The notes beneath the pieces are model-generated. The model did no database searches. It was not told the origin of the DNA and saw nothing but the letters and a program-made list of their open reading frames with translations. A stretch of DNA of 55,612 bases from a virus: positions 1 to 55,612 of the IMG/VR virus record IMGVR_UViG_3300031576_000053. One strand, written 5' to 3'. How positions within the stretch are numbered: position 1 is the stretch's first letter; every line of letters starts with the position of its first letter. This document shows positions 1 through 55,612 of the stretch, piece by piece. The position numbers and the translations under genes were made by a program.

Positions 1-233
1 CAAGATTCAGCTCGTCAGAATCTTCACGCGCTCCGAGTATTGCCACGTCGGCATCGCTTGGGTGGTCGGCGGGCGCGTGTTCGCCCTGGAGGCCGTGCAG
101 ACCGGCGTGCGGATTTTCCCGCTTTCGCGTCTGCTGCCGTTTTACTGGCTTTCGCTGCGCGTCAAGTGGGAGCTAGAGGTCGAGGCGTGGGCGCTTCGCC
201 AAATCGGCGAGCCCTATTCAACCTGGCAGGCGA
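1..233. repeat. Left copy of the terminal direct repeat
   Basis: Matches 55380-55612 base for base except at 84, 85, 102 and 106. It lies wholly inside one gene and keeps its frame, so it is an assembly overlap of a circular or circularly permuted genome rather than a stop-to-start duplication. Confidence 0.9.
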
Positions 234-409
234 TTCTCGCCGGGTTCGGCCTGCTACGAGCTGGCGAGGACGCGATCTGGCAGTGCGCCGAGTACGCACA
301 GGAGGTGCTAGCGCGGGCCGAGTTCAAGCTGGAGGGCTCGGCTACCCCGTCAAACCTCGTGCGCACGGCGAAGGCGCGTGGCGCGGTTGAGTATTACGTG
401 GAGGCTTGA
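2..409 (+). CDS. Permuted papain-fold (YiiX/NlpC-P60-like) peptidase, C-terminal part
   Basis: The reading frame is open from base 2 and continues the gene that starts at 55294 across the contig ends, giving a joined protein of 164 residues. The His of CHVGI is joined residue 44, an acidic residue follows near 59, and the Cys of WQCAEY is near 124. His before Cys is the order of circularly permuted NlpC/P60 hydrolases such as YiiX. Such enzymes cut amide bonds in peptidoglycan peptides or lipids, so a role in lysis or entry is plausible. The neighbours are the tail fibre block (upstream around the circle) and the lysis block. The family call rests on motif order and is moderately sure. Confidence 0.75.
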   Translation, partial: KIQLVRIFTRSEYCHVGIAWVVGGRVFALEAVQTGVRIFPLSRLLPFYWLSLRVKWELEVEAWALRQIGEPYSTWQAILAGFGLLRAGEDAIWQCAEYAQEVLARAEFKLEGSATPSNLVRTAKARGAVEYYVEA

Positions 410-738
410 TGGCACATATTGACGAAGAAAAACGTCATTGGCACATCGGCAAAGAGATCCCCGTTGCGGTGATCATCATGCTGGCGGTGCAGACGGTCGC
501 GTTCATAGTCTGGATCGCAGGCTTGGCAAAGACGGTGGAGCACCAGCAGCTCGCGATCACCAAGATTGAGGTCACACTCAAAGAACTGTCCATGTCGATG
601 TCGAATCCGATGGTGCCGATCAACACAGCGAACATCGTCGCGCTGGAGAAGAAAGTGGTGGCTCTAGAAGCGCGGCTGGATTTTGTCCAAAAAATTCAGG
701 CCGAGCGCACCCCATTCATCCCAAGAAGGACACAGTGA
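409..738 (+). CDS. Membrane-anchored coiled-coil protein of the lysis block
   Basis: A 109-residue protein. ATG at 409 overlaps the preceding stop (TGATG), which decides the start over the TTG at 406. Residues about 18-42 form one transmembrane segment. The remainder is hydrophilic and heptad-rich (VALEKKVVALEARL), consistent with a coiled coil. The position before a holin candidate and the endolysin suggests a holin-associated or lysis accessory role, but no family is recognised. Confidence 0.7.
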   Translation: MAHIDEEKRHWHIGKEIPVAVIIMLAVQTVAFIVWIAGLAKTVEHQQLAITKIEVTLKELSMSMSNPMVPINTANIVALEKKVVALEARLDFVQKIQAERTPFIPRRTQ

Positions 739-1097
739 TGGAACTCACCGACTGGATGGAGCTGGCGATGGGCGTAGCGTTCGTCGCGTTCGTGCTGGTG
801 ATCGTCGGATCTATCTGGCGGGTACACCGAGACAAGTCCCCCGATAAGCCCAGTCTACTCGACCTGCTGACCGCCACAGATCGCACCGGGCGAGTGCGGT
901 TCGACGCGCGCAAGTGCTGGGAGGCAGGCGCGTTTTTCTGCTCCTCGTGGGCGTTCGTCTACGTCGTAATGACCAAGGCGCTGACCGAGTGGTTCTTCGT
1001 CGGGTACATGGGCGCTTGGGTGCTTGCCCGCGCGCTACGGGATCGCGAGCAACGGTTGGCTAACGGAAATAATAGCAAGCAGGAAGGATCGCCATGA
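738..1097 (+). CDS. Putative holin-like membrane protein
   Basis: A 119-residue protein. ATG at 738 overlaps the preceding TGA. A strong N-terminal transmembrane segment (residues about 8-29) is followed by a charged loop and a second hydrophobic stretch (about 62-97) that could hold two helices. It lies directly upstream of the endolysin, overlapping it by four bases. Small size, two or three membrane segments and position fit a holin. This is inference: holins share little sequence. Confidence 0.6.
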   Translation: MELTDWMELAMGVAFVAFVLVIVGSIWRVHRDKSPDKPSLLDLLTATDRTGRVRFDARKCWEAGAFFCSSWAFVYVVMTKALTEWFFVGYMGAWVLARALRDREQRLANGNNSKQEGSP

Positions 1098-1525
1098 TCA
1101 CGCTAGCTCAATACTTCGCTAGCAAGCCGCACGACGCGGGGCACGACGTGTTCGCGGACGAGCTGCTCGGCGCGGTGAATGCGCTGCTCGCCGAGGCGGA
1201 GAGCGCGGGCGTGAAAGTACCGCCTTGCCCGAACACCGGCACGCAAATCAGCGGCTCCAAGGGCGGCTCGGGCGACGGTGGGTTCCGCCTCACGACCGCG
1301 ACCACTGGCGTAGCAACCTCCTCGCACAAGGAAGCGCGCGCCGTGGACGTGTACGACCCGGTGGGAGCGCTCGACGATTGGCTCGACCTGTTCGAGCACG
1401 GCGCTGGCGACAACCACAAGCTAGCCGAGCACGGGCTTTTTCGGGAAGCGCCAAACGCAACGAGCGGCTGGTGTCACCTTTCAATCCGCGCGCCCAAGTC
1501 CGGGCGGCGGACTTTTGTGCCATGA
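1094..1525 (+). CDS. Endolysin, M15-type L-alanyl-D-glutamate / D-Ala-D-Ala peptidase
   Basis: A 143-residue peptidase predicted to cut peptide stems of peptidoglycan at lysis. The zinc-site motif SSHKEARAVDVYD (His78, Asp85; the family pattern is SxHxxGxAxD) and the later GWCHL (His128) are visible. The usual Gly in the first motif is replaced by Ala81. No signal peptide is seen, so export would need the holin. ATG is preceded by AGGAAGGA. It is followed by an inserted HNH gene and then the spanins. Confidence 0.85.
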   Translation: MITLAQYFASKPHDAGHDVFADELLGAVNALLAEAESAGVKVPPCPNTGTQISGSKGGSGDGGFRLTTATTGVATSSHKEARAVDVYDPVGALDDWLDLFEHGAGDNHKLAEHGLFREAPNATSGWCHLSIRAPKSGRRTFVP

Positions 1526-1532
1526 TTATGGT

Positions 1533-2009
1533 ATGAACTCATATATTTCTGAGGAGCGAAAAAGGACGTATTACTCTCGACCGCTTGCAGAGAGGTTCTG
1601 GGAGCGCGTTAACAAGACGGATGATTGCTGGCTGTGGACCGGGGTTATTGGAACTCATGGGTATGGCGTTGTTTTCATTTCAAAACGGCCAAAGGCAATT
1701 TTCAATCTTGCCCATCGCGTTTCATGGGAGTTAAGCGCCAGCAAGATCACAGAAGGTATGCAGGTTTTGCACAAGTGTGACGTGCGCGCATGCGTGAACC
1801 CAGATCATCTTTTTCTCGGAACTCAGAAAGACAATATCAAGGACATGATGAAGAAGCGGAGAGGTCCGGGTAAATTAACAGACGAGCAAATTGCTCAAAT
1901 TCGTTCCAGCACAATGCCGTCGCGTACTCTCGCTCCATTTTTCGGAATATCAAAAACCACGATCCTCGACATCAGGGCCGGTAAGACGTGGAAGCATCTC
2001 AACCCGTAG
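1533..2009 (+). CDS. HNH homing endonuclease
   Basis: A 158-residue free-standing homing endonuclease. The HNH_3-like core includes CWLWTG near residue 31, then LAHRVSWEL, VLHKCD and CVNPDHLFLGT (residues about 68-105). A C-terminal helix-turn-helix-like tail (about 120-150) resembles NUMOD/AP2-associated DNA-binding ends. ATG 1533 is preferred to the TTG at 1515, which would overlap the endolysin. Base composition is visibly more AT-rich than the flanks, as expected for a mobile gene dropped between lysis genes. Confidence 0.85.
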   Translation: MNSYISEERKRTYYSRPLAERFWERVNKTDDCWLWTGVIGTHGYGVVFISKRPKAIFNLAHRVSWELSASKITEGMQVLHKCDVRACVNPDHLFLGTQKDNIKDMMKKRRGPGKLTDEQIAQIRSSTMPSRTLAPFFGISKTTILDIRAGKTWKHLNP

Positions 2010-2017
2010 GAGGCCGC

Positions 2018-2185
2018 ATGGCAGATCCCGATTCGACCGACACGAAGTGGAAGGCCCGCTACGTGGCGAGCGAGATGTGGTTCGATGATCTCATCGCCAT
2101 TCTGCTGCGCTCGCCGTGGAGCCTCGCCCTATTCATCGGCTGGACGGTAGCGGCGGTGTTCTTCGGCTTTTGGGTAGCGCGGTGA
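2018..2185 (+). CDS. Small single-pass membrane protein of the lysis block
   Basis: A 55-residue protein. ATG 2018 has a good ribosome site (AGGAGG). A charged N-terminal half is followed by a transmembrane segment at residues about 32-53. The stop overlaps the GTG start of the spanin gene. It could be a second holin or antiholin. No family is recognised. Confidence 0.65.
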   Translation: MADPDSTDTKWKARYVASEMWFDDLIAILLRSPWSLALFIGWTVAAVFFGFWVAR

Positions 2186-2517
2186 TCTACGTCATCCTGA
2201 GCCTGGTGGTCGCGCTCGGTCTCTCGGGTGGCTACGGCTGGTATCAGGGCGAGAAGCGCGAACTCGCCGAGGCGAAGGTAACGACGCTGGAAGCGCAGAT
2301 AGGCCGTCAGAACGACGCCGTGGCGGCGACCAAGGCCGAGGGGGACCGCAGGGTAGCCGCCGCCACGAAGGGCGTAGCGGCCTCCGCAGCGGTCACGCAA
2401 GCGATGCTCGGCGAGGCGGCGCGGCTACGCAAGGAACTCGAATCAGGCATCCCCGTGGGGACCGACTGCCCCGCGGGCGCGGCAGTGGCGCAGGTCAGGC
2501 GGGGGCTGCGACCATGA
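2182..2517 (+). CDS. Rz: Inner-membrane spanin, Rz-like
   Basis: A 111-residue protein. GTG 2182 overlaps the preceding TGA (GTGA) and is preferred to a longer upstream reading. Residues 1-20 form a signal-anchor. Residues about 25-90 are Ala/Glu/Lys-rich and probably coiled coil. The C-terminal TDCPAGAAVAQVRRGL resembles Rz tails. It overlaps the Rz1-like lipoprotein gene. Together they should bridge the periplasm and fuse the two membranes at lysis. Confidence 0.85.
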   Translation: MIYVILSLVVALGLSGGYGWYQGEKRELAEAKVTTLEAQIGRQNDAVAATKAEGDRRVAAATKGVAASAAVTQAMLGEAARLRKELESGIPVGTDCPAGAAVAQVRRGLRP

Positions 2518-2762
2518 GGCTCATCGCGCTGCTGCTCTGCCTCGCGCTCCAAGGCTGCGCGAGCGGCGCGCTGCGGGAGATCCTGTTCCCCACTCCGGTA
2601 GCCTGCGCGCCGAAGGATTCCCCCGCGCCGCCCAAGACCGTGAGCGATGCGCTGCTCGGGAAGATGGACGACTACCACCTAGTGCTGGTGATCGCTGCGG
2701 AGCGGCTGGAGTTGATCGACTACGCGGGGAAGGCCGACGCGATTATCTCTGCCTGCAAGTGA
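2514..2762 (+). CDS. Rz1: Outer-membrane spanin lipoprotein, Rz1-like
   Basis: An 82-residue lipoprotein. The signal peptide ends in the lipobox LQGC (Cys about 15). A Pro-containing stretch (DSPAPPK) follows, as in other o-spanins, and the start overlaps the end of Rz. The longer C-terminal part (to residue 82) is unusual for Rz1, which is often around 60 residues. Partner of the Rz-like protein. The end converges on, and overlaps, the leftward early operon. Confidence 0.85.
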   Translation: MRLIALLLCLALQGCASGALREILFPTPVACAPKDSPAPPKTVSDALLGKMDDYHLVLVIAAERLELIDYAGKADAIISACK

Positions 2763-3125
2763 GTTCTTCCCACGGCTTGTAGGGGTCGTAGCCTGGGCGG
2801 TGCGTTGCAGTACGTAGAGCCAATTGTAGGCTTCGGCGTAATCCTCTTTCAGCATGGCGTTGCGACACGCTAGGATGCACTCGGCCTGCGCGGTGGTGAA
2901 GGAGCGCTGCTCGGCCGTAGCCTCCGCGGTAAAGCTGGCTGGCCGCAATGGATAGTGGTCAATATCTACTTCGGCAGAAGCGCCGCGCAGGTAGTCCGCC
3001 GCCATGTCAGCAACGTTGCTGGTGCGCGAGAAGTCCTCTAGCTTGTCTGCACTCGCGGCTTCGACTAATTTACGCAGAATCGTTTCGGTGGTTTGTAGGC
3101 GCTTCAGTGCATCGTCAGTGGTCAT
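2679..3125 (-). CDS. Hypothetical protein at the end of the leftward early operon
   Basis: A 148-residue protein with no family recognised. The N-terminal 100 residues look genuine (MTTDDALKRLQTTETILRKL, then a helical region). The last 25 or so are Arg/Gly-rich and antisense to Rz1, so the tail may be incidental. The start overlaps the preceding HNH gene by 11 bases, as expected in this operon. Confidence 0.55.
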   Translation of the reverse strand: MTTDDALKRLQTTETILRKLVEAASADKLEDFSRTSNVADMAADYLRGASAEVDIDHYPLRPASFTAEATAEQRSFTTAQAECILACRNAMLKEDYAEAYNWLYVLQRTAQATTPTSRGKNSLAGRDNRVGLPRVVDQLQPLRSDHQH

Positions 3126-3480
3126 GGTTTCGCAGCAAAGGCAGTTGACCCGCTGCGGCTATTGCCGCCATGCGTGTTTTTCGGCGCGATTCTCTATGGT
3201 GCTCGATGTCATATCTGAGGTGACAACGGTTACACATCGCTTTCAGGTTCTCCGGGCGGCAGTCCATCGGTGTGTGGTTAAGGTGCGCGACTGTAAGGAC
3301 GATCTTCCCCTTGGCCCACTTCGCCGGCTCGCCGTTGCGCTCGACGCAGCGCCGCGGACCGGGGTGAGTGCGATGCAGCCCGCACTCCCCCTCGCACTCG
3401 CAGCGCCCGCCTGAGCGGTCCCGGATGGCCATGCTGATGGCCTTCCAGTCCTTCGGGTATTTGCCGTAGTCAACCGGCAT
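3115..3480 (-). CDS. HNH endonuclease
   Basis: A 121-residue protein starting at ATG 3480. Paired cysteines (CECEGECG, near residue 27) precede a core with LTVAHLNHTPMDC, PENLKAMCNRCHLRYD and further His residues, the classic HNH beta-beta-alpha-metal layout. Small phage HNH proteins of this type nick or cut DNA, with roles in homing or packaging. It lies in the early operon rather than by the terminase, so an early role is likelier. Confidence 0.82.
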   Translation of the reverse strand: MPVDYGKYPKDWKAISMAIRDRSGGRCECEGECGLHRTHPGPRRCVERNGEPAKWAKGKIVLTVAHLNHTPMDCRPENLKAMCNRCHLRYDIEHHRESRRKTRMAAIAAAGQLPLLRNHDH

Positions 3481-3871
3481 CCTTAGTCCCCTCGTCTGTC
3501 GGCACGCCCGGGACCACAAAGAATCCGAGCTGGCCCTTCCACGGGCGGAACGGCAGCGGCTTGGCGTCCGTCAGGACGAACCCGTACTTCCCGAAAAACC
3601 ACTTCGATTCGGTCTTGCTAACGCAGTTGATCAGCACCGCCGAACCGACGATCCCGCCGCGCTCCAGGGACTCGAAGGGCGGCAGCATGATGTCCTGGCC
3701 AACGTAGTCGATGGTGTCCACTGCGCCCTCGTATCCGGCGCGGCTCATGCCTTTGCCGGCGTGGACAAGGAAGCGCCCGCGCCGCCCGGTAATCCAATCG
3801 CGGTTCTCGATGTCCTTGTAGCCGTTGACGATGAGCCACGCCCACGGCTGGCGGATGGATAGGGCGATCAT
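3470..3871 (-). CDS. ASCH-domain protein
   Basis: A 133-residue protein starting at ATG 3871 (overlapping the previous TGA). MIALSIRQPWAWLIVNGYKD is followed by IENRDW, which gives the GxKxxExR-type motif of ASCH (PUA-like) domains. ASCH proteins bind nucleic acid or modified bases, and some hydrolyse N4-acetylcytidine. Substrate unknown here. A second, shifted reading of the region is a shadow. Confidence 0.82.
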   Translation of the reverse strand: MIALSIRQPWAWLIVNGYKDIENRDWITGRRGRFLVHAGKGMSRAGYEGAVDTIDYVGQDIMLPPFESLERGGIVGSAVLINCVSKTESKWFFGKYGFVLTDAKPLPFRPWKGQLGFFVVPGVPTDEGTKDAG

Positions 3872-5301
3872 TTCTGAGCGTCCCCGCCGTCCATCGCCGC
3901 GTCGATTGCGGCGTCCACTTCCGCGTCGGCGGGTGGTGTGGTTGATGAATCGAGCAGTTCTCCCCAAGCACGCCATAGGGCAACAGTTGGCACCATAACG
4001 CCATCAATTTCAAACTCGTTTAGATTCCAGTCCACGGCAACACTTGCAAGTTGAACGGCTTGCTTCAGTGCGGCGTGAAGTGCTTTTATTTCCTTGCTCA
4101 TCGTGGTTTCCTTCGCGTCGGCTGGTAGTGTTGCGGACTGAGCGAAAAGCGGCGTCCAAAGAACACGCACGGCATCATCCAGCGTGAGCCATTGAGCGTG
4201 CTGCTCAGATTCAACGTCCTCCGGTTCTGCTGGGAGATGCGATAGCACAAGCTGCCACGCAGCGCGAATAGCCGACTGCCGCGTAGAGGTTGGTGCCGCG
4301 CCAGCAGGCTCGGTATCAGATATTGCCTCTTTGCGACGCGATGTTGCTGCGTGGGCATTAGGCGCTTCCGTTCTGCCAGCCTGCGGCGCGACGTGAGAGG
4401 AAACCGGAGTCGCTGTTTCATCGGCACGGTAGCGAATGTCGAACGACGACCAATGGGTGCCATCCTCAGCCTCGTACCACGGTTCACCATAAATCTTTCC
4501 TATATCTTGGAGAACCTTCCCGCGCTCTTTGTAATTACCGCCATGGAGCCAGCCTGTTCCCCACAACTTTACCGTAGACACCTGCGGTGCACTCGGAAGA
4601 TCACTACCCTTCGGCCCTCCGCTAGCCGGGATACCGGCGAGCATATTTCGCATCTCACGTAAGCGAGCAAGCCATTCTTGACTGTTCGGGTTGACCTTCA
4701 CTCCTTCATAGATTTCTAGCAGGCTAATCGCCCAATCCAGAATCTCGCGCGTCGGGCCCGTGTTGGCTGTTATACTCCAACCTATTTGTGCGACGTTGCG
4801 CATGAACTCGACGCTCTTAGACGGGATACGCCCGGTTAGAATGTCATTGCAGACGCGGTCAATTGCTGACCGCGTCTCCAGCGCCGCATCGCGCTTCCCT
4901 TCTTCTAGCTTGCGATATTCTTCCCTGAGAACCATGTAGGGCGTGTTTTCAGGAATAGGCAGAAAACTATCCGCCCTCGGCGTCTGGCTGGAGGGTGCAG
5001 CAGGAGCAGACACCAAGTCCTCGCTGGAATGAGTACCAGCTCTTGGGGGCATCTGTCCCGCTGCATTGCCTTCGCCGTGCCGTCTATCCCACTCAAGCTG
5101 CTCCAGCGCCGCGGCTTCCTTCATCAAGCTGGCGTCGGATAGTTTGCGCGCTTCGTCACGCTGCTGCTCAAGCTGCTCGATAATCTCGGCGGCGGCGTAC
5201 TCGTCAGAACCTCTCGGCCTGCTTCTCCAGACCGCGATCAGATCGTCGCCCTGTTCGTCCTTTACACGCCACCTCGGTGTCTGGCTGGCTTTGTCGGTCA
5301 T
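3868..5301 (-). CDS. Large hypothetical early protein
   Basis: A 477-residue protein with no recognised family. The N-terminus (1-75) is helical and Glu-rich. Residues about 75-110 are a Pro/Ser linker. Residues about 115-215 form a helical domain (ENTPYMVLREEYRKLEEGK). About 235-290 hold a Trp-rich segment (VKLWGTGWLHGG). Another Ala/Ser linker and an acidic C-terminus follow. The alternation of folded blocks and low-complexity linkers suggests a module-collecting protein. Starts and stops overlap both neighbours. Confidence 0.65.
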   Translation of the reverse strand: MTDKASQTPRWRVKDEQGDDLIAVWRSRPRGSDEYAAAEIIEQLEQQRDEARKLSDASLMKEAAALEQLEWDRRHGEGNAAGQMPPRAGTHSSEDLVSAPAAPSSQTPRADSFLPIPENTPYMVLREEYRKLEEGKRDAALETRSAIDRVCNDILTGRIPSKSVEFMRNVAQIGWSITANTGPTREILDWAISLLEIYEGVKVNPNSQEWLARLREMRNMLAGIPASGGPKGSDLPSAPQVSTVKLWGTGWLHGGNYKERGKVLQDIGKIYGEPWYEAEDGTHWSSFDIRYRADETATPVSSHVAPQAGRTEAPNAHAATSRRKEAISDTEPAGAAPTSTRQSAIRAAWQLVLSHLPAEPEDVESEQHAQWLTLDDAVRVLWTPLFAQSATLPADAKETTMSKEIKALHAALKQAVQLASVAVDWNLNEFEIDGVMVPTVALWRAWGELLDSSTTPPADAEVDAAIDAAMDGGDAQK

Positions 5302-5585
5302 GGCTTTACCTGTGTCCAGACTAATTCGGTCTTAGGTTCCAAGATGAATTTCTGTTCCTTGAGGATTCCGGTTGCCTTTGGCATGAGAATCTTGTGGAAG
5401 CAAACCACGATCTGCTTGGCGGCAATCTTCGATAGCCCGATTTTTGTGACTTTCCCCTCGGCATTGGTCAGGCGCAAGCCGTAGTGATTCTTCCGAAAGT
5501 GAATGCACTCCACCTTCCGATTTTCGTCCTGATATACGGCCACGTCCAGCACGGCCAACTTCTTATGGTGAGTTGTAAAGGTCAT
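5298..5585 (-). CDS. Hypothetical early protein
   Basis: A 95-residue protein. The start at ATG 5585 is favoured over an upstream ATG by AAGGAG just before it. It is rich in beta-type hydrophobic/charged alternation (LAVLDVAVYQDENRKVECIH) and has a Lys-rich C-terminal half. No family recognised. Stop overlaps the next gene's ATG. Confidence 0.65.
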   Translation of the reverse strand: MTFTTHHKKLAVLDVAVYQDENRKVECIHFRKNHYGLRLTNAEGKVTKIGLSKIAAKQIVVCFHKILMPKATGILKEQKFILEPKTELVWTQVKP

Positions 5586-5779
5586 GGTTTGAGTCTCCTT
5601 GCGGCGCCGGCCCATGCAGCGCGTTCTGTCTTAGCTCCTCCCAGGAACTCCCAATCCCTTGCATCAGCATGAATTTGGACTTTGTTCGGATACTGAATAA
5701 AAGTGGCGTCCGGGTAGACTGCCAGCACTTTTTCCTTCGCCGTTCTCCTGCGCTTGGGCGAGCGAGTCACGCGACGCAT
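5582..5779 (-). CDS. Small basic hypothetical protein
   Basis: A 65-residue protein with a strongly basic N-terminus (MRRVTRSPKRRRTAKEK), possibly nucleic-acid binding. It then reads VLAVYPDATFIQYPNKVQIH and a Trp/Ala-rich end, a pattern of short phage proteins that process a sequence-like 'decoding' fold. Both ends overlap neighbouring genes by start/stop codons, which supports translation. Function unknown. Confidence 0.6.
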   Translation of the reverse strand: MRRVTRSPKRRRTAKEKVLAVYPDATFIQYPNKVQIHADARDWEFLGGAKTERAAWAGAARRLKP

Positions 5780-6120
5780 CAGAGATCTCCCGGCTTACGA
5801 TCCAGTAGCTCAATCAACGCTTCTCGGTCAGTCAGCTTCATTAGACGTTCGACGAACTCGATGCGCCACTTTGGAACACCCTGAGAGCAGAACTCGTGCT
5901 GCACAGCCCAACGCACCATACCCTCGGCATACTGGCTGATGTCCTGGCCCATATTGAACGTGAGCGCCTTAAGATAAAGCGCGAGTTTCGAGTTGACCCG
6001 CATGACAAGATACACGTCGCTGCTTTTCGATTTCTGCGCGAGTTCGACGCCGCGAAAGCGCCAGTCTTTGATGTTTGCTTCTTTGCGCTTCTCGGGCGAA
6101 ATGATCGTGCGACAAGTCAT
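5779..6120 (-). CDS. Hypothetical early protein
   Basis: A 113-residue, mostly helical protein with a basic N-terminal third. The middle (VMRVNSKLALYLKALTFNMG) and the end (RLMKLTDREALIELL) suggest an oligomerising helical protein. Its stop overlaps the next ATG (TGATG). No family recognised. Confidence 0.6.
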   Translation of the reverse strand: MTCRTIISPEKRKEANIKDWRFRGVELAQKSKSSDVYLVMRVNSKLALYLKALTFNMGQDISQYAEGMVRWAVQHEFCSQGVPKWRIEFVERLMKLTDREALIELLDRKPGDL

Positions 6121-6407
6121 CCCTTCTCTCCTATCCCGAACGCGGCGCGGATGGCTTTTGGCAATTCACTGCGACATACTCCAGCAACCTTATTGGCCCA
6201 ACCACCGTCCCAAGCATCTACACGATCCATGTTACGCGCAGACAACGGCCACTTGACACAAATCTCTGCGCAACGTTCCGTCGTTTCCTGCACGGCAAGC
6301 AGGGCGATGCGGGCGGTGAATTCGTTACGCCTTTCGATCCGTCCGTCTATTGCAATCCACTGCCGCCCCGCCTCAATCGCAGCGCGGGTTTTGGGAGGGA
6401 GGATCAT
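6117..6407 (-). CDS. Hypothetical early protein
   Basis: A 96-residue protein. ATG 6407 overlaps the stop of the zinc-finger gene (ATGA) and is preferred to the longer reading frame. It begins MILPPKTRAAIEAG, has a central helix with two Cys (ERCAEICVKW), and ends Gly/Lys. No family recognised. Confidence 0.6.
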   Translation of the reverse strand: MILPPKTRAAIEAGRQWIAIDGRIERRNEFTARIALLAVQETTERCAEICVKWPLSARNMDRVDAWDGGWANKVAGVCRSELPKAIRAAFGIGEKG

Positions 6408-6769
6408 GGGTTCCTGTGCTTGCAGGCCATGTGCCGCGCGATGTTCTGGAACGTCCGATTGCATTCGGGGCAAACGCCGCGCTTGACGCGCTTTAGTTTG
6501 CGTTCGACTTTTTCCTTGGCGGCACGTTCCTCGTTCTCCCGCGCGAGCGTCCGCGCATGTCGCCGCTGCTCCTCCTTTAACAAACGCGCATATTTATCGG
6601 CCTGAGTTTCCGATGGGAAGTACTGCCTGTGACCGTTCGGACACCAGAAGTCACGATGATCTTTTAAGCACTCTGTATAGTGCGATTGTTCCATCGCAAC
6701 TACGCAGCCACAGTTATAGCAGCGGGTGGTTTCAATATTCAACACAGTTGCCAATGAAAATATGCTCAT
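6404..6769 (-). CDS. Two-zinc-finger coiled-coil protein
   Basis: A 121-residue protein. An N-terminal zinc ribbon is formed by CYNCGC (residue about 17) and FWCPNGH. A long charged helix (about 60-92, ARENEERAAKEKVERKL) follows, and then a C-terminal C2H2-like finger, CPECNRTFQNIARHMACKH. It is probably a DNA- or RNA-binding early protein. The helix between two fingers could act as a spacer or dimerisation arm (inference). Confidence 0.72.
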   Translation of the reverse strand: MSIFSLATVLNIETTRCYNCGCVVAMEQSHYTECLKDHRDFWCPNGHRQYFPSETQADKYARLLKEEQRRHARTLARENEERAAKEKVERKLKRVKRGVCPECNRTFQNIARHMACKHRNP

Positions 6770-6830
6770 GGTGAAAGTCTCCGTGGAGGGCGCTGGCCCG
6801 GTACATGGCGGCGGTCAGTCATGGCTGCGC

Positions 6831-7370
6831 TCACTCTGTTCTCCCGATTGATTTCTTGAACTTACGAGACAGATATACGGCCTTGCTGTTCAGCCACGCC
6901 TTCGGTAGTCGTACTGACCCATAACCCCTTAAGAGACGCAAGGCGAGGTCGTCATGGCACGCGCACAATTCCGAGTTGTCCTTCCATCGCTTCTCTGCTG
7001 CGGCCTTTCTCGCCAGCTTGTAAAGCCACGTAAGAGCCAACAACAAACTTTTCTTGTTCCCTTTGCTACGGTGTAGGGCTTTGTCAGTGTGGTGCTTATC
7101 TCGGTTGCGCCAGCCGGCTATGGTTCTGACGTTCGCCGTGCCGAAGAAACTGCGAGTCATAGAAGATTGTCGCTCAAGCGAATCTCGACGCACTACGGAC
7201 GCGATGCACCGCTTGCAGACGCGGTACGGTTTCTCATCCTTGAACCGCTCTCGAACGCCAAGCTGCTTGTAGCGTTTCGAGCCGAGGTCGATCCGGTGAA
7301 TGCTGTCGTCGTGGTGCTTGGCAGAGCAAAGGGCCAAGTAGCCGATGTGCCTGATTGGGAGCCGTTTCAT
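6831..7370 (-). CDS. Basic, Cys-containing hypothetical protein
   Basis: A 179-residue protein starting at ATG 7370, which overlaps the stop of the preceding gene. A much longer in-frame reading to 7700 is antisense-type low-quality sequence and was not used. The protein is strongly basic with scattered Cys/His (VCKRCIASVVRR; ELCACHDD). A Lys/Arg-rich C-terminus suggests nucleic-acid binding. No family recognised. Confidence 0.62.
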   Translation of the reverse strand: MKRLPIRHIGYLALCSAKHHDDSIHRIDLGSKRYKQLGVRERFKDEKPYRVCKRCIASVVRRDSLERQSSMTRSFFGTANVRTIAGWRNRDKHHTDKALHRSKGNKKSLLLALTWLYKLARKAAAEKRWKDNSELCACHDDLALRLLRGYGSVRLPKAWLNSKAVYLSRKFKKSIGRTE

Positions 7371-7666
7371 CGTTCGTCCTTGTTGCTGTCGTCTGTCGGT
7401 ACGTTGTGTGGAACGGGATCGCGCTCCGTGACGCTCAATACGCGCCTCGGAATGCAGACGATAATCCACCGCCCGCCGTCCGCCTGCTTCGCCAGCACGT
7501 CCATGCCTTTCGCGCTGCATCGCTTCGACCAGATCGGTGCAGGCTCGGCGGCTGACGCGGCCTTGCGCTCCTTGGCGGCGCCAACCTTGTCGTTGTAGCC
7601 CACCATCGTCCCGACGAAAAGATAGGCGAGGCAGAGGAAGGCGGCGATCAGCGCGGTGCGGATCAT
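7367..7666 (-). CDS. Membrane-anchored or exported small protein
   Basis: A 99-residue protein. The N-terminal hydrophobic segment (residues 3-22, IRTALIAAFLCLAYLFVG) is a signal anchor or uncleaved signal. The rest is soluble, with two Cys (RCSAKG, IVCIP) that could pair in the periplasm. Both ends overlap neighbouring genes. A superinfection-exclusion role is possible but untested. Confidence 0.62.
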   Translation of the reverse strand: MIRTALIAAFLCLAYLFVGTMVGYNDKVGAAKERKAASAAEPAPIWSKRCSAKGMDVLAKQADGGRWIIVCIPRRVLSVTERDPVPHNVPTDDSNKDER

Positions 7667-8922
7667 TTAACCTCCGCGAACAGCGGGGCATCTGAGGCAA
7701 TCCGTCTGCGCGCGATCTCGCAATACTCCGGGTCTATCTCGATGCCGACGGCCGAGAAGCCTTCCAACTCGGCGGCTTTGAGCGTCGAGCCGCTGCCCAT
7801 GAACGGGTCAAGAACCGTGCCGCCCTTTGGCGTCACCAGCCTGCAGAGGTAGCGCATCAGGTCTGTGGGCTTCACGGTCGGATGGTAGTTGCGGTTGCTG
7901 CGGTTGCTGCGGTTGCGCGGGTTGTCGCCACCTGGACCGTCAGACTTCACGCGGTCGGCGTCCCGCTTCGGCTCAAAATGGCGCAACCCGTCCTCGCGGT
8001 CATGCCGGTCGGCCTTGGTGCAGTAGAAGAAGCGTGCCGCGCTGCCAGAATCGCCTTGGAATGTACTTCCTTTTTCGTCTACGTTCCCGGCAAACGCGCC
8101 GTAGGTGGTGCGAAATTTGTCGCTACCACGTCGATACACTGGCGCGGCAGCTCCAGACGGGAATAGCGCAACTACTTCCTCGCTGCCGTCGTGGATCAGG
8201 TTGGCGGGCCAGCGGCCTAGCGCATCACCGCCACGCGGTCCTGGTGTTGCAGAGAAGTTCGTTGCTCCACGATCTGCGTAGGTTTGGAACTCGGTGCGCT
8301 CGCCTTTCCTCTGGCCACCACCAGCAAGCGTTCCTGATCCTCTCGACGTGCAACGACCAGCAGGGAAAGCGGCCAGCCTATCTTCTTCGCTCAAATGCTC
8401 GATACGGCAAGCGTCGATGTTGAGTGCCCCGGCGCCATGCTTGCGCCAGTTCTCCTCGACGGTGCCGATCAGCGGTTTGCGGGCAACGCAGATAGGTTCC
8501 CATGCTGGCTTGAGCGCGGTGCCGCCCCACGGCCCGTTGTGTGACTTCGGAAAACCTGACCCGTAGACCCACATCACCGTATCACGGATCTCCCAGCCCG
8601 CGTCCTCGATTGCCACAGCTAGCCGGTGATAGGTGCGCGTGCCGCCGAAGGCCAGCAGGTAGGCACCTGGCTTGGCGATGCGGAGAGCAGCCTGCCAAAG
8701 CGCGGTCTGGTGCGCTATATCTCCGCCATCCCACGCCTTCCCCATGAAGCCAGTCGTGATCCTAGCGCGACCAGATTCGAGGTTGACCGACGCCTCTCCG
8801 GTGCCGCCCTTCTTGCTAGTGGTTAGGTGGTAGGGCGGGTCGGTCACGATGGCGTCAATGCTGCAGGCGTCCATCGCGGCCATGCCTTCCCGGCAATCTT
8901 GGTTGAGGATGCGGACGGTCAT
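7663..8922 (-). CDS. DNA methyltransferase, beta-type (DPPY)
   Basis: A 419-residue amino-methyltransferase acting on adenine-N6 or cytosine-N4. The catalytic motif TDPPYHLT is at residues 27-34 and the AdoMet-binding motif DPFMGSGST at about 372-380, followed by GIEIDPEYCEIA. Catalytic motif first, AdoMet site last is the beta-class order. The middle is the target-recognition region. There is no restriction partner nearby, so it probably protects phage DNA or regulates. Sequence specificity cannot be read from the protein. Confidence 0.92.
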   Translation of the reverse strand: MTVRILNQDCREGMAAMDACSIDAIVTDPPYHLTTSKKGGTGEASVNLESGRARITTGFMGKAWDGGDIAHQTALWQAALRIAKPGAYLLAFGGTRTYHRLAVAIEDAGWEIRDTVMWVYGSGFPKSHNGPWGGTALKPAWEPICVARKPLIGTVEENWRKHGAGALNIDACRIEHLSEEDRLAAFPAGRCTSRGSGTLAGGGQRKGERTEFQTYADRGATNFSATPGPRGGDALGRWPANLIHDGSEEVVALFPSGAAAPVYRRGSDKFRTTYGAFAGNVDEKGSTFQGDSGSAARFFYCTKADRHDREDGLRHFEPKRDADRVKSDGPGGDNPRNRSNRSNRNYHPTVKPTDLMRYLCRLVTPKGGTVLDPFMGSGSTLKAAELEGFSAVGIEIDPEYCEIARRRIASDAPLFAEVK

Positions 8923-8939
8923 TTATCTATCAGCGCGGC

Positions 8940-9056
8940 TCATGCGCGCTCCTTTGCCAAGCGCCAGACATTGCGCATGCGCTTGGCTGCGCGTTCGGCG
9001 TCGGCCTTGGCGAACACAGGGTCGGCGTGGACTTTTATTTTGTCGTGGTAAGTCAT
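8940..9056 (-). CDS. 38-residue hypothetical protein
   Basis: A short charged helical protein (MTYHDKIKVHADPVFAKADA, then a basic end). ATG 9056 overlaps the stop of the upstream zinc-finger gene (ATGA), matching the coupled pattern of the whole operon. This favours real translation over the overlapping shadow frame. Function unknown. Confidence 0.5.
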   Translation of the reverse strand: MTYHDKIKVHADPVFAKADAERAAKRMRNVWRLAKERA

Positions 9057-9295
9057 GACCTGAGTGGCCAGTTCGTATACGGGTCCAACGGTCTATAGCC
9101 CGCGTTGATCTTAGCGCGAACCTGATCAACGGCGTTAGCGCAGGCCTCTTTATAACCCAGCTGCGGTTTACCGTTGTGCTTGAGCAACGTGATTGTCTTT
9201 CGCAGCGGCTCGGGTACCAAGCGCCAATGGCCGTGGCACATGAGTCGGTCGGCTAGAGGCGCCGTTGTGCACTCGTGGATTGCGCAGGCGCTCAA
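9053..9295 (-). CDS. Small zinc-finger-like phage protein
   Basis: An 80-residue protein. TTG 9295 overlaps the preceding stop (TTGA) and is chosen over a long upstream reading that is antisense-like. Near the N-terminus it reads CAIHECTTAPLADRLMCHGH, then WRLVPEPLRK. This CxxxxC...CxxHW-type metal-binding module is common in short early proteins of phages with GC-rich genomes. Role unknown, probably nucleic-acid binding. Confidence 0.68.
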   Translation of the reverse strand: MSACAIHECTTAPLADRLMCHGHWRLVPEPLRKTITLLKHNGKPQLGYKEACANAVDQVRAKINAGYRPLDPYTNWPLRS

Positions 9296-9603
9296 TGGTG
9301 AATCCGTCCGCGCAAGAATACAGCCAGATCCTCCAGCATCCAGATCAAGAGGCCATATTCGGATTCGCCCGGGGGCCGGTACCGCCGCAGAAAACCGCGC
9401 GTACCTGCGCCGCCTATACGCGGGTGGAACTCGCCGTGGTGGGCGCCGCACATGGGCACCATCGCGAAGGTGCTGCGCAATCCCGAGCCCTCCGCGATGT
9501 GGTGAAGCTCCAAACGCCCAGAGCAGCAGCCGGGGACGCGCGGCGCGATCACGCACGGCAACTGCGCGATGAGTGACTTCCAGGAGGCCTCCGCAACCGT
9601 CAC
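9292..9603 (-). CDS. HNH-like nuclease, DUF968/Ref-type
   Basis: A 103-residue protein. GTG 9603 overlaps the stop of a tiny upstream reading frame (GTGA). The core shows Cys pairs near residue 26, LELHHIAEGSGLR, then MVPMCGAHHGEFH. This matches the HH/HNH layout of DUF968 and the P1 Ref recombination nuclease. A recombination or DNA-processing role fits the NinB-like, exonuclease and annealing neighbours. Confidence 0.75.
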   Translation of the reverse strand: MTVAEASWKSLIAQLPCVIAPRVPGCCSGRLELHHIAEGSGLRSTFAMVPMCGAHHGEFHPRIGGAGTRGFLRRYRPPGESEYGLLIWMLEDLAVFLRGRIHH

Positions 9604-9677
9604 GCCAGCCCGCGCTCCTCGCCGTGTACGCTCACGTTGGCGAGCGGCGTCTTTTGATCCTTGAAGGAGAGGCCCAT
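9600..9677 (-). CDS. 25-residue micro-ORF coupled to its neighbours
   Basis: Reads MGLSFKDQKTPLANVSVHGE and five more residues. Its ATG overlaps the upstream TGA (TGATG) and its own TGA overlaps the downstream GTG (GTGA). This double coupling in an operon built that way throughout is the only evidence. It may be a real peptide or merely a translational bridge. Confidence 0.4.
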   Translation of the reverse strand: MGLSFKDQKTPLANVSVHGEERGLA

Positions 9678-9892
9678 CAATCCTCCTTTGCCATCTCGAC
9701 CTTGACGCCGTTGCCCATCAGCTCGGCTATGCGCTTCTGTTTCGGGATGCTGACCGGGCCGATGTATTTCGCGGCGATATGGTTCCGCGCCGCCGCTTCG
9801 CTCTTGGCCTCCACCAGAAACGTCTTGTTATAGTCCGATTCCGGAACCGCCTTCGGTTCCGCCGATACCTCATAAATTCTTGTGCGTGTCAT
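9677..9892 (-). CDS. Small hypothetical phage protein
   Basis: A 71-residue protein beginning MTRTRIYEVSAEPK. A central FLVEAKSEAAARNHIAAKYI resembles many short phage proteins with a beta-strand, 'V-A-S-x-A-A' helix layout. Function unknown. It stands first in a coupled group reaching to 8940. Confidence 0.65.
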   Translation of the reverse strand: MTRTRIYEVSAEPKAVPESDYNKTFLVEAKSEAAARNHIAAKYIGPVSIPKQKRIAELMGNGVKVEMAKED

Positions 9893-9909
9893 CGCTAGCC
9901 CACTCCTTG

Positions 9910-10305
9910 TTAGTAGACTTCAAAGTCCCCGAGGAAGACCCCGAGGTCGGAAATGTAAAACGCCTCAACTTGCTCCATGAACTCGGCGAATCGTTTCTTC
10001 GTGAGGTTGGCGGAACTGCTCAGCACCGCGCGCTCGTCCTTGCCGATCTTGAGGATTTTGCGCGGCAAGAACTTCGCTTTGCAGAATTCGTGCATCTCGT
10101 CGATCGAATGCCCGGTCTCTGCGGCGGCGAGTTGATGTAACGCCCAGAGCCTGCGGTTTGCCTGGAGCGACCGCCGGGGCTGATAGGGCGCGATGCGCAC
10201 ATCCCAAACCTGCCCATCCTTGACGGGGAGCTGCGCGATGACGCGCAGCAGCCGTTCGCGCTTGCCAGCGGCATCGTCGAGAATGAACAGGCGCGCTTCG
10301 GTCAT
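9910..10305 (-). CDS. ninB: NinB-like recombination protein
   Basis: A 131-residue protein. ATG 10305 overlaps the preceding stop (ATGA). It contains PYQPRRSLQANRRLWALHQ and HSIDEMHEFCKAKFLP, hallmarks of the NinB/Orf family, which binds single-stranded DNA and loads phage recombinases in lambda-type recombination. Here it lies downstream of the exonuclease and annealing-type genes, as expected for a recombination module. Confidence 0.82.
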   Translation of the reverse strand: MTEARLFILDDAAGKRERLLRVIAQLPVKDGQVWDVRIAPYQPRRSLQANRRLWALHQLAAAETGHSIDEMHEFCKAKFLPRKILKIGKDERAVLSSSANLTKKRFAEFMEQVEAFYISDLGVFLGDFEVY

Positions 10306-11015
10306 GCCGATCTTGAGGCAAGCTGCCGCTCCTCGACCGCCTTGACCCCAGGGATGGCGAGCGCATCCTTCTGCGCCCTGGCAAGTCCATGCAAGGCCGT
10401 CATATTGATTTCGAAGATCCCAAGCCATTCCGGATGCTCGGCTACGTACTTGATTAACGCGGCCTTATCCGTGACCTCGGCTTTCCAGGTCGTTTTCGTC
10501 GTCAGACCGCCGATCTTCGGGGCGGCGGAAGCGATCTCGATCCGATCCGGAATCGCTGCGGCGGTGGCTTGCAGCGCTTCGGCCTTCTCGACTTTGCCGG
10601 CGGCGGCGGCACGGGCGGCTTGGGCCTCCAATTTCTCGCGTTCCTTCCGGGCAGCCTCGGCGGCGACGGCCTCGGCCTCCCGGCGCTTGCGCTCCTCGAT
10701 CTCCTGATAGCCGAGGATACCGCGCTTCACGATCCGTTCGGCCTCGGCCAAGGTATCGGTCGGCCCCTTGAATAGCGCGTTCACCGCCCGCTGAGCTTCG
10801 AGCAGCGGCTTGGTGATCGCGGTGCGTGAACCATCCAGGCGCTTCTGCGCGCCCTTAAGCGCCTTCAGATCCTCGCCCGCGGCCTCGCACATATCGCCCG
10901 TCGTGATGACGGCGTAGGCCTCCCTGGCGCGGGCCAGGAAGGCCGTAGCGCTCTGGATCAAGGCTGGATCGGGGCGGGCGATGATAACGGATTCCGGAAC
11001 GATAACGGCGCTCAT
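10302..11015 (-). CDS. Coiled-coil protein of the recombination module
   Basis: A 237-residue protein. ATG 11015 overlaps the preceding stop. The first 95 residues are helical. About 95-155 are a long Glu/Arg/Ala helix (EIEERKRREAEAVAAEAARK). The C-terminal globular part is TTKTTWKAEVTDKAALIKYV and a conserved-looking ALHGLARAQKDALAIPGV. Related proteins occur next to RecB-like exonucleases and annealing proteins in many phages. It is likely an accessory ssDNA or nuclease partner, exact role unknown. Confidence 0.72.
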   Translation of the reverse strand: MSAVIVPESVIIARPDPALIQSATAFLARAREAYAVITTGDMCEAAGEDLKALKGAQKRLDGSRTAITKPLLEAQRAVNALFKGPTDTLAEAERIVKRGILGYQEIEERKRREAEAVAAEAARKEREKLEAQAARAAAAGKVEKAEALQATAAAIPDRIEIASAAPKIGGLTTKTTWKAEVTDKAALIKYVAEHPEWLGIFEINMTALHGLARAQKDALAIPGVKAVEERQLASRSA

Positions 11016-11614
11016 GCTGGCTCCTTGAGTAATCCATGCCGAGCGCTCCAATTGTGGACGCTGAGCAGGGACAGAAAAACGGCGAAGTCGGTCTTGTCGG
11101 TGAACGGTTCGAGCCGATAGGTGCCGTCCTGATCAAGCTGCAACGCATAGCGGCGGGCCGACGAACGGATCAGGCCGTCCTCCGATGCGGCGTGGAGATA
11201 TGCGGCGGTCTGAAGTCCTACCGACGGGTTAATACCAGCGGTGCATTTCACGTCGAGCAGGGCCTCTCGGTCGCTCACCATCCCCACGAGATCCAGCGTT
11301 CCGGCGTAGCGGTACTTGCCCGAATAGACCATGCGCTCCGAGAGGAAGCATTCGAACTTGTTCTGTGCCCTGAACGAGTCCCAAGCGAGCAGGTATCCGG
11401 AGATGGCCGGATCTATGCTCGCCTCGTCGAGGTTATCGGTAAGCCCTAATTGGATCGCCGCATGGACGGCTTCCCCGATCTGGCGCTTATGCTCAAGCAC
11501 CTCCCGCCGGATGCCGTCGAAGTCCTGGAGCGGCGCGAGAATTCGCGTCACGTTCGGCACATACCGCCCGTCAAGGCGGTACTCATGGCGCTCGGCATTG
11601 AACTCCAAGCTCAC
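11012..11614 (-). CDS. PD-(D/E)XK exonuclease (RecB/Cas4-like)
   Basis: A 200-residue nuclease. GTG 11614 overlaps the preceding stop (GTGA). The active-site run is GTLDLVGMVSDREALLDVKC (Asp, then DxK) with a following QTAAYLHA motif, as in RecB-family and Cas4-like nucleases. In phages this enzyme resects double-stranded DNA ends for annealing recombination. It is flanked by the coiled-coil and putative annealing genes. Confidence 0.85.
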   Translation of the reverse strand: MSLEFNAERHEYRLDGRYVPNVTRILAPLQDFDGIRREVLEHKRQIGEAVHAAIQLGLTDNLDEASIDPAISGYLLAWDSFRAQNKFECFLSERMVYSGKYRYAGTLDLVGMVSDREALLDVKCTAGINPSVGLQTAAYLHAASEDGLIRSSARRYALQLDQDGTYRLEPFTDKTDFAVFLSLLSVHNWSARHGLLKEPA

Positions 11615-12450
11615 TCCTTCGCCTCGGTCATTTCCCGTATCCAAGCGGCTACGGCGTTGAACTGCGCCGCGGGGATATTGGCGAGCGTCGCCTTGAATTG
11701 CTTTTCGAGCTGCGCGTCGGTGATTTCCCCCGAGTCCATGCGGGCGCGTAGAATGCGCTGCTGGCCCTCGGAGAACATGCCGTTGGTGCTAACGGTTTCC
11801 TGCGTCTTCGCCTTCCCTGTCTTAGGTTTCGGCTGCCTGACGGGGCGTGGTGCGTCTTGATTCTCGTCTTCCGGTAGCAGTTCTTCCGGCAGGTCTTCGA
11901 TGTCCTGGGTGAAAATATCCGAGGCGGCGGTCACGTTCAGCGTCATTGCGACCTGCGCCCGCTTGCACGCCATCTTGAGGATCGTATTCGCTTGGTCGGC
12001 GCTCTCGGCGCGAACTTGCTTGATCTCGTACTCGGCCCGGTCCTCGCGGCTATAGCCGTGCTTGATCCGGCGCCGGTCCTCTGACATGGCTTCGAATTCT
12101 TTGATGCTCGATGCCTTGCGCCACTTGTATTTTTCCTCCATCGAGGAGCACTCGCCGTACCCCTCGCCCATCACGATTCCGGTCGCTTGATGCGTGCCGA
12201 TGCAGCAGACGCGATAGCGCACGAAGTCCAGACCGCTTAGATCCTCGACGCGGTACGAGGGCGCGATGTGAAACGTCGTGCCGAGAACCTCCGCCCCGGG
12301 CTTCCAGAGCGAAGGCTTCGGGGTACCTGGGATCTTTCCGTAGTGCGTGCCCTCCTTCATTACCGCGGCCATTACCTCCTGGATCAGATTTACCTGCGCC
12401 CGGATTTCGAGCGCAGTTTTCGGTTGTTCATATCTGACGATTTCATTCAT
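11611..12450 (-). CDS. Putative ssDNA-annealing/binding recombination protein
   Basis: A 279-residue protein with a strong ribosome site (AGGAGG) before ATG 12450. It contains MKEGTHYGKIPGTPKPSLWK, a YGxIPGTxKPSLxKPGAE signature of a widespread phage family encoded beside RecB-like exonucleases. Residues 170-205 (ILKMACKRAQVAMTLNVTAA) follow. An acidic/Pro linker and a C-terminal helical domain (about 225-279) suggest partner binding. The annealing role is inferred from context; the biochemical class is not certain. Confidence 0.75.
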   Translation of the reverse strand: MNEIVRYEQPKTALEIRAQVNLIQEVMAAVMKEGTHYGKIPGTPKPSLWKPGAEVLGTTFHIAPSYRVEDLSGLDFVRYRVCCIGTHQATGIVMGEGYGECSSMEEKYKWRKASSIKEFEAMSEDRRRIKHGYSREDRAEYEIKQVRAESADQANTILKMACKRAQVAMTLNVTAASDIFTQDIEDLPEELLPEDENQDAPRPVRQPKPKTGKAKTQETVSTNGMFSEGQQRILRARMDSGEITDAQLEKQFKATLANIPAAQFNAVAAWIREMTEAKE

Positions 12451-12481
12451 CTGCCACCTCCTGGGTGAGAGTAATTCGCGT

Positions 12482-12754
12482 CTATGCACCGCATGATCCA
12501 CGCGCCCCGTCCGGTTGATCCGCGTACCATTGGCGCGGCGCGCAGTTGACACCGAGCGGCGCGGGTCTTGAGCGAGGCACATGGCGCAGCGCCGCAAGCT
12601 CGGTACGCAGCAAGGCGAGCTCCGCCTGCGCGTCGAGGCGGTCGGCGTAATCCATCGGGCCGACGACGGCGAGATAGGCGACGACAAAGGCCGCTGCGAT
12701 GATCCACGGCCAAGGTGAGTAAGACGCGCGGTAATGTTTAAGATCGTCGGTCAT
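12482..12754 (-). CDS. Small membrane protein
   Basis: A 90-residue protein with one transmembrane segment at residues about 15-33 (SPWPWIIAAAFVVAYLAVVG), a short helical stretch (AELALLRTELAALRH) and a Pro/Cys-containing tail. ATG 12754 overlaps the stop of the gene before it. No family recognised. Confidence 0.6.
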   Translation of the reverse strand: MTDDLKHYRASYSPWPWIIAAAFVVAYLAVVGPMDYADRLDAQAELALLRTELAALRHVPRSRPAPLGVNCAPRQWYADQPDGARGSCGA

Positions 12755-13104
12755 TGCTCAATCTCACAGACCGTGAACTGCGCCACGGACCCAGCGGGTG
12801 TCGGCCGCGTGCCGTGCCAGACGACCTCTAGCCCCTCCGCCAGGGCGACGTGGTAGCCGATCCAGCGGGCCATCGCGTCCAGCGGCGATTCGACCGCGTA
12901 GGCCGTCTCCTCCGCGTTCCAGGTGACGGTGGCGCGCACGCCGCACAGGGCTTCCGTTCGGCTGATCGTGCGGTCAGCGCCTGGATCGAGCATCAGATGC
13001 GGATAGGCGCGCTGGAGCGAGTCAAGCCGCAGCCAGTCGCAATCGAGGATGGCCCTAAACGCGGCGTCGATCACGCAGGCGTCGTTCGGCAGCGGCTCGG
13101 TCAT
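12751..13104 (-). CDS. Hypothetical early protein
   Basis: A 117-residue acidic protein. ATG 13104 overlaps the preceding stop (ATGA), which decides the start. Trp-rich segments include DCDWLRLDSLQRAYPHLML and MARWIGYHVALAEGLEVVWH. No family recognised. Confidence 0.62.
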   Translation of the reverse strand: MTEPLPNDACVIDAAFRAILDCDWLRLDSLQRAYPHLMLDPGADRTISRTEALCGVRATVTWNAEETAYAVESPLDAMARWIGYHVALAEGLEVVWHGTRPTPAGSVAQFTVCEIEQ

Positions 13105-13430
13105 GAGTTCCCCTTCATCTCCTGTTCTAGCGCCTCGACCGCGGCCAGGATCTGCGCCCCGGTAAGCGTCCACGCCTTGTCCCGCGGAAGTTGCGCGATG
13201 ATCCGCCACTTGAACGGCTGGTAGAACGCGAGCGCCTTCCGATCATCGCCGAGAAAATCGGCAAGGATCGCGAGCGCGAGCTGGGCTGGACCGGAACCGC
13301 CATATCCATGCGCGAAGCCAGTAGGCGAGTGATTCCGCAGGTCGAGGCGCAGCGGCAGCGGTCGGCTATCGACCACCACGGTGTAGTCATCGTTCTGCAA
13401 CATGCGGTAGAGGGTGGAGATCGTCTTCAT
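13101..13430 (-). CDS. DUF6166-like phage protein
   Basis: A 109-residue protein. ATG 13430 overlaps the preceding stop. The core reads LPLRLDLRNHSPTGFAHGYG followed by GSGPAQLALAILADFLGDDR and FKWRIIAQLP. This matches the short DUF6166 family that is common in phages and of unknown function. The Gly-rich loop before the helix suggests ligand binding. Confidence 0.75.
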   Translation of the reverse strand: MKTISTLYRMLQNDDYTVVVDSRPLPLRLDLRNHSPTGFAHGYGGSGPAQLALAILADFLGDDRKALAFYQPFKWRIIAQLPRDKAWTLTGAQILAAVEALEQEMKGNS

Positions 13431-13849
13431 ACCAGCCCGCCGTACAACTTCTCCCACTGCGGCAGCCCAACATCAGATAGAAAGCGTTCAATCTGTCTCG
13501 GCGTCATCAGCGGTAGGCGCTTGTATTTCCAAAATCGATGCGGTCCCTCAAGCGAGCGCCGGATCTGCCCAATCATGATGTCCTCGGCCCAACAATGGAC
13601 GATTGGCCGTGCGCCGAAGCGATTGCGGATCGTGCACCGCAGCTCGTGGACGCGGAGCGGTTCCTTGGGTTTCGCCGAGACCGAGCGGAGGCCGCGCGTG
13701 TATGCCTGGCGTGCGCTGATGATCGGCGTGCTGTCCTTTATGATCCTGTGCGCGATGCTGACTGTGCCGCTCTTGCCCTCTGGCAGGTCGATGGGCGACT
13801 TGTACCATGCGGCAAGATAGCCGTTCGCGTTCGCGGGGGCGGAGTTCAC
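13427..13849 (-). CDS. Hypothetical early protein
   Basis: A 140-residue basic protein. The middle reads AHRIIKDSTPIISARQAYTR, then RVHELRCTIRNRFGARPIVH. A Trp/Lys/Arg-rich end suggests nucleic-acid contact. Start and stop overlap the flanking genes. No family recognised. Confidence 0.6.
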   Translation of the reverse strand: MNSAPANANGYLAAWYKSPIDLPEGKSGTVSIAHRIIKDSTPIISARQAYTRGLRSVSAKPKEPLRVHELRCTIRNRFGARPIVHCWAEDIMIGQIRRSLEGPHRFWKYKRLPLMTPRQIERFLSDVGLPQWEKLYGGLV

Positions 13850-14139
13850 CGGAACGCCTCCGGTCGGTCGAGCGCGAGCCGCGCGACCTTCGCGCTCGGC
13901 GCGAAGAGTGTATAGGCGTGCGCGAGCGTGGCGAACCCCTCGGGTGAGTCGTCCGTCACGCGGATCGTGGAGAACCCCGAGCCGTTCCCCGGCGGATGGA
14001 CCTCGACCGAGACGATCGTTGATGCCTCGTCCCAGCTATTCTGTACCAGCTCGCGGAGAATGAACAGCTTCGTCCGGCGGGCGGCAACCTTCGCGAGCCC
14101 GGCGCGATCGACCTCGAACCATCCGGCGCGGGTGTTCAC
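13846..14139 (-). CDS. Truncated GHKL-type ATPase N-terminal domain
   Basis: A 97-residue protein that begins like an Hsp90/GHKL ATPase. The N-box is ILRELVQNSWDEA (Glu30, Asn34) and the G1-like box is VTDDSPEGF (Asp63/64, Gly68). Full-length relatives continue with a lid and the G2 motif, and both are missing here: the frame ends within 30 residues of the G1 box. The flanking overlaps are intact, so the short form may be stably expressed. Whether it binds ATP is unclear. Confidence 0.68.
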   Translation of the reverse strand: MNTRAGWFEVDRAGLAKVAARRTKLFILRELVQNSWDEASTIVSVEVHPPGNGSGFSTIRVTDDSPEGFATLAHAYTLFAPSAKVARLALDRPEAFR

Positions 14140-14336
14140 GAGACCTCCACAAAGCGCATCGCCGTCTGGAGCAGGTGATCGTAGTCGCCAGCCTTCGACT
14201 CCTTCAGGTACTCGTCGATCTGCTCCTGAGAGAGTCCCGCCTTGCGCATCGCGCGCTGCACTGCGCCCATGATCGCAAAGGCGTTCCCGTCCTCGCCGAC
14301 CAGCTTGACCTTCACCTGCGAGTATTTCGGTTCCAT
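14136..14336 (-). CDS. Conserved small phage protein
   Basis: A 66-residue protein with a good ribosome site (AAGGAGAAGAC). KVKLVGEDGNAFAIMGAVQR, then a helix and SKAGDYDHLLQTAMRFVEV, is a pattern I recognise from small proteins in many phages and plasmids, often near DUF932 or replication genes. Function unknown. Confidence 0.75.
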   Translation of the reverse strand: MEPKYSQVKVKLVGEDGNAFAIMGAVQRAMRKAGLSQEQIDEYLKESKAGDYDHLLQTAMRFVEVS

Positions 14337-14407
14337 TGTCTTCTCCTTTTCTGGTTAGTGCGCCGATCGCGGCGCTCGGGGGAGGGTCGGCTCGCGGCCC
14401 TCTCCGG

Positions 14408-14427
14408 AGCGCCCCTCGCGGGGCGCT
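14408..14427. repeat. Perfect 8-bp inverted repeat (hairpin) between early genes
   Basis: AGCGCCCC, loop TCGC, then GGGGCGCT. It lies in the 95-base gap of the leftward operon, between 14432 and 14336. On the leftward transcript no U-tract follows, so it is more likely an mRNA processing or stability element than a terminator. Confidence 0.45.
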
Positions 14428-14431
14428 TTCC

Positions 14432-14761
14432 CTACGCTGCCACGGCCTCCTTTCTCGCGTTGTCGTCGTTCGCCGGCTCGATCACCGCCAGCGCCTTCTG
14501 GAACGCCTTCACCTTCAGGTCGGAACCGCGCCCGAACCACGCCGAATCCTGCCGCGTGTCGTCGCTGCGGGCGTAGGGGTTGTGGTCCACGTGCTCGGCC
14601 ACCGCCTGCACGAGCCCCCACACCGTCTGACGCGTGCTCTTCTTGTTGGACCCCGTCTGCGCCCCCTTGAACAGCTCCAAGATCTTCGCGAAGCCCCGCG
14701 GCGCGTCGTCCTCGGCCACGCCCAAGAGCTCGCGCAGGAGGGCGCTGGTCAGGTCTCGCAT
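14432..14761 (-). CDS. DUF932-like protein reduced to its C-terminal part
   Basis: A 109-residue protein. RQTVWGLVQAVAEHVDHNPY and RQDSAWFGRGSDLKVKAFQK match the C-terminal end of DUF932 (YfjQ-type) proteins, which usually run to about 250-300 residues. The large N-terminal domain is absent: the next gene upstream is unrelated and ends four bases away. Either a domain fragment that still works or a degraded gene. Confidence 0.65.
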   Translation of the reverse strand: MRDLTSALLRELLGVAEDDAPRGFAKILELFKGAQTGSNKKSTRQTVWGLVQAVAEHVDHNPYARSDDTRQDSAWFGRGSDLKVKAFQKALAVIEPANDDNARKEAVAA

Positions 14762-14764
14762 CGG

Positions 14765-15016
14765 CTATTCCAAGCAAAAAGTGTCGAGCATAACCAGCGA
14801 AATGTCCGACATGTTCATCGTCACTTCGTCAATGCGCGGCACCTTCGTTTCGTCCGGCGCTTCCGCCGTGAACGCATCGGCTATCTGGCGCAGGTAAGCC
14901 GCCAGTTCTTTGCGGGACGCCGGGTGCATGTCTGGGACGAGAATACAAATCTCGTTCAGGGCACCCAACACGCTCTGAACATTGGCGTCCAATTTGAGCT
15001 TGGCGGCGGTTTTCAT
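14765..15016 (-). CDS. Hypothetical early protein
   Basis: An 83-residue protein, helical N-terminal half (VQSVLGALNEICILVPDMHP) and acidic C-terminal half. ATG 15016 overlaps the stop of the preceding gene. No family recognised. Confidence 0.6.
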   Translation of the reverse strand: MKTAAKLKLDANVQSVLGALNEICILVPDMHPASRKELAAYLRQIADAFTAEAPDETKVPRIDEVTMNMSDISLVMLDTFCLE

Positions 15017-15471
15017 GCGGCCTCCCCGAGCTTGGCGAGCAGGGCGCGATTCCGTTCCGCGTCATGGTCGAGACGGTCTGCCGCTTGGTCCTTGGTAATG
15101 CCGTCGTAAGTGCGCGCGTCAATGCGGAGCGAGCGCGCTAGCAATTCTGCGCGCTTCGTAAACTCCGCGAGAGCCGCGACGAGTTCCGGATAGGCGTTGC
15201 AGCGGCGCTCAACTTCGCGTTTCTCATCGAGCGAAAGCGCCTGCGTCAAAGGCTGGTAGCGCCAATCCTTCGCGCTGATGTAGCCGTTTAGGTCAACGGC
15301 GATAATAGGCAGCGGCGTTGCGGGTGTGTGCTTGGTGGTCATGGTCACTTCATCGGCCATCTTGAATGTCAGATTGTCGGATGTCGTCAGGTTCACGCGA
15401 CCTCCCGAAAACGCCGCCATTCCAGCGCGGCGCTTCTCTGCGGTGTCGGGGTAGCTGTCTTTGGCGTTCAT
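15013..15471 (-). CDS. First gene of the leftward early operon, hypothetical
   Basis: A 152-residue protein. ATG 15471 is preceded by GGAG. A second possible start at 15342 (MTTKHTPATPLP) resembles the usual N-terminus of short phage proteins, so the first 43 residues are uncertain. The C-terminal two thirds are helical, Ala/Glu/Arg-rich. As first gene from the divergent promoter region it may be the most strongly made early product. No function assigned. Confidence 0.6.
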   Translation of the reverse strand: MNAKDSYPDTAEKRRAGMAAFSGGRVNLTTSDNLTFKMADEVTMTTKHTPATPLPIIAVDLNGYISAKDWRYQPLTQALSLDEKREVERRCNAYPELVAALAEFTKRAELLARSLRIDARTYDGITKDQAADRLDHDAERNRALLAKLGEAA

Positions 15472-15513
15472 CGGTTTCTCCGTTAGTGCCCGGAACCCCG
15501 GGCTGGTAGGCGA

Positions 15514-15542
15514 ATGTTACGCTCGTTTGCCAGCAAAGTAAA
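15514..15542 (-). promoter_or_regulatory. Candidate leftward early promoter
   Basis: On the minus strand, TTTACT (15542-15537) and TAACAT (15519-15514) are separated by 17 bases, each matching the sigma-70 consensus at four of six positions. The -35 hexamer sits inside a GTTTAC site, so a repressor bound there would block it. Confidence 0.5.
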
Positions 15543-15615
15543 CCCCATCGCTAAGTCCTTGATCCAGCGAGGGTTTACCACTCGGGTTTACTTTTGCCCA
15601 CAACCAGCGGTAAAC
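15538..15615. promoter_or_regulatory. Four-site candidate operator array (GTTTAC / GTAAAC)
   Basis: GTAAACCC at 15538-15545, GGGTTTAC at 15571-15578, GGGTTTAC at 15584-15591 and GTAAAC at 15610-15615. All four lie in the 154-base gap between the divergent early genes. The first two form an inverted pair and the last two another. The adjacent Cro-like gene is the obvious binder (inference). Confidence 0.6.
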
Positions 15616-15616
15616 T
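15587..15616 (+). promoter_or_regulatory. Candidate rightward early promoter
   Basis: TTTACT (15587-15592) and TAAACT (15611-15616) with an 18-base spacer, each four of six to consensus. Both hexamers overlap GTTTAC-type sites. It lies just upstream of the Cro-like gene at 15626, so the transcript would be nearly leaderless. Confidence 0.42.
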
Positions 15617-15625
15617 TGGCACATC

Positions 15626-15853
15626 ATGGCGTGGAAATACGTACACGACCGCGGGGTCGCTAAAGCGGTTACGGTGGCGGGCGGATCAACGGTGGTCGCG
15701 CAAACCCTCGGGATCACCAAAGCGGCAGTGTGGCGCTGGGGGCGCGTGCCGAGTAAACACCTGCACAAGTTCGCTCGGCTTGCAGGAATAAGCGTTCGGC
15801 GGCTACGCCCAGACCTCTACAAACGCAACGGAAAACGGAGGCAAGTAAAATGA
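15626..15853 (+). CDS. Cro/YdaS-like repressor
   Basis: A 75-residue DNA-binding protein. A helix-turn-helix lies at about residues 16-42 (STVVAQTLGITKAAVWRWGR), followed by the conserved-type LHKFARLAGISVRRLRPDLY ending of YdaS/Cro antirepressor-like proteins. It sits at the divergent control region and probably binds the GTTTAC sites, governing both early operons. No CI-like partner is seen. Confidence 0.82.
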   Translation: MAWKYVHDRGVAKAVTVAGGSTVVAQTLGITKAAVWRWGRVPSKHLHKFARLAGISVRRLRPDLYKRNGKRRQVK

Positions 15854-16296
15854 AAAGCGAGTCAATACACCGTGTGGCGCGCGCGTTGAACGTGAAAGCG
15901 CGGTACGACACGAAGATCAAGGCCTGGTGGATCGGCGGCAAAACGTTCACCATCGCGGAAGTGGGCAAGATGACCTCTACTGGGCTGCGCAAGTTGTTTG
16001 CGGGTCGCGAAGCCGCGCTCGCATCCCCGACCGAGACGGCAGAACACGAGGCGCAAATTGCTAATGGTAAGCTGGCCAGCAAGCCAAAGGCGGCGGTGAA
16101 GAAGGCCAGCAGCTTTGACGAGGCAGCGAAGATCACGCTCCTCGTTGTTGGCAATCCCAAACGCAAAGACACCGAAGCCAATCGCATTTGGGCCATATAC
16201 CGCCCCGAGCTGACAGTGCGAGAGTTCCTCAAGGCTGGCGGCACTGTAGCTGCGCTGCGCTGGGACATCGCGCACAAGTTCATCGCGCTGGCTTGA
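15850..16296 (+). CDS. Hypothetical protein downstream of the repressor
   Basis: A 148-residue basic protein whose start overlaps the Cro-like gene's stop. The N-terminal 50 residues hold a beta-rich IKAWWIGGKTFTIAEVGK. A Lys/Ala linker and a helical C-terminal half (RIWAIYRPELTVREFLKAGG) follow. The latter resembles a small helix-turn-helix, so a regulatory role is possible. No family recognised. Confidence 0.6.
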   Translation: MKSESIHRVARALNVKARYDTKIKAWWIGGKTFTIAEVGKMTSTGLRKLFAGREAALASPTETAEHEAQIANGKLASKPKAAVKKASSFDEAAKITLLVVGNPKRKDTEANRIWAIYRPELTVREFLKAGGTVAALRWDIAHKFIALA

Positions 16297-16302
16297 GAGC
16301 TG

Positions 16303-16950
16303 ATGGAGCTTGTTTGCTTCTCCGCGGGCCGTGCTGGCCGAACGTTGCTGCCATCTAAGTTGCCGCTGGGTATTGCGGGGCGGATGATACTACTGGTGCC
16401 GCACGGCCAACGCGGTGACTACGAGCGCTTCGGCAACCGTAACGTGCAAGAGACACCTGAGGGCGTGACTGGCATTGCGCGGCGCCGACAGTGGTGGCTA
16501 GAACAAACTGCTGCCGATAAACTCGTGATGCTAGATGACGACCTCCGCTTTGACACTCGCCGCGAGGATGATCCAGAGAAGTTTCTCGTGTCAACCTTTG
16601 ACGAGGTATCGCTGCTGTTCCGAGACATAGAGACGCAGCTGGACCGCTTTATCCACTTAACGGTCACGCCGCGCGAAGGCGGCAACCACACCGGAGCAGA
16701 AGGGCGCTACATGGAGGTCGGGCGCGCTACGCGCGTACATGGCTTGCGCCCGCGCCGTATTCGTGAGCTCGGGTGTCGCTACGATCACCTGCCGGTCATG
16801 GAAGACCTTGACATGAAGTTGCAACTCCTACGGCTCGGCCATCCGAACCTGATTGTGAACTATATGGTGCAGGGTCAGGGACAATCAAATGCGCCCGGCG
16901 GGTGCTCCGTGTACCGAACCCCAGAACTCCACGCGCAAGCCGCAGCATGA
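16303..16950 (+). CDS. Glycosyltransferase, GT-A type, resembling DNA-hypermodification (TET-associated) enzymes
   Basis: A 215-residue protein. GIARRRQWWLEQTAADKLVM is followed by a DDD metal/nucleotide-sugar motif (Asp78-80). VMEDLDMKLQLLRLGHPNLI and a Gly/Asn-rich GQGQSNAPGGCSVYRT follow near the end. This order recalls phage glycosyltransferases that add sugars to modified DNA bases. Relatives, as I remember them, extend about 50 residues further; here the frame stops at 16950, overlapping the next ATG. Early position beside replication genes argues for a DNA or host target rather than the virion. No hydroxylase or base-modifying partner is visible. Confidence 0.6.
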   Translation: MELVCFSAGRAGRTLLPSKLPLGIAGRMILLVPHGQRGDYERFGNRNVQETPEGVTGIARRRQWWLEQTAADKLVMLDDDLRFDTRREDDPEKFLVSTFDEVSLLFRDIETQLDRFIHLTVTPREGGNHTGAEGRYMEVGRATRVHGLRPRRIRELGCRYDHLPVMEDLDMKLQLLRLGHPNLIVNYMVQGQGQSNAPGGCSVYRTPELHAQAAA

Positions 16951-17795
16951 ATTACTACCGAAGGTACGTCGGCGACTACCTCGGCAAGACGATGCGTCTG
17001 TCCACAACCGAGCACGGTGCGTATAGCCTTTTGCTCGACTTTTACTACGCCGAAGAACAACCAATCCCGGCCACGCCGGAGGAAATCTACGTCATCTGCC
17101 GCGCCATCAAAGCGGAGGATCGGCGGGCCGTTGACACAGTGCTGAAGCGATACTTTGTAAAACGTCAAGATGGGTACCACAACTCTCGGGCGGACAAGGA
17201 GATTGCAACCGCAAAGCAAGCCCGCATCAATGGCGCAAAGGGGGGGCGACCAATAACCGGAATTGAAACCGAAACTAAAACCGAGACTGAAACCGGATTG
17301 ATAACAGAAGAGGGGGGCGGATCGCTACATCCACCAACCACCAACCACCAACCACCAGCCTTCAGCCTTCAGCCTTTAACCCGCCAACCTTCAACCAAGG
17401 GCAAAAAGTGTTCCGCCGCGCCTCGCGCGTCGGCCCCAAGCGGCACCGAGACTTGGGAAGCCTACGCTACGGCCTACCTCGTACGCTATAAGATGCCTCC
17501 AGTGCGCAATGCCACCGTGAATGCCTGCATAGTGCAGTTCGTCAAGCGAATCGGGATCGTGGAGGCACCGCAGGTCGCCGCGTTCTACGTGGGGCATAAC
17601 AACGCCTTCTACGTTCGCAAGGGTCACTCGGTCAGTCCGATGCTCTCGGATGCTGAGAAACTGCGGACCGAGTGGGCAACTGGGCGGAAGATCACCGGCC
17701 TGGAAGCGCGCAGCGCGGAACAAAAGGACGCGGTGCGCGAGCAGGTGAAGCGCGTCGCCGAGAACATGGAGAAGGATCATGGCCGAAAAGAATAA
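16947..17795 (+). CDS. DUF1376 replisome-organizer-like protein
   Basis: A 282-residue protein starting at ATG 16947 (ATGA overlap), not at the upstream GTG-type starts. MNYYRRYVGDYLGKTMRL, then TTEHGAYSLLLDFYYAEE, is the standard N-terminal DUF1376 (YdaU-like) domain, to about residue 95. A low-complexity Thr/Glu and Pro/Asn/His linker (about 105-155) follows, then a C-terminal helical domain. Such proteins bind the origin or load helicase in phage replication. Confidence 0.82.
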   Translation: MNYYRRYVGDYLGKTMRLSTTEHGAYSLLLDFYYAEEQPIPATPEEIYVICRAIKAEDRRAVDTVLKRYFVKRQDGYHNSRADKEIATAKQARINGAKGGRPITGIETETKTETETGLITEEGGGSLHPPTTNHQPPAFSLQPLTRQPSTKGKKCSAAPRASAPSGTETWEAYATAYLVRYKMPPVRNATVNACIVQFVKRIGIVEAPQVAAFYVGHNNAFYVRKGHSVSPMLSDAEKLRTEWATGRKITGLEARSAEQKDAVREQVKRVAENMEKDHGRKE

Positions 17796-18369
17796 ACTCC
17801 TCGAGGCCCTCAGCGTGACCTATGCCGTCGTCGGCCAGGAGATCAGCGACGCAGCGATGGAGATGATCGCGCGCGACCTAGCGCCGCACGATCCGCAGGG
17901 CGTTTTCTTGGCTCTATCACGTTGCCGCAAGGAGCTGCGGAAGATCTCGCTCGCGGACATTCTGCAGCGCATCCCGGGAGGCCATCCGGGGGCGGAGGAA
18001 GCCTGGTCGCTCGTGGCGCGCGGACTCGCCGACGAGGGGCCGACGCTCGTCTGGACGGAGCAGATTCGGGAGGCGTTCGGCGTGGCGCTCGGCCTTACGG
18101 ATGACGCAGTGGCGGCGCGGATGGCGTTCAAGGAATGCTATACGCGGCTCGTCTCCGAGGCGGTGGCGCGGTGCGAGATCCCGCAATGGTCGGCTTCGCT
18201 CGGGCACGACGCCAGCGGAAGGGCGGGGCCGCTCATTGACGCGGCGGAGCGCGGGCGGCTCGCACCGGAGTTCGTGCGCGAGTTCCTGCTATCGCCGGAC
18301 CAAGGCTCGGAGCGGCTGATTGCGTTGTGCGCGAAGTCCGTGAAGGCGATCGAGGCGCCGAAGCCGTGA
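17779..18369 (+). CDS. Replication-associated phage protein
   Basis: A 196-residue, largely helical protein. EISDAAMEMIARDLAPHDPQ and LSRCRKELRKISLADILQRI match the N-terminal pattern of small proteins encoded right after DUF1376 genes in phages, likely helicase-loading partners (inference). It overlaps the DUF1376 gene by 17 bases and the next by four. Confidence 0.65.
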   Translation: MAEKNKLLEALSVTYAVVGQEISDAAMEMIARDLAPHDPQGVFLALSRCRKELRKISLADILQRIPGGHPGAEEAWSLVARGLADEGPTLVWTEQIREAFGVALGLTDDAVAARMAFKECYTRLVSEAVARCEIPQWSASLGHDASGRAGPLIDAAERGRLAPEFVREFLLSPDQGSERLIALCAKSVKAIEAPKP

Positions 18370-18887
18370 TCATCGTCGCCAAGACCGACAAGTCGAGCGG
18401 GCGCGTCGCGCGCGTAGAGATCCCTGAAGGCAAGGACGTGGTCGCCGTGCTGAACGCAGTGCTCGCTGGCTTGGGATTCAAGACCGCAACCGAAGATCCG
18501 CTGCACGACGAGATCATGGCGGCGAGAAAACAACGGGGCTCGGCTGTCAGCACGCAGCCTCCGAAAGCAGAGCCGCCAGCATTGGAGCTCCGCCAGTCCG
18601 AGTCCCGCCAGTCCGTCGGCGTCCGCGAAACTTCACGCGACGCCTACCGCAAGGCGAAGTGGTCCGGGAAGTTGACGCGCCAGCAGGAACAGATCGTCGC
18701 CTGGTTCCGGGGCCGAGCTGGGGATGCGACGCGCCAGGAGATCGCGCGGGGGACGGGGCTCGGGATCAACTGCGTGACGGGCCGGGTGAACGAGCTGCTT
18801 AATCCGGAGATCGGCGTCCTGCGCGAAGTTGGCAAGCGCAAATGCCGCGTGACCGGCGAGACCGCTAATGGCTTGGTGCTGGTATGA
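18366..18887 (+). CDS. Winged-helix DNA-binding protein
   Basis: A 173-residue protein. GTG 18366 overlaps the previous stop (GTGA). The N-terminal 45 residues form a small domain. A Pro/Ser/Glu linker follows, and then a winged helix at about residues 110-170: LTRQQEQIVAWFRGRAGDAT, RQEIARGTGLGINCVTGRVN, then a wing. It is probably a replication or regulatory DNA-binding protein. Confidence 0.72.
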   Translation: MIIVAKTDKSSGRVARVEIPEGKDVVAVLNAVLAGLGFKTATEDPLHDEIMAARKQRGSAVSTQPPKAEPPALELRQSESRQSVGVRETSRDAYRKAKWSGKLTRQQEQIVAWFRGRAGDATRQEIARGTGLGINCVTGRVNELLNPEIGVLREVGKRKCRVTGETANGLVLV

Positions 18888-19159
18888 GCAGGAATCTTGA
18901 CGGGTTGAAGAACCTGAACAAATCCGCAGCTATCGCGGATGATGCGGTCATAACTGAAATGAAAATGCTGTGGCCGGAAGGATCTAAGGTCGCCGTGATG
19001 TTGCAGTCCAATCATTCGAACGCGAGTCGATGCATCGTACTCGGCCATGACAGGTTCAGCTTGCGGTGTCGGCCTGGCCGACACCGCAAGCTCTATCACC
19101 AGCGAAGGATGGGAACGCCGAGAGCGGGAGTTCAGATTACACGAGGAAGGTGGATGTGA
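18884..19159 (+). CDS. Hypothetical protein preceding a methyltransferase remnant
   Basis: A 91-residue frame whose ATG overlaps the previous stop (ATGA). Residues 1-55 look protein-like ([20 protein letters not shown]). The last 35 are Arg/Gly-rich and overlap the methyltransferase-tail frame, so the gene may have been cut by the insertion or deletion that brought that tail in. No family recognised. Confidence 0.5.
19063..19087. repeat. Perfect inverted repeat, 12-bp arms, 1-bp spacer
   Basis: GCGGTGTCGGCC, T, GGCCGACACCGC. It coincides with the codons for a Trp-Pro-Thr-Pro motif of the methyltransferase-tail frame. A related 12-bp-arm repeat lies at 19201-19228. Confidence 0.7.
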
Positions 19160-19515
19160 TCATGGGGCTGCGCGAAACGGTCAACGGCCCGGTCCTGAAT
19201 CTGGCGTCGGCCCCGTGGCCGACGCCAGATTGTCCGAACGGTGGGAGGGTGCTGTCGGACGAACAGACGGTCTCCATGAAATCGAAGCACGGGCGCAAGG
19301 TGCAGGTTGGGCTGGAGAACGTCGCCAACCTGGCCCGGCCAACGGATTCTGGGCCGACGCCGAATGGATCGCCTGCAGGGACGGCAAAGCGCGCCCAATT
19401 GAACCCGGCACATTCCCGCTGGCTCATGGGGCTACCGCCCGAATGGGACGATTGCGCGCCTACGGAAACAGCCTCACAGCTACGCAAGCGGCGGAGTTCG
19501 TCCGCGCCTACATGA
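19066..19515 (+). CDS. Remnant of a phage cytosine-methyltransferase-type C-terminal region (frame A)
   Basis: A 149-residue frame from GTG 19066. It contains WPTP motifs at three places ([21 protein letters not shown]), [16 protein letters not shown], and an ending [20 protein letters not shown]. These are the features of the long C-terminal tails of phage C5-methyltransferase-like proteins. No catalytic domain (no Pro-Cys motif, no AdoMet motif) precedes it, so methyltransferase activity is not expected. Its last 165 bases overlap a second reading frame that also looks like a methyltransferase end. Confidence 0.5.
19201..19228. repeat. Perfect inverted repeat, 12-bp arms, 4-bp spacer
   Basis: CTGGCGTCGGCC, CCGT, GGCCGACGCCAG. 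It overlaps the second Trp-Pro-Thr-Pro motif of the same frame and shares GTCGGCC/GGCCGAC with the repeat at 19063. No T-tract follows, so it is not a terminator. Confidence 0.7.
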
Positions 19516-19529
19516 GCCTGAGACCTTGA
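19347..19529 (+). other. Second methyltransferase-like end in another frame (frame B)
   Basis: The +1-shifted frame reads [20 protein letters not shown], then [20 protein letters not shown], and ends near FVRAYM. This is the familiar C-terminus of phage DNA cytosine methyltransferases. It stops at 19529 with a TTGA overlap onto the next gene's TTG. The upstream part of this open frame (19047-19346) looks like a shadow of frame A. One DNA stretch therefore carries two methyltransferase-like endings. Confidence 0.45.
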
Positions 19530-19723
19530 ACGGCAAGCGCAACCACCTCGGCCAGCGCGTCGGCGAATGGCACCAGCGCGCCAAGCAATCCGATGCCATG
19601 GTCCGCCGTGCCCTGGACATGCGGCGCGAAGGCCGGACCCTCGGCGAGATCGCCGAAGCCCTGGGCGTGAACGAGCGCACCGTCTGGGATTGGATCACCT
19701 ACCGGACGCGGGCCTCGGCGTGA
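19526..19723 (+). CDS. Small helix-turn-helix protein
   Basis: A 65-residue protein. TTG 19526 overlaps the frame-B stop. A helix-turn-helix is clear at residues about 36-60: GRTLGEIAEALGVNERTVWD. The basic N-terminus adds charge. It is probably a DNA-binding regulator or a small-terminase-like helper. Its stop overlaps the next GTG. Confidence 0.68.
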   Translation: MNGKRNHLGQRVGEWHQRAKQSDAMVRRALDMRREGRTLGEIAEALGVNERTVWDWITYRTRASA

Positions 19724-20145
19724 GCCGCATGCTTCGGCTCTCCGAGGAGCAGTTCGCGGCCCTGCGTCGAAGGCTAAAGACGCCCGCTTCGCAAAGGATA
19801 GCGAAGACTTTGCCGACGCGTTTGAAGCGCAGCAGCCTGGAGGCCGAGCTCGCTTGGCAGATGGACGCGGCGGGGCTCGCCTACGTCTCCGAATACCGCT
19901 TTGACCCGGTGCGGCGCTGGCGTGTGGACTTCGCCTTCCTGCCTCAGAGGCTGGCGGTCGAGATCGACGGAGGTGTACACAGGATCAAGGATCGGTTCGA
20001 GCGTGACCCAGAGAAGCACAACGCGCTCGTTCTGGCGGGATGGCGGTTGTTGCGGTTCTCCGCGCCTATGGTGCGCGGCGGCCATGCCCTGCTGACGATT
20101 CGCCGTGCGGTTGTAGCCTTTGGCGAGGCGGCAGGCCGCGATTGA
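19720..20145 (+). CDS. PD-(D/E)XK endonuclease, DUF559/Vsr-like
   Basis: A 141-residue protein. GTG 19720 overlaps the preceding stop (GTGA); a longer in-frame start is rejected because it runs through the helix-turn-helix gene. RRWRVDFAFLPQRLAVEIDG carries the Asp and Glu-x-Asp catalytic pattern, and WRLLRFSAPMV follows, as in DUF559 and Vsr-type nucleases. In late-early phage regions this enzyme may act as a junction resolvase or nick DNA during packaging. Confidence 0.8.
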   Translation: MSRMLRLSEEQFAALRRRLKTPASQRIAKTLPTRLKRSSLEAELAWQMDAAGLAYVSEYRFDPVRRWRVDFAFLPQRLAVEIDGGVHRIKDRFERDPEKHNALVLAGWRLLRFSAPMVRGGHALLTIRRAVVAFGEAAGRD

Positions 20146-20172
20146 ACGCCGAGCTATAATTGCCCCCCGCAG

Positions 20173-20652
20173 ATGAAGCAGCGCGAGCCCCTCCTAGACG
20201 AGCCCGCCGAGGACGAGTGGCCCACCCACGAGGCGCTGCTCAACTGGGCGGAGTGGTGCCGGGTCAGGCGGCGCCCCGGACGGTGCTTCTCGGCCGAGGG
20301 GCACTACCGGCCGCCGGCCGGGAACGTCTACCATCCGCCCGAGCCGCGCCGCGCCCTCGACCCGCTCGCCGCCGAGCGGGTGAACGGGGCGCTCCTGGCC
20401 CTCCCCGAGAAGTGCCGGCGGGCGCTTCACTGGCGCTACCACCTTCAGGCCCCGGATCGCGTGATCGCCAAGGCCCTCGCTCTGCGCCCGACGGCCTACC
20501 AGGCGTTCATCAGGGCGGCCAGGCTGATGCTGCGCAACGTTTTACTTTTCCGGCGATCTAAGCCTATAATTCGCGCTGACAATCCGGCCCCCGAAGTAGA
20601 TGCCCGCAGGCGGGGCGTCTTTTACCCCGCGGGGGCGTTGGTTTCGGTCTAG
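20173..20652 (+). CDS. Q: Q-like antiterminator / late regulator
   Basis: A 159-residue protein. The N-terminal half has two Trp-rich segments (LLNWAEWCRVRR). Residues about 77-118, ALPEKCRRALHWRYHLQAPD followed by a second helix, resemble a sigma-70 region 4 fold, as in phage Q/ArpU-type late regulators. The last 25 residues are Arg/Pro-rich and cover a promoter and hairpin. It lies just before the packaging genes, which fits late-gene control. Confidence 0.68.
   Translation: MKQREPLLDEPAEDEWPTHEALLNWAEWCRVRRRPGRCFSAEGHYRPPAGNVYHPPEPRRALDPLAAERVNGALLALPEKCRRALHWRYHLQAPDRVIAKALALRPTAYQAFIRAARLMLRNVLLFRRSKPIIRADNPAPEVDARRRGVFYPAGALVSV
20541..20570 (+). promoter_or_regulatory. Candidate late promoter (pR'-like)
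   Basis: TTTACT (20541-20546) and a perfect TATAAT (20565-20570), spacer 18 bases. It lies in the 3' end of the Q-like gene and is followed 27 bases later by a hairpin with a T-tract, the order seen in lambda pR'-tR'. Confidence 0.5.
20597..20624 (+). terminator. Candidate leader terminator (tR'-like)
   Basis: GATGCCCGC pairs with GCGGGGCGTC, with one bulge and one G-T pair, and is followed by TTTT. It lies shortly after the late promoter candidate and inside the end of the Q-like reading frame. The imperfect stem keeps confidence low. Confidence 0.35.
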
Positions 20653-20743
20653 GGGTTTCACCCCGCGCGCTCGGCAATCTTGCCTTCTCCTCCCTTGGGC
20701 TTTGGGGGCGCGGGTCCTTCTGTTGTTTCCGGTAGAGGTTGCG

Positions 20744-21100
20744 ATGCCAAGGGCTGCGTTCCGGCAATGCCCCGCCCCGGGCTGCGGCGCCCTGACCTCG
20801 GGCGGCCCCTGCGAGCGGCACAGGCCCAAGGACGAGCGCCGACATCGGCACGCCGTCTACAACCTTCGGGCGTGGCGCGACCGCCTGAGGCCCGCGAAGC
20901 TCGCGGCGAACCCGCTCTGCGAGGACTGCGAGAGGCGCGGGAAGCTCGTTGCCGCGACCGACGTTGATCACGTGGACGGGGACGAGTGGAACTGGGCGTG
21001 GGAGAACCTTCAGAGTCTGTGCCACCCCTGTCACTCGCGGAAGACGGCCGCGACGCAAGGCGGGTTCGGGAACAAGATCAAGGGGTTAGGGGGGGCGTAA
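20744..21100 (+). CDS. HNH endonuclease of the packaging region
   Basis: A 118-residue protein. ATG 20744 is preceded by AGAGG; the longer frame upstream is not protein-like. An N-terminal Cys/His cluster (CPAPGCG, CERHRP), LCEDCERRGKLV, then ATDVDHVDGDEWNWAWENLQ and LCHPCHSRKTA make a complete HNH site. HNH proteins directly upstream of TerS assist DNA cleavage by the terminase in cos-type HK97-like phages, so a cos mechanism is suggested (inference). Confidence 0.88.
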   Translation: MPRAAFRQCPAPGCGALTSGGPCERHRPKDERRHRHAVYNLRAWRDRLRPAKLAANPLCEDCERRGKLVAATDVDHVDGDEWNWAWENLQSLCHPCHSRKTAATQGGFGNKIKGLGGA

Positions 21101-21222
21101 GTCTGTGGCCGTGCGCCCGGCGGCCTTGCGGCTATCAGTTTATCCACGGGGGCAAGATAGGCCGGCCGAAGCTAGAAGGCTATATGACTGACTTGCGCAA
21201 CGCTTTGAACCAATAGGGAAAC

Positions 21223-21702
21223 ATGCCCGGTCCGGCGAAGATGGCCCCAGAGCTAAAGGTCTTGGCGGGGACGTTCCGCAAGGGCCGGGACGCGCCGACG
21301 GACAAGGCCGGCCCAGAAACGCAGGAAACGGACTCGGCGCCTCGGTTCGACCTGGTAGAGCAATTGCCCGCGTTGCCGAGGGGGCTGCGCGGCGAGGGGC
21401 GCGCGATGTGGCGCACGCTCGGCCCGATCCTGGTGCGCTGCGGGCAGCTCCAGAAGCCGGACCTGTACGCGTTCGAGCAGCTCTGCCGGCTCTGGGGCGA
21501 CGTGAAGCGCAAGTGGGAGAACGGCACCACGGTAACGCCCGCCGAGAACACGATGCTTAACACGCTGTTCAACTCATTTGGAATCAACCCAACGGCCAGA
21601 CGCCGCGTCGTGCGATACCTCGCGCCGCCCGCGCCCGCCGGGGCTGGCAAGCCGAACAGGTTCGCCGGCCACGGCAAGCGGCCCGGGGGCCAGGCGCCTT
21701 GA
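21223..21702 (+). CDS. terS: Terminase small subunit, P27-like
   Basis: A 159-residue DNA-recognition subunit of the packaging motor. GLRGEGRAMWRTLGPILVRC, DLYAFEQLCRLWGDVKRKWE and NTMLNTLFNSFGINPTARRR follow the P27-family order. It is preceded by a 122-base gap with no convincing gene, and followed at once by TerL. The Pro/Gly/Lys tail may be flexible. Confidence 0.88.
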   Translation: MPGPAKMAPELKVLAGTFRKGRDAPTDKAGPETQETDSAPRFDLVEQLPALPRGLRGEGRAMWRTLGPILVRCGQLQKPDLYAFEQLCRLWGDVKRKWENGTTVTPAENTMLNTLFNSFGINPTARRRVVRYLAPPAPAGAGKPNRFAGHGKRPGGQAP

Positions 21703-21718
21703 CCACGCGGCGCGCGCG

Positions 21719-23380
21719 GTGCGCTACGCGCGGGCTGCGGTGCGGGACGAGGCGGGCGAGCGGCACGGGCGGTGGTTGAGGCTCGCCGCGGCGCGGTTTC
21801 TGTGGGACTTGGCGCGCGCGCGGCGCGGGACGGCGGGCTTCGGGTTCGACCCCTGGAGCGCGAACGACGCCTGCGAGTTCATCGAGAAGCTACCGCACGT
21901 CGAGGGCACCTGGGAGAGCCCGACGCTCAGGCTTCACGACTCGCAGGTCTTCTTGGTTGCGCAGGTATTCGGATTCCGGAACCGGGGGGGCGGGCGGCGC
22001 TTCACGGGGGTGTTGCTCAACGTCGCGAGAAAGTACGGGAAGAGCACGCTCGCGGCGGCGATCCTGCTCTACTGCCTTTGCTGCGAGGACGAGGCTGGCG
22101 CGCAGGTTATCACCGCGGCGAAGACGGGGCAGCAGGCGCGTATCGTCTTCAGCTACGCGAAGCGCATGGTCGAGCAGACGCCGGACCTTCGCGAGTGGTA
22201 CGGCCTGGAGCCGTTCGCGAACGCGATCGCACGCTGGCAGATCGGCGGCACGTTCAAGCCGATCAACGCCAAGGCGTCCTCGCAGGACGGGCTGAACCCG
22301 AGCCACTGCGTGCTCGACGAGATCCACGCGCACCAGACCCACGATCTGCTGAACGTGCTGCGCTCCGCGGCGGGCGCGCGAGCCAACCCGCTTTGGCTCT
22401 ACACAACGAGCGAGGGTTACGAGACGCCCGGGCCTTGGCCGGACCTGCGGGCGATGGCGCAGAACGTGCTGTTGCGCACGTTCGAGGCCGACCACTTTCT
22501 CGCGCTGATCTTCGCGCTCGACGACGACGATGCGGAGTTCGACGAGACGCGCTGGGTCAAGGCAAACCCGGTGATCGGATCAAACGCCATCCTTCTACGC
22601 GAGGTCCGCAAGGAGGCGGCGGAAGCGCGGCAGATGCCTGGCCATGCGGCGGAGTTCCGCATCAAGCGCCTGAACCGCCGGTCGGCAGCAGCGAAGAGCT
22701 GGGTGGACCTTGAACGGTGGCGGGCTTGCGCCGGCGCGGTGGACCTAGAGGCACTGCGGGACCGCGACTGCTGGGCGGGCCTTGACCTCGCGAGCACGAA
22801 GGACTTGTGCGCCTTGCGCCTCGTCTGGCCGGTGGACGGGATCTGGTTCACCTGGGGCTGGCGGTGGGTGCCGGCGCTCGCGGTCGCGCAGCGGACGGAG
22901 CGCGGCACGGTGCCCTACGCGAGCTGGGTGGCGCAGGGGTTGATCAAGCAAACCGAGGGCGAGGTCGCCGACTACGCGGAGATCGAGCGGGACATCGACG
23001 CGCTTTGCGAGCGGTTCCTGCGGATCAAGGAGATCGCCTTCGACCCGTGGAACGCGACCGAGCTTTCGAGCCGGATGATGGAGAAGAGCAGGATCATGGT
23101 GGCGTTCCGCCAGGGCGCGAAGAGCTATCACCCGGCGATGCAGGCGCTGGAGCGGATCTACTACGCGAAGATGCTGCGGCACGGCGGGGACCCCGTTCTG
23201 ACCTGGTGCGCGGCGAACCTGGTGCCGCGCTTCGATCCGAACATGAACATGGCGCCCGACCGGCAACGGAGCGGGGAGAAGATCGACGACATGGCCGCGT
23301 TGCTGATGGCGATCGGGCGGGCGGTGGCGGGCGGGGACCAGAGCAGCGTCTACGACACGAGAGGGGTAATCGCGCTATGA
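21719..23380 (+). CDS. terL: Terminase large subunit
   Basis: A packaging ATPase-nuclease, 553 residues from GTG 21719. The ATPase has a Walker-A-like ARKYGKST near residue 102 and a Walker B VLDEIHAH with Asp200/Glu201. The nuclease has an Asp in WAGLDLAST near 356, FDPWNAT and a late KIDDMAA. The start is uncertain: conserved-looking DHAARAV lies upstream of the GTG in the same frame, overlapping TerS, with no standard start codon nearer than 21578. A rare start or a longer overlap is possible. Confidence 0.93.
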   Translation: MRYARAAVRDEAGERHGRWLRLAAARFLWDLARARRGTAGFGFDPWSANDACEFIEKLPHVEGTWESPTLRLHDSQVFLVAQVFGFRNRGGGRRFTGVLLNVARKYGKSTLAAAILLYCLCCEDEAGAQVITAAKTGQQARIVFSYAKRMVEQTPDLREWYGLEPFANAIARWQIGGTFKPINAKASSQDGLNPSHCVLDEIHAHQTHDLLNVLRSAAGARANPLWLYTTSEGYETPGPWPDLRAMAQNVLLRTFEADHFLALIFALDDDDAEFDETRWVKANPVIGSNAILLREVRKEAAEARQMPGHAAEFRIKRLNRRSAAAKSWVDLERWRACAGAVDLEALRDRDCWAGLDLASTKDLCALRLVWPVDGIWFTWGWRWVPALAVAQRTERGTVPYASWVAQGLIKQTEGEVADYAEIERDIDALCERFLRIKEIAFDPWNATELSSRMMEKSRIMVAFRQGAKSYHPAMQALERIYYAKMLRHGGDPVLTWCAANLVPRFDPNMNMAPDRQRSGEKIDDMAALLMAIGRAVAGGDQSSVYDTRGVIAL

Positions 23381-23402
23381 CGCTCAAGACAGAGAAGGTG
23401 GC

Positions 23403-23564
23403 GTGATCGCCGTGAAGCCGCATGATTGGTTGTTGCTCGCGGGCTGCGCGATGCTGATTAGCGGGGTCGCCTGGGTCTACGCGCCCGCGGGGCTGATCCT
23501 CGCGGGGCTTGTCCTGGTGCGTGCGCACGCAAAGATCGAGGCGAGGAGGCAGCCGGATGCTTGA
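23403..23564 (+). CDS. Small membrane protein between TerL and portal
   Basis: A 53-residue protein from GTG 23403. Two hydrophobic stretches (DWLLLAGCAMLISGVAWVY; GLILAGLVLVRAH) suggest one or two membrane passes. Small membrane proteins at this place are known in other HK97-like phages; the role is not known. Its end overlaps the portal start and carries the portal ribosome site GAGGAGG. Confidence 0.6.
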   Translation: MIAVKPHDWLLLAGCAMLISGVAWVYAPAGLILAGLVLVRAHAKIEARRQPDA

Positions 23565-25038
23565 GGGCCTAAAGGTTATGCTCGGTGACGCGTACCGCGC
23601 ACTCGGTGTCGCATTTCGCGCCTCGCCCGAGAACCCCTCGACGAGCCTCTCGAACCCGGCGCAGTGGCTGCTCGAATGGGCTGGTGGTGGCCCCTCGGCT
23701 TCCGGGGTCGCCGTCACGGAGGACAAGGCGCTCGGCGTCCCGATCGCCTACGCATGCGCGAGCCTCGTTTCGCGCGTGCTCGCCTCGCTCCCGGTGCACG
23801 TCTACCGCCGCTCGGGCAAGTTTGCCGAGCCCGCCCCTGAGCACTGGGCGCAGCCGCTGCTCGCCGAGGCGCCGAACCTGCTCCATACGGCCTTCGTCTG
23901 GCGGGAGATCGTGGCGTTACACGCGCTTTTTTGGGGGAATCACTACTCCGCGATCACGCTAGACCCGCGCGGTGAGGTGACGTTCCTGCCGCTACTACCG
24001 TGGAACGTGCGGGTGCGGCTCACGACGACCGGCGACCGCAAGGTGTACGTCGCGCGGCTCGCGGACGGCGTGGACAAGGAGCTCCGCGAGGACCAGATCC
24101 TGCACATCCCCGCCCTGGGCTCCGACGGGCTGACGGGAATCTCGCCCGTGCGGCGGCTGCGCAATATGTACGGCCTCGCGATCGCAACGGAGAACTTCGG
24201 CGCGAAGTTCTTCGCGAACGACGCCCGCCCGAGCGTGATCATGGAGATGCCCGGGAAGATGGACGAGAAGGCGCAGAAGAACCTCGTCACCTCGCTCTAC
24301 GAGAAGTTCTCCGGCGCCGAGAACCGCTGGAAGGTGCTCGTGCTGGAGCAGGGCGCGAAGATGCACATGGTGCAGATGCCGCTGGAGGACGCGCAGTTCC
24401 TTCAAACCCGCATGATGGAGGACTCGCAGATCTGCGCCGCGTTCGGCGTGCCGCCCCACATGATCGGCCTGACCGAGAAGACGAGCAGCTGGGGGACCGG
24501 CGTGGAGCAAATGTCCATCGGGTTCTCCAAGTACACGATGGTCCCGTGGTGCCGGAAGATCGAGATGGAGCTGCGGCGCAAGGTCTTCACGGACGGCGAG
24601 CACTTCGCGAAGTTCGACCTGAACGGCCTCGAGCGTGGCGACTACAAGAGCCGCATGGAGGGCTACCAGATCGCGGTGATGAACGGCATCAAGACGCGGA
24701 ACGAGGTGCGCGAGCTCGAGGACGACCCGCCGCTCGCCGACGGGGACGTGGCGCTGGTGCCGGCGAACCTGACCACGATGGAGAAGCTCCAAGCCGAGCC
24801 GAAGGAACCCGCCGCGCAGGGCGAGGACGGCGCGCGCGGCGTGACGGTGACCGTCGCCCCGCCCGCCGTGACGGTGAATGCGCCCCCCGTCAACGTCGCC
24901 CCGCCCGCCGTGACGGTGAACATTGAGGGCAACAAGAAAAACAAGCGTGAGTTCGAGTTCATCGAGGACGAGGATGGGCGCATCCGCGGCATGCGCGAGA
25001 AGCGCGAGCCCGAGCCCGAGCGAGGGGCCGGCGGGTGA
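23557..25038 (+). CDS. Portal protein, HK97 family
   Basis: A 493-residue protein that forms the dodecameric DNA gate of the head. ATG 23557 follows GAGGAGG. Signature parts: ALGVPIAYACASLVSRVLAS near residue 60, NHYSAITLDPRGEVTFLPLL, DQILHIPALGSDGLTGISPV and the FGVPPHMIGLTEKTSSWGTG clip region near 300. The C-terminal 75 residues are a Val/Pro-rich repeat followed by a charged tail, unlike the folded core. Confidence 0.93.
   Translation: MLEGLKVMLGDAYRALGVAFRASPENPSTSLSNPAQWLLEWAGGGPSASGVAVTEDKALGVPIAYACASLVSRVLASLPVHVYRRSGKFAEPAPEHWAQPLLAEAPNLLHTAFVWREIVALHALFWGNHYSAITLDPRGEVTFLPLLPWNVRVRLTTTGDRKVYVARLADGVDKELREDQILHIPALGSDGLTGISPVRRLRNMYGLAIATENFGAKFFANDARPSVIMEMPGKMDEKAQKNLVTSLYEKFSGAENRWKVLVLEQGAKMHMVQMPLEDAQFLQTRMMEDSQICAAFGVPPHMIGLTEKTSSWGTGVEQMSIGFSKYTMVPWCRKIEMELRRKVFTDGEHFAKFDLNGLERGDYKSRMEGYQIAVMNGIKTRNEVRELEDDPPLADGDVALVPANLTTMEKLQAEPKEPAAQGEDGARGVTVTVAPPAVTVNAPPVNVAPPAVTVNIEGNKKNKREFEFIEDEDGRIRGMREKREPEPERGAGG
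24856..24920 (+). repeat. Short direct repeat encoding the Val/Pro tail of the portal
   Basis: GCCCCGCCCGCCGTGACGGT occurs twice (from 24856 and 24898), giving APPAVTVN-type peptide repeats separated by APPVNV. Low-complexity tails of this sort vary in length between relatives. Confidence 0.75.
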
Positions 25039-25418
25039 ACCAGCGCTACGACCGCGGCCGGGAGGCCTTCGGCGAGGCCGAGATCAACTGGGCCAAGGAC
25101 CAGATCGTCGCGTACCTCGTGAGCAACGCCTACGTGCCGAAGGTCGGCAAGCACCGCACCGTGAGCGACCTGAGCGACATCGTCGCCGGTCCGGTCGCGC
25201 TCGAAGGCAAAACGATCAAGGACGGTTATGCGGCAGCGGGGCAAGTGGTGTTCGAGGCCGTGAAGGCGGAGGCGATGATCCGCGCCATGGTGATCGCGAA
25301 GAAGAACGCCGCCCTGATCGCGTACATGGACGAGGTGACCGGGTTCCCGATGCGCTCGAACGGCGGCGACGTGGTGATTGCCACGCCAAAGGACAAGCCG
25401 TGGTTCTTCCGCCTGTAG
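25035..25418 (+). CDS. Virion-type protein after the portal
   Basis: A 127-residue protein whose GTG overlaps the portal stop. A helical first half (AEINWAKDQIVAYLVSNAYV) is followed by KNAALIAYMDEVTGFPMRSN and a Trp/Phe-rich end. The 'ALIAY-D--TG-P---NGGD' pattern occurs in phage structural proteins. Exact role unknown. Confidence 0.62.
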   Translation: MNQRYDRGREAFGEAEINWAKDQIVAYLVSNAYVPKVGKHRTVSDLSDIVAGPVALEGKTIKDGYAAAGQVVFEAVKAEAMIRAMVIAKKNAALIAYMDEVTGFPMRSNGGDVVIATPKDKPWFFRL

Positions 25419-25596
25419 GTTTTGGGGGCTAACGGGAAGATGCCACTCGCGGTGCTGGCCCTCACGCACGGCCGGTTAGAGTTCTATACGCCGTTGGAGT
25501 CCAGGCTATACGGGTGAGCGCGCGGCGCCAGTTCGTGCAGGCGTAGTAGGTGCCGCTCGTTTCCGAGGGACTTCCGGCGATGACTCCGAGGATTTG

Positions 25597-25782
25597 ATGC
25601 ACACCCTTTCCTTCGACTCAGAAACCGGCACCGACGCCATGTTCCGTTGCACGTCTTGCGGCCAGATCATCGGGTTCAAAAAGCCCGGCATAGGCGAACC
25701 CGCCGCAGTCCCGTTGGAAGGTGGCGGATGGACACACCCGGATAATTTCGACCAGTGGATGGTGCTATGCGAGCCAACCTGA
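25597..25782 (+). CDS. Small Cys-containing protein
   Basis: A 61-residue protein with one CxxC pair (MFRCTSCGQIIGF) and a late single Cys, possibly a half zinc ribbon. ATG 25597 is preceded by GAGGA. The 178 bases before it hold only very short frames. It overlaps the next micro-gene. Function unknown. Confidence 0.5.
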   Translation: MHTLSFDSETGTDAMFRCTSCGQIIGFKKPGIGEPAAVPLEGGGWTHPDNFDQWMVLCEPT

Positions 25783-25871
25783 AGCCTATTCACTCCAAGC
25801 GCCTTGAGCGCTGGCTCGGCACCGAACGCATCGAAGTCTTGAGCCGCAAAATGAATGTTGACAACCTATGA
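25767..25871 (+). CDS. 34-residue protein resembling the N-terminus of the next gene
   Basis: Its residues 8-29, HSKRLERWLGTERIEV and on, parallel residues 13-34 of the following protein, HSQRLERWVGSERLEL. The ATG overlaps the zinc-ribbon gene and the TGA overlaps the next ATG (ATGA). It looks like a partial duplication kept in frame, or a remnant of an older copy. Confidence 0.55.
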   Translation: MRANLKPIHSKRLERWLGTERIEVLSRKMNVDNL

Positions 25872-27016
25872 TCTTCACTCCGTCTCGGCAACACGCGAGC
25901 ACCCATTCCCAGAGGCTTGAGCGCTGGGTTGGGAGCGAACGGCTTGAGTTGATCTCGGGAGCGATGCGCAACTGGCCGCGAGGCGCGCCCCCGATTCACC
26001 TGCTCGACGTGCCAGGCTCGGTGCGGGTCTGCGGGGGCGGGGATTTCAGCGGGCCGTTCGAGCGCGGAATGTTTTTCTCCGCGATGGATGCGTTCGAAGC
26101 CGCCATCAAGCGGGCGGTGCGCGGGACTGGGAGGGTTCACTACGGAGTCCTGAACGCGGGGTTCGCCTCGATCTCTGACGCGCTCTCGCAGGCTTCGCAA
26201 GGGTTCGTCCAATACCCTGCGGGGGTATTCAACAAGGTCGGACCGACGGGGGTGTTGGGCGTCACGACGAGCCTGCACAAGATCGGCCCTCAACCCGCCG
26301 CCGGTGTTGCCGCCGCCGCCGCGCCGGGCGGGACGGCATACGTCGATTCCGACACCGGTGGGATGGGGTTCGCCAACCCCGCGGTCGGCACGCTCCGGCT
26401 CACGGGGGCGAACGTCACCTGCTCGGCGATCAACAATTCGCTTCTTCTCTACGACCGCATCTTCGGCGTGGCAAAGACGATGAACAGCACAGCCACCGAG
26501 GCGGTGACTGGCGTGCCGACGCGCTACCAGGACACGGTTGCAACCGCTGAGGGCTACATCGGTGGCAATTTCGGTTTTGTCGAGGTCGGTCTTACCGCGC
26601 TTGCCGCGACGGCGCACAACTGGACGGTTTGCACCTATCTCGATCAGGCGAACGCGGCGAGCACGCTGCCCTCGCTCACGGGCAACTCAGCCGCGATCAC
26701 CCACCGGCTGGACCACCCGGTGCAGCAGTTCTTCGCTCCGCTCGCCTCTGGAGACACCGGCATCAAGGCGTGGACGCAGATGCAAGCCTCGGCGCTCGTC
26801 GCGACCGGGTTGATCGACTTCGTCATCGGCCACCCCATCGGGTTCATGTCCTTCCTGGTGAGCAACTCGGTGATACCCTTCGATTGGTTGACGAACCAGG
26901 ATCAAGCGCCGCGCATCTTCGACGATGCCTATCTCGCGTTCCTTGAGATCAACAAGCCTGGGTCGGGCACCACCACCTACACGGGACGCATCGCAGCGAC
27001 GAGCACTAGCTCATAA
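25868..27016 (+). CDS. Putative virion structural protein
   Basis: A 382-residue protein. The N-terminal helix RLERWVGSERLELISGAMRN and a PGSVRVCGGGDFSGPFERG segment start a domain to about residue 105. A Gly/Ala/Thr-rich, beta-type body follows (TLRLTGANVTCSAINNSLLL), with FDWLTNQDQAPRIFDDAYLA near the end. The composition is that of a capsid decoration or fibre protein. No family recognised. Lies between portal and protease. Confidence 0.6.
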   Translation: MIFTPSRQHASTHSQRLERWVGSERLELISGAMRNWPRGAPPIHLLDVPGSVRVCGGGDFSGPFERGMFFSAMDAFEAAIKRAVRGTGRVHYGVLNAGFASISDALSQASQGFVQYPAGVFNKVGPTGVLGVTTSLHKIGPQPAAGVAAAAAPGGTAYVDSDTGGMGFANPAVGTLRLTGANVTCSAINNSLLLYDRIFGVAKTMNSTATEAVTGVPTRYQDTVATAEGYIGGNFGFVEVGLTALAATAHNWTVCTYLDQANAASTLPSLTGNSAAITHRLDHPVQQFFAPLASGDTGIKAWTQMQASALVATGLIDFVIGHPIGFMSFLVSNSVIPFDWLTNQDQAPRIFDDAYLAFLEINKPGSGTTTYTGRIAATSTSS

Positions 27017-27061
27017 TGATGCGTGCTGCCGATGAAACAGTGGGTAAGGTGGTGATCTGAC

Positions 27062-27310
27062 GTGAGCGGCCTGCGCAGTCTAAAGTTGCGTAGCGGGCAG
27101 CTCATCTGGACGCCGCTGATCGGGTTCTGGCAGGCTCCGAAGACTCTTGATGCAGCAGACCCGCAGATTCCGAACCTGCCGTTGCTCTCTTCGGCGGACC
27201 AGATAGATCAATGGATGGCGGCGATGAACCGCCCCTGGCGAGACATAGTTTTTTCGCAGCCCAAGACGATGTCATCCGGGATGACACCGCCAGATACGAT
27301 GCCGACCTAA
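27062..27310 (+). CDS. Hypothetical protein of the head region
   Basis: An 82-residue protein from GTG 27062. Trp/Pro-rich middle (LIWTPLIGFWQAPKTL), then SSADQIDQWMAAMNRPWRDI. No family recognised. It is followed after 12 bases by a gene with a strong ribosome site. Confidence 0.5.
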   Translation: MSGLRSLKLRSGQLIWTPLIGFWQAPKTLDAADPQIPNLPLLSSADQIDQWMAAMNRPWRDIVFSQPKTMSSGMTPPDTMPT

Positions 27311-27322
27311 AGGAGAAATGCC

Positions 27323-27775
27323 ATGGCAAGTTACAACGCATCCCACCAGACGCCCGCAGGGACGAACCTCACGATCATGGTGCTCGCCTCGGCGGCCGCC
27401 GCTCGCGGGAGGATTCACCAGTTGATCATCGGCTCGGACGCGACGCCAGCGGACGTCGCCACCGAGTTCGCCGTCCTGCGGCACACGGCCGCCGCAGTCG
27501 GCGGCACGGCGCTCACCGAGAAGCCAACGGACCCGACGATGCCGGCCGCATCCTGCGTGGCGACCGGCGGTACGATGACCGAGCCGACCTACGAGGCGGT
27601 CGCGACCGAGGGGCTGCTCCAGATCGCGCTCAATCAGCGGGCGACCTTCACCTGGATCGCGAACCCGGGTCGGGAGCTCGCGACCGTGGTCGGGACGGCG
27701 AACGGGATCGGGCTCCGCTCCATCGCCTCCGGCGGGACGCCCAACATCAACGCCACCATCGCCTGGGATGAGTGA
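27323..27775 (+). CDS. Putative virion decoration-type protein
   Basis: A 150-residue protein with a strong ribosome site (AAAGGAG). It is Ala/Thr/Gly-rich with alternating hydrophobic residues, and its beta-strand-type repeats (LIIGSDATPADVATEFAVLR; NINATIAWDE at the end) are typical of capsid decoration or small structural proteins. Abundant expression is likely from the ribosome site. Family known to me only by pattern. Confidence 0.62.
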   Translation: MASYNASHQTPAGTNLTIMVLASAAAARGRIHQLIIGSDATPADVATEFAVLRHTAAAVGGTALTEKPTDPTMPAASCVATGGTMTEPTYEAVATEGLLQIALNQRATFTWIANPGRELATVVGTANGIGLRSIASGGTPNINATIAWDE

Positions 27776-27776
27776 A

Positions 27777-28243
27777 TTATGGGTGCTTTAATTTAGGCGT
27801 CCATTTCATGCTGCCGTCGCCTTTTTGATTCAAGCGCATCAGCTTGCGATAGATTCTGAATCTCATATTGAGCACAGCCGACGAGAGAGGATGCACACCC
27901 TGACCGAGAAGAGTGTCCGTGAAAGATAAGTAAAGTAATGCGCGCTCTTTTTCAATACGAGATAAGGCGATAAAGACCTAAGAAAACGCACACTGGCATT
28001 GCTATGGAAATCAAGAGAGAAATAGGGTTTACATCCAGCTCGATGATGCCACGGTCTCAGTTTGCCGCCGAGTTTGTTTTGTATGGCTTTGAGCACCGAG
28101 ATTTCGGTGTTGCCGATATACACGCGTCGCGTCCACACTACATGGTTGACGCCACTGGAGCGTTTAAGACTTCCGGAAATTGTGATGCCACCTTCCCCAT
28201 CGAAAAATCCTGCAATATAGGCGGTGGATAAATGCCTGACCAT
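27777..28243 (-). pseudogene. LAGLIDADG homing endonuclease with a frameshift
   Basis: The start at ATG 28243 (GGAG before it) gives HLSTAYIAGFFDGEGGITIS, a clear LAGLIDADG motif. The open frame stops at 27863. From about 27930 a -1 frame continues the expected end: GQGVHPLSSAVLNMRFRIYR, then KLMRLNQKGDG, stopping at 27777. HPLS and LNQKG endings are usual for this family, so one indel splits the gene. AT-richer than its neighbours and antisense to the head operon. Confidence 0.75.
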
Positions 28244-28459
28244 AGCGTTCTCCGACCTCATGGATATATCTCCATCGTTGGAGATGGGATAAAACAAGAG
28301 TATGACACACTTTCTTGCGTTCATTGCGGCAAGCATTGGATGGTGGTGCCTGGATCTGGGCGCAGGCGTGGCTGGTGCATGAAGTGCAACGGGCCACATT
28401 GCGGCGGGCCAAAATGTTGGACGTGTAGGCCGCTAGAGGAACTGATCTACAGGGGCTGA
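28232..28459 (+). CDS. Cys-rich zinc-binding protein
   Basis: A 75-residue protein. CVHCGKHWMVVPGSGRRRGW, then CMKCNGPHCGGPKCWTC, gives eight Cys/His ligands able to bind two zincs. The start overlaps the 5' end of the opposed homing endonuclease by 12 bases. Similar small zinc proteins occur in other phages between head genes. Function unknown. Confidence 0.65.
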   Translation: MPDHSVLRPHGYISIVGDGIKQEYDTLSCVHCGKHWMVVPGSGRRRGWCMKCNGPHCGGPKCWTCRPLEELIYRG

Positions 28460-28465
28460 TAGTGT

Positions 28466-29545
28466 GTGGCTGAACGAAGTCAATATCAATACCAACAGAT
28501 TACCGGCCCGGTCTGGCGGGAACCTGTCGCTGAGAAGCTCGCGTGGCTACCTCGCGGGCAGCAGCCAGCACGAGCGCTCCCACCAAATCGGCTTGGCGAT
28601 TTCGCACGACCGGAATTCGCTGCGTTATATAAACCGGAATTGCTTGAGTGGTTCCCGACCGATAGATACCGCGGGCGCGAGCTGGCGAGGGCGCTTAACG
28701 ATTGGAGCGTCCTCCCGCAACGGGTCGAGGCGATCTACGACCCGCAGAATCTCGAATGGATGCCGCGCGGAGCATATCCACAGGTTCCAATCGAACGGCG
28801 TCGGCTTGGTGACTTCGCCAGGCCGGAATTTGAAGCGCTGTATGGGGCGGAAGGCCTGCAGTGGCAGCCCTCAGATCGATATGCTGGCAGATCGCTTGAG
28901 CGCTCGCTCACTAGACACTCGGTCCTCGATCCGTCACCGCCGATTGTCGTTTACGATCCGCAGAACCTTGAGTGGGTGCCAAGAGGCCAGCAACCAGCGA
29001 GGGTCGAGCCGCGTGGTCTGCTGCTCCAGGCGCTTCTTGATCCGCTTCCGCTGGTCGTCGCGTATGACCCGCAGAATCTCGAATGGCTTCCCGCCGGCGC
29101 GGCCCGCGGGCCGCTGGCGTTGCAAGGGATTTTTCTCGGTCCATGGGCTCTTGATCCAGCTCCCGTAGCGGTCACGGAGCCGAAAGCGCTCATCGGCGGC
29201 GTCACGCCATTCCGGCGTCCGCCGCTGCGGTTGCCGTCGTGGTTGGAGTTGGAGTGCCGCCCATTCGAGGAGCCTACGTTCTGGGGCCGGCCGGTGGCGC
29301 GGCAGGAGAGCCTGCACGAGTCCGCCTCTGTCGCGGAGCTGGCGGAATCGCTCGTCGCGCTGCGCGTAGCCGCGAGATTCACGGCGTCGCCGCACACGGT
29401 CGAGGCGCGCTACCAGCAGCTGCGGCTGCGCGCGCGCGTCATGCTGATCGCGAGGCCGGAGGAGAACGATTGCCCAGAGAGGCTGCGCTCGATCAGGCAG
29501 CCATCGCGCGCTGACCTGCTGATGGCCGCGATGAGAGTTCGATAA
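28466..29545 (+). CDS. Repeat-containing putative virion protein
   Basis: A 359-residue protein from GTG 28466. YDPQNLEW-P occurs at residues 91, 163 and 200, with degenerate copies near 25, 56 and 127. A larger unit, RLGDFARPEF...W.P.DRY.GR, starts at 42 and 113. Residues 245-359 are a separate, Arg-rich helical end (RLRARVMLIARPEENDCPER). The repeats suggest a fibrous or decorating surface protein. No family recognised. Confidence 0.6.
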   Translation: MAERSQYQYQQITGPVWREPVAEKLAWLPRGQQPARALPPNRLGDFARPEFAALYKPELLEWFPTDRYRGRELARALNDWSVLPQRVEAIYDPQNLEWMPRGAYPQVPIERRRLGDFARPEFEALYGAEGLQWQPSDRYAGRSLERSLTRHSVLDPSPPIVVYDPQNLEWVPRGQQPARVEPRGLLLQALLDPLPLVVAYDPQNLEWLPAGAARGPLALQGIFLGPWALDPAPVAVTEPKALIGGVTPFRRPPLRLPSWLELECRPFEEPTFWGRPVARQESLHESASVAELAESLVALRVAARFTASPHTVEARYQQLRLRARVMLIARPEENDCPERLRSIRQPSRADLLMAAMRVR

Positions 29546-29560
29546 CGAAGGAGAAACGAG

Positions 29561-30268
29561 ATGAAACCAGAAGAGATCAACTTCGACGTGGTGCGTAGGC
29601 GCGGCGCGGAGTGCGAAACGCGCTCTTTCGCCTTGGACGAGGTGCGGGTGGAGCCTGGCGCGGACGGGATCGGGCAGAGAATCATAGGGCACGCAGCGGT
29701 GTTCGATCTGCTCTCGGAGGACCTCGGCGGGTTCCGCGAGAAGATCTCCCCGGGGGCGTTCGCCGAGGTGATCTCGACGGACGACGTGCGGGCGCTCTTC
29801 AACCATGATGACAACATGCTCCTCGGCCGGAACAAGGCGAACACGCTCTCGCTCGCCGAGGACGAAAAGGGGTTGCGGAGCGTGATCGACCTCCCGGATA
29901 CGCAGCTCGCGCGCGACCTCGCCGTGCTGATGGCGCGCGGGGACGTGAACCAGATGAGCTTCGCCTTCGAAATCTCGAAGGACGGCCAGGACTGGGAGAA
30001 AACGGGCGATGGACCGTGGATCCGCACGATCAAGAAGATCAAGCGGCTGTGGGACGTGTCGGTGGTCACGTTCCCCGCGTATCCGCAGACCGACGCCGCG
30101 GTGCGGGCGATGAGGGCGGTGGAGGAGGTCGCGCTCGCCGCCGCGAGGACGAAGAAAGAGGACGAAGATGCGGTGCTCGCCGCCGCGGGGCTCGCGATCG
30201 CGCGGCGCGCCGAGGTTACGCGCCTCGTGCAGCGTCATCGGCTGCGGCTGATCGACCAGGGACTTTGA
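29561..30268 (+). CDS. Prohead protease, HK97 (S78) family
   Basis: A 235-residue serine protease that processes the capsid scaffold. Catalytic His82 lies in ALFNHDD and Ser133 in VNQMSFAFEI. IIGHAAVFDLLSEDLGGFRE is the typical N-terminal strand region. A helical C-terminal 50 residues may be removed or bind the capsid. It is followed by the capsid gene after 120 bases. Confidence 0.92.
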   Translation: MKPEEINFDVVRRRGAECETRSFALDEVRVEPGADGIGQRIIGHAAVFDLLSEDLGGFREKISPGAFAEVISTDDVRALFNHDDNMLLGRNKANTLSLAEDEKGLRSVIDLPDTQLARDLAVLMARGDVNQMSFAFEISKDGQDWEKTGDGPWIRTIKKIKRLWDVSVVTFPAYPQTDAAVRAMRAVEEVALAAARTKKEDEDAVLAAAGLAIARRAEVTRLVQRHRLRLIDQGL

Positions 30269-30273
30269 CATCC

Positions 30274-30303
30274 GCCTCGCCTATTCGAGGGCGGGGTTTT
30301 CCG
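30274..30303 (+). terminator. Candidate hairpin between protease and capsid genes
   Basis: CGCCTCG and CGAGGGCG pair around a CCTATT loop with one bulge; GGGGTTTT follows. It could be a weak terminator or an mRNA processing element that sets capsid expression. Confidence 0.4.
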
Positions 30304-30388
30304 GCTTAGCAAGGGCTTGTAACGGCGCGCCCCTCCCGGGACGCACGCAGGGCCGCCTCGCGCGGCATTTTTTCAAGGAGATATTCAA

Positions 30389-31705
30389 ATGTTGCACAAA
30401 GCAAAGGCACTTCGCGAGGAGCGCGCCAAAATCGCGAAGACCATCAGCGACAACCTCGACCTCATCCAGAAGGACGAGACCGAGGAGGCGCGCAGGCAGG
30501 AGCTGATCGAGAAGAACGAACAGCTTTGGAAGGAAGTCGAGACCAAGAAGCGCGTGATCGACCAGATCGAGCGCCAGGCGGATCTCGAATCCGAGCTGAA
30601 CGACCGCAAGGGTCATCTCCAGCCCAATCCGAACCTCTCGGACGATCCGAAGGAGCGCAAGGAGCAGCAGAAGCTCGCCGTCGAGGCGTACATGCGCTTC
30701 GGCGCCGAGGGGCTCTCGGAGGAGGGGCGGGCGATCATCATGCCGAACACGAACGCCGCGCGAGCGGCGATCGCGGACTGCGTGCGGTCGCTCAAGGGGA
30801 TGTCGCGCGAAGTGCGCGACCTCGCCACGACGACCTCCGGCGCGGTGCTGCCGAACGAGTATTGGGACGACATCGAGAAGTCGATGCTCGCTTTCGGCGG
30901 GATGCGGGAAATCTCCCGCACCATTCGCACCGCGACGGGGAACTCGTTCATCATGCCGACGATGAACGACACCGCCAACGCGGCGACGCTCGTCACGGAG
31001 GCCGGCACGAGCGCCGGGGTGGATCCGACGCTCTCCAGCCTGACGTTGGGCGCATTCACGTATCGCTCCCGTATCAATCTTTCGCGGGAGATGCTGCAGG
31101 ACGCGAGCTTCAACGTCGACGCCTGGGTGCTCGGGCCGGATGGGCTGTCGCAGCGGCTCGCGCGGGGGCTGAACACCGCCTTCACGACGGGGGACGGTTC
31201 CTCGAAGCCGCTAGGCGTGATGGTGGCGACCTCCTCGGGGCTGACGATCAACGACGGCACCGCGATCAACTACAACGACTTTGTCGACCTGGAACACGCG
31301 GTCGATCCGGTGTACCGCCGGAACGGGCGCTACATGTTCCACGACGACTTGCTCAAGTCCGCGAAGAAGATCAAGGACACGCAGAACAACCCGATCTGGA
31401 TGAGCGGGCTCACGCTGCGTGCGCCGGACACGATCCTCGGCTATCCGTACACGGTTAATCAGGACGTGGCGCAGCTCAACCCCGCGGGCGGGGCGGGCGC
31501 GGCCGGCGACAAGGTGATGGCGTTCGGGGACTTCACGAAGTACATCATCCGCGACGTGGTCGGGGACGGGTTCCCGGTGATCCTGCGGTTGATCGAGCGC
31601 TATGCCGAGCTCGGCCAAGTGGCGTTCCTGCTCTTCAGCCGGCACGACGGGGATCTGCTCGACGCGGGCACCGACCCGATCAAGCACGCCATCACCCCGA
31701 GCTGA
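30389..31705 (+). CDS. Major capsid protein, HK97 family
   Basis: A 438-residue protein with AAGGAG before the ATG. Residues 1-115 are a charged coiled-coil delta/scaffold domain (EERAKIAKTISDNLDLIQKD) that the protease should remove near there. The HK97 fold follows: SGAVLPNEYWDDIEKSMLAF, ATGNSFIMPTMNDTANAATL, and SRINLSREMLQDASFNVDAW near 235. An internal Gly-rich NPAGGAGAAGDKVMAFGDF precedes the final domain. Confidence 0.94.
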   Translation: MLHKAKALREERAKIAKTISDNLDLIQKDETEEARRQELIEKNEQLWKEVETKKRVIDQIERQADLESELNDRKGHLQPNPNLSDDPKERKEQQKLAVEAYMRFGAEGLSEEGRAIIMPNTNAARAAIADCVRSLKGMSREVRDLATTTSGAVLPNEYWDDIEKSMLAFGGMREISRTIRTATGNSFIMPTMNDTANAATLVTEAGTSAGVDPTLSSLTLGAFTYRSRINLSREMLQDASFNVDAWVLGPDGLSQRLARGLNTAFTTGDGSSKPLGVMVATSSGLTINDGTAINYNDFVDLEHAVDPVYRRNGRYMFHDDLLKSAKKIKDTQNNPIWMSGLTLRAPDTILGYPYTVNQDVAQLNPAGGAGAAGDKVMAFGDFTKYIIRDVVGDGFPVILRLIERYAELGQVAFLLFSRHDGDLLDAGTDPIKHAITPS

Positions 31706-31760
31706 CGAAGGCGTAGCACCGCCGTCGCCCGTTTCCTCCTCCTGAGGGCGAGGCGGTTTT

Positions 31761-31788
31761 GCCCCGGCTTACGGGCCGGGGCTTTTTT
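31761..31788 (+). terminator. Rho-independent terminator after the capsid gene
   Basis: Perfect 8-bp stem GCCCCGGC/GCCGGGGC, loop TTACGG, followed by six T residues (31783-31788). Another hairpin (GTCGCCC ... GGGCGAGGC) precedes it. Expected to enrich capsid mRNA relative to downstream genes. Confidence 0.8.
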
Positions 31789-31835
31789 CAGAGGGCAGGT
31801 TTGCGCCTGTCCTCCGAAAAAGGAGCTGTGAGATC

Positions 31836-32069
31836 ATGCGCATCCGCTTCAAATCCAGCGTTGCCGGGCCGCTCTGCACCTACCGGCCGGGCGAGGAGAT
31901 CGAGCACCAGGACGAGGCGCAATGCGTCCGTTGGATCAAGGCCGGGGTGGCAGAGCCGGTCAAGGTCCGGGCCGCCGAGACGGGCGTCGCGCGCGCGCCG
32001 GAGGACACGACCCTCCACCTGCCGCGCGGGAAGCGGTACGTCCCGCGGGCGAAGCGACCGGCGGGCTGA
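31836..32069 (+). CDS. Small protein following the capsid gene
   Basis: A 77-residue basic protein with a good ribosome site (AAGGAG). FKSSVAGPLCTYRPGEEIEH and CVRWIKAGVAEPVK recall the small proteins found between capsid and connector genes in many HK97-like phages, of unknown function. The C-terminal 20 residues are Arg/Lys/Pro-rich. Confidence 0.65.
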   Translation: MRIRFKSSVAGPLCTYRPGEEIEHQDEAQCVRWIKAGVAEPVKVRAAETGVARAPEDTTLHLPRGKRYVPRAKRPAG

Positions 32070-32071
32070 GA

Positions 32072-32701
32072 GTGGGACCGTACTCGCTCGTCCTGCTCGA
32101 CGGCCCTTCCGAGGAGCCGGTGACCCGCGCCGAGGCGAAAGCGCACCTCGGGGTCGAGCACTCGAACGACGACGCGATGATCGACGCGCTGATCGAGGCC
32201 GCGCGCCAGGCCTGCGAGGTCGAGACGGGGCGGCAATTCTGCCTCGCGCGCCGGGAGATGCGCCTGGACGCCTTCCCGACCGCGGGGAACCAGCAGATCA
32301 CGGTGCCGCGCCCGCCGCTCTGGACGCTGGAGAAGATCGAGTACATCAACGCCGACGGGAACCTGACGGCGCTCGGGCCGACGGAGTATATCGTGGACAA
32401 GAGCTCTGAGCCCGGGCGGGTCCGGCCGACGTTCGACAAGAGCTGGCCGAGCGCGCGCGATGAGATCGGGGCGGTGCGCGTTACCTTCCTCGCCGGGTAC
32501 ACGCCCCACGAAGTCGGGAGCCCGACGGACTACGCGCGCAACGTCCCGAAGGCGCTCAAGCAGGCCGTGCTGCTGACGGTCGGGGATCTCTACATGAACC
32601 GCGAGAACGTGAACATCGGCAATATCACCAGCGAGCTGCCCGGCACGGCGAAGATGTTGCTCTGGCACCATCGCGTAGTGAACTACGACCTCACGGCCTG
32701 A
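32072..32701 (+). CDS. Head-tail connector, gp6-like
   Basis: A 209-residue protein from GTG 32072, three bases after the previous stop. PVTRAEAKAHLGVEHSNDDA, then MIDALIEAARQACEVETGRQ and the C-terminal PKALKQAVLLTVGDLYMNRE are the standard signature of HK97 gp6-type adaptors, which bind under the portal to form the first ring of the neck. Confidence 0.9.
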   Translation: MGPYSLVLLDGPSEEPVTRAEAKAHLGVEHSNDDAMIDALIEAARQACEVETGRQFCLARREMRLDAFPTAGNQQITVPRPPLWTLEKIEYINADGNLTALGPTEYIVDKSSEPGRVRPTFDKSWPSARDEIGAVRVTFLAGYTPHEVGSPTDYARNVPKALKQAVLLTVGDLYMNRENVNIGNITSELPGTAKMLLWHHRVVNYDLTA

Positions 32702-32704
32702 GCG

Positions 32705-33040
32705 ATGCCCGCCGGGTTGGCCGTCGGTCGCCTTCGAGAGAAGGTTACGATCCAGAGCCTGACGACTGTCCGCGACGCTCACGGCCAGCCGATCGAGACT
32801 TGGGGCACGTTCGCGGCGTGGCGCTGCGAGATCGCTCCGATTCGCGGGCGGGAATTCTTCGCGGCGCGGCAGTTCCAGGCCGAGACGACACACAAGCTCA
32901 CGGGGCACTGGATCAGCGGCGTGCTGCCGACGATGCGGATCTCGCATGGCAGCCGGATCTTCCGGATCGAGGCCGTGATCAACGTCGGGGAGAGGAACCG
33001 CGTGCTTGAGTTGATGTGCGCAGAAACGCTTGGCGGATGA
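32705..33040 (+). CDS. Head-tail joining protein (SPP1 gp16 / HK97 gp7-type)
   Basis: A 111-residue protein. VGRLREKVTIQSLTTVRDAH, ETWGTFAAWRCEIAPIRGRE and MRISHGSRIFRIEAVIN match the phage head-tail stopper family. The next gene begins with ATG 33037, overlapping its stop. Normally the gp10-like gene comes next; here the glycan cassette starts instead. Confidence 0.88.
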   Translation: MPAGLAVGRLREKVTIQSLTTVRDAHGQPIETWGTFAAWRCEIAPIRGREFFAARQFQAETTHKLTGHWISGVLPTMRISHGSRIFRIEAVINVGERNRVLELMCAETLGG

Positions 33041-33771
33041 AATTGCCGTTTGGGAACGTCGAGCCGGAGTGGGCCGGGGCGACGGTTGCGATCATCGGCG
33101 GGGGGCCGAGCCTGACGCAAGAACAGGTGACGGTCTGCCGCGGGCGGTGCCGCGTGATCGCGGTCAACACGTCCTACCTGCTCGCGCCGTGGGCCGACGC
33201 CCTGTATTTTTGCGACGAAGCGTGGTACGGCTGGCATCGCGAGGCAAAGGCGTTCCGCCGGTTCGCGGGGATAAAGGTGGCGCTCGCAAACGCGCGCACC
33301 ACGTACTCGGAGCGTGGAGTCTTGAACGGCGACCCGGCGATCAGGGTGCTGCGAAACTATGGAGGGCCGCCGGAGTTCGTGGGGCTGTGCGAGAACCGCG
33401 ACGGCGTCTACACGGGGAGGAACAGCGGCAACCAGGCGATCCAGCTCGCCGCGCACCTGGGGGCGAGGCGCGTCCTGCTGCTCGGGTTCGATATGCGCGC
33501 CCAGGGCGCGAAGACGCACTGGCACATGGCGCACAAGCGCCCGACGGACCCGAATGACTTCAATCAGATGCTCACGTGGTTCGCGCCGCTCGTCGAGCCC
33601 TGCCGCAAGCGCGGGATTGAGGTCGTTAACTGCACGCCGGGGAGCGCGGTCGAGTGCTTCCCGAGGGCGACGATAAACGATGCCTTGGCGGCTGACGAGA
33701 GCGAGCGCGCCGGGGAGCGCGCGCGTCGGGAGGTGAATCAGAAGCAGGAATACTTTTTCCGCACGTCTTGA
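33037..33771 (+). CDS. DUF115-like Rossmann protein, start of the glycan cassette
   Basis: A 244-residue protein. The N-terminal GATVAIIGGGPSLTQEQV is a Gly-rich nucleotide-binding turn, and ADALYFCDEAWYGWHREAK, GVYTGRNSGNQAIQLAAHLG and VLLLGFDMRAQ follow. This pattern is seen in DUF115-type proteins linked to sugar transfer (motility-associated glycosylation) and in phage genes of unknown role. It overlaps genes on both sides. Probably in the glycan pathway. Confidence 0.68.
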   Translation: MKLPFGNVEPEWAGATVAIIGGGPSLTQEQVTVCRGRCRVIAVNTSYLLAPWADALYFCDEAWYGWHREAKAFRRFAGIKVALANARTTYSERGVLNGDPAIRVLRNYGGPPEFVGLCENRDGVYTGRNSGNQAIQLAAHLGARRVLLLGFDMRAQGAKTHWHMAHKRPTDPNDFNQMLTWFAPLVEPCRKRGIEVVNCTPGSAVECFPRATINDALAADESERAGERARREVNQKQEYFFRTS

Positions 33772-34580
33772 TGGCCCGCGCATGGTGCCTGATCCGCGAG
33801 CAGGTCCACTATAGGCGGGAAGCGTTCCTCCAAGGGCTCGCCGCCGCCGGATATGAGATAGCTCAGAGCGCGCGCGAGGAGGGGAATCCGAACTTCTCTC
33901 GCTCCGGCGCGGGCGACGTGCTGGTGATCTGGAACCGTTATGGGCACTACGAGGATTGGGCGCGGGAGTTCGAGCGCCGCAGCGGACGGGTGCTGGTGGC
34001 GGAGAACGGCTACCTCGGGGACGATTCGAACGGGCGGCAGCACTACGCCCTCGCCGTCGGGCAGCATAACGGCGGCGGGCGCTGGCACGTCGGGGGGCCG
34101 GAACGGTGGCGGGCGCTCGGGATCGGACTAAAGCCCTGGAGGACCGATGGCGGGCACATCCTGATCTGCCCGCAGCGTGGGATCGGCCCCAAGGACTACG
34201 TGCAGCGCGCGAACTGGCAGCACAGGCTCGCCGACCGGCTGAAGGGCGTTACCAAGCGTCCGGTGCGTATCAGGCCGCACCCGGGGAACGTGCCGCAGGC
34301 CGAGGCTCGGGCGTCGCTCGCCCGCGACCTGGATGGCTGTTGGGCGATGGTGACGTGGGCCTCGGGCGCGGGGATTCACGCGCTGGTCGCCGGAGTGCCG
34401 GTGTTCTATGAGGCGCCGTACTGGATCCTTGCCGGGGCGGGGGAACGCAGCGTTCTGGACATCGATAATCCGCACTACCTCGCGCGGGAGGAAGCGTTCG
34501 TAAAGTTGTCGTGGGCTCAGTGGACGCTCGCTGAGCTGGCGACCGGAGAGCCTTTTCGCCTTCTTGCCGCGTTGCCGTGA
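33771..34580 (+). CDS. GT-B-like sugar-transfer protein, paralog 1
   Basis: A 269-residue protein. ATG 33771 overlaps the preceding stop (TGATG). VLVAENGYLGDD is followed later by VRIRPHPGN and WAMVTWASGAGIHALVAGVP, the 'S-G-x-x-x-A-L--G-PV' element used by GT-B and capsule-type transferases to bind the donor. The next three genes share this plan, so they form a tandem family. Donor and acceptor unknown. Confidence 0.65.
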   Translation: MARAWCLIREQVHYRREAFLQGLAAAGYEIAQSAREEGNPNFSRSGAGDVLVIWNRYGHYEDWAREFERRSGRVLVAENGYLGDDSNGRQHYALAVGQHNGGGRWHVGGPERWRALGIGLKPWRTDGGHILICPQRGIGPKDYVQRANWQHRLADRLKGVTKRPVRIRPHPGNVPQAEARASLARDLDGCWAMVTWASGAGIHALVAGVPVFYEAPYWILAGAGERSVLDIDNPHYLAREEAFVKLSWAQWTLAELATGEPFRLLAALP

Positions 34581-35419
34581 AGTTCGTCTTCTACCGTAGC
34601 CAGACGGGCCGCTCAAGGATGATCCTCGGTGCGGTCAAGGAGGGCCTTGCGAAGCTGGGACATGGCATCGTCGAGGTCCACGAGAGCGAGTACCGCGGGG
34701 TCGAGGCGGATGTGGCCGTTCACTACGGCCTCTGGGGTAATCTGCGGCGCATCCAGCAGGAGTACGCGGCGGCGGCGAAGTCCGTCTTGATCGACCTCGG
34801 GTATTGGGGCCGGGTCGAGGGCGGGAAGCTCGCCGGCTACCACCGCATCGCGGTGAACGCGCGGCACGCGACGGGTTACTTTCAGCGCTTCAGGCACTCG
34901 CCGGACCGCTTCCGGCGCTTCGGGATCGAGCCGAGGCCATTCCGTCGCGACGGGGGCCACGTGCTGCTCTGCGGCATGAGCGGTAAGGCGGCATGGGTCT
35001 ACGGGCTCGAGCCGCAGCAGTGGGAGCGGGCGGCAATCGCGCGGCTGCGGGCGCATACCGCACGCGCGATCCGCTACCGGCCGAAGGACTCCTGGAAGGA
35101 CGCGAGCCAGCTTGAGGGAGCAGCGTTCCACCAGGAGCGCGTGGACATCGGCGCGCACCTCGCGGGCGCTTGGGCGGTGGTGACGCACCACGGGAATACG
35201 GCGCTCGACGCGCTAATAGCTGGCGTGCCTGCTTTTTGTGAAGAGGGGCTCGCCTCGGCGCTCGCAAAACCGGCGCTAGAGGAGATTGAGTCTCCGTTCT
35301 ACCCGGACGAGGGCGCGCGCGACCGGCTGCTCTGGGACGCGGCCTGGACGCAGTGGCGGCCGTGCGAGATGGCGGACGGCTCGGCGTTTCGCTACCTGTT
35401 CGAGGAAGGGTTGCTTTGA
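34577..35419 (+). CDS. GT-B-like sugar-transfer protein, paralog 2
   Basis: A 280-residue protein. It begins KFVFYRSQTGRSRMILGAVK, has FRRFGIEPRPFRRDGGHVLL midway, then IRYRPKDSW, and AWAVVTHHGNTALDALIAGV near 215. Each piece has a counterpart in paralogs 1, 3 and 4. It ends with a Trp-rich WTQWRPCEMADGSAFRYLF, also shared. Its ATG overlaps the preceding stop. Confidence 0.65.
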   Translation: MKFVFYRSQTGRSRMILGAVKEGLAKLGHGIVEVHESEYRGVEADVAVHYGLWGNLRRIQQEYAAAAKSVLIDLGYWGRVEGGKLAGYHRIAVNARHATGYFQRFRHSPDRFRRFGIEPRPFRRDGGHVLLCGMSGKAAWVYGLEPQQWERAAIARLRAHTARAIRYRPKDSWKDASQLEGAAFHQERVDIGAHLAGAWAVVTHHGNTALDALIAGVPAFCEEGLASALAKPALEEIESPFYPDEGARDRLLWDAAWTQWRPCEMADGSAFRYLFEEGLL

Positions 35420-35478
35420 AATTCCAAGGTATCGTGCGCGAGGCTCAAAAGCGTGAAGCGCTATGGAGTGGAGTTTGA
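35416..35478 (+). CDS. 20-residue micro-ORF bridging two paralogs
   Basis: Reads MKFQGIVREAQKREALWSGV. TTG 35416 overlaps the previous stop and its TGA overlaps the next TTG, giving TTGA at both ends. Its first residues resemble the KFVF/KLAF starts of the flanking genes. It may be a translational bridge rather than a working peptide. Confidence 0.35.
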   Translation: MKFQGIVREAQKREALWSGV

Positions 35479-36320
35479 AGCTCGCGTTCTACGCGTCTGA
35501 CGGAGAGGGCGATAAATTGCTCGTCGCGGCGGTGATGGCCGGTGCCGCGCGCCACGGCGATGAGGCGAGATACATCCCGTGGCCGAGCTACGATGGCGTG
35601 ATCGCGGAGGCGGACGCCGTGGCGTGTTACGGCGTGCGGGCGTCTACCCGCATCATCACCGACGCCTATCGGCGCGCGGGGAAGCGCTCGCTTTACTTTG
35701 ATAAAGGCACGTGGGGTCGCGGCATCTATACGCGGGTCGCCGTAGACGCGTGGCAGCCAACAGCGTATTTCCGATGCGGACGACCGAGCGATCGGCTGGA
35801 GAAGTCCGGCATCGTACTGAAGCCGTGGCGCGGCGCGGCTGGTGCGAAGATCATCTTCGCGGCGACGACGCAAACCTGGCTCGATTTTTATGACATCGGG
35901 CATGGGCGCAGGCTCGACGAGCTGATGATCGGAATGCTCGCTGGCTTGGAACCGGGCATTGTCGTTTACCGCCCGAGGCCGGCCTACGCGAGGAAACACC
36001 CGGAGCTCTGCGGACCCATCGCTGGGGCGGAGCTCTCGGACCCGACGCAACCGCTGGCCGAAGCGCTCGCCGACTGTATGCTGCTCGTGACAATCGGCTC
36101 GAATACGGCGGTAGAGGCGCTCGCTGCAGGAGTCTCGGTGCTCGTGCTAGGGGACAATCCGTGTCGATTGCTCAACTGGCGATCCGTGGATGTAGAACGC
36201 GAACGGCCTCAGTTCTTCGCGGACCTCGCGTGGTGCCAGTGGAAGCTCGATGAGTACCTCTCCGGTGAAGCGTGGGCGGACATCAAGGAAACGATGAAAC
36301 GGACGGTGCAATGCGTGTAA
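35475..36320 (+). CDS. GT-B-like sugar-transfer protein, paralog 3
   Basis: A 281-residue protein from TTG 35475, which aligns KLAFYASDGEG with the starts of paralogs 2 and 4; ATG 35463 is the alternative. It shares VDAWQPTAYFRCGRPSDRLE with paralog 4 and ends its core with LLVTIGSNTAVEALAAGVSV. VVYRPRPAYARKHPELC matches the acceptor-side element of the family. Confidence 0.65.
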   Translation: MKLAFYASDGEGDKLLVAAVMAGAARHGDEARYIPWPSYDGVIAEADAVACYGVRASTRIITDAYRRAGKRSLYFDKGTWGRGIYTRVAVDAWQPTAYFRCGRPSDRLEKSGIVLKPWRGAAGAKIIFAATTQTWLDFYDIGHGRRLDELMIGMLAGLEPGIVVYRPRPAYARKHPELCGPIAGAELSDPTQPLAEALADCMLLVTIGSNTAVEALAAGVSVLVLGDNPCRLLNWRSVDVERERPQFFADLAWCQWKLDEYLSGEAWADIKETMKRTVQCV

Positions 36321-37765
36321 TTTTTTGGGTAGCGGAGAAGGACAGAAATTACGGCTTGGCGGAGGCCGTTGCGGAGAGCGCGAAGGTACACGGCGACGAG
36401 GTCGAGATCGTGCCGCAGCGCATGTTCCAGGGCGTGCGCGGCGACGCGGACGCCGGGGCGTGCCTCGGCGTCAAGCGCGCCGGCAAGCGCCTGCTTCATG
36501 CACACCTGCAGGCTGGGCGTCATTTTCTGTATTTCGACAAGTCGTATTTTGACAGGGCGAATTACGTGCGCGTCTCCGTGGACGCCTGGCAGCCAACGGC
36601 GTACTACAGGCAGCAGCGCCCGGCTGATCGCTTCGAGCGCTTTAGGCTGACGATCGAGCCGCGCTGCGGCGGCGGCAAGGAGATCCTGTTCGCCGGGTCT
36701 TCGCAGAAGTACGCGAATTTCCACGACCTCGGCGACGCGACGGAGTACGCGGGGCGCGTCGTGCGGCGTCTGAAGAAGTCGATGAAAGTCCACGAGCGGC
36801 CTATCGTCTACCGGCCAAAGCCGAGCTGGGTCGCGCACCACCCCGAGGAGTGCAAACCGATCGAAGGGACGCGCTTCTCCGCGCCCGGGACGCCGATACG
36901 TGAAGAGTTGAAAAACTGCCATCTGCTCGTGACGCATGGCTCGAACGCCGCCGTGGACGCGCTCCTCGCCGGGGTTCCGGTGATGGCGCTTGGCTCGGGG
37001 ATCTTTAACCGGATGTCGATGGGCGAGCGCTACGATCTGATCGAGAACCCATTCTTTCCTACCGATGAAGAGCGGCGGCAGTTTTTCTATGACTTGGCGT
37101 ATTGCCAGTGGACGCTTGACGAGTTCCGCTCGGGCGAGGCGTGGGCGGACCTGCGCGGCACGTTCGCGAAGCTCGGGCCGGTCCAAGGGGCCGTCGGCAT
37201 GGAGGAGAGCAATAGCCTCGCCCATGTCGTGGGCCTGTACCGCAAGATGCACGAGCACCCGAAGTATTTCCGGGGCCGCGAGGCGCATAAGCACTTCTCC
37301 AAGATCGGGCGGCTGGTGCTCGCGCACGGCGCGAAGTCCATCCTCGACTACGGCTGCGGCAAGGGCGAGCAGTACGGGCCACCGATCAGTTTGCAGGAGG
37401 CGTGGGGCGTGGAGGTCGCCTGCTACGACCCTGGCGTGCCGCGCTTCGAGAAGATGCCAGAGGGGGCCTTCGACGGCGTGATCTGCTGCGACGTGATGGA
37501 GCACATCCCGGAGCCGCACGTCGGAGAGATTCTGCGCGATATTCTCTGCCGCGCCCGCAAATTCGCGTTCCTCTCGATTGCTACGATGCCGGCCTCAAAG
37601 ACGTTGCCGGACGGGCGAAACTGCCATCTGACGGTGCGACCGGAGGCATGGTGGCGCGAGCAGATCCAGGCCGCGCGCGTCGCGGTAGGAGCTGCGGAAC
37701 TCCAGATCGAGGCGGCGATCTACAACGCGCCGGTCGCGCCACCTGAAAAGGAGGATGACGATTGA
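36311..37765 (+). CDS. GT-B-like sugar-transfer domain fused to a SAM methyltransferase
   Basis: A 484-residue fusion from ATG 36311. Residues 1-290 are paralog 4 (VSVDAWQPTAYYRQQRPADR; CHLLVTHGSNAAVDALLAGV). Residues about 310-484 are an AdoMet methyltransferase: LDYGCGKGEQYGPP is motif I, and GVICCDVMEHIPE follows. The methyltransferase half is duplicated as the next, separate gene. The fusion implies transfer of a sugar and methylation of the same product. Confidence 0.75.
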   Translation: MRVIFWVAEKDRNYGLAEAVAESAKVHGDEVEIVPQRMFQGVRGDADAGACLGVKRAGKRLLHAHLQAGRHFLYFDKSYFDRANYVRVSVDAWQPTAYYRQQRPADRFERFRLTIEPRCGGGKEILFAGSSQKYANFHDLGDATEYAGRVVRRLKKSMKVHERPIVYRPKPSWVAHHPEECKPIEGTRFSAPGTPIREELKNCHLLVTHGSNAAVDALLAGVPVMALGSGIFNRMSMGERYDLIENPFFPTDEERRQFFYDLAYCQWTLDEFRSGEAWADLRGTFAKLGPVQGAVGMEESNSLAHVVGLYRKMHEHPKYFRGREAHKHFSKIGRLVLAHGAKSILDYGCGKGEQYGPPISLQEAWGVEVACYDPGVPRFEKMPEGAFDGVICCDVMEHIPEPHVGEILRDILCRARKFAFLSIATMPASKTLPDGRNCHLTVRPEAWWREQIQAARVAVGAAELQIEAAIYNAPVAPPEKEDDD

Positions 37766-38313
37766 CGCTGGAGGAGCTTCACCAGCTTTATCGCCGCACG
37801 CACGAGCAGAATCCGAAGCGCTTTCTCGGCTACACGACGAAGCTCTATGTCGAGCCAATCAAGAGGCTCATCGAGGAGACGGAAGCGACCTCGCTCCTCG
37901 ACTATGGCAGCGGGAAGGGCGCTCAATATCTCGGTGGTCGCCGAGTGCATGAGCGCTGGGGCGGGCTGCTCCCTTGGTGTTACGACCCTGGCGTCATCGG
38001 ATTGAACGAGAGACCGCAGCGCAAGTTCGACGGCATGATCTGCTGCGACGTGATGGAGCACATCCCGGAGGAATTGCTCGCCGAGGTCATCGCCGATGTG
38101 TTCTCGTTCGCGGAGCGGTTCGTTTTGCTCGGCATTGCCACCGTGCCATCGCACAAGGTGACGGCGGACGGACGCGGCTCGCACCTTACCGTCAGACCGC
38201 CGGATTGGTGGATGTCGGTCATTGACAGGATGCTCCCGCCCCGATGCGCGCTTCCGCCGTTTCGGTGGGAGGCGTGGTTCACGGATGAATCGAAGATCGC
38301 GAGGAAAGGATGA
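37762..38313 (+). CDS. SAM methyltransferase, copy of the preceding fused domain
   Basis: A 183-residue protein. TTG 37762 overlaps the preceding stop (TTGA). LLDYGSGKGAQYLGG is motif I, with WCYDPGVIG and GMICCDVMEHIPEELL matching the fused copy closely, then GSHLTVRPPDWW. A probable small-molecule or glycan O-methyltransferase. The ribosome-site run AAGGAGGATGACGA before it recurs before the gene at 38360. Confidence 0.75.
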   Translation: MTLEELHQLYRRTHEQNPKRFLGYTTKLYVEPIKRLIEETEATSLLDYGSGKGAQYLGGRRVHERWGGLLPWCYDPGVIGLNERPQRKFDGMICCDVMEHIPEELLAEVIADVFSFAERFVLLGIATVPSHKVTADGRGSHLTVRPPDWWMSVIDRMLPPRCALPPFRWEAWFTDESKIARKG

Positions 38314-38360
38314 TTCGGCTTTTCAACGGCTGGAAGGCGCTCAAGGAGGATGACGACTGA
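38310..38360 (+). CDS. 16-residue leader-like micro-ORF
   Basis: MIRLFNGWKALKEDDD. Start overlaps the preceding stop and TGA overlaps ATG 38360. Its LKEDDD codons contain the next gene's ribosome site AAGGAGG, as do the codons for the EKEDDD end of the fused transferase. Likely only a coupling device. Confidence 0.35.
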   Translation: MIRLFNGWKALKEDDD

Positions 38361-39067
38361 TGGACAAGTTGCGCGTTTTCATCGGCTATGATGCCGATGA
38401 GACGGTGGCGCTGCACGTGCTCTCGCACTCCATCATGAGGCACGCGCGCGCCCCGGTTGCGATCACGCCGCTGTGCCTGGGCCAAGTGCCGATGACGCGG
38501 GAGCGGGCCGAATATCAGAGCACGGACTTCTCGTTCTCCAGGTTCCTAGTTCCGTATCTGTGCGGCTACGATGGGCGGGCAATCTTCATGGATTGCGACA
38601 TGCTCGCGCGCGCGGACCTCGCGGAGCTGCTGGCGCTGCACGACCCGTACCGCGCCGTCTCGGTGGTTAAGCACGAGTACGCGCCCAAGCCGGGGGACAA
38701 GTTCCTCGGCTACAAGCAGTCGCTCTACGGCAAAAAGAATTGGTCCAGCGTGATGATCTTTGAGAACGCGCTTTGCCGGGCGCTGACGCCGCACGTCGTG
38801 AACACGGCGAGCGGCCTGTTCCTTCATCAGTTCAAGTGGCTGCAGGACGACTCGATGATCGGCGCGCTGCCGGTCGAATGGAACCACCTCGTCGGGGAGT
38901 ATGAGCCGAACCCGAGCGCGAAGATGGTGCATTTCACGCTCGGCACGCCATGTTTCGCGGCCTACGCGAACTGCGAATTTTCGGCAGAGTGGCATGAGGA
39001 AAAGAACCTGATGCTGGACTACAACAAGGCGGGGGAGTTCTCACGCAAGGCGAGGACTGGGACTTGA
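38360..39067 (+). CDS. Glycosyltransferase, GT8-like (GT-A)
   Basis: A 235-residue protein. LRVFIGYDADETVALHVLSH, FSFSRFLVPYLCGYDGRAIF, then MDCDML, the DxD metal/nucleotide-sugar site near residue 75. WSSVMIFENALC and AKMVHFTLGTPCF complete the GT8-type fold. The natural donor in this family is a UDP- or GDP-sugar. Confidence 0.82.
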   Translation: MDKLRVFIGYDADETVALHVLSHSIMRHARAPVAITPLCLGQVPMTRERAEYQSTDFSFSRFLVPYLCGYDGRAIFMDCDMLARADLAELLALHDPYRAVSVVKHEYAPKPGDKFLGYKQSLYGKKNWSSVMIFENALCRALTPHVVNTASGLFLHQFKWLQDDSMIGALPVEWNHLVGEYEPNPSAKMVHFTLGTPCFAAYANCEFSAEWHEEKNLMLDYNKAGEFSRKARTGT

Positions 39068-39774
39068 GCGCTATCATGTCGGTGGAGGCGGTAGACAAAG
39101 GCGCATTCTGCAAGACCTGGGCTCGGCGCTGGCAGGATGCGCGGCCACAGCTCAAGGCGAAGGAGCCACACTCGGCTGTTCGTTCGGGCGTCGCTGATGC
39201 CGAAGCCTTGTCATTGCGCGTGCAGTTGAACAACGTGCGAACGTTAGACTTCGGTTGCGGTCACGGACGGAGCGCGCTCGGCCTCCTGCTTCATGGAGTA
39301 AACAACTACCTTGGCATAGACGCGCGCCTCCTGGCGATCGAGTTCGCCCGCAGGCTCTTTGCCGAGCAACCGGGCTATCAGTTCGAATACTTCGACTCGG
39401 CTAATGGTCGCTACAACAAGGGAGGCGGGCCTAAATTGTTTTTGCCTGTTACAGCCCGCTCCTTTGAGCTTGCCTTGGCGGTGTCGGTGTTCAGTCATGA
39501 GCCAGATGATGAGGTGGTGGCCCATTATCTGAGCGAACTGTGGCGAGTATTGACGCCGAACGGTGTGCTGGCATGCACCTGGATTACCAGTGCGCCTATG
39601 GATCATGCGGATAATCGTTTTTCCATCCGTACCCACGAGGGGATTTTCGCACTTCTGAACGCTTGGGCGGTGTCGGATTGTTGGGGAGCGGGGGAAGCGG
39701 GCGATCAATGGTGGACATTAGCCCACAAAAGTAACAAGTCGCCCACGGTTGCCGGGTCACATAACCATGCCTGA
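39064..39774 (+). CDS. SAM-dependent methyltransferase
   Basis: A 236-residue protein. TTG 39064 gives a TTGA overlap; ATG 39076 is a second choice. TLDFGCGHGRSALGLLLHG is motif I, YLGIDARLLAIEFAR motif II, and LYRVL-type SELWRVLTPNGVLACTWI the post-motif. A type-11-like class I methyltransferase. Somewhat less GC-rich than its neighbours, so it may have joined the cassette later. Confidence 0.78.
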   Translation: MSAIMSVEAVDKGAFCKTWARRWQDARPQLKAKEPHSAVRSGVADAEALSLRVQLNNVRTLDFGCGHGRSALGLLLHGVNNYLGIDARLLAIEFARRLFAEQPGYQFEYFDSANGRYNKGGGPKLFLPVTARSFELALAVSVFSHEPDDEVVAHYLSELWRVLTPNGVLACTWITSAPMDHADNRFSIRTHEGIFALLNAWAVSDCWGAGEAGDQWWTLAHKSNKSPTVAGSHNHA

Positions 39775-40567
39775 GATCGCGGTCGTTACCTCGTGCTCGG
39801 CGGCGGGCTGGGAGCAGTACGGTCGGGGCTTCGTCGAGACCTTCACGCGGTACTGGCCTGCCAATGTGGCGCTGTATCTTTGCTCAGAGGATCTCGGGCC
39901 ACGCCCGATCGACGCGCAACTGATCGACCTCGCGGCGTCGGAAGGCTGGCTGGCATTCGAGGCGCGACACCGCGATAACCAGCGCGCGCACGGACGGGCC
40001 CGGCAAGCTGGCGACATCGGCTGGACGCCTAACAAGATCAAGGCGGGTTACAACTTCCGTTATGACGCATTCCGCTTCGCGAAGAAGGTTTTCTCCATCG
40101 AGGCGGCGATGCGCGAAGTTGGCAGAGGCCGACTTCTGTGGGTTGACGCCGACGTGGTGACGTTCGCGCCCGTGCCGGAGGCGCTGCTTGACGAACTGCT
40201 CCCGATCGGAGCGGCGCTCTCGGCGCTGCTACGCGATGGCTATCATCCGGAGTGCGGCTTCGTCGGCTATAACTTGGAGCACGAGGCGTGCCGCGCTTTC
40301 ATCGCGGAGTTTGCGAGGCTCTACGCATCGGACGAGGTCTTCGCGCTCCAGGAGTGGCACGATTCCTGGGTCTTTGAGTGGTTGCGAAGGAAGATGGGCG
40401 TGCCGACGCACGCGATCCCGCACTGCTCGCGGCGGCATCCATTTCCGAATAGTGCGCTTGGGCGCGTGGCGGATCATTGCAAGGGAGATAGAAAGATCGC
40501 CGGCAGGACTGATCCGCGTGAGGTGTTCACGCACAGCGACATCCCATATTGGCGTGGTGCCGCGTGA
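39767..40567 (+). CDS. Glycosyltransferase-like protein (GT-A)
   Basis: A 266-residue protein from ATG 39767. IAVVTSCSAAGWEQYGRGFV opens the fold. GRLLWVDADVVTFAPVPEAL carries the DxD near residue 130. HPECGFVGYNLEHEACRAFI and LQEWHDSWVFEWL are the acceptor side. Overlaps its neighbours. Confidence 0.72.
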   Translation: MPEIAVVTSCSAAGWEQYGRGFVETFTRYWPANVALYLCSEDLGPRPIDAQLIDLAASEGWLAFEARHRDNQRAHGRARQAGDIGWTPNKIKAGYNFRYDAFRFAKKVFSIEAAMREVGRGRLLWVDADVVTFAPVPEALLDELLPIGAALSALLRDGYHPECGFVGYNLEHEACRAFIAEFARLYASDEVFALQEWHDSWVFEWLRRKMGVPTHAIPHCSRRHPFPNSALGRVADHCKGDRKIAGRTDPREVFTHSDIPYWRGAA

Positions 40568-41151
40568 TTCTTCCGGAGGAACTTGCCGCCGGCACCAGCA
40601 CGACGGTCGAGCAGGCGGAGCGCCGTATCAGTCGTTATGAGCGGACTTTTCGTTCCATAAGGCCGTGGCTACCGCCAGGATTGGTTCTTAATTTCCTGGA
40701 CATCGGTTGCGGCACTGGGGGGGTGGCGATGCGGGTGGCGGGTCATTATCCGAACGCGACCGCGCACCTGATCGACGGCGATGCTTGGGGCGAGAAATTC
40801 TCATACCGTCCAGACGGCAGGCCTTGGGCCGACGTGAAATTGGCGCTAAAGCTGTGGGCGAAATATCTACCGAACCGTGCCGTGCGCGCCTGGCCCCCGG
40901 ACCCGGCGTTGACGATCCCATGCGAGCTGATCTACTCGAACTGCTCCTGGGGGCACCACTACGCGATCGAGACTTATCTCGGTCTCGCGCGGCGGAGTCT
41001 GCAACCGGGCGGCACGCTGATCGTGGATTTGCGCGTCGGGAATATCGGCGAACATGGTCGCAAGGCGCTCGGGGCTTATTTCGCGCATGTCGCGGACATC
41101 GAGGTTGGCCAGAAAAAGTACGCCCGCACGGTGTGGAGGAATGCGCGATGA
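40564..41151 (+). CDS. SAM-dependent methyltransferase-like protein
   Basis: A 195-residue protein. GTG 40564 overlaps the preceding stop (GTGA). NFLDIGCGTGGVAMRVAGHY is motif I, AHLIDGDAW a motif II, and RRSLQPGGTLIVDLRVGNIG a late motif. Class I methyltransferase fold, substrate unknown, probably the cassette glycan. Confidence 0.75.
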   Translation: MILPEELAAGTSTTVEQAERRISRYERTFRSIRPWLPPGLVLNFLDIGCGTGGVAMRVAGHYPNATAHLIDGDAWGEKFSYRPDGRPWADVKLALKLWAKYLPNRAVRAWPPDPALTIPCELIYSNCSWGHHYAIETYLGLARRSLQPGGTLIVDLRVGNIGEHGRKALGAYFAHVADIEVGQKKYARTVWRNAR

Positions 41152-41303
41152 ACTTGGAAATGATAGGTAGTTTTATTCGACGGCTGGCGAAGCGCCATTT
41201 TCGAGCGCGGCTGCGGCACTTAAAGGTTACGACCGGACCGAGCAAGGCCGAGAAGCGGGCCGAGAGAGAAAAGAGTGCGCTGGAAGCTTCCCGAGGCAGA
41301 TAG
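41148..41303 (+). CDS. 51-residue basic protein
   Basis: A small Arg/Lys-rich helical protein (IGSFIRRLAKRHFRARLRHL and a charged tail). ATG overlaps the previous stop and its end overlaps the next gene by 29 bases. Could be a linker protein of the cassette. No family recognised. Confidence 0.5.
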   Translation: MNLEMIGSFIRRLAKRHFRARLRHLKVTTGPSKAEKRAEREKSALEASRGR

Positions 41304-41892
41304 CTACTTCGCGCCCCTGCTAACGGACGACGGATTCCAGATCGATCACCTGCGCGTCGCGCTTGGGTATGTGCGGGCCTGGCGCACGGCGGTCGATGGA
41401 GGGGCGCACGTCGGCACTTGGACCTGCTGGATGGCGCAGCGCTTCGGTCGTGTGTTGGCGGTCGAACCGGCGGAGGATGCCTTCGAATGCCTGTTCGCGA
41501 ACACGCGGCGGCTCGACAACGTGGTGCGGCTGCGCGCGGCGCTGGGCGCCGCCCCCGGGGTGGCCTCCGTGCTGGACGATGCGCGGCGTCCAGGTAATAC
41601 CGGGGCACGCTATCTCGGCCCTGGCAACGACGTGGAGGTTCTGCGTCTGGACGACTTGGAGCTGGAGGATGTGGACTTCGTCAAGCTCGACATCGAGGGC
41701 GGCGAGTTCCACGCGCTGCAGGGCATGGAGGCGACGCTGCGGCTCTGCAAGCCGGTCGTGTGCGTGGAGGAAAAGCATTTCGGCGAGCGCTTTGGCGTGC
41801 GACCTGGGGCGGCGCTGGAGTTCCTGCGCATGCTCGGTGCGCGCGAGGCCGAGGCGATCGGCAAAGACCACGTGTTCCTGTTCGACCACTGA
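41275..41892 (+). CDS. FkbM-family methyltransferase
   Basis: A 205-residue protein from GTG 41275. TAVDGGAHVGTWTCWMAQRF is motif I, VLAVEPAEDAFECLFANTRR motif II, VDFVKLDIEGGEFHALQGME the FkbM signature, then KPVVCVEEKH. FkbM enzymes O-methylate sugars or polyketides. It closes the glycan cassette, 11 bases before the tail-completion gene. Confidence 0.85.
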   Translation: MRWKLPEADSYFAPLLTDDGFQIDHLRVALGYVRAWRTAVDGGAHVGTWTCWMAQRFGRVLAVEPAEDAFECLFANTRRLDNVVRLRAALGAAPGVASVLDDARRPGNTGARYLGPGNDVEVLRLDDLELEDVDFVKLDIEGGEFHALQGMEATLRLCKPVVCVEEKHFGERFGVRPGAALEFLRMLGAREAEAIGKDHVFLFDH

Positions 41893-41903
41893 GGTGAAGC
41901 GCG

Positions 41904-42458
41904 ATGGCTGATTTTAGGACGCAATGGAAGATAACCGGCCTGAAGGAGCTGGCAGAGTTTCTCAAAGACCTGCCGATGGATCTGCGCCGCGGCGTGGTCC
42001 GGAGGGCGCTGCGCAAGGCCGCCCTGCTCGTCGAAACGGACGCGAAGCGCCGGGTGCCAATCCTCAAGCCTCGTCTAATTAAGGGGCGGTCGGAGCTGGA
42101 TCCTAGGCGCACCCCCGGGACGCTCCTGAACGCGATCAGGACCGCGGGAGCGTTTAGCCCGGCTGGCGGCACGGAGGTGATCGTCAAGGTCGGCGTCAAA
42201 CGTCTTACGAAATCGGCCGTCGCCCGGTTCAAGCTGGCCAGCGGGAAGGGGGGGGCGTTCAACCCGAATGACCCGTTCTACGCAATGTACGTCGAGCGCG
42301 GAACCTCGAAGACGCCCGTTCAGGCGTTCATGCGTCCTGCTCTGGAGTCGCAGGGTTTCGCCGTGGTAGAGCGGTTCCGGGAGGAGTTCAGACGTGGCCT
42401 AGATGAATTCGCGAAGAAGTTATTGCTGCACAAGGGGCGGGCCGCCTCCGGGGCGTGA
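41904..42458 (+). CDS. Tail completion / neck protein, HK97 gp10-like
   Basis: A 184-residue protein. WKITGLKELAEFLKDLPMDL, VVRRALRKAALLVETDAKRR and AMYVERGTSKTPVQAFMRPA with a following helix are the HK97 gp10 pattern. It restores the standard morphogenesis order after the cassette. Confidence 0.87.
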   Translation: MADFRTQWKITGLKELAEFLKDLPMDLRRGVVRRALRKAALLVETDAKRRVPILKPRLIKGRSELDPRRTPGTLLNAIRTAGAFSPAGGTEVIVKVGVKRLTKSAVARFKLASGKGGAFNPNDPFYAMYVERGTSKTPVQAFMRPALESQGFAVVERFREEFRRGLDEFAKKLLLHKGRAASGA

Positions 42459-42461
42459 GCG

Positions 42462-42848
42462 ATGGCGAAGACGGAGGAGAGGCTGATCACGGTGCTGGAG
42501 GCGAGCGCGGCGGTGAATACGCACTTCGGCGCGACGCCCAACACGCGGATCACGCCTGGGCTGCTGCCGCAGAATCCGACGCTCCCGGCGATGACGTACC
42601 GGCGCATCGCTGGGGCACCGGTCAGCTCGATGGACGGGCTGGACCCGCTCGACAATGGTCTGTACCAGCTCGACGTTTGGGCCTCGACGCAGAAGGCCGC
42701 GCGCGAGGCCGCAGACGCCGCGCGGGACGCGATAGACGCCTCGGCTGATCTTGGCGCCGCGCTGCTCTCGGTATTCACCGACTACGAATCTGAGACCCGC
42801 ATTTACAGAGTCTCGATGGATTTTAGCTTGTGGTTTCACGAATCTTAA
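42462..42848 (+). CDS. Tail completion protein, DUF3168-like
   Basis: A 128-residue protein. ERLITVLEASAAVNTHFGAT, ALPAMTYRRIAGAP-type PAMTYRRIAGAPVSSMDG, YQLDVWASTQKAAREAADAA and RIYRVSMDFSLWFHE match the tail terminator family. Sits between gp10-like and tail tube genes as usual. Confidence 0.82.
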   Translation: MAKTEERLITVLEASAAVNTHFGATPNTRITPGLLPQNPTLPAMTYRRIAGAPVSSMDGLDPLDNGLYQLDVWASTQKAAREAADAARDAIDASADLGAALLSVFTDYESETRIYRVSMDFSLWFHES

Positions 42849-42865
42849 TCCGATAGGAGATTGCA

Positions 42866-43282
42866 ATGCCAACGAAAGCGATGAAGTCGAAGGGCGTCCT
42901 GCTGCAGCGGTCCTCGGGTGGCAGCCCGGACGTGTTTGTGACGATCAGCGAGGTGGTGAGCTTTGACGGCCCGTCGAGGTCGCTGCCCACCGAGGACGCG
43001 ACGAGCTTCGACTCGACATGGCAGGAGCAGATCGCGGGCGTTCCGGACGGCGGGCAGTTGACATTCGGGCTGAACTACATCCCGAACAACGCGCAGCAGG
43101 CCGGACTGGAGGACGACCTGGAGAACGGCACCCTGCGAGCGTTCCGGCTCGTATACACGGACACGGACCTGTCGCGGAAGGAGTTCTCTGGCTTCGTGAC
43201 GGCGTTCTCGACCTCGTCGGGGAATCCGAACGCCAAGATCGCGGCGAGCGTGACGATCCGCATCAGCGGCGGAGCGAGCTAA
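42866..43282 (+). CDS. Major tail tube protein
   Basis: A 138-residue protein. SKGVLLQRSSGGSPDVFVTI, ISEVVSFDGPSRSLPTEDAT, DGGQLTFGLNYIPNNAQQAG and KEFSGFVTAFSTSS follow the phage tail tube (TIGR02126-like) pattern. AGGAG precedes the ATG. Polymerises around the tape measure. Confidence 0.85.
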   Translation: MPTKAMKSKGVLLQRSSGGSPDVFVTISEVVSFDGPSRSLPTEDATSFDSTWQEQIAGVPDGGQLTFGLNYIPNNAQQAGLEDDLENGTLRAFRLVYTDTDLSRKEFSGFVTAFSTSSGNPNAKIAASVTIRISGGAS

Positions 43283-43285
43283 CCG

Positions 43286-43678
43286 ATGACCATTCTTAGC
43301 GGCAAGGACCTGCTCGATGGCGGGCTCGCGCTCAAGACCGAGCGCGTTCCCGTCCCGGAGCTTGGCGACGGGGCAGAGGTGATCGTCCGAGAAATGACGG
43401 CTGCGGCCCGCGAGCACTACTCCGATGGGCTGTTAGTCGAGGACCCGGATGATCCGGACGAGTCCGGAGCGCCGAAAAGGAAGCCACGCATCGGGCAGAT
43501 GTATGCGCGGCTGGTAGCCTTCTCGGTGGTGAACGAGGCGGGCGAGCTCCAGTTTTCGGAATCGCACGTCGAGAAGCTCTCCGGGCTCCCGGCCACCGTG
43601 ATCGAGCGCATCGCCGCCGCCGCCGCGCGGGTCAGCGGCATTGGCGAGGCGGCGCTGGAGGCGGCAAGAAAAAACTGA
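43286..43678 (+). CDS. Tail assembly chaperone, gpG-like
   Basis: A 130-residue protein of the zero frame. EVIVREMTAAAREHYSDGLL and LVAFSVVNEAGELQFSESHV are typical of these chaperones, which coat the tape measure before tube assembly. It ends in a slippery A-AAA-AAC followed at once by TGA, so a fraction of ribosomes should continue into the gpT frame. Confidence 0.85.
   Translation: MTILSGKDLLDGGLALKTERVPVPELGDGAEVIVREMTAAAREHYSDGLLVEDPDDPDESGAPKRKPRIGQMYARLVAFSVVNEAGELQFSESHVEKLSGLPATVIERIAAAAARVSGIGEAALEAARKN
43669..43675 (+). promoter_or_regulatory. Programmed -1 frameshift heptamer
   Basis: A AAA AAC in zero-frame phase (codons AGA AAA AAC TGA). After slipping, reading resumes at CTG 43675 and stays open to 44004. 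The G+GT product would be about 239 residues. An inverted GCCGGCCCGAGCGCCGG-type GC stem follows closely and could stimulate slippage. Confidence 0.82.
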
Positions 43679-44004
43679 GGAGCCGGCCCGAGCGCCGGTT
43701 CCTCCTACGCCTCGCCCTGAGCATGGGCGAGGCGGACCCTGATGCCCTTCTTACGCGCATGACCTCCAGCCAGCTCACGGAATGGCAGGCGCTTTTCGCC
43801 GAGGACCCGTGGGGCGAGGAGAGGGCCGACCTGCGCGCGGCGATCGGGCATGCGATGTACGCGAACGCGCACCGCGACGCGGCGCAGCACCCGGAACCAT
43901 ATCGCCCGGTTGACTTTATGCCCTACCACCGCCGCGAGCCCGAGAGGCCAGAGAGCCTCTGGGCGCGGCTGGCGCAGACCTTCGACAGGCTGAAGAGGAA
44001 GTAG
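43675..44004 (+). CDS. Tail assembly chaperone extension, gpT-like (read by -1 frameshift)
   Basis: About 109 residues in the -1 frame. FLLRLALSMGEADPDALLTR, then MTSSQLTEWQALFAEDPWGE and ADLRAAIGHAMYANAHRDAA, the DUF4035 pattern of the lambda gpT part. The ATG at 43723 lies inside and is probably not the natural start. It precedes the tape measure, as expected. Confidence 0.83.
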   Translation: MRSRPERRFLLRLALSMGEADPDALLTRMTSSQLTEWQALFAEDPWGEERADLRAAIGHAMYANAHRDAAQHPEPYRPVDFMPYHRREPERPESLWARLAQTFDRLKRK

Positions 44005-44008
44005 ACCG

Positions 44009-46063
44009 ATGGCCGCACCGGCTGGCGAACTGTTCATCAAGATGTCGGCGGACGTGGCGCAGTTGCGCACGGACTTCGCGCACGCGACGCGCATGGCGCA
44101 GGACTTCGGGAACGGCGTTTCGCGCATCATGCGGATGGCGGGGCTATCGCTCGGAAGCGTGCTCTCGGCCGGCGCCTTTGTCGCCTTGGTCAAGCGCGCG
44201 ATCGACGCCGCCGACGAGATCGGGAAGCTGAATCAGAAAATCGGCGTCTCCGTCGAGCGGCTCTCGGAGCTCAAGTTCGCGGGCGAGCTCTCCAACGTCT
44301 CGTTCGACACGTTCACGAAGGGGCTGCGGGGCTTCAACCTCTCGCTGGTCGAGGCGAACAACCAGTCCTCGAAGGCCGCCAAGGTCTTCACGGCGCTCGG
44401 CGTGGACGTGCGGGCAGGCCCCTACGAGGCGTTCCGGCAGTTCGCCGAGGCGTTCTCCAAGCTGCCCGAGGGAGAGTTGCGCACTGCGGTGGCGATGGAG
44501 ATCCTGAAGAAGGCCGGTGCCGACCTGATCCCGGTCCTAGCGGGCGGCGCGGCTGGCCTGGACGCAGCGGCCGAGAAGGCGCGCGCCCTCGGTTTGGTGA
44601 TGTCACGTGAAATGATCAGGGACGCCACGGCGTTCAACGACCAGATGACGATCCTCGGATCGCGTTCCAAGAGCCTCGGGATCGCGCTCGCTAACGACCT
44701 GCTGCCGTTCCTCAACAGCGTGACGGGGGCGCTGGCCGAGGGCGCGTTGAAGGGCCGGTTCTGGGCCTCCGCGATGGAGGAGGCGCTGAAGATAGGGGCG
44801 GCGGCCGTGAAGGGTCTTAGCGAGTTGCCGGGCATGCCGGCGCTCTCGCCGATCACGGAGAAGAGATTCGAGGGGTTCTTCAACCCGCCGCGTCAGACTG
44901 TCACCGGGAAGATCGGCGGGGTCCAGGCTTGGCAGAGGGCTGTCACGCCGACGCCAGCGCCGGACCCGGAGGCTGTGCGTAAGGCCCTGGCTGATAGCGA
45001 AGGCCTGATGAAGCGCCAGATCGCAGCCATCCAGCAGATGGAGGAGAGGCGCAGGAGCCTTTTCGGCCTCAGCGAGCAGGAGATAATGATCGAGCGTATC
45101 AAAACCGGCACATACAGGGAGTTCGATGTCGAGACGAAGGCGCGGCTGCTGAGCCTCGCGCGGGAACTGGATCTTCGAAAGCAGACTATCGACCGGATCG
45201 AGGCCGAGTATGCAGCGATCAAGACCCTGATCGACCGACAGCAACAGGCGGCGGCGCTCTCGGAAGAGGCCCATCGCGCCATGAAGCTGGAGAACGACGA
45301 GGCTCAGTTCCGCATCGGGCTCATCGGGCGGACGGCCGCGGCGCAGGAGCGGCTGACGGTCGTTCGGCAGAGCGACCTCGCGACGCGGGAGCGCATGAGA
45401 GCGCAGCTCGCCCTGTTGCCGGAGGACGCGATGGGCGGCGACATCCTGCGGATCGTCGAGGAGCAGACGCGCCTCGGGGAGGAGCAGAAGCGCATCGCCC
45501 TCGCGAGCGTCGATGCCAGGGTCGAGGCCGAGCGCGACTGGGTGAGGGCCGGGGCGCTCGCGATGGATAACTACGTCGAGCACGCCACCAACGCCGCCGA
45601 GCAGATGCGGACGCTGTTCGAGGGTGCCTTCCGTTCCATGGAGGACGCGCTGGTCGATTTTGTCATGACCGGGAAGCTCGACTTCAAGAGCCTGGCAGAC
45701 TCGATCATCCGGGACATCATCCGCATCCACATTCAGAGGAACGTCACGGCGCCGCTCGCGGCGCTGAGCGGCAACCTTTTCAAAAGCATCGGATCGTTTC
45801 TTTTCGGTCGCGCGGGCGGCGGTGCGGTGTCGCCCGGCGGGGCGTACTGGGTGGGCGAGCACGGCCCGGAGATGTTCGTCCCGGCCGGGGCTGGCTCCAT
45901 CGAGCCGAGCGGCCGCGGCGGCGATGTAACGGTGAACATGAGCGTGAACATGACTTCGCTCGATCCGCGCGGGGCCGCAGCGGTGATCGCGCAGAACGCG
46001 CCCGTGATATTGGGAATCGTGCGCCGCGAGGCGAGCAGCCGCCTGCGGGCCTCGCCGATCTGA
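44009..46063 (+). CDS. Tape measure protein
   Basis: A 684-residue protein that sets tail length; at about 0.15 nm per residue the tail should be near 100 nm. It has a helical N-terminus (GELFIKMSADVAQLRTDFAH), a central Gly/Ala membrane-like stretch near 45-60, and long Arg/Glu helices. The lambda gpH-like end is LADSIIRDIIRIHIQRNVTA with FGRAGGGAVSPGGAYWVGEH. Only two bases separate it from the next gene. Confidence 0.92.
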   Translation: MAAPAGELFIKMSADVAQLRTDFAHATRMAQDFGNGVSRIMRMAGLSLGSVLSAGAFVALVKRAIDAADEIGKLNQKIGVSVERLSELKFAGELSNVSFDTFTKGLRGFNLSLVEANNQSSKAAKVFTALGVDVRAGPYEAFRQFAEAFSKLPEGELRTAVAMEILKKAGADLIPVLAGGAAGLDAAAEKARALGLVMSREMIRDATAFNDQMTILGSRSKSLGIALANDLLPFLNSVTGALAEGALKGRFWASAMEEALKIGAAAVKGLSELPGMPALSPITEKRFEGFFNPPRQTVTGKIGGVQAWQRAVTPTPAPDPEAVRKALADSEGLMKRQIAAIQQMEERRRSLFGLSEQEIMIERIKTGTYREFDVETKARLLSLARELDLRKQTIDRIEAEYAAIKTLIDRQQQAAALSEEAHRAMKLENDEAQFRIGLIGRTAAAQERLTVVRQSDLATRERMRAQLALLPEDAMGGDILRIVEEQTRLGEEQKRIALASVDARVEAERDWVRAGALAMDNYVEHATNAAEQMRTLFEGAFRSMEDALVDFVMTGKLDFKSLADSIIRDIIRIHIQRNVTAPLAALSGNLFKSIGSFLFGRAGGGAVSPGGAYWVGEHGPEMFVPAGAGSIEPSGRGGDVTVNMSVNMTSLDPRGAAAVIAQNAPVILGIVRREASSRLRASPI

Positions 46064-46064
46064 C

Positions 46065-46700
46065 ATGTCCGGGACGCTGCCCGCATCGCCAGCCCCGGCG
46101 AGGGTCGAGATCGGCTCAATCCAGCCATCGCTGGTCTCGATCGCGCACTCGCTCGCGAGGAAGTCAAGGACGCTCGGCGGGCAGCGGTTCACATTTCGGC
46201 TTTCCTATCCGCCGATGACGCACGCACAGTTCGCGCCGATCTGGGGCTTTCTGATCGGGCAGCGCGGGCAGTACGACACGTTCTCCTGGGCGCTGCCCTC
46301 GCGCGTATGGCCGTTCCGTGGCTACGCTTCTGGGACCCCGACGGTGAACAACCAGTCCGGGAGTCCAGAGGAACTACAGACTGGGAGCCGAAACGTCGCA
46401 ACCTCGGGCTGGCCGCCGGCGCAGACCAACGTGATGCGCGCCGGGGATTTGGTTGCGTTTGTCGGACATGGAAAAATTTATAGTATCCGGCAAGATATTG
46501 ACGCAGATTCGAATGGCAGCGCGACGCTTGCAATTGAGCCAGCACTTGTTGCAGGGCCAGCGCATGCTTCGTTAATTACGCGCGGGACTGTGACTGTAAC
46601 GGTTTCGTTGGCTGGTGATGTTCAGAAATTTGAAGCCCTCCCGCGCGCTGGGAGTTTGCAAAAGTATCGTTTCGATCTAGACCTGATTGAGGCTTATTAG
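46065..46700 (+). CDS. Minor tail protein (distal tail type)
   Basis: A 211-residue protein. ARKSRTLGGQRFTFRLSYPP, MTHAQFAPIWGFLIGQRGQY and DTFSWALPSRVWPFRGYASG are recognised from tail proteins that follow the tape measure in many siphoviruses. The last third becomes AT-richer toward the GIY-YIG insertion that follows. Confidence 0.75.
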   Translation: MSGTLPASPAPARVEIGSIQPSLVSIAHSLARKSRTLGGQRFTFRLSYPPMTHAQFAPIWGFLIGQRGQYDTFSWALPSRVWPFRGYASGTPTVNNQSGSPEELQTGSRNVATSGWPPAQTNVMRAGDLVAFVGHGKIYSIRQDIDADSNGSATLAIEPALVAGPAHASLITRGTVTVTVSLAGDVQKFEALPRAGSLQKYRFDLDLIEAY

Positions 46701-46703
46701 TTC

Positions 46704-47504
46704 ATGCCGACAAGGGGCGTATATGCAATTGAAAACGTAGCCAACGGGAAGCTATACATTGGCAGCTCGATCAATGTGGAACACCGTTGGCGCGTTCATA
46801 GAATGCAGCTCAAAGCCGGGACACACTGCAATCTATATTTACAGGCGGCTTGGATCGAACATGGAGAGAAGTCATTCACATTTCGTGTGCTTGTTGACAC
46901 TGCCGATGCTGATTTGAGTATTGTAGAACAGCGCGAAATTGACCAACGCGGCCTAGCGTTGCTGTACAACATCTTGCCATTAGCATATAGCGCCGGTGGA
47001 GTTCACAGGAGGCCAGAGACGATAGCGAAGCATCGTCTGTTGCGGCACACCGAAAAAACGAAGGTCCAGATGAGCGAAGCCCGTCGGCGGTTCCTTCAGA
47101 CCGATGCCGGCAAAGCTGCGGTTAAACGTTTTGTTGTCGCATCCTTGACTCCTGAAGTGCGGGGACGCATCAACGGAAAACTAAGAGCACAACGCCTAAC
47201 TCCAGAATATCGTTTGGCGAGGTCTCGAATGGCAAAGGAACGCGGGTTTCATGTTCCGTCAGGCACAAGTCAAAAAGGCCGCACACCAGGATTCAAACAC
47301 AGCGAGGCTACGCGAAAGAAAATGAGCGATAGCCAACTTCAATCATACGCCGCAGGGCGCTTTCGTGGTCCACACTCACCTGAACATAGGGCGAAGATTA
47401 AGGCTGCTTTGATCGGGAAAAGACGCTCGCCAGAGCAATGCGCAAATATCAGGGCTGGCATCATAGCTGGCCGTAGAAGTAGAGGTTTGAACGATGGCCG
47501 ATAG
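46704..47504 (+). CDS. GIY-YIG homing endonuclease 1
   Basis: A 266-residue protein. GVYAIENVANGKLYIGSSIN is the GIY-YIG core (here GVY...YIG), with a catalytic Arg in HRWRVH and a Glu near 78. NUMOD3-type DNA-binding repeats (RPETIAKHRLLRHTEKTKVQ; HSEATRKKMSDSQLQSYAAG; RSPEQCANIRAGI) follow. It starts just after a tail gene stop and overlaps the next tail gene by 11 bases. AT-richer than its surroundings. Confidence 0.9.
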   Translation: MPTRGVYAIENVANGKLYIGSSINVEHRWRVHRMQLKAGTHCNLYLQAAWIEHGEKSFTFRVLVDTADADLSIVEQREIDQRGLALLYNILPLAYSAGGVHRRPETIAKHRLLRHTEKTKVQMSEARRRFLQTDAGKAAVKRFVVASLTPEVRGRINGKLRAQRLTPEYRLARSRMAKERGFHVPSGTSQKGRTPGFKHSEATRKKMSDSQLQSYAAGRFRGPHSPEHRAKIKAALIGKRRSPEQCANIRAGIIAGRRSRGLNDGR

Positions 47505-48087
47505 GGGCGCGACCGCGGCGGTCAGGGCGGAGTGGGGCGCGGCGCAGACGCGCGTGGTACATCTCATGGAGATGTATCTGGACTCGACCACGGTGCGCGC
47601 CTCGGACGCGCCGTTCCGGATCGAGTGGCAGGGGAATGCTTTCCTGCCGAACGGGCAGTTCCTGAACTTTTCCGGCGTCGAGGACAGTGCGGAGTTGCGC
47701 GATTCCCGCGTGACGGTGACGCTCTCTGGCGTGGACCAGGTTCATATATCCGACGCCCTCCAAGAGAAGTATTTGGAGCGGAGGTTCGTGATTTACCGGG
47801 CGTTCCTCGACGCGGCCAACGCGCTGATCCTGGACCCGGTGCCGCTCTTCGACGGCAAGATGGACAAGATGCGGATAGCGGAGGATCCAAGCCCCGGCGC
47901 GACGCCGGGTCCTGGGATCGGCAATTGCTCCGTGACCGTCGAGGCGACCGCGCACTGGAGCGACTTCGGCCGCCGACCCGGGCGGCACACAAACGACAAC
48001 GAGCAGAAACTCCATTTTCCTGGGGACAAATTCTTCGAGTTCGCGAGCGAGATCAACAAGCCGATCCTCTGGGGGCGGGCCCCTTGA
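47494..48087 (+). CDS. DUF2163-like tail assembly protein
   Basis: A 197-residue protein. AAQTRVVHLMEMYLDSTTVR, FRIEWQGNAFLPNGQFLNFS, ITLSGV-type VTVTLSGVDQVHISDALQEK, and FDGKMDKMRI fit DUF2163 and lambda gpL-like distal tail proteins. The late THDNE-type NDNEQKLHFPGDKFFEFASE completes it. Overlaps neighbours on both sides. Confidence 0.82.
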   Translation: MADRGATAAVRAEWGAAQTRVVHLMEMYLDSTTVRASDAPFRIEWQGNAFLPNGQFLNFSGVEDSAELRDSRVTVTLSGVDQVHISDALQEKYLERRFVIYRAFLDAANALILDPVPLFDGKMDKMRIAEDPSPGATPGPGIGNCSVTVEATAHWSDFGRRPGRHTNDNEQKLHFPGDKFFEFASEINKPILWGRAP

Positions 48088-48488
48088 GGACCGAGGCCCT
48101 GATCCTCTGGGCTCGGCGGGCGCTAGGCCGGCCGTTCGCCTGGGGGCGCGTCGATTGCGCGATCCTCGCCTGCGAGGCCTACGACGTGCTCACCGGACGC
48201 AATCTAGCGGCGCAGTACCGGGGGCGCTACTCGACCGCTGGCGAAGCTAGGCGTTTCCAGCGCCGACGGATTGACCTGTCAGAGGGGTTGAAAGCCGCCG
48301 GGTGCTTCGCGGCAAAGCCACCGACGCGGCTCGGCGACATCCTCGTGGCGGAGAAGGACGGCTTCCTTTGCGGGCACGTCTGCCTCGGGGACTTCGCGCT
48401 CTCGGCCTGGCCGGATAGGGGCGTTGCCCTCGGGCGGACGGCGGAGGTGATGGCGTTGCCCGGTGCCGTGGCGATGAGGATCGCCTAG
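48084..48488 (+). CDS. NlpC/P60-like tail-tip protein (DUF6950 type)
   Basis: A 134-residue protein. TTG 48084 overlaps the preceding stop. RPFAWGRVDCAILACEAYDV holds the candidate catalytic Cys, and CFAAKPPTRLGDILVAEKDG with CGHVCLGDF the His side. These proteins occupy the lambda gpK position, aiding peptidoglycan passage. Long shadow frames cover this region and were ignored. Confidence 0.78.
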   Translation: MRTEALILWARRALGRPFAWGRVDCAILACEAYDVLTGRNLAAQYRGRYSTAGEARRFQRRRIDLSEGLKAAGCFAAKPPTRLGDILVAEKDGFLCGHVCLGDFALSAWPDRGVALGRTAEVMALPGAVAMRIA

Positions 48489-51260
48489 ATGCCGGCGGCG
48501 GTCGGAGCGGTCGCGGGGTATTTCGCGACCGAAGTGGCGATCGGCGTGATTGGCGGGGCGTTTGGCGCGGCGGCGATCGGCAGCGCCACCTCTTGGGGGG
48601 TGATCGTCGGCAGCGGGATTGGCCTCGTAGTCGGATCTGGCGTCACGTCGGCACTTGCGCCTAGCCCAAAGCGGCCGGAAGCTCAACCGGAAGTTCAATC
48701 GCAGCAGTTCGAGTCGCTCGCGCGTGGTGCGCTGGTCAACACCGCCTCTAACGTCGAGCCACTGCCCGTGATCTACGGGACGCGGCGCAAGGGCGGCACG
48801 CGCGTTCTCACGGAGGTGACGGGGGATTCGAACCAGTTCTTGCACCTCGTCATGGCCCTCGGCGAGGGCGAGGTCAGCGCGATCCGCACGGTGTACCTGG
48901 ACGATGTGGCCTCGACGGACAGCCGCTTCTCCGGCCTGGTGACGATTGAAAAATACGTCGGCGCGGACGCGCAGGCGGCCTCCGCCGCGATGGTCGCGGA
49001 CCTCGGCGGCAAGTGGACGAGCGCGCATCAGGGCAAGGGGATCGCGTACCTGTATCTTAAGCTTGAATGGTCCGAGACCGCGTTCCCGACCGGGCTGCCG
49101 GTGATCACGGCGGACGTGGAAGGCCGGACGGTGCTCGACCCGCGCACTTCCGTGACGGCGTTCTCGAACAACCCGGCGCTCTGCATCCGCGACTACCTGA
49201 CGAATAGCCGCTACGGGCGCGGCATAGCGTCGGCCCTGATCGATGACGCGACATTCAACGCCGCGGCGGATCATTGCGACGACATTTACTACCCGCTCGC
49301 CGGGTCCCCGGACGGGGCGCAGAAGCGGTTCACCTGCGACGGGCTCGTGGACCCGGACGCGGGGTGGGTGGAGAACCTGAGGGCGCTGCTCTCCTCGTGC
49401 CGCGGGATGCTCGTGTTTTCGGGCGGGAAGTATAGACTCGTGCTCGAAAAGGCCGAGACCGCGCTGACGTCCGGGTTTACGGAGAACAACATCGTCGGGG
49501 CGTGGCAAATCGAGAACGCCGGGAAGCGCGAAAAGTTCAACCGCGTGCGGGCGCGGTTCTTCAATCCGGACCGCGAATGGCAGCCGGACATCGCGATCTG
49601 GGACGATACGTCGCATAGAACGGATGACAGCGAGCTGCTGCTGGAGCAGGAGATCAGCCTGCCGTTCACGGCCGATCTGGTCCGCGCGCGGAGCATCGCG
49701 CAGCTCGAGGAGAAGCGCTCGCGCTTCGGCATCGTGGCACAGTTCCGCGCCATGATGGAGGGGATGCAGTGCGAGGTCGGGGACGTGGTGCCGATCACGC
49801 ACTCCACTCCGGGTTGGACCGCAAAGCCATTCCGGGTCATGCGTGTAGGGCTCCTGAGCGCGCACGAGGTCGAGGTCGAGGTCCGGGAGTACCAGGCCGC
49901 GGCCTATGCCCTGGACTCTCAGGCGCAACCGGCGATCGTTCCGGCGACGAACCTGCCGAACCCGCACACCGTCACGGCCCCCGCGGGGCTGACGCTCGCC
50001 TCCGGGACGAGCGAGCTTTTCGTCGCCGGGGATGGGACGATTCACACCCGGCTCCGCGTGCATTGGGTCTTGCCAGCGGACACGTTCGTGCGCAACGGTG
50101 GGCGGGCCGAGATTCAGTTCCAGGAGTTCGCGGGAAGCCCCTCGGAGTGGTCGCCGAGCCATTTCGTGGATGGCTCGCTGAACTTCGCGCATGTGGCGCC
50201 TGTGGACGACGGGCGGCAGTACGAGGTCAGGGTTCGCTTCGAGAACTCGCTCGGCGTAAAGTCCGCCTTCACCGTTGCGGGGCCGCACACCATCGTCGGG
50301 AAGACCGCGCTGCCCGCGGACGTGACCGGGTTCTCCGCCGTGCAGCAGGGCGCGGTGGCGCTCTTCGGCTGCGACCGGGTGACGGATGCGGATCTGGATT
50401 CCGTCGAGATCCGCTATGGCGCCACCGCCGGGTCGTGGTCGGACGGGGTGCCGCTCGTGAACATCCTGCGTGGCGAGACCTCGACCTCGGCGGGTCTGCC
50501 GTCGGGGGCCTGGGACGTGCTCGCGAAGGCGAAGGACACCTCGGGCAACTACTCGGCGAACGCCGCGCGGATCTCCATCACGGTCACGTCGAGCGGGTTC
50601 ACGTCGATCAAGGCCGAGGCGCAGGCGCCGAACTGGCTCGGCGCGAGGAGTAATATGGTCCGGCACTGGACCGGAGTGCTGACCCCGGAAAGCCGCAGCC
50701 TCGCCTCCGATCTTGGTTTCGAAGTGTTTGACCAGTTCGTGCCGAATGCGGAACCGGACTGTTACTACGAGGCAGTAGAGATCGACAAGACGATCAACGC
50801 GTCGGCGCGCGTCTGGGCCACGGTGGGAAGCGTGCTAGGCCCAGGCGAGACCTCGGGCGTCGCGGACCCGAAGTTCCAAATTGACTATAAGCTCTCCACC
50901 GGGAGCTATGACGGGTTCGAGTCCTGGACGATCGGGAGCGCGAACTTCCGCTACCTCAAGGGCAGGATCTACGTCAATACGGCGCTCGGGAAACCAGTCG
51001 TAACGGGCTTCACGCTTAACGTGGATAACCTCTCGCGGGTCGAGGAGTTTCTGAACCGGGCGATCGGTGCCTCCGGAACGACGGTCACGTTCGCGACGGC
51101 GTTCCACGCCGTGCCCAACGTGCAGATCACGCCCATCGGGACGACGGCACTCATTCCCGGGCGCGAGAGCCTTTCGACCACGAGCCTGATCGCGCACCTC
51201 TACAACACGGCAGGGACCGGCGTCGCCGGGAACGCCGACATCACAGTGACCGGACCTTAA
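48489..51260 (+). CDS. Tail tip attachment protein, gpJ-like
   Basis: A 923-residue protein whose ATG directly follows the previous stop. A hydrophobic Gly/Ala-rich start (residues 1-58) is followed by NVEPLPVIYGTRRKGGTRVL and a tail-tip body with EKRSRFGIVAQFRAMMEGMQ near 400. Several fibronectin-III-like beta domains lie at about 500-700. A beta-rich C-terminal half (NPNAEPDCYYEAVEIDKT-type) follows. It contacts the host surface. Confidence 0.88.
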   Translation: MPAAVGAVAGYFATEVAIGVIGGAFGAAAIGSATSWGVIVGSGIGLVVGSGVTSALAPSPKRPEAQPEVQSQQFESLARGALVNTASNVEPLPVIYGTRRKGGTRVLTEVTGDSNQFLHLVMALGEGEVSAIRTVYLDDVASTDSRFSGLVTIEKYVGADAQAASAAMVADLGGKWTSAHQGKGIAYLYLKLEWSETAFPTGLPVITADVEGRTVLDPRTSVTAFSNNPALCIRDYLTNSRYGRGIASALIDDATFNAAADHCDDIYYPLAGSPDGAQKRFTCDGLVDPDAGWVENLRALLSSCRGMLVFSGGKYRLVLEKAETALTSGFTENNIVGAWQIENAGKREKFNRVRARFFNPDREWQPDIAIWDDTSHRTDDSELLLEQEISLPFTADLVRARSIAQLEEKRSRFGIVAQFRAMMEGMQCEVGDVVPITHSTPGWTAKPFRVMRVGLLSAHEVEVEVREYQAAAYALDSQAQPAIVPATNLPNPHTVTAPAGLTLASGTSELFVAGDGTIHTRLRVHWVLPADTFVRNGGRAEIQFQEFAGSPSEWSPSHFVDGSLNFAHVAPVDDGRQYEVRVRFENSLGVKSAFTVAGPHTIVGKTALPADVTGFSAVQQGAVALFGCDRVTDADLDSVEIRYGATAGSWSDGVPLVNILRGETSTSAGLPSGAWDVLAKAKDTSGNYSANAARISITVTSSGFTSIKAEAQAPNWLGARSNMVRHWTGVLTPESRSLASDLGFEVFDQFVPNAEPDCYYEAVEIDKTINASARVWATVGSVLGPGETSGVADPKFQIDYKLSTGSYDGFESWTIGSANFRYLKGRIYVNTALGKPVVTGFTLNVDNLSRVEEFLNRAIGASGTTVTFATAFHAVPNVQITPIGTTALIPGRESLSTTSLIAHLYNTAGTGVAGNADITVTGP

Positions 51261-51264
51261 GCGA

Positions 51265-51915
51265 ATGACGAGCGGTATTTATCAGATAAAAAATAACTCG
51301 AACGGGAAGTTGTACGTTGGTTCCGCAGCCAATTTTTTTGCTCGGTGGAGAGATCATAAGCATCGCTTACGCCTGAAGCGCCATCATTCCGTAGTTCTTC
51401 AGCGGGCGTGGGATAAATACGGCAGCGAATGTTTCGCGTTTGAGCCTCTGATGATTTGCGCGAAAAAGAATCTGCTGTTTTACGAGCAACGATTCCTTGA
51501 TGCGCTGCGACCGCATGAGATCGGATATAACATCAGCCCGACCGCTAATAGTCCCTTTGGCATAAAGCGTAGCATGGAGGTGAAGGCTAGGATTTCCGCT
51601 GCACTCAAGGGCATCAAGCTCAGCGCAGAGACGCGCGCGCGGATGTCTGCCGCGCGAAAAGGCATACCGAAATCTGCGGAGTGGATACGCAAGATTGCCG
51701 ATTCGAACAGAGGACAGAAGCGATCAGCCGAATGTCGCCTGCGTAATTCTTTTGCGCATAAGGGACAAATTGTCACCGAGGAACACAGACGAAAGCTGAG
51801 CGAGGCCGGCAAACGACGAATATTCTCAGATGCGACTCGCGCGAAAATATCTAGAGCGGCGCAAGGACGGATCATGTCGGTCAAAGCGATAGAGAAAATA
51901 AGGGGAATTACATAG
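51265..51915 (+). CDS. GIY-YIG homing endonuclease 2
   Basis: A 216-residue protein. SGIYQIKNNSNGKLYVGSAA is the core; FARWRDHKH and FEPLMICAKKNLLFYEQRFL hold the Arg and Glu. NUMOD3-like repeats (MEVKARISAALKGIKLSAET; EHRRKLSEAGKRR) form the DNA-binding tail. It sits immediately after the gpJ-like gene and resembles, but is not close to, the copy at 46704. AT-rich relative to flanks. Confidence 0.9.
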   Translation: MTSGIYQIKNNSNGKLYVGSAANFFARWRDHKHRLRLKRHHSVVLQRAWDKYGSECFAFEPLMICAKKNLLFYEQRFLDALRPHEIGYNISPTANSPFGIKRSMEVKARISAALKGIKLSAETRARMSAARKGIPKSAEWIRKIADSNRGQKRSAECRLRNSFAHKGQIVTEEHRRKLSEAGKRRIFSDATRAKISRAAQGRIMSVKAIEKIRGIT

Positions 51916-52039
51916 ATGACTTGCTCGCCTGAACCTTCTTCGCGCGGCGAGCGCGTTTGCGCGCGGGCTTGCTTTTCGGCTTCGCGCGGAACGCCAGTAC
52001 CACGTCCGCGATCCGATCAAATTCCTTCGGCGGCTTCAT
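51908..52039 (-). CDS. 43-residue IS1595-associated protein
   Basis: A Lys/Arg-rich peptide, MKPPKEFDRIADVVLAFRAK followed by KPKSKPARKRARRAKK. Its ATG overlaps the transposase stop (ATGA). Very short basic proteins like this accompany phage IS1595-type transposases; the role is not known. Its end overlaps the opposed GIY-YIG gene. Confidence 0.55.
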   Translation of the reverse strand: MKPPKEFDRIADVVLAFRAKPKSKPARKRARRAKKVQASKSSM

Positions 52040-52956
52040 GCGGTGAGTTCCTTGTACGTGATGCGACGGCCGGCGGTGGCGGCGATCATGCTGTCCAGCC
52101 GCGCGAGCGTATGGCGCTTGACGTTCCCCTCGTTCAGCCGGAACGCGAACTCGCTCGCGTAGCGGCTGATGTGCTTCGGGCTGGCGTGGTGGTAGACGCC
52201 GTGCAGGCCGCGCTTCATCACGGCCCACACGGACTCGATACCGTTCGTGGTGACGTTGCCGCGCGCGTACTCGCCCGCGCCGTGGTTCACGGATTCGCGC
52301 TTGAAGAACAGACCTCCGAGGCCGTTGTAGGCCGCGTGTTCGTCGGTGTGGATGGTGCTGCCTGCCTTGATGTGCGTATGGATCGCGCGGTGCAGGTTAG
52401 CGGTGTTCACGTCCCCGACATGCAGGGCGACGGCGCGACCGCCGCGCTCACGCATCCCGAGGACCGCCGACTTTCCCACAGCGCCGCGCCCCTCCCGGCG
52501 GCGCTTCGATTCGTGCTTGTTCGCTTCCTTCCCGCCGATGTAGGTCTCGTCCACTTCAACGATGCCGCGCAGGGTGTCGAGCTGCTTGCCGCACGCCTCG
52601 CGCAGGCGCTGCAGGACGAACCATGCCGACTTTTGCGTGATGCCTGTTTCCTTCGACAGTTGCAGGCTGCTGATGCCCTTGCGGGCCGTGACGAGCAGGT
52701 ACATCGCGTACAGCCACTTGTGCAGCGGGACGTGGCTGCGCTCGAAGATGGTTCCGGTCCTGACGCTGAACGCCTCGCGGCACTGGAAGCAGCGGTAGAG
52801 GCCGGGCGAGTGCACGCCGATCCGCTCGCCCAAGCCGCAGACCGGGCAGCGCGGCCCGTTCGGCCAGAGGCGTTTTTCGAGGTAGAGGCGCGCGGCCTCC
52901 TGATCCGGGAACATCTTGAAAAGTTCGGCAGTGCTGATCGTGATGCGGTCATTCAT
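52036..52956 (-). CDS. IS1595-family transposase (ISXO2-like)
   Basis: A 306-residue protein from ATG 52956. An N-terminal zinc ribbon (RCPVCGLG; YRCFQCREAF) is followed by a helix-turn-helix (SSLQLSKETGITQKSAWFVL). The DDE-type core shows VDETYIGGKE, IHTDEHAAYN and NGIESVWAVMKRGL. All family landmarks are present, so it looks active. No terminal inverted repeats or target duplication are visible around it. Confidence 0.88.
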   Translation of the reverse strand: MNDRITISTAELFKMFPDQEAARLYLEKRLWPNGPRCPVCGLGERIGVHSPGLYRCFQCREAFSVRTGTIFERSHVPLHKWLYAMYLLVTARKGISSLQLSKETGITQKSAWFVLQRLREACGKQLDTLRGIVEVDETYIGGKEANKHESKRRREGRGAVGKSAVLGMRERGGRAVALHVGDVNTANLHRAIHTHIKAGSTIHTDEHAAYNGLGGLFFKRESVNHGAGEYARGNVTTNGIESVWAVMKRGLHGVYHHASPKHISRYASEFAFRLNEGNVKRHTLARLDSMIAATAGRRITYKELTA

Positions 52957-53203
52957 GGTTCTTCTCCGAAAAAATGTCGCCCGCTTCGCGCAGCAGCCGC
53001 GCGAGCGTTCGCTCAAGGTCTTTTGTCCCGGCGGCTTTCAGCGCGCGGAACACTTCCTGCGCGTTCGGCGACTGACCGGACCAGCCGCCTTCAGGGTGTG
53101 GCTGGAAGCGCACAACAAGACCACTGGGGCCGTGCCTCGCTTCCATCTTCGCGAGGTCCACGGCCCAGCGGCCACGCCAGCCGCGATTCGGATGCGAGGT
53201 CAT
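52949..53203 (-). CDS. Hypothetical protein of the transposase operon
   Basis: An 84-residue protein. ATG 53203 overlaps the preceding stop (ATGA); the longer frame upstream is a shadow. WAVDLAKMEARHGPSGLVVR, FQPHPEGGWSGQSPNAQEVF and a charged helical tail. It overlaps the transposase start by eight bases. No family recognised. Confidence 0.6.
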   Translation of the reverse strand: MTSHPNRGWRGRWAVDLAKMEARHGPSGLVVRFQPHPEGGWSGQSPNAQEVFRALKAAGTKDLERTLARLLREAGDIFSEKNHE

Positions 53204-53517
53204 TCCTGCGCAGCGATGAACGCTTCCGCGTCGGCGCGGTTGTTGAACGCGAGGATGTTCGGCGAGTTCCAAAAGTCGTAGGCGAAGGAATCTTCCAGCG
53301 CTTCCACGGCCTCGGCTTCGGTGTCGTAGGCGCGAACCAGCTTCGGGAAGTTCCCGGCGTGGCCCCACGTCCAGAGTTCCGTGCCACGAACGTGAAGCCG
53401 GGGCGCGACGCCGTGCGGGGTGGTCGTCTCGTCGATGTAGCCGCTCAGATCGCGGATCGCGGACTCGACAACCCAGCCCGCCTCGATGGTGAAAACAACT
53501 TGGTCGATTTTGCTCAT
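53200..53517 (-). CDS. First gene of the transposase operon, hypothetical
   Basis: A 105-residue protein. ATG 53517 follows AAGGAG and is preferred to a longer upstream frame. IDQVVFTIEAGWVVESAIRD and a Trp/Gly-rich middle, then TEAEAVEALEDSFAYDFWNS, with no membrane or nucleic-acid motif. Transcribed from the promoter at about 53.6 kb. No family recognised. Confidence 0.6.
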   Translation of the reverse strand: MSKIDQVVFTIEAGWVVESAIRDLSGYIDETTTPHGVAPRLHVRGTELWTWGHAGNFPKLVRAYDTEAEAVEALEDSFAYDFWNSPNILAFNNRADAEAFIAAQE

Positions 53518-53554
53518 TTTCTGCTCCTTCGTGCCCCTGTTCCCGAGGCGCGGC

Positions 53555-53569
53555 GGGATCGTCGATCCC
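53555..53569. repeat. Inverted repeat in the leader of the transposase operon
   Basis: GGGATC, GTC, GATCCC, lying between the promoter and first start codon of the leftward operon. It could be an operator or an RNA hairpin near the start. Only 6-bp arms. Confidence 0.4.
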
Positions 53570-53577
53570 ATGAACGA

Positions 53578-53606
53578 ATCATCCTCTCTTTTTACGCGCA
53601 AGTCAA
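53578..53606 (-). promoter_or_regulatory. Promoter of the leftward transposase operon
   Basis: On the minus strand TTGACT (53606-53601) and GATGAT (53583-53578) with a 17-base spacer, five and four of six to consensus. The first gene begins 60 bases further on. It gives this operon its own start, independent of the late operon that runs the other way. Confidence 0.6.
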
Positions 53607-53689
53607 GTATATTGTGAGCTATGGAAAAACCCTTATAAATCAACATGCAAGTTAACGGTATAAATCCCAAAACAAGAAGGGATTAGATA

Positions 53690-54511
53690 ATGACGACTGG
53701 AACATATTCGCGCCCTAATTACACCGTTGATTTAGCTGCTTCGTATAAGTCAAAAATCGACGCGATGGCGCGCGTCTTCGAACGCCTCGGGGACTGGTTC
53801 GCGCCGCACGAGCAGAGCGCGGGATCGCCATCTCCGGACATGACGGTGGTCGTGGACGCCGGCTCCGTCTGGGACGGGACGACCTTAGCGGAGAAGGCGC
53901 AACAGACCGTGACCGGGTTCACGATCCCGGCCTCGGGGACGCGGATCGACCGGATCTGCATCAATACGACCACTGGTGACGCGCTGCGCGTGACCGGGAC
54001 GGCGGTGGCGGGAAGCCCGAGCGCGACTCCGCCTGCGATCCCCTCCGGGCACATGCCGTGCTGCCAAGTTTCGATCGCGGGCACGGACACGGCGATCGCG
54101 AACTCGATGATCACGGACGAGCGTGTGTTCGTTAGCAATCTTAGTGCGGCAATACAAGCAGAGCAAGAAGCGGGAACTTCAATTTTGGTTTATACGTCTC
54201 CTGGTCGCCAGCAGTTTCATCCGAGCGCGGCGAAAGGGTGGGTGAAGGCGACTAATGCGGGGGGGATCGATGCTTCTTACAATGTGTCATCCATAACCGA
54301 TGACGGCCAAGGCTTGCTGACCGTCACTTGGGATGTGGACTTTTCCAGCGCGAATTATTCTCTTGTCGCCACCGGGCTTATTGGGGGCGGAGTGAGGGAT
54401 GTGACAGTTGGCAGCCAACTCGCGGGAAGCTGCCAGTTGCGGTGCAACAACAGCGCTGACTCACTGACCGATCCTACGAATTGGAATGTCATTGCCTGCG
54501 GAGACCAATAA
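53690..54511 (+). CDS. Tail fibre / receptor-binding-type protein
   Basis: A 273-residue protein with AAGAAGG before the ATG. The N-terminal 150 residues (SKIDAMARVFERLGDWFAPH; VVVDAGSVWDGTTLAEKAQQ) recur at the base of phage fibres. The C-terminal 100, GRQQFHPSAAKGWVKATNAG and ASYNVSSITDDGQGLLTVTW, form a beta-sandwich tip of the kind that recognises receptors. Composition shifts to AT-richer after about 54140, hinting that the tip was exchanged. Confidence 0.75.
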   Translation: MTTGTYSRPNYTVDLAASYKSKIDAMARVFERLGDWFAPHEQSAGSPSPDMTVVVDAGSVWDGTTLAEKAQQTVTGFTIPASGTRIDRICINTTTGDALRVTGTAVAGSPSATPPAIPSGHMPCCQVSIAGTDTAIANSMITDERVFVSNLSAAIQAEQEAGTSILVYTSPGRQQFHPSAAKGWVKATNAGGIDASYNVSSITDDGQGLLTVTWDVDFSSANYSLVATGLIGGGVRDVTVGSQLAGSCQLRCNNSADSLTDPTNWNVIACGDQ

Positions 54512-54948
54512 TGCCAACGATAATCATCACCAAGATCAAAGGCGTTTCAATCATGAACTGTCCGGATGAAACTCGTCTCGATAGTGCGCTCTCAAAATGG
54601 CAAAAAGAACATCCCGGCAAGTACGTTTCTCACCGTGTTGGAGACGACAGCGAACGCCAGACCGACCGAACTTTCAGGGACGCTTGCAAGGATACGTCTG
54701 GCGTTCTTGAGGTCAGCATGCCTATAGCACGCGACATCCACCGAGAGGACCTGCGCTGTGTTCGAAAGCCCTTACTCGCCGCGCTCGATGTCGAATACAT
54801 GCGCGCAGACGAGCGAGGCGATGCCCTTGAGAAGTCACGCATCGCGGCGCTGAAACAGGCGCTGCGCGATGTGACGGCCGATCCCAGAATCGAAACAGCG
54901 CAGACACCGGAAGCATTGAAACTTGTCTGGCCCGATGTTCTCGCATGA
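54511..54948 (+). CDS. Conserved tail-region protein
   Basis: A 145-residue protein. ATG 54511 overlaps the fibre stop (TAATG). MPTIIITKIKGVSIMNCPDE, RTFRDACKDTSGVLEVSMPI, ARDIHREDLRCVRKPLLAAL and DALEKSRIAALKQALRDVTA match short proteins that follow fibre genes in several Gram-negative phages. Possibly a fibre assembly helper. Confidence 0.7.
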   Translation: MPTIIITKIKGVSIMNCPDETRLDSALSKWQKEHPGKYVSHRVGDDSERQTDRTFRDACKDTSGVLEVSMPIARDIHREDLRCVRKPLLAALDVEYMRADERGDALEKSRIAALKQALRDVTADPRIETAQTPEALKLVWPDVLA

Positions 54949-55292
54949 AAGTAGAAGTCGCCTACCGCACCGACACACAGCGTCCGCTCACTGATCCGCT
55001 TCCAGAGGCGAACGGCGTCGTATTCCGGCTCGTCAAGGGCGACGTGTGCGATCCGTGGCTCGATCCAGACGGGTGGTTCGGGCCAGAAAAACCCCTCTGG
55101 CTGATGCGCTTTTGGTCTCCAGTGCCACTGCCGTTCTTCGCGTGGCGGGTTGGGTCCTGGCCAGGCTACGTCGGCTTCAAGATTTACGGCGTGGACAGCG
55201 CGGCCTACAGGACGATGCTGCCAGCCGAGGACGTATACGAGGGAAGTTTGGCGATGCATTTTTCCTTCCGTCCCTTCGCTAGGCGAACATAA
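54945..55292 (+). CDS. Conserved phage protein near the lysis block (DUF7338-like)
   Basis: A 115-residue, Trp/Pro/Phe-rich protein. RFWSPVPLPFFAWRVGSWPG, GYVGFKIYGVDSAAYRTMLP and VYEGSLAMHFSFRPFARRT fit a short phage family of unknown function. ATG overlaps the preceding stop. It precedes the permuted peptidase gene by one base. Confidence 0.68.
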   Translation: MKVEVAYRTDTQRPLTDPLPEANGVVFRLVKGDVCDPWLDPDGWFGPEKPLWLMRFWSPVPLPFFAWRVGSWPGYVGFKIYGVDSAAYRTMLPAEDVYEGSLAMHFSFRPFARRT

Positions 55293-55293
55293 G

Positions 55294-55612
55294 ATGCAAT
55301 ACGTCGTCGCCCGACCGCGAATCTATTCCGGCGACCTGCTTGCGTGGTCGCACCACGGCTGGCGATCTTGGTACGACATCAAGATTCAGCTCGTCAGAAT
55401 CTTCACGCGCTCCGAGTATTGCCACGTCGGCATCGCTTGGGTGGTCGGCGGGCGCGTGTTCGTTCTGGAGGCCGTGCAGAGCGGGGTGCGGATTTTCCCG
55501 CTTTCGCGTCTGCTGCCGTTTTACTGGCTTTCGCTGCGCGTCAAGTGGGAGCTAGAGGTCGAGGCGTGGGCGCTTCGCCAAATCGGCGAGCCCTATTCAA
55601 CCTGGCAGGCGA
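55294..55612 (+). CDS. Permuted papain-fold (YiiX/NlpC-P60-like) peptidase, N-terminal part
   Basis: ATG 55294; the frame runs off the window end and continues at base 2. MQYVVARPRIYSGDLLAWSH begins the family's usual 'G-D-x-L' start. Here two codons differ from the left-end copy (VLEAVQSG versus ALEAVQTG). The catalytic His of CHVGI is in this part and the Cys in the left-end part. Confidence 0.75.
   Translation, partial: MQYVVARPRIYSGDLLAWSHHGWRSWYDIKIQLVRIFTRSEYCHVGIAWVVGGRVFVLEAVQSGVRIFPLSRLLPFYWLSLRVKWELEVEAWALRQIGEPYSTWQA
55380..55612. repeat. Right copy of the terminal direct repeat
   Basis: Counterpart of 1-233. The four differences are packed into 23 bases (55463-55485), two of them changing residues (Ala to Val, Thr to Ser). 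Confidence 0.9.

Follow-up and report, generated by a model that had tools for sequence, protein, structure and literature searches.

A few mycobacteriophages are reported to glycosylate their virions, which affects recognition by antibodies. Phages of the Corndog cluster (cluster O) encode O-methyltransferases and glycosyltransferases between the portal and protease genes (PMC4351075), and these enzymes are reported to act on the tail tube as well as the capsid (PMC11600133 and PMC12363180, both citing Freeman 2023). In bacteria, flagellin glycosylation islands likewise combine glycosyltransferase and FkbM/AdoMet methyltransferase genes next to the gene for a structural protein (PMC4875605), and Maf modifies flagellin in the cytoplasm (PMC13317340). 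A capsid glycosyltransferase, A64R, is also encoded by the eukaryotic algal virus PBCV-1.

The window analyzed here, a stretch of 55,612 nucleotides covering positions 1 to 55,612 of the IMG/VR virus record IMGVR_UViG_3300031576_000053, had no match in a near-identity search of phage records, and, with its Rz-like spanin, seems to belong to a phage that infects Proteobacteria, not to an actinobacteriophage. An original prediction had described an insertion of eleven genes between a head-tail joining gene and a gp10-like gene, and its placement is borne out by eleven ORFs that are intact at the stated coordinates, all on the plus strand (Table 1). This cassette resembles the Corndog-type module in kind, as in both cases glycosyltransferase and methyltransferase genes lie within the virion structural operon. 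However, it comprises eleven genes at an Hc..gp10 site, as opposed to four genes at a portal..protease site in phages of an actinobacterial host, and the proteins show no detectable homology: the cassette profiles gave no match at E 10 with the four Firecracker proteins gp33-gp36. The flagellin glycosylation islands, in turn, are bacterial and often include sugar-biosynthesis genes, none of which was found among the ORFs scanned here.

Table 1. Features of the cassette and its surroundings (positions in the window)
Feature	Coordinates	Strand	Evidence	Remarks
Major capsid protein (HK97 fold)	30389..31705	+	PF05065 E 2e-48; phrog_10	upstream of cassette; possible acceptor
Terminator-like hairpin	31761..31782	+	9-bp stem then T6	3' of capsid gene, upstream of connector genes and cassette
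Hc1 head closure protein	32705..33040	+	PF05521 E 2e-24; phrog_25	left flank
g1, DUF115/MptE-like (Maf-type) putative transferase	33037..33771	+	phrog_4603; PF01973 below cut-off	first gene of cassette
g2, GT-B paralog	33768..34580	+	~30% identity to g3-g5	RPHP = (K/R)XHP, without QXXXD
g3, GT-B paralog	34577..35419	+	AlphaFold2 pLDDT 96.7, pTM 0.91	structure predicted
g4, GT-B paralog	35463..36320	+	DUF6716 putative glycosyltransferase 28.1 bits (cut-off 27)	41% identity to g5
g5, GT-B paralog + AdoMet methyltransferase	36311..37765	+	DUF6716; Methyltransf_23; phrog_24759 E 4e-25	fusion
g6, AdoMet methyltransferase	37762..38313	+	phrog_24759 E 2e-20	paralog of g5 C-terminal domain
g7, putative GT-A type transferase	38360..39067	+	phrog_28018 E 3e-49	DxD = DCD
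g8, AdoMet methyltransferase	39064..39774	+	Methyltransf_12 E 6e-10	
g9, GT-A type transferase	39767..40567	+	AlphaFold2 pLDDT 93.3	DxD = DAD; structure predicted
g10, AdoMet methyltransferase	40549..41151	+	Methyltransf_31/25 E about 1e-4, below cut-offs	LDIGCGTG motif
Micro-ORF	41148..41303	+	sequence	51 aa; overlaps both neighbours
g11, FkbM-family methyltransferase	41275..41892	+	PF05050 E 4e-17; phrog_8156 E 6e-27	
HK97-gp10/Neck1-like neck/tail completion protein	41904..42458	+	phrog_5 E 2e-15	right flank
Tail tube protein	42866..43282	+	phrog_158 E 2e-22; PF16461	downstream of cassette; possible acceptor

As had been noted, most neighboring cassette genes overlap, with four-base start/stop overlaps at Hc/g1, g1/g2, g2/g3, g5/g6, g7/g8 and g10/micro-ORF and either longer overlaps or a few gaps (11, 43 and 46 bases) at the remaining junctions; a promoter scan found no plus-strand promoter-like site inside the cassette. 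Two micro-ORFs had been counted apart from the genes of at least 150 bases, and one of them, the 51-residue frame, itself exceeds that length. The right-hand flanking gene is indeed gp10-like, but "neck/tail-completion gene" describes it better than the earlier "tail gene"; its product falls slightly below the cut-off for PF04883 (E 0.003), and it is followed by genes for the tail terminator, tail tube, chaperone and tape measure. These flanks are normally adjacent, as had been supposed: fewer than 300 bases separate them in 45 of the 68 contigs with both genes, and they overlap in Pseudomonas phage Psp6, which by terminase is among the nearest relatives. The annotation of phage PMG1 shows a terminator at the place equivalent to that of the hairpin behind the capsid gene.

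Profile matches agree with the gene content first proposed, namely four GT-B proteins (one fused), two GT-A proteins, five methyltransferase domains (one FkbM) and a DUF115-like protein. The latter, g1, matches phrog_4603, which is named "alpha-2,3-sialyltransferase", at E 2e-45, and scores 31.2 bits (E 2e-7) against PF01973, whose curated cut-off is 34.6; 43 of 49 g1 homologs match PF01973 at E up to 0.01. A GT42 sialyltransferase assignment was dropped, as the g1 family reached CstII only at E 0.07-0.14, mixed with ferritin matches that we took as spurious.

The array g2-g5 consists of four paralogs with a mutual identity of 27-41%. The AlphaFold2 model of g3 displays a KpsC/WbbB-like GT-B fold, aligning with KpsC (8fuw) over 244 positions (Z 15.0, rmsd 4.4); the nearest solved folds are KpsC, WbbB and KrkA (GT107, GT99 and GT140; Z 15 to 11), whereas other GT-B enzymes reach a Z of about 10 or less. 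In the retaining β-Kdo transferases the QXXXD motif carries the nucleophilic Asp (PMC10148158, PMC12887879). This motif is absent from g2-g5, which respectively show QRGIG, MSGKA, TTQTW and SSQKY near the aligned position, and the CMP-binding motif (K/R)XHP is restricted to g2 (RPKD in g3, RPRP in g4, RPKP in g5). For want of the QXXXD motif, assignment of these paralogs to the Kdo transferases was dropped and their donor is left unassigned. Both motifs occur together in about 22 of 329 homologs from other phages.

The model of g9 combines a GT-A fold, with Z-scores of 14.6 to GT6 and 14.0 to glycogenin, with a DxD motif whose D127 and D129 are invariant across 55 sequences. PBCV-1 A64R (2p72) is among its top matches (Z 14.6, tied with others), a likeness at the level of the fold only. 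A transferase fold, on which the earlier reading of the glycosyltransferase-like genes depended, is thus clear in the predicted structures of g3 and g9. In g7, the second putative GT-A enzyme, D78 and D80 of the DxD motif are invariant in the family alignment (A2), and the match to Glyco_transf_8 is only E 0.04. Bacterial chromosomal proteins show 53-61% identity to g7, and the gene for the Methylibium homolog has those for an FkbM methyltransferase and a GT61-type protein as neighbors; none of the bacterial loci centered on g7 homologs contained head or tail genes. A search with a GT-B profile of 399 genomes from the order of a g7-bearing genome (host or prophage) gave no match and, being run without a positive control, is uninformative.

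Methyltransferase domains occur in g5, g6, g8, g10 and g11. In g5, Methyltransf_23 scores 31.9 bits (cut-off 27) and DUF6716 18.7 bits, below its cut-off; g6 is 47% identical to the g5 methyltransferase domain, and g11 belongs to the FkbM family with 63.3 bits against PF05050 (cut-off 22.7). With dN/dS of about 0.05-0.25 in most comparisons, the cassette genes are under purifying selection. A hydrophobicity scan of g1-g11, with two membrane proteins as controls, revealed no clear transmembrane segment, which fits modification of protein in the cytoplasm.

Relatives in viral contigs were recovered with alignment queries; single-protein queries with the capsid protein and g1 had returned two and none, respectively. 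Head or tail genes adjoin 98 of 108 non-redundant DUF115 loci and enclose 60 of them from left and right, with no difference in strand from either neighbor in any of the 60, versus 9 and 0, respectively, of 80 loci of a control DNA-methylase family; the TAGT-like gene described below, tried as a second control, yielded no loci. In 75 of 80 intervals the DUF115 gene is the leading one. The original prediction had proposed looking for the same insertion in related phages: homologous DUF115-led cassettes do recur in the head-tail operon of dozens of phages, but are not confined to Hc..gp10, being also found at MCP..Ad, Ad..Hc and TT..MTP, so the common feature is the operon and not a single insertion site. 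The Pseudomonas phages D3/PMG1 and Psp6 have a DUF115 gene between capsid and connector, and what we read as a GT9-like gene with a methyltransferase occupies the Hc..gp10 site in PMG1 and the interval from MCP to the connector in Psp6. These sets have two or three genes, against eleven in the window, with no GT-B array, GT-A pair or FkbM gene detected. In Caulobacter phage CcrColossus, gp126-gp130 (DUF115, two GT-B, a GT-A of the g7 family and a methyltransferase) keep the order of the window; unlike the window cassette, they lie between the tail and lysis genes of this jumbo phage.

Taken together, these observations are best explained by enzymes that are produced late and probably decorate a protein of the virion with a methylated glycan. 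In the scheme that we infer throughout (late joint expression, modification of a virion protein, the sugars and their sequence in the chain, and the advantage gained), the eleven genes would be transcribed late, along with those for the connector and tail, and the DUF115/Maf-type protein would probably place the first sugar on a Ser/Thr residue of some structural protein. Acting in the cytoplasm, the GT-B and GT-A enzymes might then lengthen the chain, so that a protein of the head or tail would carry a short oligosaccharide whose hydroxyls the five methyltransferases could cap or vary. As no nucleotide-sugar synthesis gene was recognized among the ORFs scanned, the donors would have to be supplied by the host. 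The benefit to the phage might lie in a changed surface of its particle, as met by receptors, phage-binding molecules or proteases. The C-terminal Ser/Thr tails of the capsid and tail tube proteins, considered as a clue to the acceptor, gave no defensible pattern. Of the earlier proposal, the transferase folds are confirmed, and the virion target is favored over the host surface or DNA by the strong, repeated same-strand association with head and tail genes relative to the control, while the glycan itself is predicted.

By position alone, the operon could also take in genes that are expressed late but serve to change the host surface, and against a virion target stand the homologous sets between tail and lysis genes in CcrColossus and, away from head genes, next to those for RuvC and ribonucleotide reductase in Pelagibacter phage Mosig. 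Modification of LPS, capsule or S-layer late in infection, for example against superinfection or re-adsorption of progeny, would accord with GT-B folds closest to capsule/O-antigen Kdo transferases and with the close bacterial relatives of g7. We nevertheless consider it unlikely, given the recurrent flanking by structural genes, a location inside the head-tail operon and not with lysogeny genes, and eleven genes with no clear membrane segments and no flippase or polymerase. A slightly smaller chance attaches to an acceptor outside the virion, be it a scaffold, chaperone or host protein or a small molecule: the data point to no particular acceptor, and 43 of 108 DUF115 clusters have no recognized glycosyltransferase or methyltransferase partner within 10 kb, a count to which contig ends and divergence contribute, but eleven enzymes make an elaborate chain likelier than a single regulatory mark, and the Corndog-cluster phages offer a virion precedent. 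That the cassette transferases glycosylate modified bases in hypermodified DNA is very improbable, as the TET-associated-glycosyltransferase (TAGT)-like gene (16303-16950; PF20691 E 1e-10; phrog_842) in the early region, far from the cassette, and the DNA methylase gene (7663-8922) both lie outside it, no TET dioxygenase occurs among the proteins scanned (a subset of the ORFs of a possibly incomplete record), none of the cassette proteins hits any known family of DNA glucosyltransferases, and the FkbM and Maf-type families indicate sugar O-methylation and protein glycosylation. Both genes nonetheless count in favor of DNA hypermodification, and, on account of the TAGT-like gene, this phage may yet glycosylate its DNA.

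More tentatively, virion glycosylation by the cassette may exemplify widespread DUF115-led islands in phages of Gram-negative hosts, a phage counterpart of the flagellin glycosylation islands. Duplicated KpsC/WbbB-like GT-B enzymes, which carry both Kdo-transferase motifs in some lineages and altered active sites in others, would there build variable, methylated and possibly ulosonic-acid-containing particle glycans; the literature searched, with partial coverage, contained no description of the window cassette. Should this separate enzyme set act in many such phages, virion glycosylation may be a common trait, which would bear on adsorption and phage stability, on immune recognition in therapy and on the annotation of phages. 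The GT-B array would also be a new group of proteins that share the fold of the unusual double-displacement Kdo transferases but differ from them in the active site. Small versions of the cassette in the cultured phages D3/PMG1, Psp6 and P1 make this reading directly testable. Elsewhere, genes of the cassette type are often named hypothetical proteins, and in P1 and P7 they bear pmg and hdm names.

A search of the phage collection found nothing closely related to the virus record, which is linear by classification and covered here over all 55,612 bases. Eleven intact plus-strand genes, g1 to g11 in order of position, lie between its head-closure and HK97-gp10-like genes, joined by overlaps of 4 to 29 bases or separated by gaps of 11, 43 or 46 bases. 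As the genes are intact, their families and junctions are as described, and a promoter scan found no + strand site between 30 and 45 kb, the original prediction of an eleven-gene glycosyltransferase (GT) and methyltransferase cassette within the head-tail operon is borne out almost exactly. The 14-mer AAGGAGGATGACGA, which includes a Shine-Dalgarno sequence, forms the end of g5 (37748-37761; KEDDD stop) and recurs after g6 and before g7 (38343-38356), where a short frame also ends in KEDDD; this repetition suggests that g6 arose by tandem duplication of the methyltransferase domain of g5 and that its 3' end is altered.

Features of the cassette and of other genes discussed in the text
Feature	Position	Strand	Assignment	Basis
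head-closure gene	32705-33040	+	left flank of cassette	
g1		+	DUF115/MptE-like	family search
g2-g5		+	GT-B paralogs	mutual identity 27-41%
g5		+	GT-B fused to methyltransferase	family search
g6, g8, g10		+	AdoMet methyltransferases	family search
g7, g9		+	GT-A type	g7: family search and DxD; g9: model and DxD
g11		+	FkbM (PF05050)	family search
HK97-gp10-like gene	41904-42458	+	right flank of cassette	
TET-associated-glycosyltransferase-like gene	16303-16950	+	early region	PF20691 E 1e-10; phrog_842
N6/N4 DNA methylase	7663-8922	-		
homing-type endonuclease	27863-28399	-		
homing-type endonucleases	46704-47504, 51265-51915, 1515-2009, 20600-21100			
IS1595/ISXO2-type transposase	52036-52956	-		

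Pfam searches returned no match for g2 and g3, and neither Pfam nor PHROG for g9; homolog alignments (A5, 64 sequences; A6, 55 sequences) were therefore built and used in predicting the structures of g3 and g9. The g3 model (mean pLDDT 96.7, pTM 0.91) is closest among solved structures to KpsC (Z 15.0, rmsd 4.4, 244 residues); next come WbbB at Z 13 and KrkA at Z 11, and other GT-B enzymes score no higher than ~10. The g9 model (pLDDT 93.3) is closest to the GT-A enzymes BoGT6a, PBCV-1 A64R, GlyE and glycogenin, tied at Z ~14, and both aspartates of its DxD are invariant across 55 sequences. The transferase fold on which the prediction depended is present in both proteins, GT-B in g3 and GT-A in g9, and homology predicts the g3 fold for g2, g4 and g5. 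In Kdo transferases of the KpsC/WbbB/KrkA type, a QXXXD motif that carries the nucleophile is invariant, and a shared (K/R)XHP motif binds CMP (PMC10148158, PMC12887879). Near the aligned positions we find QRGIG and RPHP in g2, MSGKA and RPKD in g3, TTQTW and RPRP in g4, and SSQKY and RPKP in g5; because the catalytic signature differs although the fold agrees, no donor is assigned to them. In a GT-B subgroup from other phages (alignment A8; e.g. loci L224, L243 and L005) Q-x-P-x-D and R-x-H-P are invariant columns, and a regular-expression census found both Kdo motifs in ~22/329 GT-B homologs. On the strength of these motifs, such homologs are candidate CMP-ulosonic-acid transferases.

Viral contigs were searched with g5, g7, DUF115 and GT-B queries (loci L005-L259), structural genes being recognised by head, connector and tail protein profiles seeded from the window. 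Many phages carry cassettes inside the head-tail operon at varied sites, namely between major capsid protein and adaptor (Ad), portal and adaptor, adaptor and head closure, head closure and gp10, or tail terminator and tail tube; the window's own site is the one occupied in L206, L221, L237, L241, L244 and L259. In 75 of 80 intervals the cassette opens with DUF115, and 213 of 214 cassette genes lie on the same strand as the structural gene ahead of them. When DUF115 loci were clustered at 90% identity, 98 of the 108 groups had a head or tail gene on the same piece, and 60 were flanked by such genes on both sides, in one orientation in all 60. For the window's own N6/N4 DNA methylase, used as control family with the same flank length, any structural gene was present at 9 of 80 loci and flanked both sides at none (0/80), a large contrast despite a control made imperfect by profiles refined on matches that include DUF115 loci. 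A relative of this methylase (84% identity across residues 3-174) is encoded on contig IMGVR_UViG_3300050139_000048, where a DUF115-led cassette (L218) stands between adaptor and head closure; portal and connector there are only 23-29% identical to the window's.

As only 3 of 79 g7-centred viral loci show head-tail association, the g7 family has uses elsewhere too. At locus L272 (10729-12903 (-), 13174-14928) its Methylibium homolog adjoins a protein of the FkbM methyltransferase family and one of GT61 type, which indicates a cellular carbohydrate-modification context. Among related contigs the dN/dS of cassette genes is mostly 0.05-0.25, so they are kept as proteins. The cassette is real, conserved and recurrent. 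GT/methyltransferase modules placed within phage structural operons are already a known idea; no earlier description of this gene set was found in the literature searched, of which coverage was partial.

Among named phages, Psp6 has a terminase 52% identical to the window's. Between its capsid and connector genes lie DUF115, an unannotated gene whose counterpart in PMG1 reads as GT9-like, and a methyltransferase; its head-closure and gp10 genes overlap. In PMG1, DUF115 precedes the connector, and a GT9-like gene and methyltransferase lie between head closure and gp10; a gene between head closure and this pair is GIY-YIG-like by eye. In CcrColossus DUF115, two GT-B, a GT-A and a methyltransferase gene run consecutively ahead of the lysis genes, and the DUF115 genes of P1 and P7 are surrounded by genes with pmg and hdm names. 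The host is probably proteobacterial, to judge from the terminase relatives and an Rz-like spanin.

Flagellin glycosylation islands rely on a Maf-type protein, chain-extending GTs and FkbM or other methyltransferases to put sugars on a self-assembling protein while it is still cytoplasmic (PMC4875605, PMC13317340). The cassette has a like parts list, with no clear membrane anchor, and stands in the virion's operon. In Corndog-cluster phages the same operon carries a GT/methyltransferase set of non-homologous enzymes, which according to published accounts modifies the capsid and the tail tube (PMC4351075, PMC11600133, PMC12363180). Given this parts list, the virion operon and this precedent, virion glycosylation is probably the role of the cassette. 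Modification of DNA by the cassette is weakened by its enzyme families; DNA glycosylation by genes outside it may occur, given the TET-associated-glycosyltransferase-like gene; no TET dioxygenase was found among the window proteins scanned. Modification of the host surface is weakened by both the lack of clear membrane segments in cassette proteins and the association with the head-tail operon.

Several homing-type endonucleases (a weak LAGLIDADG, two GIY-YIG with NUMOD3, two HNH) lie in or beside the structural operon, and such enzymes could have helped to bring cargo into it. The transposase lies between the tail tip and tail-fibre genes, on the opposite strand.
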